64,000 bases of DNA from Gibbula magus (Eukaryota; Mollusca; Gastropoda; Trochida; Trochidae), in NCBI GenBank assembly GCA_936450465.1, contig OW388297.1:50882630-50946629 (forward strand), given 5' to 3'. Below are positions 1-64,000 of the stretch, piece after piece. The notes under the pieces are model-generated. The model worked only from the letters and a program-made list of their open reading frames with translations. It was not told the origin of the DNA and did not search any database. Made by a program: the position numbers and the translations under genes. Each line of letters opens with the position of its first letter. Position 1 is the first letter of the stretch.

Positions 1-259
1 ATGTTTGGATGAAATGTTGGTATGCAGTAAATCCCTAATTTAAAGTCGGTCATCTTGTTTTCAAACACCATCGGGACAGTCTTTTATTCAAACCGGTTGT
101 CTCTTTCGTTATATTAAGACTTGGAGAGACAGGCGACTACGTAACGGTATTTGAAACAAACAGCTTTTTGAGTCGGATTTACATGTACCGTATCGATTAT
201 TGTATCTGTATGTATAACCGTAAACAAACCCATCAGCCTTTGGACAGTGACAGGTAATA
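1..259. other. No recognised feature
   Basis: AT-rich sequence in front of the first MITE. The open frames here are short and show no recognisable domain. Confidence 0.5.
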
Positions 260-828
260 AACTCACGGGCAAAAGAAACGTCCCCATACAAAATACAAGA
301 TATGTCAATCATCGGGCGATAAATGCGACTGAAACAGCGTTACACCATGTCTTCAGAACCCAACAATACTAAATATGAATTTTCAAAACATTATCTATTC
401 ATAACTCTGAGAAACACAAGTTTTAAGAAATGGTCGTTTTGGAATCTCCTTAACTAGACGAGATAGAAGCCTCAAAAAGCCAGTTTTGGCTTGTTTTGAG
501 ACGTCCTACAGTAAAGACGCGTCAACAAATTTAAATCAAAGAAGGTTATTTATGTGGAGGTTATCTTAAGTTAATTAAATTTCTACTTTTTCAATGTTTT
601 AAACTTAAATACTAAATATTGTGGGCCAAAAACATCTTTAAAAAACGATTTTAGCACCCCATGCCAATTTGAACAGATGTAAAAATAAAAATTGCATGTA
701 TGAAATTGTGAATATTTCTTAAGAAAACATGTGGCTACCAAATACATACAAAATCTATTTTCTCCGACATCAATATTTCATTTTATACTGTTTTCAAAAT
801 GTGGTGACGTTTCTTTTGCCCTTGAGTA
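260..828 (+). mobile_element. MITE, family A, copy 1 (Tc1/mariner type)
   Basis: The left end AACTCACGGGCAAAAGAAAC and the right end (reverse complement about ACTCAAGGGCAAAAGAAACG) form terminal inverted repeats of about 26 bp with a few mismatches. TA dinucleotides sit outside both ends (258-259 and 829-830). The interior aligns in the same orientation with the copy at 16039-16615. It has no coding capacity. TA duplication and short TIRs indicate a non-autonomous element moved by a Tc1/mariner transposase; that origin is inference. Confidence 0.75.
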
Positions 829-832
829 TACT

Positions 833-1260
833 TTGAAGGCAATATAGCACGTTTTTGCTAATTTTATTTTCCTCAAATTTGGCATTTATTTTTAAAGTTT
901 ATACAATATGCTTTTATATTATAGGGTAAACATCTCATGACACGACCCGATAAGCCGTATCCATAGAAAACGGTTAGCCGTATTGGAAGAATCTGGTACG
1001 ACGCATAAAGCGTAAAGCGACAATGTTGTGGAACTCTTCAGTATGAGAGGTAAATTTGTAGGTCTCATGCAATTTCCAGCCGGAGGCATGGTTGACCATT
1101 CCATCATTGAACCATACTTAAAACTCTGCTGTGAGTGTGTATGTATCTCTACATCAATAAGATCACTTGGACTACCTTCGAGCGGCCATTTAATGTGAAC
1201 ACACTTATTGTTTTATGAGGCCACTTTATTTTAGTAGAAAAAGTGCTAAAGCGACTTAAA
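833..1260 (+). repeat. Interspersed repeat, family B, copy 1
   Basis: This stretch aligns in reverse orientation with 21078-21598. Shared blocks include TAGCACGTTTTTGCTAATTT, AGATTTGTAGGTCTCATG-like sequence and GCGGCCATTTAATGTGAACA. The small open frame on the minus strand inside it is repeat sequence, not a gene. It is related to family C, which shares the GGCGGCCATTTTAATGTGAA block. Confidence 0.6.
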
Positions 1261-2459
1261 AACTTTTGTTAAAAATACGGCAATAATCTATCGATTTAAA
1301 GATATATAAATTAGATAAGAAAGAACGAAATCCGTCTGACTAAAATGTATTTTGATAATGAAGAAAGTGATATGGAAAATATTGAAATGTTCTTATGAGA
1401 ACGCGTAGGTGTTATTGTCTGGTTGTGTTGCTTTTAATATTTAATATGTAATCAGAACAATAAAGGAGGGAAAGGGTATAGACATGCTAAATTGAAACCA
1501 TGATAATTGATACCTTGATAATGAAGATATTTTTGGAGAAACTCAGAAACGATGATAGTTTCATGTTTTGGTGAAAGGTTTAAAACTTCATAAATTCATG
1601 ATAAGGGATGCAAATGTTAAGAAAGAACGAAATCCGTGTGACTTAAATGTATTTGATAATGAAGAAAGGGGGTAGGAAGAGGTAATCCATTTTGTAACCT
1701 TTTCCCAAATGCTTTCAAAATGATAGTCTATAGATCTATATAGATATAGAAAGTAATCAAATACAGACAAATCTATTTACAAACAATTTACCAACAAAGC
1801 TGCACTGTTTCAAAGAGTGTTTTTTGGCAAATAATATAATTTTGCTGCCGTTCAATAATTGATCTAGAATCAAATTTATTACACGTACATGTAATTTTAC
1901 ACATGGTCTAGATATAGGGGTGTTGCAGATTTTGTCAGACGCTCCAGTCTACAGAGACAACAAACAATAAAACACGTTATAAATCTCAAATTAATGAACC
2001 TTGTTTTTAAATTTGGTAAGGAGAAAGACGTTAATCTATTTTAATTTTAATGTCAATATGGGAGGGGGGGGGGGGGGGGGGGGGGGGGGGCACTCGTTGT
2101 GCTGCATAAATGTTTTAGGCTTTAATAGGTCCGGCTCACCATATCTACTGTTTACAGTGCGAATAAATTCATTTAGCTTACATATTCACCCCCAATCGCC
2201 AAATATATAACAATATATAATATAAAACAATACTAGTTTCCAATTTTAAATTGAGTAACATCATTATGCATGTGCAGAAATTTAAACTGCACGTCCCATT
2301 TACATGCTCAAAATTACGTTTGACTCATTGGCGCGGGTCAATTGCGATGAATTGTCCGATTTTCGATCAGATATCTCTACTTTAATTTTACCTTCATATC
2401 GTCAACATACTAAGTCGAGTATCATCAAAAGGTAGTTTTTTGCAACAGTTTGTACTTAC
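1261..2459. other. AT-rich intronic/intergenic stretch with small local duplications
   Basis: No gene recognised. A short block (AAGAAAGAACGAAATCCGT) occurs at about 1318 and again at about 1619. A block at about 1385-1530 is repeated at about 2985-3140. A run of 27 G residues is listed separately. Confidence 0.5.
2064..2090 (+). repeat. Poly-G run (G27)
   Basis: Twenty-seven consecutive G residues, preceded by GGGA. Such tracts are length-unstable, can form G-quadruplexes and are prone to sequencing-length error. It gives rise to a spurious glycine-run open frame. Confidence 0.9.
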
Positions 2460-2656
2460 CGATAAAGTAACAGCTACACCATTTATGACGTTTGGAATAT
2501 GTGACCCCAACATCACAATTAAAGGATGTACCTTTAAGCCGTCAAAATAAATATCCATATCAATCTTATTTAATTTGTAACAAACTTTCCTAACCATAAT
2601 AATGGTGTCCACGATGGTTTCGAGTGGAAGATTTGTGTTTTTAATCTCGACAAATG
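2460..2656 (-). CDS. Candidate internal exon of the host gene (uncertain)
   Basis: On the minus strand a possible acceptor (TTATAATCAG) precedes a 197-nt stretch that is open throughout in one frame and ends at a strong donor match (GTAAGTAC). The translation begins FVEIKNTNLPLE and ends NGVAVTLS; it has a weak beta-rich, cadherin-like look but no diagnostic motif. It needs two carried bases (phase 1 entry), whereas the upstream exon at 4490-4712 leaves phase 2, so at least one further exon would have to lie between them. It could be chance; RNA evidence would decide. Confidence 0.3.
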
Positions 2657-3124
2657 CTGATTATAAAGTCCCTTTTGAGTCAATGGCTAAAAACAGCCTC
2701 GGTCGATGTACAAAGGTAGTTGATTAAAGATGTCATAGTGGCATTTTAATGGGTTAAAGGTTAAAGGGGATTTGATATGTGGTTCTCTATTCCGCCTCAA
2801 GGAAATTTTGCTAGAACCGAGCAATTATTCGTATCAGAACAGAGAAATTCAAAGGGAGTAAGTTATGTTGTAAGAGGTACATAAGAGGGAGATTCCATCA
2901 GCTAAATGGACTGAAATATTAATAATGCAAAAGCGTTATATATTAGTCATGTGTACCAACACACAATGTTCTTGATGTCTTCTAAATGTTGAAATGCTCT
3001 TATGTCTCATTATGCTCATTGTCTGGTTGTATTTAACCCAACAAAGGATTTTAATATTTAATATGTATCATATCAGGACATTAAAGGAAGGAAATGGTAA
3101 CAATAGAAATGCTAATCTGATAAT

Positions 3125-3502
3125 TGATATTTACGAGGAACATTCATGGATTATGAGAACATCTTTTAATGCAAATATGTGTCTATACCAACGTGTTCAC
3201 AACAAACTAACCTATCATATTCTCAATTAGCATATCTACATCCTGACTTTAAATCTGCCCTTCGAGTATGCATACAAATTTTATCACGTGGTAAAATTTC
3301 TACAGAGTGCAAACTTTGCCATAAACATACCTTCGACTATGATACTCATATATTGTTACATTGTGAACATGTTAAATGTGACAGAAATAATTTCTTTACG
3401 TTTATGATAGATTTTCTTGAAGTGGAAACGTATGTTGCATTTGAACTACAAGATGAAACAGACAAGTTAGCTTTCCTTCTCGGGGGCATAACTGATTTTT
3501 AA
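3125..3502 (+). pseudogene. LINE fragment: C-terminal zinc-binding domain of a reverse transcriptase protein
   Basis: The second half is open from 3179 to a stop at 3502. It carries a Cys-x2-Cys ... His-x4-Cys pattern (CKLCHKHT ... THILLHC), the knuckle found after the RT domain of APE-type non-LTR retrotransposons. The preceding segment (HSWIMRTSFNANM ... VHNKL) is in another frame, implying a frameshift near 3230. Only the C-terminal end of the protein is present, consistent with a 5'-truncated, decayed insertion. It appears related to the fragment at 15503-16816. Family assignment rests on the motif and general resemblance. Confidence 0.6.
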
Positions 3503-3826
3503 CCGATATATTGAACACGACACTTGGGAAATCATTGTTCTAAACTTTTCACAATAAGACGCCACCCGTTACAATATTACACTTAATGATTAATCTGCTC
3601 TATTATCTCTCTTACATAATATTAGTAGATGGCTGATCAATGTGAATATCTTTATGTATTGATAATTTAATGACACATATACTTTGGGCACAAGCACTCG
3701 TAAAAGGGGCAAATGGAGGACATTTGTTGCAGCGTTATGTTCCATCGGGAACGAAGTGGATTAAGTAAGTAATAACATGATTTAATGATCCGGATCCTTT
3801 AGGTATATTTAAAATTCCATTGTACC

Positions 3827-3932
3827 ACAGGACAAAAAGTGGTGGAATCCGCTTGCCGGATCCTTCCGAAATCCAATTTTTGGGAGAATCTGAAAGGATC
3901 CGGCAATAGGATTCCACCACTATTTGTCCTGT
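3827..3932. repeat. Imperfect hairpin (39-bp arms)
   Basis: Arms 3827-3865 and 3894-3932 are inverted copies with about three mismatches, separated by 28 bases. Both contain CCGGATCC and GGTGGAATCC sequence. No target duplication was recognised. It may be a fold-back repeat or a small structured element. Confidence 0.7.
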
Positions 3933-4032
3933 GTACATAGACACTGACACTGACACAGGAGCTACACGACTGCATATATGTACTCAAGACAATTGGGTGT
4001 GTGCAGAAACAAAATGTGTTGAAACTTTTTAA

Positions 4033-4311
4033 CATATTCGAAATGCCTGTACTGTTTGGGAAACAGACGAAATGATTACTGCCTGGACTTGCCACTACCT
4101 TCCCGCACTCAAAGCTTTCATCGAAGGACTGGTGATTGACTCACGGAAAAAGACAAGCGAGTGTACGGACACTCGTCCGAAGAAACCTCCAAGAAATAAG
4201 ATATCGGTAGATGCACTACGTTGTGACTTTGATTCATCGGCATACGTCGATTTTACTCAGACTGACGCCTACGTAAATTGTTACATAGGAAGCCAACAGG
4301 AGTATATTTAG
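4033..4311 (+). CDS. Unrecognised open frame with protein-like composition
   Basis: The frame is open from 4033 to a stop at 4309-4311; the first ATG is at 4072 (79 codons plus stop). The translation has a basic middle (RKKTSECTDTRPKKPPRNK) and an acidic, tyrosine-rich end (DSSAYVDFTQTDAYVNCY). I do not recognise the family. The composition is less AT-driven than its neighbours, which suggests coding origin, perhaps a fragment of a mobile-element protein or a retrocopy. It lies on the strand opposite to the host gene and inside its span. Confidence 0.3.
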   Translation, partial: HIRNACTVWETDEMITAWTCHYLPALKAFIEGLVIDSRKKTSECTDTRPKKPPRNKISVDALRCDFDSSAYVDFTQTDAYVNCYIGSQQEYI

Positions 4312-4489
4312 GCCGAACATAATAGTGCGTCTTTTCACAGAAGAATAACATATACAATCATTTTTCTTTTAATATGATGGTAATATCATTACGATTACAC
4401 ATATTTCTAATCTTCCGAATTCTAGAACATTGGATAATTCTGTTCGTGATTATTGGAAAAAAAACTGACATAGATTGAAACACACTTAC

Positions 4490-4712
4490 TTGAATGTGAG
4501 TATATAAAATCTATCAACCTCATAATCCAACAGTGTTGTCGTTCTCACTACCTTTCCACTCAGTTTGAAATGTGAAGATTCTGGGTTCATGATAATATCA
4601 ACTTCCGGTGTAACTTCAATTTGATAAACAACAGTTCCTATGGCAATATCCTCTTTAACAACAATCCTGGAAGATCCATCACGCTGTGGAGCAGAGAAAA
4701 CAAGTTCTTCCT
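4490..4712 (-). CDS. Host gene exon: cadherin-like segment
   Basis: On the minus strand the acceptor TTTTTTTCAG is followed by 223 nt open in a single frame and then a consensus donor (AA then GTAAGTG). The translation starts EELVFSAPQRDG and contains GTVVYQIEV, FKLSG and LLDYEVDRFYILTF. This order (G-x-V-hydrophobic strand, F-x-L, LDYE, Y-x-L-x-hydrophobic) is typical of an extracellular cadherin repeat. Entry is phase 1, matching the phase-1 exit of the exon at 18618-19073, so the two should splice in frame. Exit is phase 2; the next exon was not found with confidence. The cadherin call comes from pattern recognition over one partial repeat. Confidence 0.65.
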
Positions 4713-5132
4713 CTGAAAAAAATAATAAGATGTGTTTATTCGAATCATTTTATTATTTTTGTAATTCTAAAACGTAAAAACTTCTTTGTGTAACTATGCC
4801 CTTATGATTTTACGACGCTCCAGAGTATGCTCTCCTACGAGGAGGTAAACACATGCTGGAACCAAGCTTGTTTTTACTGTAACTGGGTCAAACCACAGTC
4901 CTTTTACCATACAAAACTGTAGATTTTCAACGAATATAAGCTCTAACGGAACTTGCCTCGTGTGATCATTTGCAGGTTTAGCTGTTTGTAAACTCCATCA
5001 ACCAATGAGCGAGACATAGTAATGTGTAAGTTCGTTTATGTATGCACTTGAGTAGGACCACCCAAAATCATTATGAAACACATGTATTTTGTATTTTGTT
5101 TTACCATAGTAAATCTGACTGAAGCATATATA

Positions 5133-6731
5133 CGCAGTAAAAAAAGTTAAGCACCCCCAAATTAAAAGTTGTATACCATTTGGGATTTTATGATCATGTT
5201 ATTCAATTCGATATACAGGCCAAATATGGTATTCTGGATGGGAACTGGTGTGGTTTCTGTTATGGAACGGTTCTCACGAACGGAGCTATTGGCATGCATA
5301 TCATGCAACCCATGAATTCAGCAAAATGCAGTTTCACCCTTCGACTTACCATGGCTAAATAAACGCCTTTTACGGCTTCAGTGTCAGTTCAATACACAAA
5401 ATTCATGAACAATGCCACGAAGGAGATTGTCCAACGCTACGAGATGGCAAATTATTGGACAGCATTTAGCAGGTTTCTCGTACAAGGAAATTGGGAGAAG
5501 AACTGGTTACCACTATTGGGTCATCAATCGTTTAGTGAGGAAACATGCCCAAACTAACCATGTTCTCGATCGACCACGTTCCGGAAGGCCCCGAGCTACC
5601 ACATTGCAAGAGGACAGGAACCTATTGCGTCATCAACGACGTCAACCGTTTGCGTCAAGTACCGTTTTGAAACAAGCCTGGCTACCCTATAGACGTATCA
5701 GCAATCAGGCGGTGAGGAACCGCCTCAAAGCAGCAGGTTTAAGGTCTCGACGTCCAAACCTTACTAATCGTCATAAACGGGATCGAAGGATGTGGTGTGG
5801 TGACCGGCAGCGATGGAACCTGAGGTCATGGAGACGTATCCCCTGGTCAGACGAAAGTCGCTTCCTCCTCCATACCGTTGACGGGCGAATCAGAGTTCGG
5901 AGAGTCAAGAACAGTCGATACACACCAAGGAACATTCTTCCAAGGGCTCCATATGGTGGAGGATCCGTTATGGTGTTGGGTTGCTTTTCTTTTGATTGCA
6001 AGTTGGATTTGGTGACACTAAAAGCCACACTTACCGGCGCCCGCTACATTGCAGAAGTGTTTGATCCAGTTTTGATTGACCATTTTGATGATCACAGACT
6101 TGCAACTCGACCCCTGTTCATTGATGATAATGCTCGGCCTCACCGTTCACGAGCTGTGACTCAACATCTGGAGAACAATGCTGTTTATCGTATCCCCTTG
6201 CCAGCATTGTCTCCAGATTTGAATCCCATCGAGCATGTCTGGGACATGATTGGTCGACGTCTACAGAGAAGGAACCCTGCTCCACACAATCTAAGACAAC
6301 TGGAGGCCGCACTTCACGATGAGTGGCAGCAAATCCCCATGGAAGAATTAAAGAACCTTGTCAGGGGTATGCCCACTGCAGCAGTACTTCAGGCACGCGG
6401 TGGCAGCACACGATATTGACACTAAATCGTTCCTAAGACAATGGCACGGGTTATTCAGTATGATTTCTTCATCATGTTCAGCCGTCAAACTTGAAATGAC
6501 AATACATTTACGAGTATGTGTTTTACACCATTTTCCAGTCAATTTTTGTTTCCTGTTTATGGTCAATTTGAAATCTCTGAAGATTACACAAAAATGTCAA
6601 CGAATATAACAATTAATTACACTCCTGAAATTCGTTTCCCCCCTGTGGGATGGTTAGTTTTGCTATAATGGGTCTCTGAAACATACCCATATCAAAAAAA
6701 AGAAGGGGGTGCTTAACTTTTTTTTACTGTG
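5133..6731 (+). mobile_element. Tc1-like DNA transposon, apparently full length
   Basis: Terminal inverted repeats of about 26 bp are present: left about 5133-5158 and right about 6705-6731, both containing CAGTAAAAAAAGTTAAGCAC or its complement and a run of C residues. About 1.6 kb overall, the usual Tc1 size. A TA lies just outside the left end; the right side reads TT, so the duplication is not clean. It carries one uninterrupted transposase gene and sits in the large intron of the host gene. Confidence 0.85.
5412..6419 (+). CDS. Tc1-like transposase (DD34E), intact
   Basis: 335 residues, the normal length for Tc1-family transposases, which cut and paste DNA at TA sites in the nucleus. 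The N-terminal part (about residues 1-110) is a paired-type helix-turn-helix DNA-binding region joined by a GRPR-type hook (SGRPR, residues 57-61). The catalytic triad is visible: D147 in PWSDESRF, D239 in FIDDNARPH and E274 in LSPDLNPIEHVWD, with 34 residues between the last two. There is no internal stop or frameshift, so the copy could still encode an active enzyme. The start was chosen at MPRRRLSN because this is the usual family N-terminus. It lies about 280 bp inside the left inverted repeat. Activity itself cannot be judged from sequence. Confidence 0.92.
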   Translation: MPRRRLSNATRWQIIGQHLAGFSYKEIGRRTGYHYWVINRLVRKHAQTNHVLDRPRSGRPRATTLQEDRNLLRHQRRQPFASSTVLKQAWLPYRRISNQAVRNRLKAAGLRSRRPNLTNRHKRDRRMWCGDRQRWNLRSWRRIPWSDESRFLLHTVDGRIRVRRVKNSRYTPRNILPRAPYGGGSVMVLGCFSFDCKLDLVTLKATLTGARYIAEVFDPVLIDHFDDHRLATRPLFIDDNARPHRSRAVTQHLENNAVYRIPLPALSPDLNPIEHVWDMIGRRLQRRNPAPHNLRQLEAALHDEWQQIPMEELKNLVRGMPTAAVLQARGGSTRY

Positions 6732-7149
6732 TTTAAATACTCACGGCATGTACTCTAAAACAAAATATCATAATACAACCGATGTCGTACTTCGAAAAAT
6801 ATTTAATAGTACTTTGAAATAACAAGGTAACTTCAGTGTTAAAATAGACAGTTTTCCGAGGAATAAAAGTAACAAAAAAGTATATCTACCGAGATACGAA
6901 TTCATAATCGTTCGGAGGTTTTCTCGCCAAAACCTCTGATGACGACCCGTAAGCTCGCATGTTCTTACGCAATTTAGGTAGGCTATCAAAAGACAAATGC
7001 TTTCGGTGCGAGAAGCTAGGTGTAGATTACGATCGTTTATAAACTATCTTGTGATTGGTCAACTCTGTGATTTGGTCTGCACTGAACTGGCACGGAACAA
7101 ACGCGTTAACGGGGTGTCCTCAGGCCATGTGAAGAGGAATCTATAGAAT

Positions 7150-7465
7150 CAGTTCGCATGATGGCCGAGAGGGGACATCGCTCTTTCGCCCTCTGGCAAC
7201 AACGCGATAAAGCGATAAAGCGATATGGACACGCGACAAAGCGATATAGCAACACGAAAAAGCGATAACATCGAATGACAAAGCGATAGTGTCGCACGAC
7301 AAAGCGATAAGGCCGCACGACACAGCGATAAGGAGGCACAACAAAGCGATATTGCCGCACAACAAAGCGATAAAAACATTTCGCTTTATCGCTCTTTCGC
7401 TTTATCGCTCTTTCGCTTTATCGCTTTATCGCTCTATCGCTCTTTCGCTCTTTCGCTTTGTCGCC
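7150..7465 (-). repeat. Composite minisatellite, copy 1 (21-mer plus 8-mer arrays)
   Basis: A flank containing GCCGAGAGGGGACATCGCTC is followed by about eight units of 21 bp (each with a GACAAAGCGAT-type core, about 7205-7370). Next comes an array of 8-bp units of the type CGCTTTAT / CGCTCTTT (about 7377-7455). In this copy the 8-mers run in the opposite orientation to the 21-mers. The same flank and both arrays recur, inverted, at 17670-18485. Open frames in all phases here are a product of the repeat, not genes. Confidence 0.85.
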
Positions 7466-7469
7466 CCAC

Positions 7470-8828
7470 TGTACCTTTTTGGAATATTTGAGAGTGGAGA
7501 CTATTTTTTTCAAACGAAATGATTTTATGTGTTGTTCTTGCAGTTAAACTTTTTAATTGCATGTACTTGTCTGAAATTATTAATGTTCTAACTAAATGAT
7601 GATACTTGACCTTTAAGGCTACTTCAAAAGATGTGCTTTATGCTCATTAAGATTTAATTGATTCAAAAAATTTAAGGAAAACAGGAAGCAGGAAAACCAA
7701 AGAGAATACCAATGTTTTGTAATGGAATACCAAGATTTGTAGAGGTATTTAAAAACAGTTCCAGTCAAGCAGAATTGTTTTATATATGATCATATTTTTC
7801 AAAAAACGAGAGAGATGTTTTCATTCTCTGTTTTACAAAATGCACAATTCTCGTCATTTACAAACTGCATATAGTTTTAAACTCCTTCTTGGTATTAACT
7901 ATTCTGTGTAATTTTACATCATTTGTACAGCATCTGTACCGCAAAAAAAACCTATTTTCCCATTTTAAAGAATGAAGATCGAAATGCCCACTTTTCATAT
8001 ACATTTGTTCATTTAATACCATTATTCACACGGTCACAACATATCTTGAGCCCTTATAAGCTTTAAATCATTTAAGTTATTAAATGCCTTACTAATAATC
8101 AAGGTATATATCCGCATGCGAAATTCATTACAAATACATAACCAAACTAGTACATATTTATGGATTAATTAATTGACACCCTCAATTTTACAAGTAAAAT
8201 TCATTTGATAATGAATTTGATAATAGTTCTAAAAACGTCTAAAAACGTAAAATTGTCTAATTTAGAAAAAAATTAAAGTAGGCCTTTTGCTGTGCAAATA
8301 AATGTAATAAGGAGAAAGAAGACACTTGGAGGAACTATATAATCATGGGATATTTCATTCCTATATAGCTAGTGCTTATCACCATTTACTGACGTAATTG
8401 TACAATTAGTTTCATATTTTATATAATAGTTATATTTCATTTTCTTGTGTACTTTATCTATACCATGTTCTAAGCTCATTTATTAAATAAACATCCAGTT
8501 GCCTTTCAATCAGTCTCAATCTCGTATTTCTTATACATTATAATTACATAACATATTAACTGACATCCAATCAATGTCATCAATCAATATATAGCCCCAT
8601 ACATCAATCCTATTTATTGTGTAAACAACGCATCAATTTATTTTAAAAACACCTCATGTCTATTTATTTCCTTATTTGGTGATGGTGGTAGTAAATTATG
8701 CCTCCACATTTGGATTATATTTAAAGTCTATACTTGTGTAATTTTTTATATACGAATACCGTGCAAATTTACGTACAGAACGAGTTTATCAGATGGTAAG
8801 CTGATTGAACCAACCATTCAATTGTTTT
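7470..8828. other. AT-rich stretch without recognised genes
   Basis: Intronic sequence of the host gene by position. No coding segment, RNA gene or clear mobile element was recognised. Confidence 0.5.
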
Positions 8829-8950
8829 AAAGACGACTTTGTAACCTCCAATAATTATCCGAATGTAACCTAAGCTCCATACTCTGAAGACGCGCATCTT
8901 ATCATCATATTATTAAGTCATGACCATGCACAGAGTTCGCAGTTTTTATG
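8829..8950 (+). repeat. Dispersed repeat, copy 1
   Basis: About 120 bp starting GACGACTTTGTAACCTCC aligns in the same orientation with 14727-14850. Shared elements include TAACCTC, GAGCTCCAT-type sequence and GCGCGGAGTTC-type sequence. Identity is moderate. Confidence 0.5.
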
Positions 8951-9089
8951 TCCTTGTAACATTATCCCCAATATTGCAGCAAGGGTTGAACGTGGACATT
9001 GTTAGTTTAGAAATGAGCAAATGTAATTATAATTCAATAGTGGTTAAGATTATTATACTATAGCAGAATAACAGCATTTGCTTATGCTT

Positions 9090-9337
9090 ATTGTTTACAA
9101 TTGAGATTAGCAGAAGAAGGTATTCAATGTTGGGCTCTAAATGTCAGAAATATTCTCTATGAATATGTTTTTTGGTGTATGTGGCAAAATGAAGATTTTG
9201 CCTGTATTAGTTCGTTTATAGCAGCCTTAAAGGAGAGGTATATATCTATTGATACTCAAAAGTGGTCAGAAACTGTTTCAACACATTCTAAACTTCAAAA
9301 GTTTTTCTTCGCTATGAACATTGCTTGTCCATTGTAA
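9090..9337 (+). pseudogene. LINE fragment (post-RT region)
   Basis: An open segment beginning LRLAEEGIQCWALNVRN and including YEYVFWCMWQNEDF and ISIDTQKWSETVSTHSKL. This resembles the region just after the reverse transcriptase domain of invertebrate APE-type LINE proteins (a W-x-N-x-(I/V)-(R/K)-x-(I/L)-L ... W pattern), also seen at 16616-16816. It ends at a stop at 9335-9337. No start, RT domain or zinc knuckle is present, so it is a fragment. Confidence 0.5.
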
Positions 9338-9439
9338 ACATCCGAACATATATAATTAGAAATACATGCTATTTAGATAGTGAACAAATATAACAAGGTT
9401 GCATTTGGGATAACACTACCTTCAATAGTACAAATTCTC

Positions 9440-9500
9440 GTACTTTTCGGGCCGAGTACCATGCGGGATTCGAACCCACACCCTCAGAGTAACTCTGAAA
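9440..9500 (-). repeat. tRNA-like SINE head fragment
   Basis: On the minus strand the sequence contains GGGTTCGAATCCCGCATGG-like sequence, a perfect RNA polymerase III B box. No complete tRNA cloverleaf or A box was identified beside it. Interpreted as a fragment of a tRNA-derived SINE, not a tRNA gene. Confidence 0.5.
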
Positions 9501-9853
9501 TACTTTGCCAATTGTGTATTATCCCATGCACTGAGTCAGAATACCATTTTGTATTATTTAGCCATTTCTCAATGTTTTACGAACGACTTTACCCATATAT
9601 TACATTGAAATTCCTGGATATGAAAAATCTATTCAATTGTTTAACTCTTTAGCGAAATAGATGTAAACAACTAGGATGTCCTCAACAGTCAGGAACATTT
9701 ATTTTACTACTATTCACTGTATAATGCCATGGACCTCCTTTCTGATTAAAACTATCTCTCCATAATTAACATTGCAATTGTGTATTGTATATATGTGTAT
9801 GTGTATGTATGTATATGCATTTGTATGTGTGTATATGCATATGCGTATAAATA

Positions 9854-11144
9854 CGAGGGGCGTTCAATAAGTGTTGCAAGCGGGGCATTGGTGTTTACAT
9901 AAACAGTGTCCGCTTATAGCAGGTGTTACTATAGTCAAAACATAACATTGACACATGTCAAAACAATTTCTAGACATAACAATTATTTAGATATAATAGT
10001 TGCGCTGACCTAGGGGTCTCCATAATCATGGATTCTCTCAAACATGAACAACGCGCGGGGATCAAGTTCCTTACTAAAGAGGGATGCAAAGCTACAGAAA
10101 TACATAATCGTATGTGTAATGTGATGGGTAAGGATGCTCCTAACTTTTCAACAGTTTGTCGCTGGTCTCTTCAGTTCAAGTGGGGCAGGGAGTCCTTAGA
10201 CGATGACCCACGGTCAGGCAGACCATCTGAAGTCACCCGACCGGAAGTTATTGCCGCTATCGAAAGACGAATTTTAGCTGACCGCTGTGTTAAAGATTCT
10301 GAACTGGAATTCCAGATATCAGTTGGAAGTGTTGAAAAAATAATTCATGACCATCTTGGTATGTTCAAGGTATCTGCAAGATGGGTACCCAGAAACCTCA
10401 CAGCACAAGATCGCCAGAAAAGAACCGAAAGTTGCATGGAGCTCCTGGATCGGTTTAATGCGGATGACGCCAGGTTTTTTGTCTCGTCTGGTGACAGGTG
10501 ACGAAACCTGGATCCACCACTGGGACCCGGAAACTAAACTGGAATCCAAGCAATGAAAGCACCCGAGTTCACCGCCTCCCCTGAAGTTTCGCACTCAACC
10601 ATCAGCTGGCAAGGTTATGGCGACAATATTTTGGGATGCAAAAGGCATATTATTAATTGATTACTTGCCAACCAAAACTACAATGAATGGTCAATATTAT
10701 GCCAACCTAATGCAAGAATTGCGAAAGACAATTCGACAGAAACGCCGTGGAATGTTGACATGTGGTGTTCTGATTTTGCATGACAGCGCTCCAGTCCACA
10801 AGTCAAGAGTTGCACAGGCCGCTATACGTGATTGTGGATTCGAACAGCTTAACCACCCACCCTACAGCCCAGACCTAGCCCCCAGTGACTACTTCCTGTT
10901 CAGAAACCTGAAATCCGCCCTACGTGGAAGGCACTTCCGGGATGACGAAGACGTCAAAGCTGCCACAGAGGCGTGGTTAGGGGGGCAAACGGAAGACTTC
11001 TACAAAAGCGGCATCAAAAGTCTTAAAGAGAAATGGAATAAGTGTATTGAGGTGAAGGGTAACTATATTGAAAAATAAAAGTAAAAAATTGACTACGCGA
11101 GTTGGTTTTATATTGAAGTTGCAACACTTATTGAACGCCCCTCG
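9854..11144 (+). mobile_element. Mariner element, complete ends, broken gene
   Basis: Inverted repeats CGAGGGGCGTTCAATAAGTG (and further bases) lie at 9854-9879 and, complemented, at about 11119-11144. TA target duplications lie at 9852-9853 and 11145-11146. Length is 1,291 bp, the classic mariner size. It is inserted in a TG/TA-rich simple sequence just upstream of the LINE at 11195. The transposase gene is disrupted. Confidence 0.92.
10028..11078 (+). pseudogene. Mariner transposase pseudogene (DD34D)
   Basis: The first part (10028-10501) starts MDSLKHEQRAGIKFL and has the N-terminal helix-turn-helix region and the hook SGRPSEV. Reading leaves frame at a run of six T residues near 10476-10481, where one extra T accounts for the shift. 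The next frame carries the first catalytic Asp (VTGDETWIHH). An in-frame TGA at 10554-10556 follows, at a place where mariners usually have Trp. From 10557 the frame stays open to 11078 with the second and third Asp in ILHDSAPVHKS and YSPDLAPSDYF, 34 residues between them. One frameshift and one nonsense change make this copy non-autonomous; ends are intact, so it could in principle still be mobilised by a related enzyme. Confidence 0.9.
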
Positions 11145-11194
11145 TATGTGTCTATGTGTCTATGTGCATAGGCATATGTACATGTACATAGACT

Positions 11195-14100
11195 ATCATA
11201 ATTACAAAAACATAAATAACCCAAAAGCAAGAGAGGTTATACTAGCATTTATCGAAGAGTACAATAGTATTGATCCGTGGCGTTATTTAAATCCGGACAG
11301 AAAGCGATATACTTGGAGACAAACAAAACCTATAAAACAGTCTAGATTAGATTTTTTCCTATTGTCTAGAGACCTAGAACCATCCATTGAAAATGCACAT
11401 ATTAAACCTGCATACAAATCAGACCACTCAGTAACCTGGGTCAATTTGAAACTAAAGGATGTTGAAAGAGGTAAAGGTTTTTGGAAATTCAACAACTCAC
11501 TACTGTATGATACAATATATGTTGAAGAAGTTAAGAACATAATAAATAACACAAAAAAACAATACCAAATAGGATCAGATGATAAAGGAAACGTGTTGTT
11601 GGAAATTAATGATCAACTGTTTTTCGAAACCTTACTAGTCATGATAAGAGGTTTTACAATTAAATATTCATCGGAGCGCAAACGAGAGCGGGAAAAAAAC
11701 GAAAAGGAACTTTGCAAAACCCTCGAGGATTTAAACAGAAACCTCGACGAGGCCAACAACACTGTCGAAAAGCAGTTAATATTAAATGAAATAAATGACG
11801 CTAATCTTAAATTAGAAAAGATAAATAGTGTAAAAGCTGAAGGAGTGATAATAAGATCCAAATGCGAATGGAAAGAAAAAGGGGAAAAACCTACGAAGTA
11901 CTTTTTATCACTTGAGAAACGAAATTATGTCAATAAAGCTATATCAAAACTTCAAACAGAAGATAATAAAATCATAACTAACACAGAAGAAATAGTCAAC
12001 GAAACCAAATATTATTATAAAAACATCTATACAAAACAAACATGTTCGCCGGTCAATTTAGATGAGCTCTTTCAAAACTGTAAGGTCCCAAAACTCAGTG
12101 ACTTAGACAGAGATTCACTCGAAGGAGAACTAAAGTATAACGAAGTTCTGGAATCGAAAAAAGTCCCGGCCCGTCAGGCTTTACTGTAGAATTTTTCAAA
12201 TTTTTTTGGTTGGACTTGCATGCCTACTTAATTCGATCATTAAGCTTCGCTTATAAATCAGGAGAGTTATCCATTAGCCAGAAACAGGGTCAAATAACAT
12301 GTATACCCAAAAAGAATAAACAGAAACATTTTTTTAAAAATTGGAGACCGATATCCCTACTAAATGTATCTTATAAAATAGCATCTGCAACAATTGCCAA
12401 TAGAATAAAGAAAGTACTTCCGAAAATAATAAACGAAGACCAACGAGGTTTTATGGCAAATAGATACATCGGAGAATGCACGAGACAGATTTATGACATC
12501 ATCGAATATGCAGAGTGTTTGGAAATACCGGGTTTACTCCTGCTCATAGATTTTGAAAAAGCGTTTGATTCAGTAGACTGGACATTTTTACGAAAAGTTC
12601 TTGATTTTTTCAATTTTGGCCCTGCTATTAAAAACTGGATGGGTACATTTTATAAAAATATCAACTCTAGTGTTCTTGTAAATGGTTTCTCATCGGATTT
12701 CTTCCAAATTACCCGCGGGTGTAGACAAGGAGATCCACTTTCGCCATATTTATTTATTTTATGTGCTGAAATTCTAAGCATCATGATCCGTAATAATAAA
12801 AAGATAAAAGGAATTAAACTAGGTGACAGTGAGTACCTCGTAACTCAATTCGCAGACGATACTTCTTTGACACTGGGTGGATCCGAAACCTGTCTACAAG
12901 CGACACTACAAACATTAACTCAATACGCCTCTTTCTCGGGACTAAAAATAAATGCAAGTAAAACTCAAGTCATCTTGATAGGTTCCTTAAAGAATTCGAA
13001 AAAACACTGTGCAAAGACTACAAATTAGACTGGTCTAAAATAGAATTCACAATCCTTAGCATAACATTCACACATAACTTGGCAGAAATGGTAGAGAGAA
13101 ATTATAAAGATAAACTAAAACAAATAAAGATCATCATGAACCAATGGCTGGGAAGAGATCTTACTCCACTTGGTAGGACGACCGTTTTAAAAAGCCTTAT
13201 CCTGCCTAAATTAAACCAGATATTTACAATACTTCCAAATCCTAGTGAAAACATATTGAAGGACATTGAAAGACTTCGTTTTGCCTTTATTTGGAAAGGG
13301 AAACCAGATAAAATTAAACGTAAAATAATAACAAGTAATTATAATGAAGGTGGTTTTAGAGCACCCGATATAAGAAATACAATTTGTTCTCAGAAAATAA
13401 GTTGGGTGAAACGACTCTTCAATTCGGACAGCTGTTCTAATTTGAAGAAACTGTTTCATAAAAACGTATCCCCAACACACACTAACTTTTATCAATACAG
13501 CGCAGAAGAAGTGATGAAGCATGTTTGTAATCCAAGAACAAACGATTTTTCGAAAGACGTCTTAAAAGCATGGGGAATTCGAAGTTTCATTACCAAAAAG
13601 GGGAAACTTGTAAAGACCCAAGCTGATGTCCTGTCTCAGCCGATATGGAATAATGATAATATCAGAATTAACAATAAGGTGATTCATTATAAGCAAATGT
13701 CAAAATCAGGTATCTATCTGATAAATGATATAATCGATAGTGGTGGTAACTTTTATAACTACACAGAATTAGTTAACAGGTACAAATTTAAGACAAATTT
13801 TCTTGAACATGCTGGTATCATTAATGCAATAAAATCATATTTAGTAAAGTCAAACATTAGGATAGAGAAAAAAACTAGATATGCCACTAATACCTTATTT
13901 TATTGAAAATATTACTGGCAAGAGAAAAGGTTGTCGAATATTTTATGATATATTACAAGAATCAGAAATCACGGGGGTTAGCTACACATACAGAATGGAA
14001 TGGGAACGAGATTTGGAATGTCAAATCAACGAAACTGAATGGAAACATATAAACCAATTGCCTTTTATATCCAATCTAAGTTCAAAAACAAAATGGTTTC

Positions 14101-14690
14101 AATATTCAATTCTACATAGAACATTCCCGACAAATGATCTCCTGGATAAGATGAAAATCAAAGATGACAATAAATGTAGCTTCTGTGTGGACGAAATAGA
14201 GACCATAAGTCACCTTTTCTTTGAGTGTCCTACTGTCAAAAATATTTGGAATAAAGTTAAGGAATGGATAGAGACAAACACACAAGCAAACATAAACCTC
14301 TCAAAAAGGAATATTTGCCTTGGATATCCTGAATATAGAAACAAAGTATTGAATATGATCATCACAACTGTTAAGTACACATTATTCAAAACAAAGCAAA
14401 ATGGACTGAAACCAAACATAACCTACATCAAGAATGACATCAAGAAAGCTTACAATATTCATGTTGATATTCCTTTGTTTCACCTAAACTGAAAACCCTC
14501 AAAATCGATCGAATCTGAAGCTTGATTAGAACTAATGATGATGAGTAAATTGTTATACTCATCTCTGTTACCAGCTTCTGCCAAAGTGTTTGTATGCTTT
14601 TCGTTGTAAACAAATTTGTATATTTAATGAGCATGTACATGTACCACAAACAGAAATAAATAAAAAAAACTATAAAAAAACTATCTCTTT
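11195..14690 (+). pseudogene. 5'-truncated L1/Tx1-type LINE with three or more frameshifts
   Basis: The sequence starts inside the APE-type endonuclease; its C-terminal motifs SRLDFFLLS and SDHSVTWV are visible (about 11340-11450). A coiled, lysine/glutamate-rich linker follows (about 11640-11900). The reverse transcriptase domain (about 12290-12990) has NWRPISLLN, the GCRQGDPLSPYLF block and the catalytic FADD (12849-12860). The C-terminal zinc knuckle CSFC ... HLFFEC lies near 14176-14230, and the protein ends at 14492. Frame is lost near 12165 (an A-run), near 12995 and near 13870-13900. An A-rich tail with AATAAA lies around 14655-14685. Features are those of an APE-type non-LTR retrotransposon that copied itself by target-primed reverse transcription and has since decayed. 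Clade assignment (L1/Tx1) is from motif style only. Confidence 0.85.
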
Positions 14691-14726
14691 ATGTGAGCAG
14701 AATGAAACGATTCAAGTGTAAAAGAG

Positions 14727-14850
14727 ACGATTTTGTAACCTCAAATACGTATTCGAATGTCGCTGAGCTCCATGCACTGAAGGCGTACAACCTATTACCA
14801 TCATACTAATGATTCATGGCGATGCGCGGAGTTCACATTTTCAATAAATT
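14727..14850 (+). repeat. Dispersed repeat, copy 2
   Basis: Direct-orientation match to 8829-8950 (GACGATTTTGTAACCTC, then GAGCTCCATGCACTGAAGGC). The two copies bracket the mariner plus LINE block. Confidence 0.5.
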
Positions 14851-15379
14851 TACCCAAAACGTGCTTTTTCATTAATCAGACCCTTTAGAATTATTCCTGT
14901 CGCACATATTAATACACAATGTCACACAAATATTCTACTGTGGTGTAGCCTAATAGTGTTATGATGTGCACAATGTAACCCAGTAAAAAAAATTATATAT
15001 TTTATTTTGATAATGATAGATTATTTTATTCTTTCCTTTGATTTGTTAGTGAATGTCTAAATAATATACCAGTGTTGTAACAATAGATTTCAAAACTTGT
15101 ATCTTACATTTTGTTGATGAATATATATAAGAAATTATCAATTTCAATTCTTTATTTCTGAAGTGTCATCGGCCCGTAACTACATATGTTATATATGATA
15201 AGACATGATGTGTACAGCAACAGTCATTCAATTAACATCTTTGGTACATGGCATGAAAATTAAAGCTTGCTAAGTTATTGAGGAGTTTACAATTCGATGT
15301 TGACATGAGGATTTTTAATTTAGTTTTATTTGGATTTGTACAAACAGTTTCCGGCAAATGATTCAGGCGGAGCTCTTTA

Positions 15380-16816
15380 AATTTGGAACACCCAAGAAGG
15401 AAATGGTATTCATCCTCAATTATAGCTGTCGTCGCATTGTATAATCAATCTTTATTTTCTGTACTTAGAAGGCCACAGGCCTGTAGTACAATCAATGGTA
15501 GATCACATGATAAAATCAGTTGCATTCATAATATTCTTTCTAAATAACATTGCATAATATATATACATTGCAAGGTTCTGTAATGACTGAGTATTGGTAT
15601 TTGTTAACAATGACAATAGTTTTGTTCTATCTGGGTGGTTAAAATAGTAAGGTTTAAGATATTTTATCCGTATATTCTTATAGACAGGGCAGGTTAATAA
15701 GAAGTGTAGCTCGTCTTCCACAGCGTTAATATTACAAACTTTACATATTCTATGTTTTCTTTCAATACCTTTATATCTTCCAGTTTCAATAAACAATTCA
15801 CGTGATGAGCAACGAAAACGGGCTAAGGCATTACGGAACTTTTTAACATTAACTTTTGAAAGATAGCTTTCAAGAAATATTTCAGATTTCCATTCTCTGT
15901 AATATATACATTTTGTTGATAATGTCATGGATACTGCCCAGGATTGTAAATATATAACTTTCATTCTTTGAGTTATTGAGATGATAAATTCTGATTGTGA
16001 CTGAACACTTTGATTGTACCAAATATGACCATATCCTAAACTCACGTGCAAAAGAAACGTCCCCATACAAAATACAAGATATTTCAATCGACGGGCGATA
16101 AATGCGACTGAAACAGGGTTACATCATGTCTTCAGAACCCAACAATACTAAATATGAATTTTCAAAACATTATCTATTCATAACTCTGAGAAACACAAGT
16201 TTTAAGAAATGGTCGTTTTGGAATCTCCTTAACTAGACGAGATAGAAGCCTCTAAAAGCCAGTTTTGGCTTGTTTTGTGACGTCCTACAGTAATGACGCG
16301 TCAACAAAGTTAAATCAAAGAAGGTTATTCATGTCGAGGATATGTTTAATTAATTAAATTTCTACTTTTTCAATGTTTTAAACTTAAATACCAAATAGTG
16401 TGGGCCAAAAACATCTTTAAAAAGCGATTTTAGCACCCCATGTGTATTTGCACAGATGTAAAAATAAAAGAAGCATACTCTGATGTGTGAAATTGTGAAT
16501 ACTTCTATGCAAAACATGTGGCTACCAAATACATTCAAAATCTACTTTCTCCGACATCAATATTTCATTTTATACTGTTTTCAAAATGTGGGGACGTTTC
16601 TTTTGCACGTGAGTTTATTTTGTTGAGAAGCTCTCTTATATCAGTCACCCAATATCTTTTACCATTTTTATCATACAGTTTCATCATATTATAACATTTT
16701 TTGGGATATCTGTGAAGCGGCATATTCAACAACCTTATCCAGTATTCAACAGCTCTAATTGAGGAATAAATGAACAGTGGGAATCTGCCTGATTCTCCAT
16801 AAACATAATCTATCAT
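15380..16816 (-). pseudogene. LINE 3' fragment split by a MITE
   Basis: Two blocks on the minus strand belong to one LINE protein. The upstream block (16816 to 16616) has GESGRFPLFIYSSIRAVEYW and RYPKKCYNMM ... WVTDIRELLNK. The downstream block (16038 to 15503) resumes with GYGHIWYNQS and ends with a zinc knuckle CKVC ... HFLLTC and a final LFRKNI. The 577-bp MITE at 16039-16615 plus one TA copy separates them; leaving these out puts both blocks in the same frame. The 3' flank 15380-15502 looks like the LINE 3' UTR. The N-terminus, endonuclease and RT domain are missing. Confidence 0.75.
16039..16615 (+). mobile_element. MITE, family A, copy 2, inserted in a LINE
   Basis: Perfect-looking inverted ends AACTCACGTGCAAAAGAAAC (plus GTCCCCA) at 16039 and complemented at 16615, with TA duplications at 16037-16038 and 16616-16617. 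577 bp, no coding capacity. It interrupts a LINE reading frame, which proves it inserted after the LINE. Similar in interior to 260-828. Confidence 0.9.
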
Positions 16817-17006
16817 TTCTATCTATATTATAAAACCGACCCGTTCAATTCTTAAATGATGCGAAAAACACGTAAATTGGGCGAATGCTACTCTAAACAT
16901 TTTAACAACAACCGCATTCAAATATAATTCCTACGACAGTGAAGCTTTAAAATAAGAGTAAAATATGGAGTTGGTGCCGTTTTGAAGTGAACTATACCAA
17001 GTCTGT

Positions 17007-17195
17007 TCATGAGTACATTTTAGTCGACACAGAAATTTTGAGAAAAACGATGTAGGCAGATAAACAAATTGTTGGTCCCAGACAAAACCAAAGCCCAAAT
17101 AAATCTCGAAACTTCGAAGCCCAATTAACTTTATTATTTTCTATACCTTTTAACATCATATAATAACATTTTTTGGGATGCCGAATGTCAGACAT
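17007..17195 (-). pseudogene. Second LINE fragment of the same kind
   Basis: The translation contains RHPKKCYYMM and NWASKFRDLFG, parallel to RYPKKCYNMM and WVTDIRELLNK in the neighbouring fragment (16616-16816). It is therefore a separate, diverged copy of the post-RT region, in the same orientation. It is short and ends in unrelated residues. Confidence 0.5.
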
Positions 17196-17669
17196 ATTTA
17201 ATGATTTTAAGCTATATTTGACAGCTTTTATATGTAAAAATATAGAGTAAGTAGAAGAAATCAGAGTGCGCCGATTTAAATGTATATAAACTTTGTTTTG
17301 CTCACTTAAATCTATAATAACCAGTCACATAAAGTATGTCTAAGAACATATTTATGTACAGGTTTAGACACACCATGTCAGCGTTTTGAATTAATCTATT
17401 AGAGTTGCAGATGTCTGTTTTAATTAGCATGGATTTCTCAATTATTCACCATAAGTTGTTTTATAGAGAAATATCATTATATGTTTATTCAAATTCTTAA
17501 TAAAAAATAAACTTGTATTAATTATATTTATATAATAGCGACCTTTCGGGATTTAAAGTGGAATCATTTATCAAAATCATTCTTATGTTATGTGAATCCA
17601 AATACCAAGTCAAATGAAAAGAAATTGAATGAAACCAGTATTATATTGTTATGTAAAAGATTTAGGTCG

Positions 17670-18485
17670 ACATGTCAATATCGCTCTTTAGCTCTTTCGT
17701 TATTTCGCTTTATCTCTCTTTCGCTCTTTCGCTCTTTCGCTTTATCGCTTTATCGCTTTATCGCTTTATCGCTCTTTCCCTTTATCGCTCTTTCGCTTTA
17801 TCGCTCTTTCGCTTTATCGCTTTATCGCTCTTTCGCTTTATCGCTTTATCGCTCTTTCGCTTTTTCGCTTTATCGCTCTTTCGCTTTTTCGCTTTATCGC
17901 TCTTTCGCTTTTTCGCTTTATCGGTCTTTCGCTTTATTGCTCTTTCGCTGTATCGCTTTATCGTGCTACTATATCGCTTTATCGCTTTAACGCTCTTTCG
18001 CTTTATCGCTCTTTCGCTTTTTCGCTCTTTCACTTTATCGCTCTATCGCTTTATCGCTCTTTCGCTTTATCACTCTTTCGCTTTATCGCTTTATCGCTCT
18101 TTCGCTTTATCGCTCTTTCGCTTTATCGCTACTATATCGCTTTATCGCTCTTTCGCTTTATCGCTCTTTCGCTTTATCGCTTTATCGCGTTTTATTATCG
18201 ATTTGTCGCGTTGTTATATCGCTTTGTCGTGTTGCCTTATCGCTTTGTCGTACGGCGTTATCGCTTTGTCGTGTAGCCTTATCGCTTTGTCGTGCGGCGT
18301 TATCGCTTTGTCGTGTGACCATTTCGCTTTGTCGTGCGGCGTTATCGCTTTGTCGTGTGACCATTTCGCTTTGCCGTATGGCTATATCGCTTTGTCGTGT
18401 GGCCATATCGCTTTGTCGTGTGGCAATGTCGCTCTTTCGCTTTATCGCGTTGTTGCCAGAGGGCGAAAGAGCGATGTCCCCTCTC
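17670..18485 (+). repeat. Composite minisatellite, copy 2 (8-mer plus 21-mer arrays)
   Basis: About 17675-18185 consists of 8-bp units (CGCTTTAT, CGCTCTTT, CGCTTTTT). About 18190-18430 consists of ten to eleven 21-bp units built on TATCGCTTTGTCGTG plus a variable six bases. The flank CGAAAGAGCGATGTCCCCTC follows and matches the copy at 7150 in inverted orientation. A period of 8 is not a multiple of 3 and lacks stop codons, so long open frames with Leu-Ser-Leu-Tyr/Phe-Arg repeats arise in every forward phase; I do not regard them as genes. Confidence 0.9.
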
Positions 18486-18617
18486 GGCCATCATATGTTC
18501 GTATCCCGTCATGAAATATTTGGTAGATTAAATCCCTCGCAATAAGGACGATTTTAATCAGACTGGAGCTAACTTTATTTTACTGTCTAACTATAAACTA
18601 TAACAATTACTACTTAC

Positions 18618-19073
18618 GGACCAGGAACTTGTAGTGGGCTGGTGGAAGAAGGCTTGTAACTTGTGTAAACCGGATTGGAAATTTCTTGATAGACGTGTAT
18701 TCAATGATGAGGTTTTGTCCTAGATTCAGTCCTTCTCCAACCCGAATTGTTGAATTGCTATCCCATGCAATCCAGAATGGTTTGAACGTATTGCATTCAA
18801 GAACAGTTTTTTCAACTTTCACCATGTGGTCACATTTAAAACACGAATCTCTTATTATAACGTACATTTTACTGCCCGAATGTTGGCCTAGGAACACCAA
18901 GAAATACCGTCCTGTGTGTACTGCAATAGTGACAATATCACTCAATGCAATCACGGCGCCTTTACAACTTTTCACCTTGAAAGTCAGGGACGATCTTCCC
19001 AACGTCGACATTCCATATTCTGCTGTTAAACTGAAATGCCCCGTCTTGTTTGACAGTATGTCTTTCTCAATGA
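18618..19073 (-). CDS. Host gene exon: farnesoic acid O-methyltransferase-like (DM8/FAMeT) domain
   Basis: The exon begins after an acceptor ATTCTTTTCTGCAG and ends at a consensus donor (CCTGGTCC then GTAAGTAG), 456 nt, phase 1 in and phase 1 out. The translation shows the FAMeT/DM8 pattern: LTFKVKSCKGAVIALSD, a strand pair ending SKMYVIIRDS, then KPFWIAWDSNSTIRVGEG and a final strand before HYKFLV. In arthropods the domain was named from farnesoic acid O-methyltransferase, but the catalytic link is doubtful and it is widespread as an extracellular module. Here it follows a signal peptide and precedes a cadherin-like exon, so an adhesive or recognition role at the cell surface is more likely than methyl transfer. 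The domain call is from recognised motif order, not a search. Confidence 0.75.
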
Positions 19074-19277
19074 CTGCAGAAAAGAATGAAAACAAGATCA
19101 AACGAAAATATCTAGCTTTGTAAAAACAGTTTTCGGAAATAGCATTATAATGTATAAAGGACACTTGACCCTGTGCCACATTTCTGCCTTGTTACAACGA
19201 CCTTGATGATAATGATGTTATATCTTAAACTGCAAAAGAAATACAACCCTAACATTTTGAAACACATAAACTTTACA

Positions 19278-19625
19278 TTAGGCAACAACTATCAAGGGGT
19301 CAAGAACCTGAGGTCGTCTTAAAATTTTGTGAGAGCCCATATTGGCAGATTGTGCAGACACTAGTAGATTTTGGTGACGTATTTTCAAAGTCACCACAAC
19401 ACTTTGACCACTTTTTGAACTCTTGTATGATAACATGATATAAACATAACCGTATTGTCCAAAAGTCTTCATATTTGGTGTCAGTCTGCATTGGAGGATG
19501 ACGGAGACACCAGTCGATATTGGTGACCTTGACCTTATTTTCAAGACGACCATGACACTTTGACCACTGTTTGAACTCTTGTTAACACAACATCTCATGA
19601 ACACAAGCACCCAAAGTCTTCAAAT
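19278..19625 (-). repeat. Dispersed repeat with two related sub-units
   Basis: Two segments (about 19330-19450 and 19500-19600) share TTTTCAAGACGACCATGACA-type and ACTTTGACCAC...TTTGAACTCTTGT sequence. Such GACCTTGACCTT-type repeats are frequent in mollusc genomes. The open frame across it is repeat-derived. Confidence 0.4.
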
Positions 19626-19808
19626 TTGCTGATCATAATGACTCTTTTTACCAGTAATGCAATATATGAAGTAGCTCCTTTTGACCAAATGATGTGTCTA
19701 ACTAAACTCAATATTAGCGGCGGGGGACATTGCCATATTAGTGGCAAACACTTGTTATTAATATTTATCTATTAATATAATTATTAATATCTAATACTAA
19801 ATACTTAC

Positions 19809-19899
19809 CTCCTGCGTTGACGAATGTTAAAACGCTGGCAATAATTAGAGGGTGCAGTATCGTCATTGTATAACGTAGTGTCCTCTCGTCATCTGTATT
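19809..19899 (-). CDS. Host gene first coding exon: signal peptide
   Basis: After an acceptor (ATTTTGTTTCAG) the exon has about 33 nt of 5' UTR, an ATG at 19866 and 19 codons before a consensus donor (GGAG then GTAAGTAT). The peptide is Met-Thr-Ile-Leu followed by a hydrophobic stretch (PLIIASVLTFV) and NAG, a typical signal peptide with a plausible cleavage site after the Ala. It leaves phase 1, and the next exon (19073) enters with two bases, giving Val at the junction, so splicing restores frame. The acceptor implies at least one upstream non-coding exon, not located. The product enters the secretory pathway. Confidence 0.75.
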
Positions 19900-19909
19900 C
19901 TGAAACAAA

Positions 19910-21077
19910 ATCGTGCTTATGTCAGACCACAGGGGAACAACTATTTTTCATTATTGCCTCATCACCGACCCTTATTTTAGTTATTTAATCCACTGGAAAA
20001 AGTTAATTGTAGCTTCAAAATGTACAGTATCAGGTTTGATGTTCTATTTATAAATGAATATATATAAATACACAGAATAAATGTTATTACATAATTGTTA
20101 GTGAGATACTATGTTATATCAGTGGAATAAACCCTTTATCGAGCTAGAGTAGCGATGACCTTTACATAATCGCAGCTCGCGTGACGTTATTAGAACAATG
20201 GTATGACGTCATGATGGAAGCATGCCAAAACTGTTTCACCAGTATTCAATCCTGTAATTAAATACAACATTTACTCAAAACAAACTTCGCCCATCCACCC
20301 AAATTGTTTTAATAATAATAACATTGATATGAACAATGATATTCTAAAGGATGCTGTAACAGATGCTTTTGACACATTGTAATTATAAAATGGAAAGGAA
20401 CATTAGTATTATATTTGAGATGTAACAGCTTACCTAATAGCCTATGCCTAACCTAATATTATTTGAATAGGGAATTATTTTAAGATGAGACTGCATGAAA
20501 TAACCTTTCATCAATTATCTGGCAAAATATCCACTTTCTCTCACTTTAAATTTCTTTAAATACAGAAACAGAGATTTCAACGACTAAGCATTAACGGCCG
20601 AATAAAATGTCAAAATGAATTTGAAACTTAACTTTCGAAATATGATATATTCGTAGAAACATTATAAAATATCGAATTCATTAAATGTAATACTGTGTTC
20701 AAGGGAACCCATGGGAACAAATAAACACAAAGTATACATTATATGCTTTGCTGTGAATATGTACGTTACTGTCACTAAGTAAATACGTTTTCCAAGATGC
20801 TAACAATGCCCCTTTTAATTATCTGGATGCAATCGATTTTTACGGGCCCTGTTAATTCAAAGTAGTAAATTCAAGATCGGTGTCTATTATAGTGAAAACG
20901 GTAATTATCATATCCAAACAAAACATATAAATCCTATAGATCATTTAATTGAAATTGAAAAAGAAAACTTTTTTCTTACAAGGCAGCTCATATTAACAAG
21001 GAAGCTAGTGTCCTGAGCTCGAGAGGTATTTACCAATCCTTATCTCAATGAACGAGATATCTTGAAACAAAATATGT
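19910..21077. other. Upstream region of the host gene, no recognised gene
   Basis: AT-rich. It probably contains the upstream intron, and possibly the promoter, of the host gene, but no core promoter element could be assigned. Confidence 0.4.
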
Positions 21078-21598
21078 TAAAGGCGCTTTTGCACGATTTT
21101 CTTACGAAAATAAAGTGCTCTCGTAAATCAATAAATGTTACCAATGGCTGAATAACACCGCTAAATCAGTTCTAAAGCCAATGTACATGGTTCGGTTAAG
21201 CCATGCGAGTCCGTTATCCATCAAGCGGCCATTTCAATGTGTTCGCATTAAAATGGCCTCTCGAAGGTTGTTCAAGTGATCTGACTGACGTCGCGATACC
21301 TTAGCACTTAAAGTAAAGTTTTAATTATGGCGGAATTGTTAACCATATTGTCTGAAATCTCAAATTCTCATGAGACCTACAAATCTACCTCACCCCGACA
21401 CTCACACTACTACACCACTGTATACGTCGCACCATTTTCTTCGAATGCGGATTGCCTTTTTCTTTGGATACGGTTTATCGGGTGGTGTAATTAGATGTTT
21501 TACCCATTGACATACCAATATAAATTGTATAATCCTTAATAATAAATGGGAAATTTGAGAAAACATAATATGCAAAAATGTTCTACAGCGCCTTTAAA
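21078..21598 (-). mobile_element. MITE-like repeat, family B, copy 2
   Basis: Ends AAAGGCGCTTTTGCACGATT and, complemented, TTTTAAAGGCGCTGTAGAAC form imperfect inverted repeats. The interior matches 833-1260 in reverse. No coding capacity and no clear target duplication. Confidence 0.55.
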
Positions 21599-22191
21599 AC
21601 CAAACCAAACCAGGAAGTAAATATTAAATTCATTAACAACTTGAAATTGAAATCACTTTGTGATTATATTGAACACACTCTAAAATGTACATACACGTAC
21701 ATCAATAACATATTCACATATTAAATACAGTATATCTTACATATCTTTCCCCGATAAAATCATTAAGTTTTAAGAAATGCACACCGAATTACAAATAATC
21801 GAAAGTCCAAATAAACAATTCATTGGAATCATGGCATTTGGAGGGTCTGTGTGAATCTCGCAAAAGGTAAACTGTTTTCCCGTTTTGTATCAGTTTCATC
21901 GACGTCTCCATGCACTGAAATCTCATTAACAATTCAAAACTCGAAGTGATTCACATATTTTCAATAACACTTCTGTATCGCATTACGTTTGACCTTATAA
22001 GAAACACAATTTGGTGATTCGATGATGATGAATGAGAGATGGATTATTGTTCATGCGCTGTATGTAAATTAATCATCCCACCTGTCAAACAGAATGTTGG
22101 AGGAAAAGTAAATACAAATTTAAAAGTAATTAGAGACGCTTTATCAAATAACTAATACTGATAACAATATTTTGGTGCAATCGTCGGGCTA

Positions 22192-22520
22192 TTAAAGGGA
22201 CTGTAGCACGTCTTTTGCAAATTTTATTATTTTCAAATTTCCTATTTATAATGATAGTTTATGTCATTCATATTTACGTTAGACGGTAAAACATCTTATT
22301 ACACAAACCAATTATCTGTAGTGGTAATAACGGTGTTGCGTTTAAAGCAAAAATTGCATGGCGGCCATTTTAATGTGAACACTTTTTATTATTTAGAATT
22401 ACAAAAGCGATTCCCATGGCTTTACCGAACCATGTATATGCATTTTGTAACTTTATTTTCCGAAGAGAGAAGGGTGTTTTACTATTGTGAACATTAATTT
22501 TCAAATAGTGCTCCTTTAAA
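22192..22520 (+). mobile_element. MITE-like repeat, family C, copy 1
   Basis: Starts TTAAAGGGACTGTAGCACG and ends with GTGCTCCTTTAAA, an inverted pair. The interior (GGTAAAACATCTTATTACAC, GCGGCCATTTTAATGTGAAC, CATGGCTTTACCGAACCATG) is shared with the copies at 25450, 33020 and 37105. Non-coding. Confidence 0.65.
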
Positions 22521-25449
22521 ACATATTTATTATTATATTTCATTTCATTGAATGAGTAAAATTGAAGTTAATTTTACATTATTCTCACTCTGAATCATCA
22601 TTTCAGCAACTATGTCTGCTGAAACTACTCTAAGTCAGCTGTGAGTTTTTATCAGGGACTACAGTTCAGATTGCCATCTGACACAAAGTTAATACTTAAA
22701 ATAGACCATTTACAAAGCGAATATATCCATGTATATGCATTGCATGATCAACGCGCTGGTCGTCATATTACCTCCAGTTAACGAAAACAGAACACTCCTT
22801 GAGGAGAATACAACCGGTCGCCGCTCAGGCGTTCAAGGTTCAAATTAAGACTACAATCGTATCATACCAGGTACCCAATTTACTGCTTGGTGGACAGAGG
22901 CACGCTTCGAACTAAGTCACTTACCAAGGGTGACACCACAAGTCTTTCAGTCTCAGTAATAAGATGTAAGATATTCTCATTCAGCGTTTGAATATAAATA
23001 TTTAAAGAATATTAAAGACTTGTTTGTGTTCTAGAATGTTAACTGTTTTTAATTACTGTGTATTCATTGATTATTAAGCTTTATTATTTTTTTTACACTT
23101 TGGTCTTTGCACACTTTTGAAAATGTTACTGCATATGAAAAATATAACATTTAATCATCATATTTCAGTATTCGTTTACTTGTTAATATTGAACCAAGAA
23201 TATGACAAACCATTAAGACATACATGCATATAATAAGCTAGAAAACAACTGTTATATCCATCAACATTGCAGCAGTTTCAGCAAGGAATAAGTTCAATGA
23301 TCTTTTATATTTGCAAGATCAAATTTTATTTGTTATCAGACAAACTAAGCTTATCAAAAGACTGGGAGGTGCCTTATTACTTCAATCGTGTGCAGAGTAC
23401 AATATTCAATGTACAATCCCGGCGAAAAGAAACGCCTACCTGTACTAGACGAGATCAACGAGTGAATTTCGACATTTTGGCTTATTCTAAAACGCTGCGT
23501 TAACAATGAAAGTCCAGCAAGATGCATTTTTCAAATACATGTTGTATTACCATATTTCTTATCAAATTGTAGGGTTTGATGACAAACAGCAATGTCGACA
23601 GCAATGTTTGAAAAGCTATTTTAACCCATTGTGTTTCAGTACATATTAAACAAAAATGTTCCAAGCTCTGATGAATGAAATTGTATATACGTATTAACAA
23701 CCATTTGTTGAAGAAGTTAAAATGTTTTGGCCTCGAAATAAATGTTTAAAATGGCCACCAAAATGCGAGGTTTTTTAGTCTATTACTGTATTTTCAAGTT
23801 TCCAATTTTGCATAATTATGTTTAAAACATTACGACAGTACTGGAATTACATATCACACTGAACATGTGTTTTGAGACCTTTTACATCTAAAAACACAAA
23901 ATGGCCGCCATAGTCTCGACTAGTGGTAGGTGTGCAAGGCATGCATGACTAAATCTATTATGGTAAAACATTAAAACCTGGCTTGTGTAGATATTTGATG
24001 GGTGCATATCACTAATACATTAGACGCAAAACTGGGACATTGTTATGGACCCAAACAATTAACAAACGAATTAGCCATAATAGTACGTAACCCCATATGA
24101 ACTATTTCTTTTATGAGATTTCATCCCTAGGACAGGGTCAACTGAATAGTGGCCTAAACTACAGGCTTTTGTGTATAGTATGTTGTCCATTGAAAATATA
24201 AACGTGACGTTACAACAAATTTAACAGGTGTTTATCATGAATATAATTGTAGAAAATATTAAATAAACCAATTGAAACAAAATGGAGGTAAAACTCATTG
24301 ATCACTCATGAAGTCATGGGATAAAAACCGATAGTTCTACTGTTACTTTTACTTTCAGGAATTGAACACATGAGTGGAAACATGGACTTTAATTAGTACG
24401 AGATGAGATCTAACGTATATTACATTGAAAGCAAAGCAACATTAAGTATATTATGCTCCCCTGGTTATACATGTAAATGCGATGTTTTATATCCACCAAG
24501 GGCCTACTTGCGCGATTTCTGTCCACACCATTCCATTTTATAGTGTCAATATGAAATGGCAATGAAACATTTAATGACAATTTAACAACAAATTAAAAAA
24601 TGCATTCAAATATATATGTAAAAGTATGTTAATAATTTTAATCTATTTTAATTCGATTTACATATACCAATACAATGATAAACAAGTTGGGATTCAATAT
24701 CTCATGATATTTAAAGGTTCAATAAATCTAAGTTATCTAATCTATATCTATGCGGCTTAATTTTCATTCATTACATTATCAATACATATTACTCTGCATT
24801 GAAACAGCTCTCCTTACCATCATATTTCCTGCAGCGGTGCACCATATACTTTTACAAGACACTGTTTGTATTTTTCATGGCATGAATTGTAGTAAGTGTA
24901 AGACAGTCGTTACAATTTGGATTCAAAGCAATCCATTGTCCATTAATTATTTCCTTTGTCTGATCCAACTCATCTTCCCACGGCAAGGTGAAAATGTATC
25001 GAGATCTCTCCATTTTTTTACCTTGCCTTCAACCTAGGCAGAAGTGGTGAAACGAATCAGCGACACCTATTGTGATCACGAGTTACGTCCCTTACCATCT
25101 GTTAACATACAGCCAATGAAATTGGCGTTTACATTCGGAACCAATTCAAAATAAGCGACAATCGACACAGTCACCGAAGCAATACAACTGTCTTCTGATT
25201 AGCTTATCCGATTAGCCTGCAGTACGTTAAAATCTTAGCACTGAAAATGCGAGGGTTGAGGTCAAGGGCGGAAGGAGAAGATATGGAAATCTTTTCGTTA
25301 CGCCTGTGACGTTATGGGGATGGATCCAACTCTGTGAATCAAGATCGTGACTCCCCAGCTTTACAGGTTTTATTCCAGATCATGGTCACTATCAATTATT
25401 TTATGTGGTTTATCATCTTTAAACATATTTTGTATCCCACAACAAAACT
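22521..25449. other. No recognised gene
   Basis: AT-rich sequence. The small open frames (for example near 23270-23500 and 24750-25040) have no recognised domain and no supporting splice or family evidence. Confidence 0.5.
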
Positions 25450-25778
25450 TTAAAGCGGTAGTAGCACATTTTTTGCAAATTTTATTTTTTCAGATTTCCC
25501 ACTAATAATGATTGTTTATGTCATTTATATCTACTTTATAGGGTAAAACATCTTACTACACAAACCAATTTTCCGTAGTGGTAAAACGGTGTTATTATGA
25601 ACACATTTTATTATTTCGAATGACAAAACGATTCCCATGGCTTAACGGAACCATGTACACTCATCTTTTAACTTGAGTTTCCGAAGAGGGAAGGGTATTT
25701 AGTATTGGCGACATTATTTTTCAAATACATTTCATCGACTTATTTCACCGAAAAAAACGTGCTCCTGCCCCTTTTAAA
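25450..25778 (+). mobile_element. MITE-like repeat, family C, copy 2
   Basis: Begins TTAAAGCGGTAGTAGCACAT and ends ACGTGCTCCTGCCCCTTTTA, giving inverted ends. The interior matches the other family C copies but lacks part of the GCGGCCATTTT block. Confidence 0.65.
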
Positions 25779-26194
25779 CTCGATTTTCACAAAAGTAACG
25801 TTTTATGGGTTATCGACTTATTGCCCCGAGCCTTCCAATACATTTCAGGATTAATGTTTTAGGTGACTGTGCTGATATGTATGAGATTAAAAGCTCCATC
25901 TTGATATTTTCAAACACATCCTTGCAGTCGTATCCTCACCTGATCGAAAGATGAATCTGGTGAACACATCGACTTGCCGTGTCTTTTGCTGGCCTCCCTG
26001 TTGATATAGAAGAGAAGAGAGACAGTTTCCCTCTAATCCAATCGTGCATTTGTATCCACATCTACGATAACGATATAAGCCAACATTGCTTTAGTCCTCT
26101 TCCCAAGAAAGTCACTTATTTCAGCAATAGCTATAAATTCAAGCTTTAAGATTTGTTCATGGTCGAAAAAGAAATCTAGGTACATCCAATCTGT

Positions 26195-26540
26195 TTGCCT
26201 TCAATCCATATTTTCTGCCTTCAATCCATTTTGTTCTGCCTTCAATCCATTTTTTTCGGCCTTCAATCCATATTTGTCTGCCTTCATTCCATATTTGCCT
26301 GCCGTCAATCAATATTTGTCTGCCTTCAATCCATATTTGTCTGCCTTCAATCCATATTTGTCTGCCTTCAATCCATATTCGTCTGCTTTCACCCGATTGA
26401 TGTTTGCCTAAAATCCATATTTGTCTGCTTTCACCCGATTGATTTTTTCCTAAAATCCTTATTTGTCAGCTTTCAACCGACTGATGTTTGCCTAAAATCC
26501 ATATTTGTCAGCTTTCAACCGACTGATGTTTGCCTTCATC
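26195..26540 (+). repeat. 21-bp minisatellite
   Basis: About 16 tandem units of around 21 bp built on TGCCTTCAATCCATATTTG. Later units diverge (GATTGATGTTTGCCTAAAAT and variants). Because the period is a multiple of 3, a long repetitive open frame appears; it is not supported as a gene. Confidence 0.85.
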
Positions 26541-28490
26541 ACAGTTCCGTTAGTCCTGAGTATATGCTGCTGGTCATATTGGTTCGTCAATGTTGAATAG
26601 TTGTTCTTTACCAAAGAATTGGGATTTATCTTCAAAGTGATTCTGTTCTGCTGATTATTACAATTCATAAGATTAGTGTACACTAGAGGTGATTCCAACC
26701 ACACTACCTCACTACAACTAATGAATTTACTCAACCTATTTAATTATATGTAATTACGGTTTCTATCAGTAAATTCGCTTATAAAATAAAATATCGAGGA
26801 AAAAGTTTTAATTTCTTAGCAGAAATAGAAAGCCATTAAGGACTCACAGTGTCGCTGAAATATTGAATTCTATTGCCTTGGGACCGCTTTCTTATATATT
26901 ATGGAATAATATCCCATAGATCATCGAAAGCAATCGGAATTTCCAACGAGGTTCACAATAACGTCTTAAACATCCAATTGCCAAGTCGCCTCAAGAGATG
27001 AGCCAGGTGTGCTTTCATTGGTTGATTTCCGCGCTTGCACGACACGGAACGGGTGAGTAATTTGCTGGACGTAATGACGGACTTAGCTGAGGTATAGCAC
27101 ACTGGAGATGATTCCAATCACAGGTATTGCCCTATTCACTTACAACCGATGTGTCAAGTGACAAACCATGATCTGGAATAAAGCCTACGAAACAACTGTG
27201 TCACTTTCCAAAGAGACGTGTTTCAGAAAAATAAACACGCGTCTACAACCTCTAAAAAGTCTTTATAATGTCAAACAATTTTATACTGATTTTTTTTTAT
27301 CAATTCTTAATTACCTGATCTACGTTGACTTTCGAACAATCTCATTTATTTCAGATCGAACGTAAAACTCGTTGCGTACGTGATCTGATATAATTGAGAT
27401 CGATTTTCGTTTAAAGTGTATAAATGAAGTAACTTTTATGTGAGAGAGGTCAGAGAGTTAGCATTACCTGGGACATTAGAATTATTGTTCACGTGCGATT
27501 AAATTCAACGTTTTTGGATGTTATTACTCTTTAATTTACAGTTGATATTTTAAAAGTGATACATTGTGTTGAGGATGGTCATTTATTTTTCATACGTACT
27601 GATTTAAATGAAATGATAGAACACATAAATTAAACGTTTCTATATTGTTGTACTGCTAAATGTTAATATAAATGTTAAATGTCATCCCGATGTATTTTAG
27701 CTATTTCGTATTTAATCCCATGCCCACACTCCGACATTTTGTTATAATATTTTTATCTTCATAATCAACATCCTTTCAATGTCTAAAATACCAATTTAAT
27801 TATTTTGGACGATATATCATGCATATAATTATCCTTGGTATCAAATTTAGTCATGATAAGAATTCTTTAAGTATCTAAATAAGTCAGTTAAAAGAATTAG
27901 CAATAGAGCCACAGAGGATGGTTACCATGCCATCTCCAAAGATTCACGGCTACTATGGCAACCATCTTTTTTTAACTTTGAGGATCTAAAAACTTGCTAG
28001 CTTTGTATCAAATTAAATAATAATCAGCACTCATGTAATAAAATACATTTTTTTTTAAATCAGAAAATACAATAAAAGTCAAAAATACCTTGCCCACTCA
28101 ACACTATTATAAGCAATTTTAGAAGCCATTTTGTTTTTCTATTTTGAGGGTCAAAATACTTTTGTCAGTGAATATCTTACTAATTCGTTTTCAGCAACCT
28201 TTAAAAGGGTGGAATAGACTGGTTACCAGATCCTACTAAAATGCTTCAACATAATTCTAGAAGACATACGAGATTAATATCATTAGTTGTATTTTCGCCA
28301 CGTGTGTAATAAAATATTATATCCATAGAACAGATAAAAACGAAGAGATCCCTAGAGGGCTAAAATGTAAGGCTAAAAAAAAGAATTCTGGTCTTTAAAG
28401 GCTCACAAAAATGATGTGAAAACGCGATTTCTTTTTTTTACGACTTTTTTTTCTGGAATGAAGTGTTAAACAAACAAAATTTATACACAA
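26541..28490. other. No recognised gene
   Basis: AT-rich non-coding sequence, no domain-bearing frame seen. A TATAAG-rich stretch near 26780 has no supported function. Confidence 0.45.
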
Positions 28491-28494
28491 TTAG

Positions 28495-28690
28495 TTATAT
28501 GAATAAAGCACAAACTCTCTTAAATATGTGTTACTATTCCAAATAGTCTATAATCTCACCTCTACACTCCATCTCAACAGAAACGAGGGATATTTTCTAT
28601 GTCCAATTTTTTCTGAGGCTAAACAATTACAGTTATCTGCCTCTTACTTTGAAAACCTAGAAAAAAAGACCTGAGGCGTGGGTTTGAAAC
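28495..28690 (+). repeat. Dispersed repeat, inverted partner of 30180-30405
   Basis: Contains TAAAGCACAAACTCTCTTAA and CACTCCATCTCAACAGAAAC. The reverse complement of this block recurs at 30180-30405, so the two form a widely spaced inverted pair of about 190 bp. Confidence 0.6.
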
Positions 28691-29342
28691 TGATGCGGGG
28701 CTAACCCGTGACGGAATGCTACAATACAGTTTTCTAACCGAATTAGGTATTTATCTGCCAAAATGTACAAACAACGTAACGTAGCGACAGACGTTAGATA
28801 GTGCTGCTACAGTCGCGCTCAGTTGTCAGAGGTCATGATACATTTCAGCATGTTTCAGCATGTTTCAGCACATAGGTGATTGTTATTGTCATGATGAAAA
28901 TGATATTTTAAAAACATGCAACATCAAATAACAACGTGTATATTTTGATGAATTAAGCAATTTGATAAAGGTGTATTCCCAGCTCAAGAGAGTTCATATG
29001 CATTATGATCAGGTTCGTCGACCAATGAGAGATCGATATTATAAGCAAATGATTTGATAAATAATGCTGATGAGGTTTATATCAAGCGTGCAATCAAATT
29101 CATTGCAATAAAATAACCTGAAATGGAACAAATTAGTTAAAGATTAGCTTATTATTGCATTCTTTTCTTTATACTTACAATCAGCAACTGGTTAATTCAG
29201 TTTATCATAATATGGAGGATGTTATTAATACAAATAAAACAATATAAAGAAAATGCAAAACAGGTCAAAGGTCAATTACACGAACTACTTTCAAAAATTT
29301 CAAACTGCTCATGCGAATCATGTTTATCTATCATTGGATGAG

Positions 29343-29460
29343 GTGAGGTGAGTTGTGGTTTAACGCCGCTTTCAAGAGCATTTCACTTATATCGCGGCTG
29401 CTAGTATTATGGCAGGGAGAAAGCCCGCAACGCCATGTGGCTATGCATTGCAACCTATCA
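29343..29460 (-). repeat. SINE 3' fragment
   Basis: GAGTTGTGGTTTAACGCCGC followed by CTGCTAGTATTATGGCAG matches the 3' half of the SINEs at 44010-44310 and 61467-61758. The tRNA-like head is absent. Confidence 0.7.
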
Positions 29461-30179
29461 TTGGAAATCGTCGCATATAGCGTATTTCCACAATATATAA
29501 TATATAACAATAATCTGATATGGTTCAAAGCATTTATATTTTAATAAAGTAGACTTTTTCCAAAATAACCGCTTCTGTGTACCATCCTTACTGTTAGCTT
29601 CATATTTCCTGTTTCAAAATGAATCTTGATAGAACGTGACATAGACCTACCATCGCCGGTACAACTATCGATCGAACTAACCATTTGCCAGTTCTGCGAT
29701 GGACGCAAGTTAATTAAATGGTACGTCATGAACAGCGGAAAGAAACCCACATCGCAAATAATGGCATGATATGATAAAGATATTTTTAACCTTGGGTGTT
29801 TCCTTTAAGTTATCATTAATATCATATATTTGAAATTAAAATGATATTTTATTATCGCTTTATTTTATTAAGGCTGCGCTTCCCCGTCCCCTCAGTTGTT
29901 AAAACATAAGTACACAATCTGAGAAGTGATAAGAACATGTTTTATATCTTGAACTCGTATGAACATTTAATGTAAGTATTTTCAATGATGGAGTTAAACA
30001 TAGCAAAAGCTTTTGTAAAGGTCATTTTTACTTATATCTGAAATGTATAAATATTTGAGTTGATATTCTAAATGTCAAGGTTAAATAGTTCTAGGTAGTC
30101 TGGTGCCATTAGAAACGTATGCCTCATATTTCATTCGTATTTGAATAGAAACACCGGATCTGCTGCCGCTCGTTAAAGT

Positions 30180-30405
30180 TTTAATTAGGCCAAAAAAGGA
30201 AGAAAACAGATTTGTTTCTGGTTTCTGCCCCGCCAGTTTCTAGGTTTTAACAAAACAAAGTGGTAGATAACTCTAATGCCTTAGCCAAAGAAAACATTGG
30301 ACATTTAAAATGCCACTCGTTTCTGTTTAGATGGAGTGTAGGGGTGAGATTATTGACCATTTGGAATAGTAGCACACATTTAAGAGGGTTTGTGCTTTAT
30401 TTATA
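30180..30405 (-). repeat. Dispersed repeat, inverted partner of 28495-28690
   Basis: Contains GTTTCTGTTTAGATGGAGTG and AGAGGGTTTGTGCTTTATTT, complementary to the block at 28495-28690. Confidence 0.6.
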
Positions 30406-30439
30406 TTAATAATTGTGTAACTTTTGTTTCGTAACCGGT

Positions 30440-30665
30440 GAGAAGTTTGTACAAAGACAGAACAGAACAGAACTTTATTACGCTCAGGCCGATAACCTCG
30501 GCATATGAGGTACAAAATGACAGTATAATACATAATGATAGCGGATAAGTGACAATGCGTCAATATGATGTCAATAGCATGAATATAATCGAGACACTGT
30601 AAACATAACATAACCAGTGAAATAATCGAAATCAGAAATATATTTAGAGATTGGGTACCGATTAA
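30440..30665 (-). repeat. Possible LINE 3' UTR fragment
   Basis: On the minus strand a unique region ends in AATAAAGTTCTGTTCTGTTC, that is, a polyadenylation-type hexamer followed by a short tandem tail. This is a common 3' end for invertebrate LINEs. No reading frame of the element was found next to it. Confidence 0.35.
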
Positions 30666-33019
30666 AGAGCAGTTCTCAATATTCAATTATACTTATTCAT
30701 TTCATCATAAACAACCTTGACCAAAAATGAATTCAAAGTGCACATTCGTACCTGCATGATAAATATACATCCTCAAATGTTAGTGTTATCAATATCACGT
30801 AGCTATGGTAACTGATGTGTGTATAACATAACATTACTTATATATTTTAATTTACAATCTGTTTTCACCAAAATGACAAGATATACGGATCTAGGTATAT
30901 TCTCTAGCACAAATATCAAATTGGAAACATTCCTGACAAATGTCAGTCCATATGGAAGATTACCTTATCAAAACTTGAAATCGCATACTCGAAGCTGATA
31001 GAATGTATCTATGCAATCTACCATCTAATAGTCCTAAAAAATGTCGGCCTATATCGATTTTGCTCCTAAAAGTAATACCATAAACTAAATGTCATAACAA
31101 ATACACTTATTTGACAAGTATAATGTTTGCTAGTGCTAGTGCAGAAAGGAAGTGTCCTGATTGGTTGCAATCTAGTTGTGCAATCAATTTGCCAATGACA
31201 CGTCATAATGATAATATAAACGTAAGACAAACGTTTTCTCGTTTAACGTGTGAAAACAATTGATCATAAACATGCTCATAAATAAACCAAATCAGAGATA
31301 CATACGCTGTACCAAAAGATAGTTCATTTGTGTTATTTACATCATACATATTCGAACGACATATGCTAATAAACAAGACACTTAAGAGTAAAATGCCTAT
31401 ATCTTTGAAGTCACTTGGTCGGCTTGGCCACTGAAAGATGAGTTTTCATTGGTTAAAAAGCAGGGATACAATATGAAGTTCCCATTTCAAATACAGTATG
31501 AGATTCCGCTTTCCTCTGCTATGGGACTTTGATTCTGCTCTCGATTTCAAGCGATATAGAACAGAGGTTAGGATCAGAAATCTAAAAGGGGTAACCTCTG
31601 TGGGAAGAGAATGCTAATCTGCAAATCGGGTACAAATATACTTTTATTTTAACTACTATATTATATTCATGAAAAACACCTTTCAGTCCATATGAATAAA
31701 GACACGTTATCCTCCATCGACCTGCGAGTTAAAGTCTCCAACTTCAAACTGAAAACAGCATTTCGAAATGAAGAGATTTTAGTAGAAAACTTAACGTAAA
31801 TATTTGATGCGATAAGAGAACATCATATTGGTATATCTTTAAGTGAGAGTTGATTTAAAAAAATGTAAATACCAAATGGTAATCAATGCTATATAAAATA
31901 TATGTATTACACAATAAATGAAACACTTGTCAACAAGGCTGATTAAACTTAAATGAGGATTGCGCCTATATAACTTTTGTACATAACGTGAAATAAGGAC
32001 AGGCTGTTGGTTCTACGAAAGTTACAACTTTTTAATAATAATTACCAAACCTAGCCAAACCAAACCTGCAATTAAGTATAGTTTCAGCATGTATAATCGA
32101 TAGGATAGGTGTTCTGGGCGTCATAATGTCATGACAGTGTCACCTTATCTTTTAAGTTGAAAAAGATATTCAATTCTTAGTAAATCTCACCAGTTCTACA
32201 ATCGGAGTAATCCTCAATGAGTACTTGGATATATATATTGATTCAAATTTATTGTAACTTTTTAAATTTTGAAAATATAATAATTTGTGTGTAGAAGGCC
32301 TAGAAAGCGTCTCACGTGTGCCTAATCCGTTCGACGTTTCTGTCAATAAACAATGTTTAAACCAATACATTGTACGTGTGTAAAACATCCCCTATAGTTA
32401 GTCCTTGTAATCATTTTACATCGAGTGGGTGCACATCAATTATAAATATTAAATCAGATGACTGATGACAGTTTTCGTTCAGTGTTATCCTATATTCTCC
32501 AGCCACAAGTTTTGTCTATATAAGAAATCCATGTATGATTACATGTTCTTCACAGGATAACCTTTCAAGTAATATTCAAATTATTATCAGATATCATACA
32601 GAGAGGCAGTTTATATGAACAATAACATGGACTATATTTCTTGAAATTTGTCTTTGTATTGCTTATTTCTTCACTTCATAGTAAATCGATATTGTTGTGA
32701 CACGTAATAAAGTCATTAAACCATATTCCTGTCTGTGTTATCCCAAGCTGTATCATTTTAAAGCTATTTATTATATTTTCTGTGGAGAAATACGTCTTTA
32801 TCGGCAAGATTAAAAATTAATCCATAATTTGACTGACTAAATAAACATGTAATTCAACTCAGTTAAATAACACTTCCAATAAATGACGTCATCATAACGA
32901 TATGATGACGTCATAAGATGGCTTGGAAAAGCAAGCGATCTTGGATGATCTATTCATGAAGTGAACGTTATTTACGAAATATTCATAATTTGTTAAATAA
33001 ATGAGAGAAACATGATATG
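30666..33019. other. No recognised gene
   Basis: AT-rich sequence with no domain-bearing open frame or clear repeat boundary. Confidence 0.5.
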
Positions 33020-33378
33020 TCTAAAGCATGTTTTTGGCAAATTTTATTTTTTCTAATTTCCCATTTATAATGATAGTTTATGTCATTTATATTTACTTCA
33101 GAAGGAAAAACATCATATTACACAAATCATTTATCCGTAGTGGTAATAACGTTATTGCGTATAAAACAAAAAATGCATGGCGGCCATTTTATTGTGAACA
33201 CAATTTATTATTTTGTATGAGAAAAACAATTCCCATGGCTTTACGGAACCATGTCATGTACACTCATTTTTTAACTTGATTTTCCAAAGAGGGAAGGGTG
33301 TTTTACCATTAGTGACATTATTGTTCAAATACATTTCATCAACTTATTTCAGAGCAAACGTGCTACTGCCCCTTTAAA
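33020..33378 (+). mobile_element. MITE-like repeat, family C, copy 3
   Basis: Starts TCTAAAGCATGTTTTTGGCA and ends ACGTGCTACTGCCCCTTTAA. The interior matches the other copies (GGCGGCCATTTTATTGTGAA). Confidence 0.65.
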
Positions 33379-33979
33379 GTAAAGAATTCCATCGTTGTAT
33401 ATCGATTTTCAGAATGCCAGAATGTCTTTTCGTTGTTATTAAAGTTTTAATAAGTTTGAAGCAAGCGTTTAAAGTTGATCTGTGCAAATTTTGATGCAGA
33501 TTACAGAAGTCAGAAAACTAAGCCTTTGGAATGCACCGTGGCCCATATTATGACTATTTGCTGGTGTTTATCAAATTGGTTCTAGGATACATCAAAACAA
33601 ACCATAACATTGCGACATACTACAATTTCATCTTCGATGATACGCGTAGGCCGTTATTTTTGGACGGGTCAAATTGAATATGTACAGTTTTCTTATCATT
33701 TGTTGACATATAGAGATAATAATCTAACATCCATATCATAAAACATTTATGAAACTAAAACGTTTATAAATTTACACACCTCAGTTGGTTTTATCATGTA
33801 TTTGATTTTCAATTATCAATGTATTAGGTTTTAGACGTGGAACTCTGAAACAAGATTGTGAAGGCGTTTAGTTATCGGTCAATGAACATTTCTACGTGTT
33901 TTGTTTAATAAAAAAATAAAAAAAATTAATTCGTCCATGTTTGGATAAACACAACTGCTCATCTACATTTAGTGGTTCC

Positions 33980-34255
33980 TAATTCTGCACATATTTAACA
34001 AGAGTCATCAGAAGATGGCATATCCCACCGGTCCCACATAATTTGTAAAAAAACATTCATTTTAAAAAATCTGAAAATATCAAATAGCACCACTCCAGTA
34101 AATGTGTAATACATATGTGAAGTTTCAGAAGTATATGATTAATGGTTTTCGAGTTCTGCTCCGGAAACGAAATGATTACGGACGGACGGACAGACGGACA
34201 GACGGTCGGACGAACAGACGAACGGGGTGATGACTATATCCAATGGTAGTACATA
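33980..34255 (+). repeat. Dispersed repeat ending in a GGAC-type simple repeat
   Basis: Contains GAAGTTTCAGAAGTATATGA, GGTTTTCGAGTTCTGCTCCG and then imperfect GGAC/AGAC tetranucleotides (about 34175-34222). The combination of an AAGTTTCA...TTTTCGAGTT block with GGAC repeats is common in molluscs. Confidence 0.5.
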
Positions 34256-34264
34256 CCGGTGGGA

Positions 34265-35395
34265 TAAAAATGTTAGTGGTTCCTCATTCTGCATATATTT
34301 ACTACATTTAGTGGTTCCTCATTCTGCATATATGTACTACATTAAGTGGTTCCTTATTCTGCATATATTTATAACATTTAGTGCTTCCTCATTCTGCATA
34401 TATTTATAACATTTAGTGCTTCCTCATTTTGCATATATTTACTACATTTAGTGGTTCCTTATTCTGCAAATATTTACATTAAGTGGTTCCTCATTCTGCA
34501 TATATTTATAACATTTAGTGCTTCCTCATTCTGCATATATTAATACATTTAGTGCTTCCTCATTCTGCATAAATTTACAACATTAAGTGGTTCCTCATTC
34601 TGCATATATTTAATACATTAAGTGGTGCCTGATTCGGCATATATTTCCTACATTTAGTCGTTCCTCATTCTGCATATATTTATAACATTTAGTCCTTCCG
34701 CGTTCGGCATATATTTACTACATTTAGTGATTCTTTATTCTGCATATATTTACAACTTTTAGTGCTTCCTCATTCTGCATATATTTATTACATTTAGTGG
34801 TTGCTCATTCGGTATATATTGAATACGTATAGTGGTTTCTCATTCTGCATATATTTAATACAATAAGTGGTTCCTCATTCTGCATATATTTATAACATTT
34901 AGTGCTTCCTCATTCTGCATATATTTACTACAATTAGTTCTTCCTCATTCGGCATATATTTACTACATTTAGTTCTTCCTCATTCGGCATATATTTACTA
35001 CATTTAGTGGTTCCGCATTCTGCATCCATTTACAACATTTAGTGGTTCCTAATTCGGCATATATTTACAAAACATTTAGTGGTTCCTCATTCTGCATATA
35101 TTTACAACATTTAATGGTTCCTCATTCTGCATATATTTACTACATTTAGTGCTTCCACATTCGGCATATATTTACTACATTTAGTGGTTCCTCATTCTGC
35201 ATACATTTACTACATTTAGTGGTTCTTAATTCTGTATATATTTACAACGTTTAGTGGTTCCTCATTCTGCATATTTACTAAATTTATTGGTTCCTCATTC
35301 TGCATATATTTAATACATTTAGTGCTTCCTCATTCTGCATAAATTAACAACATTTAGTGGTTCCTCATTCTGTATATATTTAATACATTTAGGGG
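34265..35395 (+). repeat. 35-bp minisatellite, about 32 units
   Basis: Tandem units of 34-37 bp with the core GTGGTTCCTCATTCTGCAT followed by an ATATTTACTACATTTA-type spacer. Variants replace GTGGTT with GTGCTT or TTCTGC with TTCGGC. Total about 1.13 kb. No gene overlaps it. Confidence 0.92.
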
Positions 35396-35591
35396 TCATG
35401 GTGATGAAAATTTAATTTCTAAATCCTGTCTTTATTAAACAAAGATATTTTCATAAGCATTTACCAGTCACCAATTAATTCATTCAAACTACTGAAGAAA
35501 TGTGTTCTTGTAATGACTAGTCGAAAACAATTACGGTGCGCATTTTCTTTTGAACTACAGTTTATATCAAAATAGTACAAACAAGTTAGTA

Positions 35592-36763
35592 AACTAGTGT
35601 CCAAAAGAAACGATACCTTCTATTTTTTTAAATATCTTTTTACAAAGTGATTTTCTTCGTATGAACACATGGTTTTGCGTATCCCACATCCCAAATGCAG
35701 TGTATTCAATCGAAAATACCGAAAACATTTTATCACATCCGAAGAAATGGTGCACTTTGTGAGAATGACATTATTTTAGGTAGCATAGTTTGCAACTGCA
35801 TATAAAGTGTATAAAACGCCTGACCATACACGTTGGTATCAAAGCAACAAAAAGCACACAAGAAAATATCGGATTTGACAGCCATTGAGGGTGAGAGAGC
35901 CGATGGAATTGTCACATAGCGAGTCTCACACTCCGACGACGCTAGAAGGTTCGGTTGCGCGCGCATAGCAGTCACCAGGTTAACGCACCGGTTACGTGAT
36001 AGAGATCGGACAACATGCAGGTAGAGAAGAAGGTGATTACGCTTATTGAAGACCGCCACATCCGGGTATTTCATCTCCGAAACCCATTCATCATTACGAC
36101 GTTAACGTCAAAGACGTCACTCAGACACGTGATTAGCAGACAAACTTGGTAAAAGAGATTGAAGACTCAAGATATCTGAACATGTCGTCCATACCACAAA
36201 ACGTTCCCGAGGCCTCAACAACGAGTAAACAAACAGACGAATTCAACGTTGGTAACAGAGAGACTGAGCACTAGTCATGCTCTCATATGGGAGCCGATTT
36301 TGCATCTTCAAGAACAATGGTAGACAGCGTGTGTACCGAAGAATTAGTGACCTTTATGCTCTGAATTGCGTCCATCAAGTCAGCCCATTGCCTCCTTCAT
36401 AAATGACAAAGCTTATCTTCTGACGTGATCCGACGTCTGACGTCATCAACCCATAGACGTGTACTTGCCCGTTCTGACGCTCGGGATGGACATACCGAAT
36501 ACAAATGTGACTTAGTGACGCCTCTTTTGACATTTTCAACATTTGTCTCAGTCATTTGTGTGAATGAAATTTTAATTTTCAGACCCCTCACGTCAATACA
36601 GACCTGTACAAATGAATGCAAAGTACTGATTGAAATGAATTTTGTACACTTGTTAAATGAACGAAATCTCAAAAGAAAAATACCAATTCTAAATTTCTGT
36701 GTCGTTAAGTTTTCCTGTAATGGCCGCTTAAAGACGTGGTATCGTTTCTTTTGGACACTAGTT
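35592..36763 (+). mobile_element. Degraded Tc1-like element
   Basis: Ends AACTAGTGTCCAAAAGAAAC and its complement lie at 35592 and 36763, flanked by TA on both sides (35590-35591 and 36764-36765). 1,172 bp. Around 35880-36020 the plus strand still encodes a recognisable Tc1-type helix-turn-helix start (DLTAIEGERADGIV ... ARRFGCARIAVTRL) but with stop codons. No catalytic motif could be read with confidence, so it is a dead, partly deleted copy. Its inverted repeats share CAAAAGAAACG with MITE family A. Confidence 0.7.
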
Positions 36764-36942
36764 TAGTTGAAAACCATAATAGTTTGTGGAAAATTTAGAA
36801 GATAGTAGTTGAAAGTATCTACTCACACTCTTACATGCTGACATTGTATTCAATTGCTCAATTTATGTAAATAACCTGTTGAAATACACGCCTTATTTAA
36901 GTTTCAATAAAAACATCAGTCATGATACCATAGAGACATTAA

Positions 36943-37106
36943 CCTTTAATGTGTTTGCTTATATTGCATGTATGCTTAATTAAACTACATAAAATATTGG
37001 CCTTCGCCTTTCTCAATAACATATTGATTAAACCCGTAAATGGTATAGGTATCTAATTAGCTTTCTCTCGTTTAATACCAAACCACTTGCTCGAATATTT
37101 ATGTTT
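36943..37106 (+). repeat. Direct duplication, unit 1
   Basis: About 160 bp (TTAATGTGTTTGCTTATATT through CTTGCTCGAATATTTATG) repeated at 37403-37570. A 5'-truncated family C repeat lies exactly between the two units. Confidence 0.8.
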
Positions 37107-37401
37107 ATATCATTCATATTTACTTAAGAGGGTAAAACATCTTATTACACAAACCAATTATCCGTAGTGGTAATTACGATGTTGTGTATAAATCAAAAAT
37201 TGCATGGCGGCCATTTTATTGTGAACACAATTTATTATTTCTAATGACAAAAAACGTTTCCCATGGCTTTACGGAACCATGTACACTCATATTTTAGCTT
37301 GATTTTCTGAAGAGGAAAGAGTGTTTTACTGTTGGTGACATTATTTTTCAATTACATTTCATCGACTTATTTCACCAGAAAAACGTGCTACTGTCCCTTT
37401 A
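37105..37401 (+). mobile_element. MITE-like repeat, family C, copy 4 (5' truncated)
   Basis: Matches the interior and right end of the other copies, ending ACGTGCTACTGTCCCTTTAG. The first 60 bp or so are missing, so the left inverted repeat is absent. Confidence 0.6.
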
Positions 37402-37402
37402 G

Positions 37403-37570
37403 CCCTTAATGTGTTTGCCTACATTTATATTGCATGTATGCTTAATTAAACTACATGAAATATTGACCTTCGCCTTTCTCAATAACATATTGATAAAACC
37501 CGTATATGCTATCGGTATCTAATTCGCTTTCTCTTGTTTAATGCCAAACCATTTGCTCGAATATTTATGC
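37403..37570 (+). repeat. Direct duplication, unit 2
   Basis: Second unit of the duplication starting at 36943, about 90 percent similar by eye, with a few extra bases near its start. Confidence 0.8.
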
Positions 37571-38464
37571 TTAAATAAACAGAACTCTGCTTTTAACCTT
37601 TTACCGATTTCTCAAACAGTAGCTATTTTAATATTGTAAAAGGTTATATCGATACGATATTAAAATTATTGTTTTTCTACATTTAATCTATCTACTAAAT
37701 AGTTCGCTTTAGTCGAGGAATATAATTACACACTAAGCAGATTTGTTTTGATTGTAAGACCACTTTTACTGCGTTTGACAACTTAACATGTTTATCACTC
37801 TACCTTTATAAATGTTTTAATATAATTTTTTTCGAAAACCAATATCATTGAACAATTAATTTTGACTTTGTTTTTCAAAATAAAGTAACTGGTTCTAAAT
37901 AGAAACATACCTATTCAGAAAAAGAAAACATCTTTAGTTAAATGTCAATCATCATTTCATATTTAATGTGCTTGATAATTACATTTTGAAACTACATCAA
38001 AACATTTTCGTCAGTAGGTTTTGATGGCAGTTGCTGTATCGGATGACATGTTATGACGTATTGGTATATCATAATGTAAAATAATAAAGGATAGCGTTGC
38101 ATTGTGTACGTTGATTGGTTCAACCTACACTCACCGCCATTATATAAAGTGGACTCTGATACTTTAAAGGATGGCCGAAATATATTATTTTCTATTGAAT
38201 TCTTATCTGCGATTGGTTCATCAGACTATTTTGTGAAAAATGAGACCCAAAAAACAGTAATATGTTGATCTTATATTGAACTAGAGCGACTTAAACATTG
38301 CAAAAATATCGTCTGCTTTCCAGGCGGCGACAAACGAAAAATGGGGCGTGGTTTAGAGGGTTGGACGTACGTGAAGGGATGGGATGTAAACATACGCTTA
38401 CTATTTTTCATGGCAAATACCGTGGAATCGGTCAGTCGATCTGTTATATCTACAATTTGCAACA
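37571..38464. other. No recognised gene
   Basis: AT-rich; nothing recognised. Confidence 0.45.
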
Positions 38465-38680
38465 ATGCCACACCGCTGTTCTGCTGTAAATTGTTTGAGT
38501 AATCATGGTTATCAAGTTTCACTACACAAGTTTCCATCTGATGACTCGCTTCACGCCAAACCAACCGATTTTGTTTGAGCGAAGAGTGCATTGTGGTAAC
38601 GCAACCAGTGAACCAATGTCAACCTCGCGTCTGTATTCAGATCATTTCTCTGAAGATTGTTTTGTTTGCGGAGCAGGTTA
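38465..38680 (+). pseudogene. THAP zinc-finger domain relic
   Basis: An ATG at 38465 opens MPHRCSAVNC, the usual N-terminus of THAP domains (Met-Pro-x-x-Cys-x4-Cys). It continues with VSLHKFPSDDSLH, matching the HKFP block. A stop (TGA) follows near 38577; one base on, another frame carries YSDHFSEDCF, matching the final His-Phe ... DCF block of the domain. So a C2CH THAP zinc finger of about 70 residues is present but broken by a frameshift. THAP domains bind DNA in host regulators and in P-element-type transposases; which source applies is not clear. Confidence 0.6.
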
Positions 38681-38689
38681 GGCTATTTG

Positions 38690-39450
38690 CCACGATTTGA
38701 CGTTCAAGCGTGAATAGGAATGTCTTTTAATCAAAACAAATACTAATAATCATTATCTTTTTACATGGTAATGTTTTGTTATCATGATAAAAAAAAGAAG
38801 TGGATCGTCAAACCCGCCAAGGACTTATGTATCGCTCTCTAAGAGAACATACATGCGGTGTCTATCTATATCATTTTTTAAATAACAAAAGTATATATAA
38901 TCAGTTATATACATTGTAATGATAGTGCAAGTATTTTGCATGCGAATATCAACCTACAATGTGACCAATGATTAGAATAACGAGAAGAACAAGGAGAAGT
39001 TGATCCCCAGTAATCGTACAACGATATGTTTTTCTTCAAATGACAAAGAAAAGCCTACAGAATACACTATTATCCTTTTCCTAAATTCCACTGGTTTAAC
39101 ATATGTTTCTTACTTTGATTGACTGACAATATCTGGACTGAATGTCGCGTTAATGTGTATTTCCTATTTCCTTGGGTCACACAGACAGGACGTTCGACAA
39201 TAAACATATATGATATGCCGGTCGCCCACATGCCATTTGTTTTATAATTGAATCGGTCAAGTAAACTTATTATCTGTACAAACATAATTACAATCCTGCC
39301 TTCTCACCTACTCAGCTTCTTAATTGCATAAGCTAATTTGCTGTAACAACACTTCTCCCCTTTGATCTGGAAGAAACATCTATATGGTACGCTAAACTGA
39401 GAATTGTGTGTTGAGGCTTATCGGCCTATTTCTTAATCCATTAATCCACA
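38690..39450. other. No recognised gene
   Basis: Non-coding by inspection. The open frame near 39070-39285 has no recognised family. Confidence 0.4.
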
Positions 39451-39706
39451 TATATACCCGTACGTTTCCTCGTGATTCAAATGATACCGTACACTTTTCC
39501 CCGTGGAGGCTTACTCGGCTTGCGCCTCGTAAGGACCCGACGGAGAAAAGTGCAGGGTATCATTCGATAAACCCATACTTTTTCCTCGTGTTAAATGATA
39601 CCCTACATTTTTCTCCGTTGGAGCCTTACTCGGCTCCGCCTCGTATGGGCCCGACGGGGAAAAGTGTAGGGTATCATTCGATAAACTCAGAAAAGTATGG
39701 GTATAT
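39451..39706. repeat. Palindromic fold-back repeat with two tandem sub-palindromes
   Basis: Outer ends TATACCCGTAC and GTATGGGTATA are inverted. Inside are two related units (about 39480-39570 and 39593-39680), each with AATGATACC...CACTTTT at one side and GAAAAGTG...GGTATCATT at the other, and a central GCCTTACTCGGCT...GCCTCGTA block. Non-coding; probably a small transposon-derived repeat. Confidence 0.7.
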
Positions 39707-42695
39707 CTCTAACATATAACCTCCCAATTATTCAACATAATTTGATCAATTGGTGCTACTTAATCTCCTCGCCCCAATTCCCGTGAGTGTCACTTGAACT
39801 GGCATATGATTCTTACAGGTAAGGCAAGACATCAGCAACATCACTTGAAATGATGCAATCTTAGCTTGATGGCAAACACACCATGGAAAGTGATAGCGTC
39901 ATTTTCTGAATACCTGAAAGACATACTTTGTGTAAATAAAGTCATATAGGTACATAACTGACGTACATCGCAATGTTTACATAACGTCCAATGAATGGTG
40001 AGCAGGGATCCGTGATCTCGCGTATGGCCTTAATTCTTGTGTTATGACAGCAGTCCCGCACTTAATTGCTACAAACATACTATACATTAGCGCAAAATAC
40101 ACTCTAATTAAGCAGGGTCCGGCCGTTGTAACCATATGAAATCGTTAGTTGAATAGTTAGGTATTCCGTTTATCGAAAATTTGGGTTGTTTTGATGAAGA
40201 TTTCTGTCTTATATGAGCAGTTGGGAAAACGCGTTAAATTATGATTAGTGGCCATTATGAGATTCCTTCACCTACGTCACAGCAGGATACGCTTCAGTGA
40301 CAGCCCGCTTTCATTCTAGTCGCCTGGGCTTAATTAGGCACTTTTTTAAAAAGCCGTATATAAATAATTTACAGGTCGATTTTAAAGTCACGTAGAAGTC
40401 AAACACCTTTTCAACGAATCACGAAAGTGACCATGGGTACGACGTGTGACCTTTAACTACTGCAAAAACTTCGCCTCCATGTATCTTTGCCCTATGCAAG
40501 CGGCTTGAAGCGGACGATGCTGAGTATCTATGACATTCATTATCGCAAAACCGTTATTTCGTGTCTCTATTTCCTGTTTGTCACCATCATGTTTTCTGAA
40601 ATAGGTAAAGTATAGCCAAATTTAATGGATGCATTGATATGAAAACTGATAACAGAACCAACTTGTGTACCCTGAAACTACATGTTATGTATGGGCTAGT
40701 GGGTCGTACGCGCGTCTGACTTATGGGTTATAACCAATAAGATAATGTTGTTAAAAAGGCTAAGTAAATTATATAATACCTTCACATAGGATATTCGATA
40801 TGTACCTACGAACTATGCATACACCGTCTTGCCATATAAGAACATTTAATTATGCAAAATAATCAAAGGTGCATTTTTTTGTAGGCATATGTCATATTTG
40901 AATACATATTTCACTATGATTGACATTGGAAAACAATAAAAACAATAGGTATCATTAAAAAAAATACTAATTATGCTTAAAGCAAAGATGCAAGGTTACA
41001 TACTGATGTGATAAATTAGGTTTATATTAAGGATAGTAAACAAATGAAAAAAATATGAAAGATATGATGATAATGGCTAAATCAACCTTGACGTGTAATA
41101 ATTTGAACATTTAACATTTAACCCATATGGCATTTGAAAGGTACCGAGACAGTAAAGGTTAATTGAATTGGGTCAGTTTGTGGAAAGATAGCGTGACCTG
41201 ATGACCTGACCAGTGTTACGCACGTGCGCAAGTTGGCACAGTACTGGATACCTGTTTCAGCCATTACTGGCCCAGTACCGGCACAGTATGGTCATGTTTG
41301 CTGGGATATTTTAAGCAAAATTATGTGCATCGACCTTCTACATTGATGAACCCATGGGAAGATATTCAAACTACGCAGTGGCTTTTGCACTTTAACTTCT
41401 TGTGCTCGTTTGGGTTCAAAAGTGTAAAAGCACATCTGATTGGACAATGTAGTTTACCAATAGACCAATGGCGCTTGAGCGGATAGATGTATCAGGACCT
41501 GCTTGTGATGTCTCGTTTTATGTAGACTGAACACAGAAAAGAGTATATAATTAAATAGTTACATGTTTGGCAGAACTATATTTTTTACTGTAAAATATCT
41601 AGTAAGTGATCAACTGAGTCAAACATCATGTATTACCTCTGACACTGATTCAGTGTATTTGTGATGGAATTGTTCTCATGTAATCGGTATGTGGACTTTA
41701 TTCGAAATTAATTCAATTTTCACAATTTTACCCCTTCTGTCTATTTGATAATGCTTAAGTTCGGAAACATGCATCACTGACGTTACTATCACAAGGTATA
41801 TTTTGGAAATGGTTATTGTACGCATGGGTGATTCATCATCATTGTATTTGATGTCATTTTATTGACATTACAATGAAAATCAATTTACATGATACACAAC
41901 AATACAGAGGCAGATCAACAGACTTTGGGATGCAGCTATATTTGGCGAAACGCAATTACAAAATCCGAAAACACACACCTGTTTGAAGACATTTATGTGA
42001 TCAATTTAACATGCTTAATACATGTACCTTCAATATCTATGATATGAATGTGATTATTATAACAGTAACACATATCTCTGACAATCTTTGCTGAAATGAA
42101 TCGATCAAGGCATACCTACGTGAAATAGTACTTTGTATGACTCTCGATCGATCGGAAATACGCGTTTGACCTTTCGGTAAGAAGACCCTGCAATGGTACA
42201 TATCGTCACAATCTTCTACTTATGACACCATAACACACAATTTACAAAGTACCTGAAAGGAAAATGCTTTCGCCATTATAGTAGCACGAGATTTATCTAT
42301 CTATATATATATATATATATATGTGACAAAACCCGTGGGGTCGTAGAGCAATAATATACCTGTCAAAACGTGACTTTTTCAATATAGCTGTAATTGAAAA
42401 TTGTCTAAGTATTAAATAGAAACAATACAGAAATCAACTACCCACCTGTAGTATTTTGGAATAAGCGCATCCAATAGTGAACCAACAACATGACTCTTGC
42501 CTTGTCTTGCCAACGCTACAGACTCATCAAGGCAAGTCGAAATACGACACCGCCGTATCAATATTTAATAGGTTTCAAATATGTTCTTCTCACATGACGA
42601 GTTTTATCAAAGCGGTTTATTTGTGTTTCTAAGTGAATCGTTTGTGAACTGGTTTCGCAATTTAATATTAACGTTGACTGTTTGTGTAAAATTTT
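39707..42695. other. No recognised gene; AT dinucleotide tract
   Basis: Mostly AT-rich non-coding sequence. A (TA)n tract lies at about 42300-42321. No coding domain was recognised. Confidence 0.5.
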
Positions 42696-42699
42696 AAGG

Positions 42700-42775
42700 A
42701 GGGTTGGTGAGTGAGTGACTTATTGTTTAACGCCGCTTCGGCAGTATCGCAGCCATTTGCGGCGGGGGAGGGTTG
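42700..42775 (-). repeat. SINE 3' fragment
   Basis: GTGAGTGAGTGACTTATTGT followed by TTAACGCCGCTTCGG is the complement of the GCGGCGTTAA ... ACTCACTCAC tail of the SINEs described below. Only the last 60 bp or so are present. Confidence 0.7.
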
Positions 42776-43426
42776 GTTAACATTGCCTTTGTGCAACTTA
42801 TTTGTCTTTAGTTATTGGGACAAACATTGGGTTGTTTTGAGTCACACGTGCCAAACGTTATAGATGGTTGTATTTTATCGACAAATACTTACTGTTGTCG
42901 AAATTTACCCTTTTGATGATAGTCGACTCAGCATAGTGACGATTTAAAGGTTAAAGTATATAGAGTTATATAAGTTAATAGACACATTTGGGCAGATAAT
43001 TTTTTATATGTCTATACTGAGCTACTGTGGTAATACATGGTACTGTAGTTTCGGCTCCTGCACGTGTATTATGATGTTGTTAGAATTGCATATGAAACTA
43101 GTATCATATATTTGGCATTTGGGGATAAATATGCAATTTCAGTGAACTTATTTTAACTGAAATCAGAAATGTATTTGGCACGTATTAAAGCCAAATACAA
43201 ATTATGAAACACAATGGATGCATCTTTAAAGAAGCGATTTGTATGTCCTTAGTTTTTATCCTGGTTGTTCTTAGTGTTCATATAAATAGTGTTACTCTTA
43301 AAATAATACACGTATACCTTACCTGTGTCAATTGTCTTTTTATTTATGATAAGAAATAAGTATTTCTTTTCAGAATAATTGGTTGGATATAAATGATGGT
43401 AGTACATTTTACTTTATAGAATTGAC

Positions 43427-43786
43427 CATCCTCGGTTACCCAGGGTTTTATATATGCTCCGTTACTCTCCACTATATCACCCATGGGAATTTTCATCAGA
43501 GAAATCTGTACTCAAATTACCCGCTACGCAGCTTGGACCTGCGAGCCAATGACAATTCATATCACTTCGTTGCAAAGCATGCGAGGTCATTTTGTTAGCC
43601 ATCCGTCACCGGTTATCTCCCTTGACCATTTCCGTCTTATCGTATTAAGTATTTTCTTTGGTTACTGACTTCGTCACTCCAGCCAAGGGCGGGTAATTTG
43701 AGTATAGATTTCGCTGACAGAGTTTCCCATGGGTGATATAGTGGAGAGTAACGGAGCATATATACAACCCTGAGTTACCGAGGATG
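43427..43786. mobile_element. Palindromic MITE with 9-bp target duplication
   Basis: Inverted repeats of about 105 bp start CATCCTCGGTTACCCAGGGT on the left and, complemented, CATCCTCGGTAACTCAGGGT on the right. The element is flanked by AGAATTGAC at 43418-43426 and 43787-43795. 360 bp, non-coding. A 9-bp duplication with long TIRs is the hallmark of Mutator (MULE)-type elements; that assignment is inference. Confidence 0.85.
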
Positions 43787-44009
43787 AGAATTGACGTGCA
43801 AGTGTCAGTGTCACAGGGGTTACTTATTCTTTCACAAATGCTGTGTCGGCTCGTAATGTATATGACGTAATTAGCTTCAAGTATTGATGAATAATACTAA
43901 ATATCAATATTACAATTATTTATATTGAACCTCTAGAAGAAGCTTTATTTCACAACGAAATATCATTTACTGCACCTTGACAACAGTAAACATCACAATT
44001 TAAATGTGA

Positions 44010-44310
44010 TGAGATTAGATGATTTGGGGTTTAACGCCGGTTTTAAGAGTATTTCACTTATATCACGGCTGCTAGTATTATGGCAGAAAGAAAGCCCCCA
44101 ACGCCATGTGGCTATGCATTGCGGTGAAACTTGAGAGCATCGACTGGAACTAGCGAACCGTGGGTGGTACTACGCTTAAATTCAGTGTAGCATTGCACCC
44201 AAACCTTACTGCGTCTAAAACAGTTCTCTACAGCAGACAAAGTTGCCGTGCCTCTGGCGGGATTTGAACCCCGGACCCCGAAGCGCTAACCACAGCGCTA
44301 TCCCGCCCCC
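44010..44310 (-). mobile_element. tRNA-derived SINE, full length
   Basis: On the minus strand a tRNA-like head (GGGGGCGGGATAGCGCTGTG, B box GGTTCAAATCC) leads into a middle with AGAACTGTTTTAG and a 3' end with GGCGTTAAACCCC. Flanking repeats AATTTAAATGTGA (43997-44009) and AATTTAATTGTGA (44311-44323) differ at one base and are the target duplication. Same family as 61467-61758. Propagated by LINE machinery. Confidence 0.9.
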
Positions 44311-44601
44311 AATTTAATTGTGACAGTATCCTGACATCATGGCATTGTGAGTCTTACCTGATGTAAATTCCCTGTCATTTGCTTAACAGTAACAGAGCAT
44401 TGTGCAAATGTACAGTCAAAGGGCTATATACAGTGGAATGCAGTTTTGGGTGATAAATGAATAATACCGACCATAAAAGGTGCATTTACTTGTATTATTG
44501 TAAAATATTAATTCAATATCGCTGAGAAGTCCCCATAAGGAAAAATTAATATCATATGTTACGGGATCATAGATATCGTAGTGTCTATGACATTACGTAG
44601 C

Positions 44602-44713
44602 CCAACTTCTCAATGCAAGGCATAACTCTTGCCAGTCTCCATTACCGGCTTATTTATTATAGGCAGCCAGTAATACAGACTGGCAAGAGTTATGCCTCGC
44701 GTTTCGAAGTTGG
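44602..44713. repeat. Imperfect hairpin (37-bp arms)
   Basis: Arms 44602-44638 and 44677-44713 share AGACTGGCAAGAGTTATGCC and its complement; a few mismatches fall near the outer ends. It sits about 100 bp outside the Polinton-like insertion and is unrelated to it. Confidence 0.75.
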
Positions 44714-44814
44714 ACGTGGCCAGCCCGCTGTCAAAGAGTGAGATTGCCAAACTAGCCAAATTTCCCCTTGGAGAGCTGACTATATTGCCCAATTTCACCC
44801 TGATAACAGAGTAT

Positions 44815-44819
44815 ATGTT
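44815..44819 (+). repeat. Target site duplication, left (ATGTT)
   Basis: ATGTT directly precedes the first base of the left arm and recurs directly after the right arm. Five-base duplications fit a retroviral-type integrase. Confidence 0.85.
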
Positions 44820-44830
44820 AGTAGTAGGTT

Positions 44831-44893
44831 AGGGCACCTGCGACCTGCTAAGATATATCTTAGCCCCTCATCTTAGCAGGTCGCAGGTGCCCT
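44831..44893. repeat. Terminal hairpin, left tip
   Basis: A perfect 24-bp stem (44831-44854 with 44870-44893) and a 15-base loop start 11 bases from the element end. The stem contains GGGCACCTGCGACCTGC. The loop side includes a second short palindrome (CTAAGATATATCTTAG). The mirror copy lies at 56856-56918. Its position suggests a role in end recognition or replication, which is inference. Confidence 0.9.
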
Positions 44894-45029
44894 ATGAGAG
44901 AAATTTTGCTAAGGTCTTGTTCGTGGTAGAACCTTGAAACCTTGCTAAACTCGGGTTAGCTTGACCCTTTGAGTCCAGCAGTCGTGACCGATCAATATGG
45001 GTACAATAGGTTAATAGCTTAATTGCCCA

Positions 45030-46440
45030 ATTATCGACGCACCGTGCTCTGATCACTACAGGTATAATGGGTTAATTGACCAATTATTGTAGTCATGGGG
45101 TTTGGAGGGTTAAACGGACGTGTGCCGAGTCGCGTTAATATGAGTGTTTATTTTTCGGTGAGGAGGGGTCATTGTAGTCTTGGCTATCGTAACTACCGGT
45201 TTATAGACTTCTACATCAAGACATCAGGGGTGGTCCGTGTCGCTCATCACTCTTTGTAAGGAAGGTGTGTGTGACCAAGGCTAGCCTTAGCGCAAGCTCA
45301 AATGCAAATGACAACATCAACATGTGACCATGCAATCTGCATATTACTCTAGTATCGTCATCAAAATAAGTAAATAAAGTATGGCAGAGAATCGTGTTGA
45401 TTCAGAGCCAGCCGTATCGCGGCGTATCAATTAGGTAACATTCACATCTCTAATTATTTTCCCCTCTGGTGACAAATTTCAAGTTAACCGGTACAATATT
45501 TCCAAGAAATGTCATTGACGTGTCTTAAACGTCAAATTAAAATTAGGAGGCAAACTCTTGTGTCAATCTGACAATCATGTAGATTCAAAGTCCCAGTACA
45601 AGGTACATAATCTTCTTTGGACGATCAGCATAACTTAGCTCATCTTAGCAGTCACTAGTGTCAATTGGGAGGAAAGCTAAGGCGATTATCGAAGCAATGT
45701 GCTCTGATCAACACAGGTATAAGGGGTTAATTGACCAATTACTGTAGTCATGACTGTTCGGGTGGTAAACGGTCTTACACCGATTTACGTTAATTGGAGT
45801 GTTTATTTTTGGTGTGAACGTTGGTATTGTAGTCTTGGCTATCGTAACTACCGGTTTATATACCTCTACATCCAGGCATCAGGGGTGGGCCCGTATCGTT
45901 CATCACTCTTTGAAAGGAAGGTGTGTGACCATGGGTAGACTTAGCACATGCTCAATCTCAATCAACAACACCAAAATACGATCATACGATCTGCGTATTA
46001 CTCTAGTATCGTCATCAAACTAAGACAATAAAGTATGGCAGATAATCGTGCTGATTCAAAGCGAGCCGTGTCGCGTCTTATCAATTAGGTAGCATTCACA
46101 TGTCTAAATGTTTTCCCCCTCTAGGGCCAAATTTTGAATTTTACCGGTACACCATTTTAAAGAAATGCCATTGAAGTGCCGTTACCTCGTACATACAAAC
46201 GATGTGTTTTAATTATTTCGTCAGTAAGCGATTAAGACATAATGACATAGCTATGAAATGTAATATAATGACGTAATGGAAATTGTTATTGGTCATCAAA
46301 ACAATAATGATATAGGAACCGGATTGTATCAAGTTTCAACGTCAAATTAAAATAAGAAAACAAGGTTCCATGTCAGTTTCCCAGTCATGTAGATTTAAAG
46401 TCATAATACTGTTACATTATCTTCTTTTGACGAACAATTT
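45030..46440 (+). repeat. Diverged tandem duplication inside the arm
   Basis: Unit 1 (about 45030-45625) and unit 2 (about 45685-46440) align over most of their length: GTGCTCTGATCA, TTGACCAATTA, TGTAGTCTTGGCTATCGTAA, CTACCGGTTTATA, CATCACTCTTTG. The small open frames here are not conserved between the units, so the region is unlikely to code. Mirror at 55309-56719. Confidence 0.8.
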
Positions 46441-46815
46441 CAGTTTTGAAATCACCCTTTGCCTTTTCATAGCAGGGATTATTAACTTCGAGCAAACGCC
46501 GTATTTTTCATTAACTTGAACACATTAGTATTAGCTGAATATACATAGGTTTCATAACAACAACAAAAACCACATAATTTAATGTCCAATTCCAAATTCC
46601 TTTACGACTGTTTTAATCTCCGATGACCCCACCCGGCAAGGGGTGTGTTAATGGTAACGGGCTAACTATCTGATTGTACATTGATTCACGTATAATCTCT
46701 GTATAGGTGTCAACGTGTCGCACGCTTATAAGCGGACTATAGGCTCAAGACTTATTAACTCAACGGGCCGATTTCATTGAAAATAGAAAAAATGGTCATG
46801 TTATGTAATGTGACG

Positions 46816-47265
46816 TATCAATTACATGTAACTCACGTGCCATCGGGCCAGTGGGAAGGGGACCTATCGATCAACTATAGACTCAGTACAGATTACTACC
46901 GTTTCAAGACTCAGTAACTCCACGGGATGATTTCATTGATAAGGGGTATCAATTAGCACCCGTACTTGGCATCGCGCAGAGGGAGGGGGGTCCTGTCAAT
47001 TACGTATAGTCTCAGTATAGATCACTACCAGGTTCCAAAATCAGTAACCCCCCTTATAGGATGATCTCATTGAAAAATAGAAATTATCGTCTGCCGTGAC
47101 GTTGGGTATCAATTAGCTCACGCACTATCGCGCAGTGGGGAGGGTACCTGACAAATACGCATAGGTTTAGTATAGCTGACTATATGTTTAAGGCTCATAA
47201 ACTCAACGGGACGATTTCATTGACAACTAAAAATACCGACTGGCGTGTCGTGGTGTATCAATTAG
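46816..47265 (+). repeat. Iteron-like repeats around TATCAATTAG
   Basis: TATCAATTA(G/C) occurs at 46816, 46947, 47107 and 47256, spaced 131-160 bp, each within a longer diverged unit. Each unit also has a GGGACGATTTCATTGA-type block and an ACTCAGTA/CTATAG-type block. Two more copies of the decamer are at 45425 and 46079 in the preceding duplication. Mirror at 54484-54933. Confidence 0.75.
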
Positions 47266-47869
47266 CTAGCGTGACATCTCTTTATATTAGCTATTGACCA
47301 TGCATGTAATGATATAACGGCGCACCTGTCGCGTGGTTAACACCTGCTCGCGAGTGTCAATCTGACCTTGCATATTCGTGAGCTTACTTTTGACGATTCA
47401 ATAAGAGACGATATTTAAACAATCACAGAAACAACACAACAAATTGAGGTCATTTAACGATATTTATTTAGACAAACAAGGAAGCAAATCAAATTCATTC
47501 CACTACAAACGATAGCATTTGGACATCGCATCAATGCATTTTCAGTTATTTTATTCTCAAAAGAAAACGTTTGACAATGCAACCATATTGTTTCAGGACA
47601 TATTCATGGGGTGTACACGTTTGTTGAACAGAAATATAGGGCCGTTTAACTATTTATTGATACGATGTCATCCTATTTCACTACTGCTCCGTATAACATC
47701 TCTATAGCTACCGGGATGGGTTGGATAGTAAATAACTCTCTTTAAATAGTGTTCGTATGGAGTCATCTCTGCTTCAGATTATGGATTATACAATTGCGTT
47801 GCAACTTCTGTCTTAGATACATACTCGTGATTATTCTTCAGGTTCACTACATCCCCTAAAATTTAGGAA

Positions 47870-48145
47870 CTTTATGGGAATTATTTTCTGGAAATTTCAT
47901 TAACCATTTCTTGAAATAATGTAAACCAATTTTCAAAACCGACCTTTGACGGATTTGTATAATTCCGAAGAATGGATCTTATAGTACATGTCGATAAATT
48001 TCTGGGAATTATTTTCTCGAAATGTTACATTGTAGAAGTCTCTTTCATTAACCATTTCTTGAAATAATGAAAACCAATTTTCAAAACCGACCTTTGACGG
48101 ATTTGTATAATTCCTAAGAATGGAGCGTATACCACATGTCGATAC
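47870..48145 (+). repeat. Tandem duplication of about 135 bp inside the arm
   Basis: Two units share GGGAATTATTTTCT, CATTAACCATTTCTTGAAAT and CCGACCTTTGACGGATTTGT. The second unit has an extra GTTACATTGTAGAAGTCTCT segment. Mirror at 53604-53879. Confidence 0.85.
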
Positions 48146-48589
48146 TCTCGCTACACCGTCACGATATTCAATTAACTACACGTAGATGTTTAGATCTATA
48201 CAAAACAAATCAAAACTCACCGACACTCATACTACAAGAATTGTTATTACAAAATGTAAATCACAGTTAAGTAGATATTCTCAAATATCCATTTCAATCA
48301 GTTCTTAAAGTTTTCAGGTTGGTTTGAATGAATGGTGACCATTCACATGGTTTAGGATATAGTTATCCCTTATTCCTTTTCAGTCAAAGTTACTTTAATC
48401 GAAACACGTCTGAACAGTTCTGTGTAACAGAATAATAACTTCACTACAATTTGTCAAATCTGTCCCTGCTGAAATATAATCATTTCGTATGTGATGTGTT
48501 CGCACCATGTATTTACTATAAATATCCGGATTGAGTGCATACAGTGGAGGGTATATAAGAAGTGACCATGAACGTATCAGGTAATAACC

Positions 48590-49042
48590 ATGAGGCTGGG
48601 ACATATCAATAGATCTCTTCTAAAGTTTCCACAGATTTTTCGCTTATTAATTGGCGGTCCAAGTGGGGCTGGAAAAACTACGTTTGTAAGAAATCTTCTA
48701 GCTAATGAAATTGATGGTTCATGGTCACTTCTTGAAGGCTTGCCTTCAGTTATAATATGGGTATTTTCAGAGAAACAGCCCTTGTATGAAGAAATCCAGA
48801 ATTTATGCATAAAAGCTGGTATTGAAATACATTTCGTTGACAATATTGTAGATACCGACAATTTAATTGATCCTAATGGTTACAGCTGGTTAGTTGTAGA
48901 CGACGCAGCTGGTGATCTTACTAAGGATAGTGAACGTGAACTACTCAAATGGTTTGTGAAAAGATCGCATCATAGACAAACCTCAATTATTTATATACAA
49001 CAGAATATTTTTGCAAAGACTATTTTTCCACATGACAGCTAA
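48590..49042 (+). pseudogene. Truncated ATPase gene copy in the left arm
   Basis: The first 144 codons are identical to the ATPase in the right arm, including the Walker A motif GGPSGAGKT and the Walker B stretch LVVDDA. The match ends exactly at the inner edge of the arm (49021), after codon 144. Six unrelated codons and a stop follow. It lacks the C-terminal part of the ATPase fold and is best seen as a by-product of the inverted duplication. As the upstream sequence is the same as that of the intact gene, it could still be transcribed. Confidence 0.9.
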
Positions 49043-49308
49043 TCTTTCACGATTTCACCATCCTTATGAACTGTTTCGTGAACAGGAGTTGTTACATGTA
49101 TAGAGAAAATATTTAGGGGTGAAGATAAGTTGTTCCAGGTTACCGGTACTTGAATAGAACTAATGCCGACTTTCCACATATTTCTATCTAATTTTAAGGG
49201 GTGGGGTAGACTTACAGTGTAAGAATGCTGAGTATTATCAGGCTTGGTGGTAGGATTAGCATCACTCGGTAGTGTAACATAAAAACTGTCCTTTTCACTA
49301 AAATCCAT
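49039..49308 (-). CDS. Truncated possible virion protein (89 aa)
   Basis: Starts MDFSEKDSFYVTLPSDA and contains MWKVGISSIQVPVTWNN. I recall this N-terminal pattern (FYVTLPS ... W-x-VG(L/I)-x-x-IQ-x-P) from longer uncharacterised invertebrate proteins that accompany integrases of the F54H12.3 type; this is memory, not a search. The frame stops at 49039, 17 bases before the arm junction at 49021, and the last residues look unrelated. The gene therefore appears cut by the event that created the left arm. A beta-rich structural role is conceivable but unproven. It is the last gene of the minus-strand cluster, 15 bp after the membrane protein gene. Confidence 0.5.
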   Translation of the reverse strand: MDFSEKDSFYVTLPSDANPTTKPDNTQHSYTVSLPHPLKLDRNMWKVGISSIQVPVTWNNLSSPLNIFSIHVTTPVHETVHKDGEIVKD

Positions 49309-49323
49309 CGTTGATTGTTTGTA

Positions 49324-49527
49324 TCATGTGAAATTGCCATACAAGAGTAGTGGCCTGGATGGTGAGGAGGTTAGATGGTCTAATAAATGATAAAGTACTC
49401 TGTGTACCCTTTTTATGGTTTTTGCATCGCTATCACCAATGCTGGTACTCAATGACATATATGTACTACATCCAATTATCAGTGAAATTACAACTAATAC
49501 ACCAAGGTGTACCGAGAATCTTTTCAT
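49324..49527 (-). CDS. Small single-span membrane protein (67 aa)
   Basis: The ATG at 49527 overlaps the integrase stop codon as TAATG, which favours this start over an upstream ATG at 49584. The peptide begins MKRFSVHLG, followed by a hydrophobic segment (about residues 6-24, VHLGVLVVISLIIGC), then a polar, His/Leu/Ser-rich tail. One transmembrane span or an uncleaved signal anchor is predicted by inspection. I do not recognise the family. Its place between integrase and the truncated possible structural gene suggests a virion or membrane role, but this is inference. Confidence 0.5.
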   Translation of the reverse strand: MKRFSVHLGVLVVISLIIGCSTYMSLSTSIGDSDAKTIKRVHRVLYHLLDHLTSSPSRPLLLYGNFT

Positions 49528-50726
49528 TACACTATACATGTTTCTGGCAACCACTGGTCGAACGTTTTCGGATACCCCTTCCATCGTACAAGGATTTCTT
49601 TAACACCCGTTTCCTTGTTTACGCGTCTTTTCTCGATTTTCTCAATTTCATATGCTGCGGGCTCTGTAACAGGTTGTAGCTCCGGTGCGTAAAATGTCCC
49701 TCTGATCTCATCACCTGCATAATCTCTCAATTTATACACGACTGGGGTCCGGTATTTAACATGTCTTATGACATAAAATATTTCCCTTGTCCAATTCGCT
49801 TCGTATCCTTTTCCAAAACTTCCCTTACCAGTTGATATTCTCACAGGAGTTCCTGGGGGTAAAAGTGCGTGTTCGACTCTGCTGGTATGTTTCTTAGCGC
49901 TTAGCTGCTTCTGATATTGCATAAAATCCCACACGGCTATTTCATGGTGGGGTGTCTGCACAGATGCTGGTTTGCAATTAATCGATGAGTGACGGGTGTT
50001 GTTATAACTTTTAACAAGGCTTGGTAATATTTCAATAAACCGTGGTTTGTCTACTGTTGTTAAATATCTCCATAATTTTGTTTTCAGAGTCCTCTGAAAT
50101 CTTTCAATAACGCCGCATTTGGTATCGTCATTTTGACTTGTGTAAAATGTTTTACCAAGATGGTGGGCAATGTATTTCTTAAATGTTTTATTATTGAATT
50201 CCCCTCCCTTATCACTCATCAGACTATCAAATAATCGGGGATGAGCCTTCTTTACAATACGCTGGAATCCCTGTGTTACACTATCAGCCGATTTATTTTT
50301 AACTGGTTCTACCCAGGCATATTTGCTAAACACATCAATAACACAAAGTAGGTATTTGTATCCAGAATTTATTTTGGAAAGGCTCGTTACATCTGACAAA
50401 TCTGCTTGCCATAGTTGATCTTTGCGACAGACGGTTGAACTGTAGGGAGTTCTTTCAAAATGTTTGCGCCGGGGTAAATGTAAGGAATAAGCGGGTTGGG
50501 CTCTTATCCACTTACGAAGTTGATGAGGGTTGGGCTTTATACTTCCTTTCTTTATCTTCGCTTCCTGCACACCATTAAGCAAGTTTTCATAACTCGTAAA
50601 TCCCTTATTTGCAGAGTAATATGTCTTCTTTAACCATTTTCTCCAGTATGGTTTAATAGTTCTTCCAGCTTTTCCCCTTTTCTCTTTTGGTTTTCGCTGT
50701 TTGATACCTGTTTTGTACATATTCAT
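49527..50726 (-). CDS. Retroviral-type integrase with C-terminal chromodomain (DD35E)
   Basis: 399 residues. It joins element ends to target DNA and would make the 5-bp duplication seen here. The catalytic core (about residues 100-255) has D109 in QADLSDV, D172 in MSDKGGEF and E208 in CGVIERFQRTLK, with 35 residues between the last two. The N-terminal part (WRKWLKKTYYSANKGFTSYENL) is the region typical of F54H12.3-like and Polinton integrases. Residues 359-397 (YEIEKIEKRRVN ... VRWKGYPKTFDQWLPE) form a chromodomain, which probably guides integration to chromatin. The reading frame is intact. The first 74 bases overlap the preceding 309-aa gene, so the true start may be a little further in. 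No reverse transcriptase, gag or LTR is nearby, which rules out a retrovirus. Confidence 0.93.
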   Translation of the reverse strand: MNMYKTGIKQRKPKEKRGKAGRTIKPYWRKWLKKTYYSANKGFTSYENLLNGVQEAKIKKGSIKPNPHQLRKWIRAQPAYSLHLPRRKHFERTPYSSTVCRKDQLWQADLSDVTSLSKINSGYKYLLCVIDVFSKYAWVEPVKNKSADSVTQGFQRIVKKAHPRLFDSLMSDKGGEFNNKTFKKYIAHHLGKTFYTSQNDDTKCGVIERFQRTLKTKLWRYLTTVDKPRFIEILPSLVKSYNNTRHSSINCKPASVQTPHHEIAVWDFMQYQKQLSAKKHTSRVEHALLPPGTPVRISTGKGSFGKGYEANWTREIFYVIRHVKYRTPVVYKLRDYAGDEIRGTFYAPELQPVTEPAAYEIEKIEKRRVNKETGVKEILVRWKGYPKTFDQWLPETCIV

Positions 50727-51582
50727 CTGGAGAATCTGACGATGTCGCTCGATAATCTGCGTTCTTTATAGCAGTTCGAGCATACGGATGGTCCCCCATC
50801 ATATCGCTTACAATTTCAGCTCCTCCAATTTTCTTAGTTTTTCCTGCAGAAGCTTTCTTCCGTCTTACAAGTTCATACAATATTGAATCAATAGGGTCAC
50901 CTCCTGGGCTAGTGTCAGTACCGAACCTGAGATTGCCTGCTGCACTTACACCAAGCTCCTTACTTTCGTTAATGAATGAAGCAATTTTACGGCCGTCTTT
51001 CTGATATGTCCGTGGTAAATTACTTACAGCATTATCCAAAATAGTCATTTCAGAGCTGGGACTAAGGCGACGGTGTAAGCCCTGTAAATTAGCCAGTCGG
51101 TAATCTGACCAATTCAATCGTTGCGGTACTTGATCTCCAGCCATATGACTTGTTGGTGTAGTAAACATATCATCTAAAGGTGCTTGCGCTACTTGATTAG
51201 GCGTAACTAGTCTTTTACCATCATCACTGTCTATTCTTTCACCATCACTGTCTAATCTTTCACCATCAGTATCGTACGTTTGTACATCTTTATCAACGAC
51301 TATCTTAGATTTGTTTGAAATCATAGGTAGCGACTTTGTAAGAATTGGTTGCATTTCAATCGCCCTTGACTGTTTCTGTAAATCAAGTGCTTCTTCAAGA
51401 AGTTTATTATAATGATCAATCTTCTTATGGAGATTTGGCTCATGTGTTACCTGATTAATTTCGCGTAAATTACCAACGCGTTGCCGTTGAAGTAAAGCAT
51501 TTCTTTCTAAACTGTTACCCTTATTTTTATCCAGTAACCTATTATAGGAAACCTCCGGTAAAACTATTAGTCTGCTAGCCAT
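50653..51582 (-). CDS. Unrecognised 309-aa protein of the Polinton-like cluster
   Basis: Starts MASRLIVLPEVSYNRLL. A helical, probably coiled region follows (about residues 45-75, HEPNLHKKIDHYNKLLEEAL). Next is an acidic repeat (DTDGERLDSDGERIDSD, about 104-120), a middle with WSDYRLANLQGL, and a Gly/Lys-rich part (RRKKASAGKTKKIGGAEI) ending in a basic tail. No enzyme motif is visible. Mixed charge, low complexity and place between a small basic protein and the integrase suggest a structural or assembly protein. The frame is intact. Its end overlaps the integrase gene by 74 bp. Confidence 0.65.
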   Translation of the reverse strand: MASRLIVLPEVSYNRLLDKNKGNSLERNALLQRQRVGNLREINQVTHEPNLHKKIDHYNKLLEEALDLQKQSRAIEMQPILTKSLPMISNKSKIVVDKDVQTYDTDGERLDSDGERIDSDDGKRLVTPNQVAQAPLDDMFTTPTSHMAGDQVPQRLNWSDYRLANLQGLHRRLSPSSEMTILDNAVSNLPRTYQKDGRKIASFINESKELGVSAAGNLRFGTDTSPGGDPIDSILYELVRRKKASAGKTKKIGGAEIVSDMMGDHPYARTAIKNADYRATSSDSPDEYVQNRYQTAKTKREKGKSWKNY

Positions 51583-51643
51583 TTGGTTTGTATGAGTTCT
51601 ATGTAATGTCCTTATTTTATTATCACTTAAGAGACGAATGAGC

Positions 51644-52012
51644 TTAATTAAAAACCCCGACTATCTTCGATACAAGTCCTGTCACAAGTGGTGCCAAAAC
51701 GGGTAACAAGAATGGTAATATACCGCCCTTTTGTGTTTAAATCTTTTTCCTTGTATCGTTTGATAAGTGCTTTTTCTGACAAAGCAAATGTAGTTTCCGT
51801 CTATGTGTGTTCAATTTATTTCTCTGAGTAGGTGTCATAGGAACATTACCCGCGTAGATATTAATAGCTGCTTCACTGAACGCATCGAGAACCTGCTTAG
51901 GTAGACTATTTATCACCCTAGTTCTAATTGCTGGTGTTGCCCTACACAAGTAATGTATGATATCAGCATTTTGTTTTACTTTATTTCCACATCGTCGTAC
52001 TCGCCCTGACAT
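51644..52012 (-). pseudogene. Small basic protein interrupted by an in-frame stop
   Basis: The ATG lies two bases after the stop of the acidic-protein gene. The first 91 codons give a strongly basic helical protein (MSGRVRRCGNKVKQN ... NKLNTHRRKLHLLCQKK). A TAA at 51737-51739 ends it, but the same frame stays open for another 31 codons to 51644. That extension starts with a Lys-Gly-Gly motif and is almost entirely hydrophobic. A basic body, a Gly-Gly site and a hydrophobic tail recall small minor virion proteins of adenovirus/Polinton-type viruses that are processed by a cysteine protease; this comparison is inference. The stop may be a decay mutation, a sequencing error or a readthrough site. 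Confidence 0.6.
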
Positions 52013-52014
52013 TA

Positions 52015-52464
52015 TTACTGATTGCTCCGATTAAGCCACGATCTCGGAGGAGGTATTGGAGGTAATGACGTCGTTGTTCGTGTTACTCCCTTTTTGTAAC
52101 CCTTTGAATTAGAAAGCCGTGGTTTCTTTAAGATAGCTGACCGTTCATACTGAGTAAAGTGATCTTGCTGATCATCAGAGCTACTGTCGTCTGAATCGGT
52201 TTCGGTTTCATATTCAGATGAACTGTCTACGAAATTATATCTGGTAGATGATTTGTGGTCAGGATTGATATGTTTTTCGTCTTCGCAATACTGTTCATAA
52301 TTTGTTTCATATGAACTGTCGGATGTTAGTGTATCGCTATTACTAGACGAGTAAGTAAGAGTGTCATCACTACTACAGGTATCATTTTGAGTTGCATGTC
52401 TACTTTTATCGAGAGATATACAACCCATATTATCTATTCTCTCAAAACTATCATTCAGATTCAT
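52015..52464 (-). CDS. Acidic Ser/Asp-rich protein (149 aa)
   Basis: The start codon overlaps the ATPase stop as ATGA. The protein is dominated by Ser, Asp, Glu and Tyr through about residue 105 (SSDDTLTYSSSNSDTLTSD, EYETETDSDDSSSDD), then turns basic and ends with a Pro-rich motif (SLPPIPPPRSW). It is probably disordered. No family was recognised. Such acidic proteins often act as chaperones or scaffolds for basic structural proteins; here the basic small protein is encoded right after it. Confidence 0.65.
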   Translation of the reverse strand: MNLNDSFERIDNMGCISLDKSRHATQNDTCSSDDTLTYSSSNSDTLTSDSSYETNYEQYCEDEKHINPDHKSSTRYNFVDSSSEYETETDSDDSSSDDQQDHFTQYERSAILKKPRLSNSKGYKKGVTRTTTSLPPIPPPRSWLNRSNQ

Positions 52465-53159
52465 GGTTTAGGAATGTAGATATCTATTTCTCCGTGCGGA
52501 CGATTGAACAGGTTTGCTCGAACTCTAAAATCATCTGGTATTGTCGGAGTTAGGTCGAGCATTAAATAGGTGTGTGGTGATGTGGTAGCTTTATGAAAAG
52601 CGTCCCTAATAAACTTTGTTTTCCCGGGGAAGATTTGTCTCGCTAGATTTTCAACCTGGGTTTTGTCTCGAGGATTTTTATATACTACAATATGCGTACA
52701 GTTAAGACTTATTGTTCTATGAAATGGAGTCTTTGCAAAAATATTCTGTTGTATATAAATAATTGAGGTTTGTCTATGATGCGATCTTTTCACAAACCAT
52801 TTGAGTAGTTCACGTTCACTATCCTTAGTAAGATCACCAGCTGCGTCGTCTACAACTAACCAGCTGTAACCATTAGGATCAATTAAATTGTCGGTATCTA
52901 CAATATTGTCAACGAAATGTATTTCAATACCAGCTTTTATGCATAAATTCTGGATTTCTTCATACAAGGGCTGTTTCTCTGAAAATACCCATATTATAAC
53001 TGAAGGCAAGCCTTCAAGAAGTGACCATGAACCATCAATTTCATTAGCTAGAAGATTTCTTACAAACGTAGTTTTTCCAGCCCCACTTGGACCGCCAATT
53101 AATAAGCGAAAAATCTGTGGAAACTTTAGAAGAGATCTATTGATATGTCCCAGCCTCAT
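52461..53159 (-). CDS. Packaging-type ATPase (A32/FtsK-HerA-like)
   Basis: 232 residues. Walker A GGPSGAGKT (residues 22-30), Walker B LVVDDA (101-106), then SIIYIQQNIF, a sensor-type strand with Gln, and a C-terminal block with HRTISLNCTHIVVYKNPRD and ARQIFPGKTKF. This order fits the genome-packaging ATPases of Polintons, adintoviruses and relatives, which drive DNA into capsids. The gene starts inside the right arm; its last 89 codons lie in the core, which is why only the first 144 codons are duplicated in the left arm. The 3.7 kb upstream is the non-coding part of the arm and should hold the promoter of the cluster. Intact frame. Confidence 0.9.
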   Translation of the reverse strand: MRLGHINRSLLKFPQIFRLLIGGPSGAGKTTFVRNLLANEIDGSWSLLEGLPSVIIWVFSEKQPLYEEIQNLCIKAGIEIHFVDNIVDTDNLIDPNGYSWLVVDDAAGDLTKDSERELLKWFVKRSHHRQTSIIYIQQNIFAKTPFHRTISLNCTHIVVYKNPRDKTQVENLARQIFPGKTKFIRDAFHKATTSPHTYLMLDLTPTIPDDFRVRANLFNRPHGEIDIYIPKP

Positions 53160-56100
53160 GGTTATTACCTGATACGTTCATGGTCACTTCTTATATACCC
53201 TCCACTGTATGCACTCAATCCGGATATTTATAGTAAATACATGGTGCGAACACATCACATACGAAATGATTATATTTCAGCAGGGACAGATTTGACAAAT
53301 TGTAGTGAAGTTATTATTCTGTTACACAGAACTGTTCAGACGTGTTTCGATTAAAGTAACTTTGACTGAAAAGGAATAAGGGATAACTATATCCTAAACC
53401 ATGTGAATGGTCACCATTCATTCAAACCAACCTGAAAACTTTAAGAACTGATTGAAATGGATATTTGAGAATATCTACTTAACTGTGATTTACATTTTGT
53501 AATAACAATTCTTGTAGTATGAGTGTCGGTGAGTTTTGATTTGTTTTGTATAGATCTAAACATCTACGTGTAGTTAATTGAATATCGTGACGGTGTAGCG
53601 AGAGTATCGACATGTGGTATACGCTCCATTCTTAGGAATTATACAAATCCGTCAAAGGTCGGTTTTGAAAATTGGTTTTCATTATTTCAAGAAATGGTTA
53701 ATGAAAGAGACTTCTACAATGTAACATTTCGAGAAAATAATTCCCAGAAATTTATCGACATGTACTATAAGATCCATTCTTCGGAATTATACAAATCCGT
53801 CAAAGGTCGGTTTTGAAAATTGGTTTACATTATTTCAAGAAATGGTTAATGAAATTTCCAGAAAATAATTCCCATAAAGTTCCTAAATTTTAGGGGATGT
53901 AGTGAACCTGAAGAATAATCACGAGTATGTATCTAAGACAGAAGTTGCAACGCAATTGTATAATCCATAATCTGAAGCAGAGATGACTCCATACGAACAC
54001 TATTTAAAGAGAGTTATTTACTATCCAACCCATCCCGGTAGCTATAGAGATGTTATACGGAGCAGTAGTGAAATAGGATGACATCGTATCAATAAATAGT
54101 TAAACGGCCCTATATTTCTGTTCAACAAACGTGTACACCCCATGAATATGTCCTGAAACAATATGGTTGCATTGTCAAACGTTTTCTTTTGAGAATAAAA
54201 TAACTGAAAATGCATTGATGCGATGTCCAAATGCTATCGTTTGTAGTGGAATGAATTTGATTTGCTTCCTTGTTTGTCTAAATAAATATCGTTAAATGAC
54301 CTCAATTTGTTGTGTTGTTTCTGTGATTGTTTAAATATCGTCTCTTATTGAATCGTCAAAAGTAAGCTCACGAATATGCAAGGTCAGATTGACACTCGCG
54401 AGCAGGTGTTAACCACGCGACAGGTGCGCCGTTATATCATTACATGCATGGTCAATAGCTAATATAAAGAGATGTCACGCTAGCTAATTGATACACCACG
54501 ACACGCCAGTCGGTATTTTTAGTTGTCAATGAAATCGTCCCGTTGAGTTTATGAGCCTTAAACATATAGTCAGCTATACTAAACCTATGCGTATTTGTCA
54601 GGTACCCTCCCCACTGCGCGATAGTGCGTGAGCTAATTGATACCCAACGTCACGGCAGACGATAATTTCTATTTTTCAATGAGATCATCCTATAAGGGGG
54701 GTTACTGATTTTGGAACCTGGTAGTGATCTATACTGAGACTATACGTAATTGACAGGACCCCCCTCCCTCTGCGCGATGCCAAGTACGGGTGCTAATTGA
54801 TACCCCTTATCAATGAAATCATCCCGTGGAGTTACTGAGTCTTGAAACGGTAGTAATCTGTACTGAGTCTATAGTTGATCGATAGGTCCCCTTCCCACTG
54901 GCCCGATGGCACGTGAGTTACATGTAATTGATACGTCACATTACATAACATGACCATTTTTTCTATTTTCAATGAAATCGGCCCGTTGAGTTAATAAGTC
55001 TTGAGCCTATAGTCCGCTTATAAGCGTGCGACACGTTGACACCTATACAGAGATTATACGTGAATCAATGTACAATCAGATAGTTAGCCCGTTACCATTA
55101 ACACACCCCTTGCCGGGTGGGGTCATCGGAGATTAAAACAGTCGTAAAGGAATTTGGAATTGGACATTAAATTATGTGGTTTTTGTTGTTGTTATGAAAC
55201 CTATGTATATTCAGCTAATACTAATGTGTTCAAGTTAATGAAAAATACGGCGTTTGCTCGAAGTTAATAATCCCTGCTATGAAAAGGCAAAGGGTGATTT
55301 CAAAACTGAAATTGTTCGTCAAAAGAAGATAATGTAACAGTATTATGACTTTAAATCTACATGACTGGGAAACTGACATGGAACCTTGTTTTCTTATTTT
55401 AATTTGACGTTGAAACTTGATACAATCCGGTTCCTATATCATTATTGTTTTGATGACCAATAACAATTTCCATTACGTCATTATATTACATTTCATAGCT
55501 ATGTCATTATGTCTTAATCGCTTACTGACGAAATAATTAAAACACATCGTTTGTATGTACGAGGTAACGGCACTTCAATGGCATTTCTTTAAAATGGTGT
55601 ACCGGTAAAATTCAAAATTTGGCCCTAGAGGGGGAAAACATTTAGACATGTGAATGCTACCTAATTGATAAGACGCGACACGGCTCGCTTTGAATCAGCA
55701 CGATTATCTGCCATACTTTATTGTCTTAGTTTGATGACGATACTAGAGTAATACGCAGATCGTATGATCGTATTTTGGTGTTGTTGATTGAGATTGAGCA
55801 TGTGCTAAGTCTACCCATGGTCACACACCTTCCTTTCAAAGAGTGATGAACGATACGGGCCCACCCCTGATGCCTGGATGTAGAGGTATATAAACCGGTA
55901 GTTACGATAGCCAAGACTACAATACCAACGTTCACACCAAAAATAAACACTCCAATTAACGTAAATCGGTGTAAGACCGTTTACCACCCGAACAGTCATG
56001 ACTACAGTAATTGGTCAATTAACCCCTTATACCTGTGTTGATCAGAGCACATTGCTTCGATAATCGCCTTAGCTTTCCTCCCAATTGACACTAGTGACTG

Positions 56101-56929
56101 CTAAGATGAGCTAAGTTATGCTGATCGTCCAAAGAAGATTATGTACCTTGTACTGGGACTTTGAATCTACATGATTGTCAGATTGACACAAGAGTTTGCC
56201 TCCTAATTTTAATTTGACGTTTAAGACACGTCAATGACATTTCTTGGAAATATTGTACCGGTTAACTTGAAATTTGTCACCAGAGGGGAAAATAATTAGA
56301 GATGTGAATGTTACCTAATTGATACGCCGCGATACGGCTGGCTCTGAATCAACACGATTCTCTGCCATACTTTATTTACTTATTTTGATGACGATACTAG
56401 AGTAATATGCAGATTGCATGGTCACATGTTGATGTTGTCATTTGCATTTGAGCTTGCGCTAAGGCTAGCCTTGGTCACACACACCTTCCTTACAAAGAGT
56501 GATGAGCGACACGGACCACCCCTGATGTCTTGATGTAGAAGTCTATAAACCGGTAGTTACGATAGCCAAGACTACAATGACCCCTCCTCACCGAAAAATA
56601 AACACTCATATTAACGCGACTCGGCACACGTCCGTTTAACCCTCCAAACCCCATGACTACAATAATTGGTCAATTAACCCATTATACCTGTAGTGATCAG
56701 AGCACGGTGCGTCGATAATTGGGCAATTAAGCTATTAACCTATTGTACCCATATTGATCGGTCACGACTGCTGGACTCAAAGGGTCAAGCTAACCCGAGT
56801 TTAGCAAGGTTTCAAGGTTCTACCACGAACAAGACCTTAGCAAAATTTCTCTCATAGGGCACCTGCGACCTGCTAAGATGAGGGGCTAAGATATATCTTA
56901 GCAGGTCGCAGGTGCCCTAACCTACTACT
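52728..56929 (-). repeat. Right inverted arm, 4,202 bp
   Basis: Inverted copy of 44820-49021. It contains the first 144 codons of the intact ATPase gene and then about 3.77 kb without a credible gene, but with the tandem duplications, the TATCAATTAG repeats and the tip hairpin in mirror order. The exact length match and identical translations of three separate open frames indicate very recent duplication or ongoing gene conversion. Confidence 0.95.
56856..56918. repeat. Terminal hairpin, right tip
   Basis: Mirror image of 44831-44893: a perfect 24-bp stem with a 15-base loop, 11 bases from the right end. Confidence 0.9.
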
Positions 56930-56934
56930 ATGTT
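56930..56934 (+). repeat. Target site duplication, right (ATGTT)
   Basis: ATGTT directly follows the right terminus CCTACTACT and equals 44815-44819. Confidence 0.85.
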
Positions 56935-56946
56935 GAAGATCAACAC

Positions 56947-57193
56947 ATTAAAAACTATTCAATATATTTTGCTTAAACTTTGTACAGGTATCAACCAAGT
57001 AGTCTAGATGAGCCTTTTGCTATATAGCAATTTGAGAATATTTTTTTTTACGAATGCAAACAGTCTGGACCTAAAACCAAGAAGAGGGGAACTATATTCC
57101 GGCCTCAAACTTCAAAACTATTCAATATATTTTGCTTAAACTTTGTACAGGTATCAACCAAGTAGTCTAGATGAGCCTTTTGCTATATAGAAA
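56947..57193 (+). repeat. Direct tandem duplication of about 85 bp
   Basis: AAAACTATTCAATATATTTT through GAGCCTTTTGCTATATAG occurs at about 56950-57031 and 57112-57193, nearly identical, about 160 bp apart. It lies just outside the Polinton-like insertion. Confidence 0.9.
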
Positions 57194-57564
57194 TTTGATC
57201 ACTTATGAGTTATGAGTTTCAAGAAAGTAAATGCATTATATATTCAAAATGCATAATTATATTCAAAATTCCTACATGGCGGGAGATATGGCCGACTCTG
57301 TCTTCTTGTTTTATTTCAAAAAGGGTTTACAGTGTGTTCATAGTGAAAGAAATTGACTTGTAAAACATGCTCTTGTTTTATTAATGTTGAATGATTTTGT
57401 AAAGCACTATCATCAGTTCGGTATTTGTATAATACAATCCAGTATTTTCATCGCTGGCTTTTGAGCTTGTGAATATTCACTTCATAAGTACTTTTATGTT
57501 GTTAAACATAAACTAATTTAGCAGGCGGTCATTTTCTCCAGTTTGTGTTCTAAGGGAGCTAACT

Positions 57565-57879
57565 CTAGCTCCTTTCACCTAGGTCACATGACCTTGCCCT
57601 ATATAAGCCCGTGTTCATTAGACGAGCTTCCTTTTCAACGGGCTTTTCCAAACCGAACCCATTGGGGGAGTCATAGGGTGTGAAGAATGCCACGTGGTCC
57701 AAAGACACGGAATAGGCGTTTGGCGGATTCCACCACTTTTTCTCCTGTGATGAACACCTTACATCAAACAACTTGTGGTAATCATTAGCTTGCAACAATT
57801 GCATGATCAACTTCCCATTGTTTGCAACAAATAACCATATCTTTATTTCAAACAGTTTTTGATATGTTACAAAGTTCAT
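57565..57879 (-). CDS. Unrecognised open frame (104 aa)
   Basis: Starts MNFVTYQKLFEIKIWLFVAN; the middle has DYHKLFDVRCSSQEKKWWNPPNAY and the end GLYRARSCDLGERS. The composition (Trp, Cys, Tyr spread, balanced charge) looks more like protein than chance. It could be the N-terminal part of a decayed gene or a mobile-element fragment. No motif was recognised. Confidence 0.35.
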   Translation of the reverse strand: MNFVTYQKLFEIKIWLFVANNGKLIMQLLQANDYHKLFDVRCSSQEKKWWNPPNAYSVSLDHVAFFTPYDSPNGFGLEKPVEKEARLMNTGLYRARSCDLGERS

Positions 57880-58253
57880 GTTACCCTACCGAAATCGATG
57901 AGAAATATATATGGTAGTGTGGGTTTTTTAAAGCTTTGACACAAAATGTACATGTAAACCCCCTTTTTTAGTCAAATTTAGGGCAATTTATGCTGTTTAA
58001 GCACTTTAGAGGTCACATTTTCTTTATGATGTAGAATACCATGAAGTAAATAAAGATGAGAAAAAGTCTTTACTTAATCATATTTCATTTTTGAAGTTCA
58101 ACAGGAAGGAGCAGAAAATATCTCTTTCAAAACCAAAATGTCACATTTTTGTTTTAACTGTAGGCATTAGTCAACAAAATAACGGGTCATTCCACTTTGA
58201 TGAAAGGTTGAAGGATGTAAAAATCAGAACCACTGGTGCATAAACTTGTTTGT

Positions 58254-58765
58254 TTAAGACTGTAGGTGATCGTCCCTGTAGGCGTTAGTAGACTCCACCA
58301 TTTGAACAATACGAGTCGTTCGCGCTGAGTGGAAACTGAGCATGCAGCCCTTGAGTGCAGTGTTTCCTGCTCTCAGGACAAGGATCTGTTGTGGATGGGC
58401 TAGGATTGGTACTTGTGACAGGAACAGGCCATCCTCTGCATCAAACTCAACAGTAACTGCCTTCTTAGCCTCAGCTAATTTTCTCTTAAGGTCTGCAACT
58501 TCCTTAATTCGGCTACTTAAACTTTGCTTTCTTTGTATGAGTGCATTCTCCCAGTTGCACAGGTGGGGACAACATCCCCCTGAAAGGCAGCAATCTTCCT
58601 CTTCATCAGTTTCTCGTACCGCTGACATGTTTCCATTTTGCGATCTCTAATCGTTGTGTCCAGGGCCGCAAGGTTCAGATGAATTACTTTGCTAAGCTTG
58701 GTCTTGCTTGGGGGGTTGGCAGGTCTGGACTTTGTTGAGGTGCTCATCTCCTGAAATGGCAACAA
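58254..58765 (-). pseudogene. Coiled-coil-like coding segment with a frameshift
   Basis: Two overlapping frames seem to be halves of one protein. The first begins near 58747 (MSTSTKSRPANPPSKTKLSK) and has IRDRKMETCQRYEKLMKRK. The second (58628-58254) continues with QRKQSLSSRIKEVADLKRKLAEAKKA-like heptads, broken here for length, and ends near YRDDHLQS. A shift of frame within 58517-58628 would explain the pair. It lies on the same strand as, and downstream of, the CACTA relic, so it may be another protein of a mobile element. No family was recognised. Confidence 0.35.
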
Positions 58766-58769
58766 AAAG

Positions 58770-59899
58770 AGTTGAAAGAAAGATGTTATATCTATTTCTT
58801 CAGGTAATGCACATACAGAACGACATGATGAAGGGTTTTGGAGTTCTGCTACATAAACTAACCTATACTAGAACAAAGTTGAAAACTATAAATTCAACTT
58901 CAAATGCTGAATATATATTGATGCACTGATAGACAGCAGCACCATAACATTATTGTCCTTTAAGCTACACTCAGTGTGTTGTAGTAGTCACAGGGGTGTG
59001 TATCGCCTTCATTCTCGCTTCTGGCCCGGGAACGAGCATTAGGGCCACTCCAGGTAGAACTAGAGACCGTGCAAAGGTCACATCAAGAAGTTAAAAAGGG
59101 CTAAAAGGGAAATATTACAACGATCATATTCAGGAGAGAAAAAAAGAAGAAAAGGGCCGAAAGAGGCTAGAGACAGCACAGAGATAAGATCCAAATGTAT
59201 ACCAAGAAAATACGTCAAAACACCCGTTTTTGGTTCATACTGTACACTGTTCATACCGCCTTACTCTGCCCATAACGTGAATTCTGTGAATGTATGTTGA
59301 TGACGGAATATATTTTACATTTATACACAGTTACTGTTTGGACTCGGTACATTCTAATGCAGGGTGTCTCATGAAGTTATGCACATGTGAGGTTTTCCCA
59401 CTCAATGGTGAACCCGAAAGTGGTGAAAGCCCGAGTTTGGAGTCTCAAGGTCAAAGACACATAAATAATTTGACACAAATACAGATATAGTGTAATAAAT
59501 ACGAAAGTACCATACAAAACAAAAAAAAACACTAACCCATACTTCAAACATACCTTTTGAAGACAGTTGAAATGCTCTCAGAAGAGTGTTACAGCTTTGA
59601 TGTTAAGTAGAAAACCTAATCTCTCCAATCTGTTGGTGATATGGACATGAACTTTTCAAAGAGATGGACGTCACAACGGCTTTTGTTGTTACATTCGTAG
59701 TGATCCACGATTTAACACCAGCCACCCTGGCATGTTTAAGATACTCTTTGTAAGTCAAGAAACGTTTCCCTCAAGCCTTCATGACACTATTTGACAGAGT
59801 TTGTAGCGCAGGCTACGATGCTTATGGCCTCTGCGGTGTACAAACGTTTACCATGCAGGTATATAACAACAACACCTTGGGTGGAAAGATTGGAAAGGT
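58770..59899. other. No recognised gene
   Basis: No domain-bearing frame was recognised. Part of it could belong to the CACTA relic's 3' flank. Confidence 0.4.
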
Positions 59900-62074
59900 G
59901 CCTATTTCCTTACTGAAAGAACGCCTTTCCACTAGTGGAAATAACGGTCGTTCTTCCATACCATACCCTCGTACACATTTACATTTTATTCTCTGGACAG
60001 GCATGAATGATGAGGGCCCCTGTCTAAGGTGCCTTCAGGATGGCATGCCTCAAAAGGACGCCCTGCATCATCTCACCTCAGCTAGGAGATGCGTCTTAAG
60101 CACTTCATCCACGACAGCGATGTGGATGATATATCTGAGGATCTGTCAAGGGCGTGGGCGTAGATCCCATGATATCTCCCTCTAGTAGGACATGGTGTGA
60201 GAAGATCTAATGCTCGGGCACCTTGCAGACCCAAACACCTGCTTTGATAGGGTGAGGGTTTTGATTTGCTTGGCAGCAGCCATAACCTCTACTTCACATT
60301 TATACAAATATCGATACATGTTGGCCAAACAATGGTGTTCAAAATCCGTTAAGCCAACCACTCTGAATCTGTACAATGACACAGACGTCCAATCTACAGA
60401 ACTAGGCTCAATCAGTCGGGATGACATCCTCCTCAAATAGAAGTCATCGGAAGCAGCAATGGTCGCTAGTGTTCTAGCCTTGACTCCAACGTTTAGCTGA
60501 GCTATGATAGAAGTGATTGCATCAGCTATTCCAAAGTCATATTCTAATGATAAAAGTCGAGTGTGTCACAGGAAGCGCCTCATCAGCTGTAACTCTATGT
60601 TCTTGTGGATTGTTGGTACATCCCCGTATATGCCATTGCATCTTTCAAAACTAAACAAAAAGAACGAATATATAGACTTTTATACATTCATGAAGGTGCC
60701 GATGCAAATTCATATTCGATGTCACTCTGTCCTTCACGTTAATGTGTTTGAAGGTTGAAAAAAATCTGAGGAGTTATCTACAAGGTTGATGTCCACATAT
60801 GATATGGTTCTGTAGCATTACAATATGCAGGCCAGCACAACGAATCGCCAACTCTCTAAATGTTCATCCCCTATTACATCCTTCAATGCATATACCGAGA
60901 ACAATAATGTCCAGTTTTTGAACTGGTCTGCATTGAATCCAGCAATCTTCATTGGAATACGGCCAATATCACTATTGGGCATTCTACTGAATCAACTTTG
61001 TCCTGTGTTGTCTCAAATCCTTGTCACATAGAATACCGGTAGCTTTCCAAACATGAAGCATGTGTTTTGCAGTTCCCAGAAAGGGATTGTGCATAGGTTC
61101 GACTACAGACATCTTGATTAAGTCTATCTATGGTAGTTCAGAGAGTACATGATAGTGTGTCCTTTAATTTGACTCGAGTTCTTATCTCCAGTAAGTGCTG
61201 GTCATGTGTCCGGTTTGGCCAAGTCGATCTGTCAAATCCACTGTTGTCACGACAGCCAAATCCACCTGGAAAGGCCCTTTTGCACCGCAAAAATCCTAGA
61301 GCTGCCGCATGACCTAAGAATCAACACAGTTTTCTGCAAGCTGGAATGTCGCGCCCAATGCACAATGATGCTAGGTGAAACACCTTTGTTGTCAGTCCTA
61401 AAAGGGGGAAAAAGTAGCCAACAGTCCAGTCTTCCTGAAGGTCATCCACACGGGGCTTTAAAAAGGTGGGGGCGGGATAGGGCAGTGGTTAGCGCGTTCG
61501 GCGTCGGATCAGGAGTTCCGGGGTTCGAATCCCGCCAGGGGCACTGCATTTTTGCAGTAGAGAACTGTTCTACATGCATTAAGGTTTGGGTGCAATGCCA
61601 AACTAAATTTCAGAATAGTAACACCCATGGTTCGCTTATTCCAGCCGCTGCTCGCAGGTTTCACCGCAGTCCCAGTCCCCGCAATAACACTAGCAGCCGC
61701 GATATAAGAGAAATACTCTTGAAAGCGGCGTTAAACCCCAACTCACTCACTCACTCACTTTACAAAGGTATTTGTTGTTGGCTCTTTTTTCATGTGTGGA
61801 ATGATACCGACGAGGATGATGTTATCGCGTTAGAACCGCTCATGTCATGGCAAATTGAGAACCAAATACATAACTCCTGAGTATTGCAAAGTTCATTGAA
61901 GAATGTAGGACTGAAAGTCTTCCGAATATGTCCATCATATACGTCACTCATAATTGAGTCTTTCAAAACCACTCTTGGACACAGGCTCATTAAGTGATTG
62001 CTTTTAGGGTTTCTAGTAATAGTTCTTAAATGGAATTTAGTGTTGTTTATAAGGATCATTTCAAATGCTTTCAT
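59900..62074 (-). pseudogene. Degraded CACTA/EnSpm transposase, with a SINE nested in it
   Basis: Read on the minus strand, scattered frames give the landmarks of TNP2-like CACTA transposases in order. They are LKDSIMSDVYDGHIRK (near 61960), GRDIPACRKLC ... FLGHAA ... GFDRSTWP (near 61200-61360), VVEPMHNPFLGTAKHM (near 61040-61110; the DPMHN-x-FLGT box), GFNADQFKNWTLLFS (near 60900-60950), NGIYGDVPTIHKNIELQLMR (near 60570-60640) and ARCPSIRSSHTMSY (near 60190). A late block MPVQRIKCK lies near 59970-60000. Many stops and frameshifts are present. CACTA transposases cut and paste elements with 3-bp duplications; no CACTA termini were identified. Recognition is by motif order. Confidence 0.75.
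61467..61758 (+). mobile_element. tRNA-derived SINE, full length
   Basis: The head resembles a tRNA: A-box-like GGCAGTGGTTAGCGCG and a perfect B box GGTTCGAATCC (61522-61532), the internal promoter for RNA polymerase III. The body has AGAACTGTTCTACATGCATT and GCAGCCGCGATATAAG. The 3' end is GCGGCGTTAAACCCCAACTC followed by a CACT/ACTC simple tail. Flanking repeats TTTAAAAAGG (61457-61466) and TTTACAAAGG (61759-61768) are the target duplication with one mismatch. It lies inside the CACTA relic. Confidence 0.92.
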
Positions 62075-63715
62075 CCAAAATAGATTTCACAGGAAGATTG
62101 AATAACACATTCAAAGAACTAACGATTTTCAAACCCTTTATGTAAATTGCAATTAATAAATCCCTGTTGTTTGTCAAATCTGTTAAGACGTCTCTAATAG
62201 GCATTTAAATACTGTACAATTTTAAAAGAACGACGATTTATACATTTTAACAATGAACATATCTATTTTTAATTTTTTTAACAAGTATGGTTACGTTATT
62301 TTAATGTATACATGTTTAGTGTGTAACTGATTAAACATTAGTCATTGGGGTCTAAACAATTATAAACATCACTGTATTATTAACATTTTTAAATACATAC
62401 ATTGTTTAGCACTGATATCTTATATCACATATTATCTTATATAACAATTGATTCAAACAAATACCATTTAAATATAAACACTTATATAATTCGTAGAATG
62501 TTTTTTTAAAAATGTCATTTGAATGTTAAAGGGGCAGTAGATTCGGATATTTAATTCAAAGTTGCATGATATTTTCAATTATAACAGCAGAAATTTTTTA
62601 TGGTGTATACATAATTGATATAAAGACAAATAACGTGGTAAATGAGTGATTTGATTGAAATATGGGATAAGAACTACCGTCTTTCCCTTCTTCCCTTCTT
62701 CTGTCTGTCTGTCAGTCCGTGTCTGTATGTAACATTTCAAGGACATCCCTTAAAATACCACATCTCGTGTTATTAAACTTGCTTAAACAAAGTTACGTAC
62801 ACATTTGGATAGTTTTGTAATCGTGGTTTGTCGAAACAAGTCTCCAATAGTTTACTAATTTACGAAAAGTATCCAATAGTTTAGAAAGTGAGACCAAGCA
62901 GTGTTCCCGTCAGATTGAATGCGCCCAAACGTAGCAGCCTGAATCCCGAGAAAGGTGGTGTAATACAAAAGTCCGTGCAAACCTAATGGCGACTTTACGA
63001 AACAGTGGTCAAGGAAAATCGCAACAATTCAAAGATGATCATAAAGTGAATAAATTACACGTACCAGAAGAAAGAAAGCTGCAATACTTAATAAACTCAT
63101 CAAAACGACAACAACTACTGGCAAACATATATTAGTGATCAAAGCAAAGTATGGATGAACAGATCCCCGTTCGATTTATATTATCTTATTAAAACCAACA
63201 TGGTAACACATGCACTCAGAAACAAAATAGTAACATAAACTTTACTAAAGATACTGAATTAAATTGTCAAAATAATAAGTTGAAGTTTTTAGATGCTGAA
63301 TTAAATTTCCAAAATATAAAGTTGAATTTTAAACTTGGTATTTTGAATTTTAAGGTAAGGCCTTAATATTTCCAAAGAAAACTATATTGAATAATAGCGT
63401 AGCGTACATGTAGCCCAAAAACGTTTGATGAGTCCGTGGAATCTGAACTTTTAAAAATCAACATACATTCGACGAAATGTCATTACGTTATTAAAATTAA
63501 GTAAAACACGGTGGTATAACAAAATAAGTAATATTTGAATTCCCTTTAAATTTATCAATAAATTTTGAATACGACGTATGCATGGTTTTTTTTATTTTTT
63601 AAATCAAAATGTTTTTGTTTTAAGTAAATGCCTCATAATTGTTTTACTTTAACCTTTCAAAATATAATGTTAACAAACTTACCTTTCCGCCTATTTTACA
63701 GTTTTTTACTTTGCA
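62075..63715. other. No recognised gene
   Basis: AT-rich sequence. A CTTCCCTTCTTCTGTCTGTC simple tract lies near 62690-62710. No coding segment was recognised. Confidence 0.5.
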
Positions 63716-63776
63716 GGAGAGGGAATGATACTGACAACTCTACGAAAACCGGTGCGTTGTGGCGTGCATTCCACAA
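63716..63776 (+). CDS. Candidate short exon (uncertain)
   Basis: A pyrimidine-rich acceptor (TTTTTTACTTTGCAG) precedes 61 nt that end at a consensus donor (CACAA then GTAAGAA). Two of three frames are open (for example GNDTDNSTKTGALWRAFH). It is too short for a family call and could equally be a chance arrangement. Confidence 0.2.
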
Positions 63777-63959
63777 GTAAGAATATATTTACTTAACTTT
63801 GTTAAAGTAGAAGGTTTACGGCCTCAAACATGGTCCACGGGCAAAAGTAATGGCCAGTTCGGACATTCTCCTACACTTATTGTCTTATCGCAAACTATTC
63901 AACCAATAAATATGAACCAGTGAAACGTTCCGAAATAAGTTTTATTAAATAAGTTTAAC

Positions 63960-64000
63960 TACACTCAACCGCAAAAGAAACGTCACCATACAAAGAGTTA
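63960..64000 (+). mobile_element. MITE family A, copy cut by the window end
   Basis: ACTCAACCGCAAAAGAAACG followed by TCACCATACAAA matches the left inverted repeat and first interior bases of the copies at 260 and 16039. The rest lies outside the window. Confidence 0.6.

What the first reader, a model, noticed from the sequence alone, without database searches (positions are those of the whole stretch)
44820..56929. Polinton-like element with two identical 4.2-kb inverted arms and intact 5-bp target duplications
Most of this 12.1-kb element is a giant inverted repeat: 4,202 bp on each side of a 3,706-bp core, with zero net length difference and identical translations wherever compared. Polinton TIRs are normally far shorter relative to the element. 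The clean ATGTT duplication shows that it entered the genome through an integrase. Perfect arms imply very recent formation or active homogenisation.
Basis: partly seen in the sequence, partly recalled or inferred. Interest (0 to 1): 0.88.

Follow-up and report, generated by a model that had tools for sequence, protein, structure and literature searches.

The report
Polinton with one end duplicated inversely
In a marine snail genome, a virus-like jumping element lost one of its ends and carries an exact inverted copy of the other end instead; several other self-mirrored copies in the same genome suggest that these elements are copied and rearranged outside the chromosome before they insert.

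Summary
Window 44820-49021 and the reverse complement of 52728-56929 match at 4202/4202 bases, with ATGTT at both edges.

The arms are not ordinary Polinton TIRs. The element is a defective derivative of a young family. PolB-bearing kin of 17.4-18 kb exist; TIR 334 bp in the C2 copy. A more numerous PolB-less subfamily carries their right-end sequence on both sides, at six mapped loci with six different 5-bp duplications. In the window copy the capsid half and its end were replaced by an inverted copy of the ATPase-side end, joined through 21 nt found nowhere else.

It is not alone. Of nine other elements fetched without regard to structure, three carry inverted duplications, two of them with 99.9-100% identical repeats. 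A further copy, chosen for its inverted ATPase pair, is a 9,615-bp palindrome mismatched only in a 7-nt centre.

Best explanation: copy-back or inverted end-joining of linear extrachromosomal replicas, then integration. New variant of a known kind. Homogenisation is unnecessary; an assembly fold-back is unlikely.

The parts
44815..44819 (.). left copy of target-site duplication ATGTT
   Evidence: 5-bp duplications also in the nine fetched copies
56930..56934 (.). right copy of target-site duplication ATGTT
44820..49021 (+). left inverted arm, 4202 bp, copy of the ATPase-side end; stands where kin have the capsid half and their other end
   Evidence: 4202/4202; maps
52728..56929 (-). right inverted arm, 4202 bp
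44830..44894 (+). terminal hairpin inside the TIR, just inside an (AGT)2 terminus; mirrored at 56855-56919
   Evidence: fold z-score -8.89, 0 of 200 shuffles as good; self match 11-75
45030..46178 (+). two subterminal repeats about 655 bp apart (45030-45522 and 45685-46178, 82% alike); mirrored in 55571-56719
44820..47554 (+). arm nt 1-2735, same sequence as the R (BIR-side) end of the PolB-bearing C2 copy, inverted; mirrored at 54195-56929
   Evidence: 2735 columns, 98.8%
47554..48464 (+). arm nt 2735-3645, non-coding segment shared with PolB-less copies, no match in the PolB-bearing C2 copy
48590..49042 (+). truncated ATPase reading frame (150 aa), cut at the junction
49022..49042 (.). 21-nt filler at the left arm/core junction, absent from the fetched kin and single in the genome at up to 1 mismatch
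49039..49308 (-). 89-aa frame whose first 88 residues match the start of a 324-aa gene of full copies; cut at the junction
   Evidence: no Pfam name; 'penton-like' is from recall
49324..49584 (-). 86-aa open frame, present in kin
49527..50726 (-). integrase, 399 aa, rve core plus chromodomain
   Evidence: PF00665 1.4e-9, PF00385 7.4e-7
50653..51582 (-). 309-aa open frame, no Pfam match
51737..52012 (-). 91-aa open frame, no Pfam match
52015..52464 (-). 149-aa open frame, no Pfam match
52461..53159 (-). complete A32-like (packaging-type) ATPase frame, 232 aa
   Evidence: PF04665 Pox_A32 1.8e-5, over its cut-off; relatives

Best explanation
The element is an integrated defective Polinton (Maverick/adintovirus-like) genome. 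A linear extrachromosomal replica of the PolB-less subfamily lost its capsid half and one end. The broken or stalled strand was joined to, or copied back along, the same or a sister molecule in inverted orientation, which gave a 12.1-kb linear DNA with the same functional end on both sides. Integrase, its own or from kin, then inserted it with a 5-bp duplication. PolB must come from PolB-bearing kin. Shown: perfect arms, TSD, a junction seen once, kin with and without PolB, several different inverted-duplication copies, one of them a palindrome. Inferred: that the rearrangement preceded insertion, that replication is protein-primed and extrachromosomal, and copy-back versus sister end-joining, which the data do not separate.
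For: (1) Arms 4202/4202 identical, while fetched kin differ from the arm's first 2.2-2.7 kb by 25-36 mismatches plus gaps (eight of nine), so both arms stem from one molecule or its replicas. (2) The same pattern elsewhere: inverted repeats 1999/1999 in C18:29.87M; 2263/2263 and 1273/1274 in C9:42.3M; 4804 of 4807 pairs in the C17:9.46M palindrome. (3) 5-bp TSD in the window, the nine fetched copies (C4 only if an extra ACT is counted to its right end), the C17:9.46M palindrome and two PolB-bearing copies: 13 of 13 elements whose two ends were read. (4) Both ends are of the same type, beyond the TIR, in the window and C17:9.46M. C12 and C18 look alike at both ends too, but there the call rests on 151-480 bp inside the TIR. 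(5) 13 joins in C12, C18 and C9 have 0-4 nt microhomology (11) or 1-2 nt inserts (2) (the remaining C9 joins were left out). (6) PolB-less copies carry the R-end sequence of PolB-bearing kin on both sides and sit at six loci with six different TSDs, so end-replaced molecules do move. (7) C12 and the window are identical over core 226-3706 and arm 3001-4202 yet rearranged differently, as expected of sibling molecules from one pool. (8) Ends begin (AGT)2, the motif linked to jumping-back in protein-primed replication (PMC8097293); PolB-bearing kin exist.
Against: No extrachromosomal form was seen. The window junction was matched at one place only, so this very derivative is not shown to have transposed after it formed. 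Six of the nine unselected kin are collinear, not inverted. The 21-nt filler fits end-joining better than simple copy-back. Repeats in C12 (98.4-99.4%) and C7:32.07M (98.3%) are not identical, so a one-molecule origin is not shown for those two. C9 has two different end pieces and complex joins. The origin of the 911-bp arm segment 2735-3645 is unexplained.
Confidence: 0.72

Rival explanations
1. In-place rearrangement: a full element inserted first; a later double-strand break in its capsid half was repaired by gene conversion or break-induced replication that started in the shared TIR, copied 4.2 kb inward from the other end and finished by end-joining.
For: TIRs of about 450 bp or more give the homology needed. 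A 21-nt filler at the inner junction fits end-joining after synthesis. The TSD would stay intact. The window junction is seen once.
Against: It would have to happen independently at several loci and each time leave both ends and the TSD whole. A 9,615-bp palindrome with a 7-nt centre and no match to the integrase, major capsid or PolB parts is hard to make this way. End-replaced PolB-less copies at six loci with different TSDs show that such forms exist before insertion.
Confidence: 0.2
2. Assembly or sequencing artefact: a fold-back read or a mis-resolved repeat made the mirrored arms.
For: Zero mismatches are what a fold-back gives; the raw reads were not examined here. Many near-identical copies exist.
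Against: Flanks are unrelated (20.5% when folded) and carry a matching TSD. Different inverted structures with their own TSDs stand at other loci.
Confidence: 0.05
3. A stable long-TIR (Foldback-like) subfamily in which 4.2-kb TIRs are a selected, inherited feature.
For: Long, internally repeated arms resemble Foldback and Galileo elements, where TIR dynamics are documented (PMC3573991, passages).
Against: The junction is single among 40 scored matches of 110 candidates; it cuts two genes; the six collinear copies have TIRs of about 450-1000 bp.
Confidence: 0.03

Closest known systems
Polinton/Maverick elements and Adintoviridae-like animal viruses
   Same: rve-chromodomain integrase, A32-like ATPase, (AGT)2 end motif; kin in the same genome add a 454-aa capsid protein whose homologue P0152 (59% identical) folds as a double jelly roll, and some add PolB (PF03175).
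   Different: The window copy lacks PolB, the major capsid gene and most of the 324-aa gene; arms 4.2 kb; TSD 5 bp, whereas intact vertebrate Mavericks have 6 bp (PMC8097293, passages).
Symmetric or palindromic defective genomes of adenoviruses and copy-back defective genomes (recalled; no paper on them read here)
   Same: Linear genome in which one end is replaced by an inverted copy of the other.
   Different: Here integrated in an animal genome with target duplications, several different forms in one genome; interference not tested.
Foldback/Galileo long-TIR transposons
   Same: Long, internally repetitive inverted arms; dynamic TIR length (PMC3573991, passages).
   Different: [quoted passage not shown] here the long arm is a one-off in a self-replicating type of element.
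Mu killer of maize
   Same: Partial inverted duplication of a transposon gene with copies of its TIR (PMC3440606, start of abstract in the listing).
   Different: No transcript or small-RNA data here; the window element is inserted with a TSD.

Membership tests
Polinton/Maverick (including adintovirus-like) | rve-type integrase | tested here: met
   PF00665 1.4e-9 and chromodomain 7.4e-7 in 49527-50726
Polinton/Maverick (including adintovirus-like) | A32-like packaging ATPase | tested here: met
   PF04665 1.8e-5
[quoted passage not shown]
   No PolB-sized frame in the window element; present in kin C2:66.23M (1272 aa, PF03175 1.7e-36); PolB within 12 kb of 2 of 40 integrase hits
Polinton/Maverick (including adintovirus-like) | double-jelly-roll major capsid protein | tested here: not met
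   That segment is absent from the window element. Kin carry it (L021, 454 aa); the homologue P0152 folds with pLDDT 86.5 and hits PBCV-1, Sputnik, mavirus and adenovirus capsid proteins
Polinton/Maverick (including adintovirus-like) | terminal inverted repeats with short tandem end motif | tested here: met
   AGTAGT start at both ends of the window element and of the nine fetched copies; repeat lengths (in C9 no inverted end pair of 100 bp or more)
Polinton/Maverick (including adintovirus-like) | 6-bp target-site duplication | tested here: not met
   5 bp in the window, nine fetched copies, C17:9.46M, C2:66.23M and C10:59.86M
Copy-back defective genome | both ends are the same parental end, derived from one molecule | tested here: met
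   4202/4202; end type
Copy-back defective genome | exists as a replicating extrachromosomal DNA dependent on a helper | not testable with these tools
   no reads or DNA fractions available
Copy-back defective genome | interferes with the helper | not testable with these tools
   needs expression or abundance data
Foldback transposon | long inverted arms inherited by a family of copies | tested here: not met
   window junction single among 40 scored of 110 candidates
Mu killer-like silencing locus | read-through hairpin RNA and small RNAs | not testable with these tools
   no RNA data

The most novel reading that the evidence does not exclude
The genome holds a two-level parasite system. PolB-less Polintons outnumber and depend on PolB-bearing kin, and they in turn shed copy-back and palindromic defective genomes that are integrated in trans: natural, germline-preserved counterparts of defective interfering DNA genomes. 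They record extrachromosomal, strand-displacing replication of Polintons in an animal, and their inverted repeats could feed hairpin RNAs that silence the family.
Probability: 0.3. Interest if true: 0.82.

Novelty: new variant of a known kind. Interest (0 to 1): 0.62.

Why it matters
Whether animal Polintons pass through a free, linear, virus-like replicative form was open to two 2021 papers (PMC7805220: extracellular form not yet detected; PMC8097293: particles not observed; starts of abstracts in the listing; later work may differ). Recent copies with one end duplicated inversely, with their own target duplications, are the products expected of such a form and make the question testable by reads and DNA fractions. 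They also suggest PolB-less copies spreading on the polymerase of PolB-bearing kin, and give inverted repeats that could start silencing.

Tried and rejected
Rejected: ordinary TIRs (kin TIRs 334 bp to about 1 kb). Rejected: propagated long-arm subfamily. Unlikely: fold-back artefact (flanks, TSDs, other loci). Led nowhere: viral-contig scans for the integrase, the ATPase and an ATPase alignment; PDB sequence searches with the capsid and its alignment, and only weak, generic P-loop hits for the ATPase alignment; Rfam and tRNA scans of the window; origin of the 911-bp arm segment (its genome probe did not complete). A genome probe of the terminus did not complete. The R end of the PolB-bearing C18:9.88M copy, and both ends of the C2:28.88M relative, were not found in the stretches fetched. 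Paper searches: in the listings I saw (titles and starts of abstracts) nothing on inverted-end or palindromic Polintons: searches (30 of 109 listed; 20 of 138; 15 of 205; 15 of 26; 10 of 29; 10 of 13; 12 of 12) on adenovirus forms gave nothing used. The library holds open-licence PMC papers only, so earlier reports are not excluded. Changed on re-checking: the window is not an unselected copy, so 3 of 9 replaces an earlier 4 of 10; same end type is firm for two elements, not four; confidence lowered from 0.75 to 0.72 and the in-place rival raised from 0.17 to 0.20 for that reason.
Full report
OBSERVATION. The two arms are 4202/4202 identical and ATGTT stands at both outer edges; the sixth base does not match. 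The pair is by far the longest inverted repeat of the window. The element is 12,110 bp: arm, 3,706-bp core, arm. Folding the 200-bp flanks on each other gives 20.5% identity, so the mirror symmetry stops at the element's ends.

HOST. The genome search places the window at C9:50882630-50946629 of an assembly of 1,470,318,725 bp in 140 contigs. Total length and the lengths of ten contigs seen (2, 4, 5, 6, 7, 9, 10, 11, 12, 17) match the published Gibbula magus assembly xgGibMagu1.1 to the printed digit; chromosome 18 differs by 0.01 Mb, and the paper counts 151 scaffolds (PMC10394393, passages). This is an inference from sizes. That paper describes 35-fold HiFi data, hifiasm, 10X polishing and Hi-C.

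GENES. On the minus strand the core and right arm hold: ATPase (PF04665), 149-aa, 91-aa and 309-aa frames without Pfam matches, integrase (PF00665 plus PF00385), an 86-aa frame, and an 89-aa frame that is the start of a gene cut at the junction. The rest of the arm shows no long reading frame. It holds a terminal hairpin (z -8.9) and two subterminal repeats 655 bp apart. The left arm holds the start of the ATPase again, cut at the junction.

KIN IN THE GENOME. An integrase probe gave 40 scored matches of 76 candidates, all at 98% or more, 14 at full score. I fetched the surroundings of 10 further full-score hits, in order of the list, not by structure (nine elements); three full-score hits were not fetched. 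Six of the nine are collinear, 13.2-13.6 kb (C4:74.85M, C5:33.57M, C6:2.74M, C6:82.73M, C11:63.25M, C17:10.05M). Beyond the window's junction they carry a 324-aa gene (its first 88 residues match the window's 89-aa frame; 'penton-like' by recall), a 117-aa frame, a 454-aa capsid protein, a 133-164-aa frame (protease by recall, no Pfam match over cut-off) and a 173-aa frame with a BIR domain (5.1e-21) (frames read in two copies; Pfam for one). Capsid: 211 homologues among 8000 scored, 120 listed, several named F54H12.2-like. The homologue P0152 (59% identical) folds as a double-jelly-roll capsid protein with hits to PBCV-1, Sputnik, mavirus and adenovirus capsids; viral library.

POLB. Frame lists of the C6:82.73M copy and of parts of two others show no PolB-sized frame, and no PolB place lies within 12 kb of the integrase hits of the six collinear copies. 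A PF03175 search finds many PolB genes in the genome (144 matches; 79 of 193 candidates scored). A nucleotide probe from one PolB found 12 places (12 of 12 candidates scored), 87-100% identical. PolB lies within 12 kb of 2 of the 40 integrase hits (the capped list, compared by eye, shows no others). The copy at C2:66227570-66245624 is 18,055 bp, TSD ATATA, with a 1272-aa PolB frame; C10:59854673-59872072 is 17.4 kb, TSD TACCT. The C2 TIR is 334 bp at 99.7%. Its BIR-side end is a 2.7-kb stretch equal to window arm 1-2735 (98.8%); the C10 copy has the same stretch with a gap (94-97%), and the PolB-side ends of C2, C10 and C18:9.88M agree with each other (96.8-99.9%). PolB-less copies carry the BIR-side stretch on the ATPase side too, where PolB and its end stand in PolB-bearing kin. 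I infer that the PolB-less subfamily is itself an end-replaced derivative; it occurs at six mapped loci with six different TSDs.

THE WINDOW JUNCTION. Left arm and core meet through 21 nt absent from the fetched kin and single in the genome at up to one mismatch. A 300-nt probe across it matches fully only at the window; the other 39 of 40 scored matches (110 candidates) cover 149-155 nt of one side. Two genes are cut. It is therefore a private rearrangement, not a family trait.

OTHER INVERTED FORMS. Three of the nine unselected elements carry inverted duplications: C9:42.3M, C12:56.37M, C18:29.87M. Inverted repeats are 1999/1999 in C18, 2263/2263 and 1273/1274 in C9 (plus a direct repeat 2082/2082), but only 98.4-99.4% in C12. 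C17:9458416-9468030, fetched because one search showed an inverted ATPase pair there, is a 9,615-bp palindrome: 4,804 of 4,807 position pairs complementary, the three mismatches inside a 7-nt centre; TSD GAGTC; flanks 26% alike when folded. It shows no match to the integrase, major capsid or PolB parts of kin, so it presumably moved in trans. C7:32.07M, fetched for an inverted capsid-probe pair, holds an inverted repeat of 2507 columns at 98.3% that runs to the edge of the stretch (ends not fetched). By ATPase and capsid probes 28 of 40 integrase hits look collinear; of the other 12, four (in three elements: window, C12, C9:42.3M) show inverted probes, two are a direct pair, two are PolB-bearing copies without an ATPase hit in the capped list, three lack a probe hit, and one is only wide in spacing. 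This overestimates order, since C18 passes although it is rearranged elsewhere. Thirteen joins in C9, C12 and C18 have 0-4 nt microhomology (11) or 1-2 nt inserts (2). The other joins of C9, one with 85 nt between matched parts, were not analysed.

TARGET DUPLICATIONS. 13 of 13 elements with both ends read have 5-bp duplications: window, nine fetched copies, C17:9.46M, C2:66.23M, C10:59.86M. In C4 this holds only if an extra ACT is counted to the right end.

AGE. Zero differences over 4202 bp bounds the age of the duplication at about 71,000-357,000 years (95%) for assumed rates of 5e-9 to 1e-9 per site and year (the rates are assumptions, not measured in this snail).

MECHANISM. Kin differ from the first 2.2-2.7 kb of the window arm by 25-36 mismatches plus gaps (eight of nine), so both arms come from one molecule or its replicas. 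The same end on both sides plus an intact TSD is most simply explained by rearrangement of a linear free molecule before insertion; the end type is firm beyond the TIR in the window and C17:9.46M, weak in C12 and C18. C12 and the window are identical over core 226-3706 and arm 3001-4202, yet rearranged differently, as sibling molecules of one pool would be. Ends start with (AGT)2; such repeats are linked to jumping-back in protein-primed replication (PMC8097293, Discussion part 1). Copy-back of a displaced strand and end-joining of sister fragments both fit; the palindrome favours fold-back, the filler favours end-joining. In-place gene conversion remains possible for any single locus, less so for the set.

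NOVELTY. Inverted-end and palindromic defective genomes are recalled from adenoviruses; long-TIR dynamics are described for Galileo (PMC3573991, passages). The listings of my searches (partly shown lists, open-licence library) named no paper on this in Polintons. I rate it a new variant of a known kind.

Noticed in passing
L037 3416-8000 and L038 1-5030 (C17:9458416-9468030): 9,615-bp palindrome of the same family, mismatched only in a 7-nt centre, TSD GAGTC, no match to integrase, major capsid or PolB parts.
   Followed up: yes
L029/L030 (C2:66227570-66245624): PolB-bearing 18-kb relative with a 1272-aa PolB frame; PolB lies near only 2 of 40 integrase hits, so PolB-less copies dominate among them.
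   Followed up: partly
L021:4032-4553: Kin encode a 173-aa frame with a BIR (inhibitor of apoptosis) domain, 5.1e-21; possibly captured from a host.
   Followed up: no
L020:5226-5585: One PolB-less copy carries a 120-aa frame that resembles a C2H2 zinc finger by eye, not found in the window element; no Pfam match.
   Followed up: partly
C9:64911319 and C9:64913755: Two integrase hits in the same orientation 2.4 kb apart, probably a direct internal duplication in another copy; not fetched.
   Followed up: no
window 47554-48464: 911-bp non-coding arm segment shared by PolB-less copies, with no match in the PolB-bearing C2 copy; origin unknown.
   Followed up: partly
window 5412-6416: Open Tc1/mariner-type transposase frame (DDE_3 over cut-off, HTH_Tnp_Tc3_2 below it).
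   Followed up: partly
window 10031-11075: Mos1/mariner-type transposase in two pieces (HTH_48, Transposase_1).
   Followed up: partly
window 11056-14489: Reverse transcriptase of non-LTR look in several frames (RVT_1 2.7e-36 in 12141-13025).
   Followed up: partly
window 7204-7457 and 17705-18433: Two arrays of 8-bp and 21-bp tandem units (TCGCTTTA and relatives), inverted to each other at up to 85%.
   Followed up: no
window 34273-35396: 35-bp tandem array, 32 copies, 85% matches.
   Followed up: no
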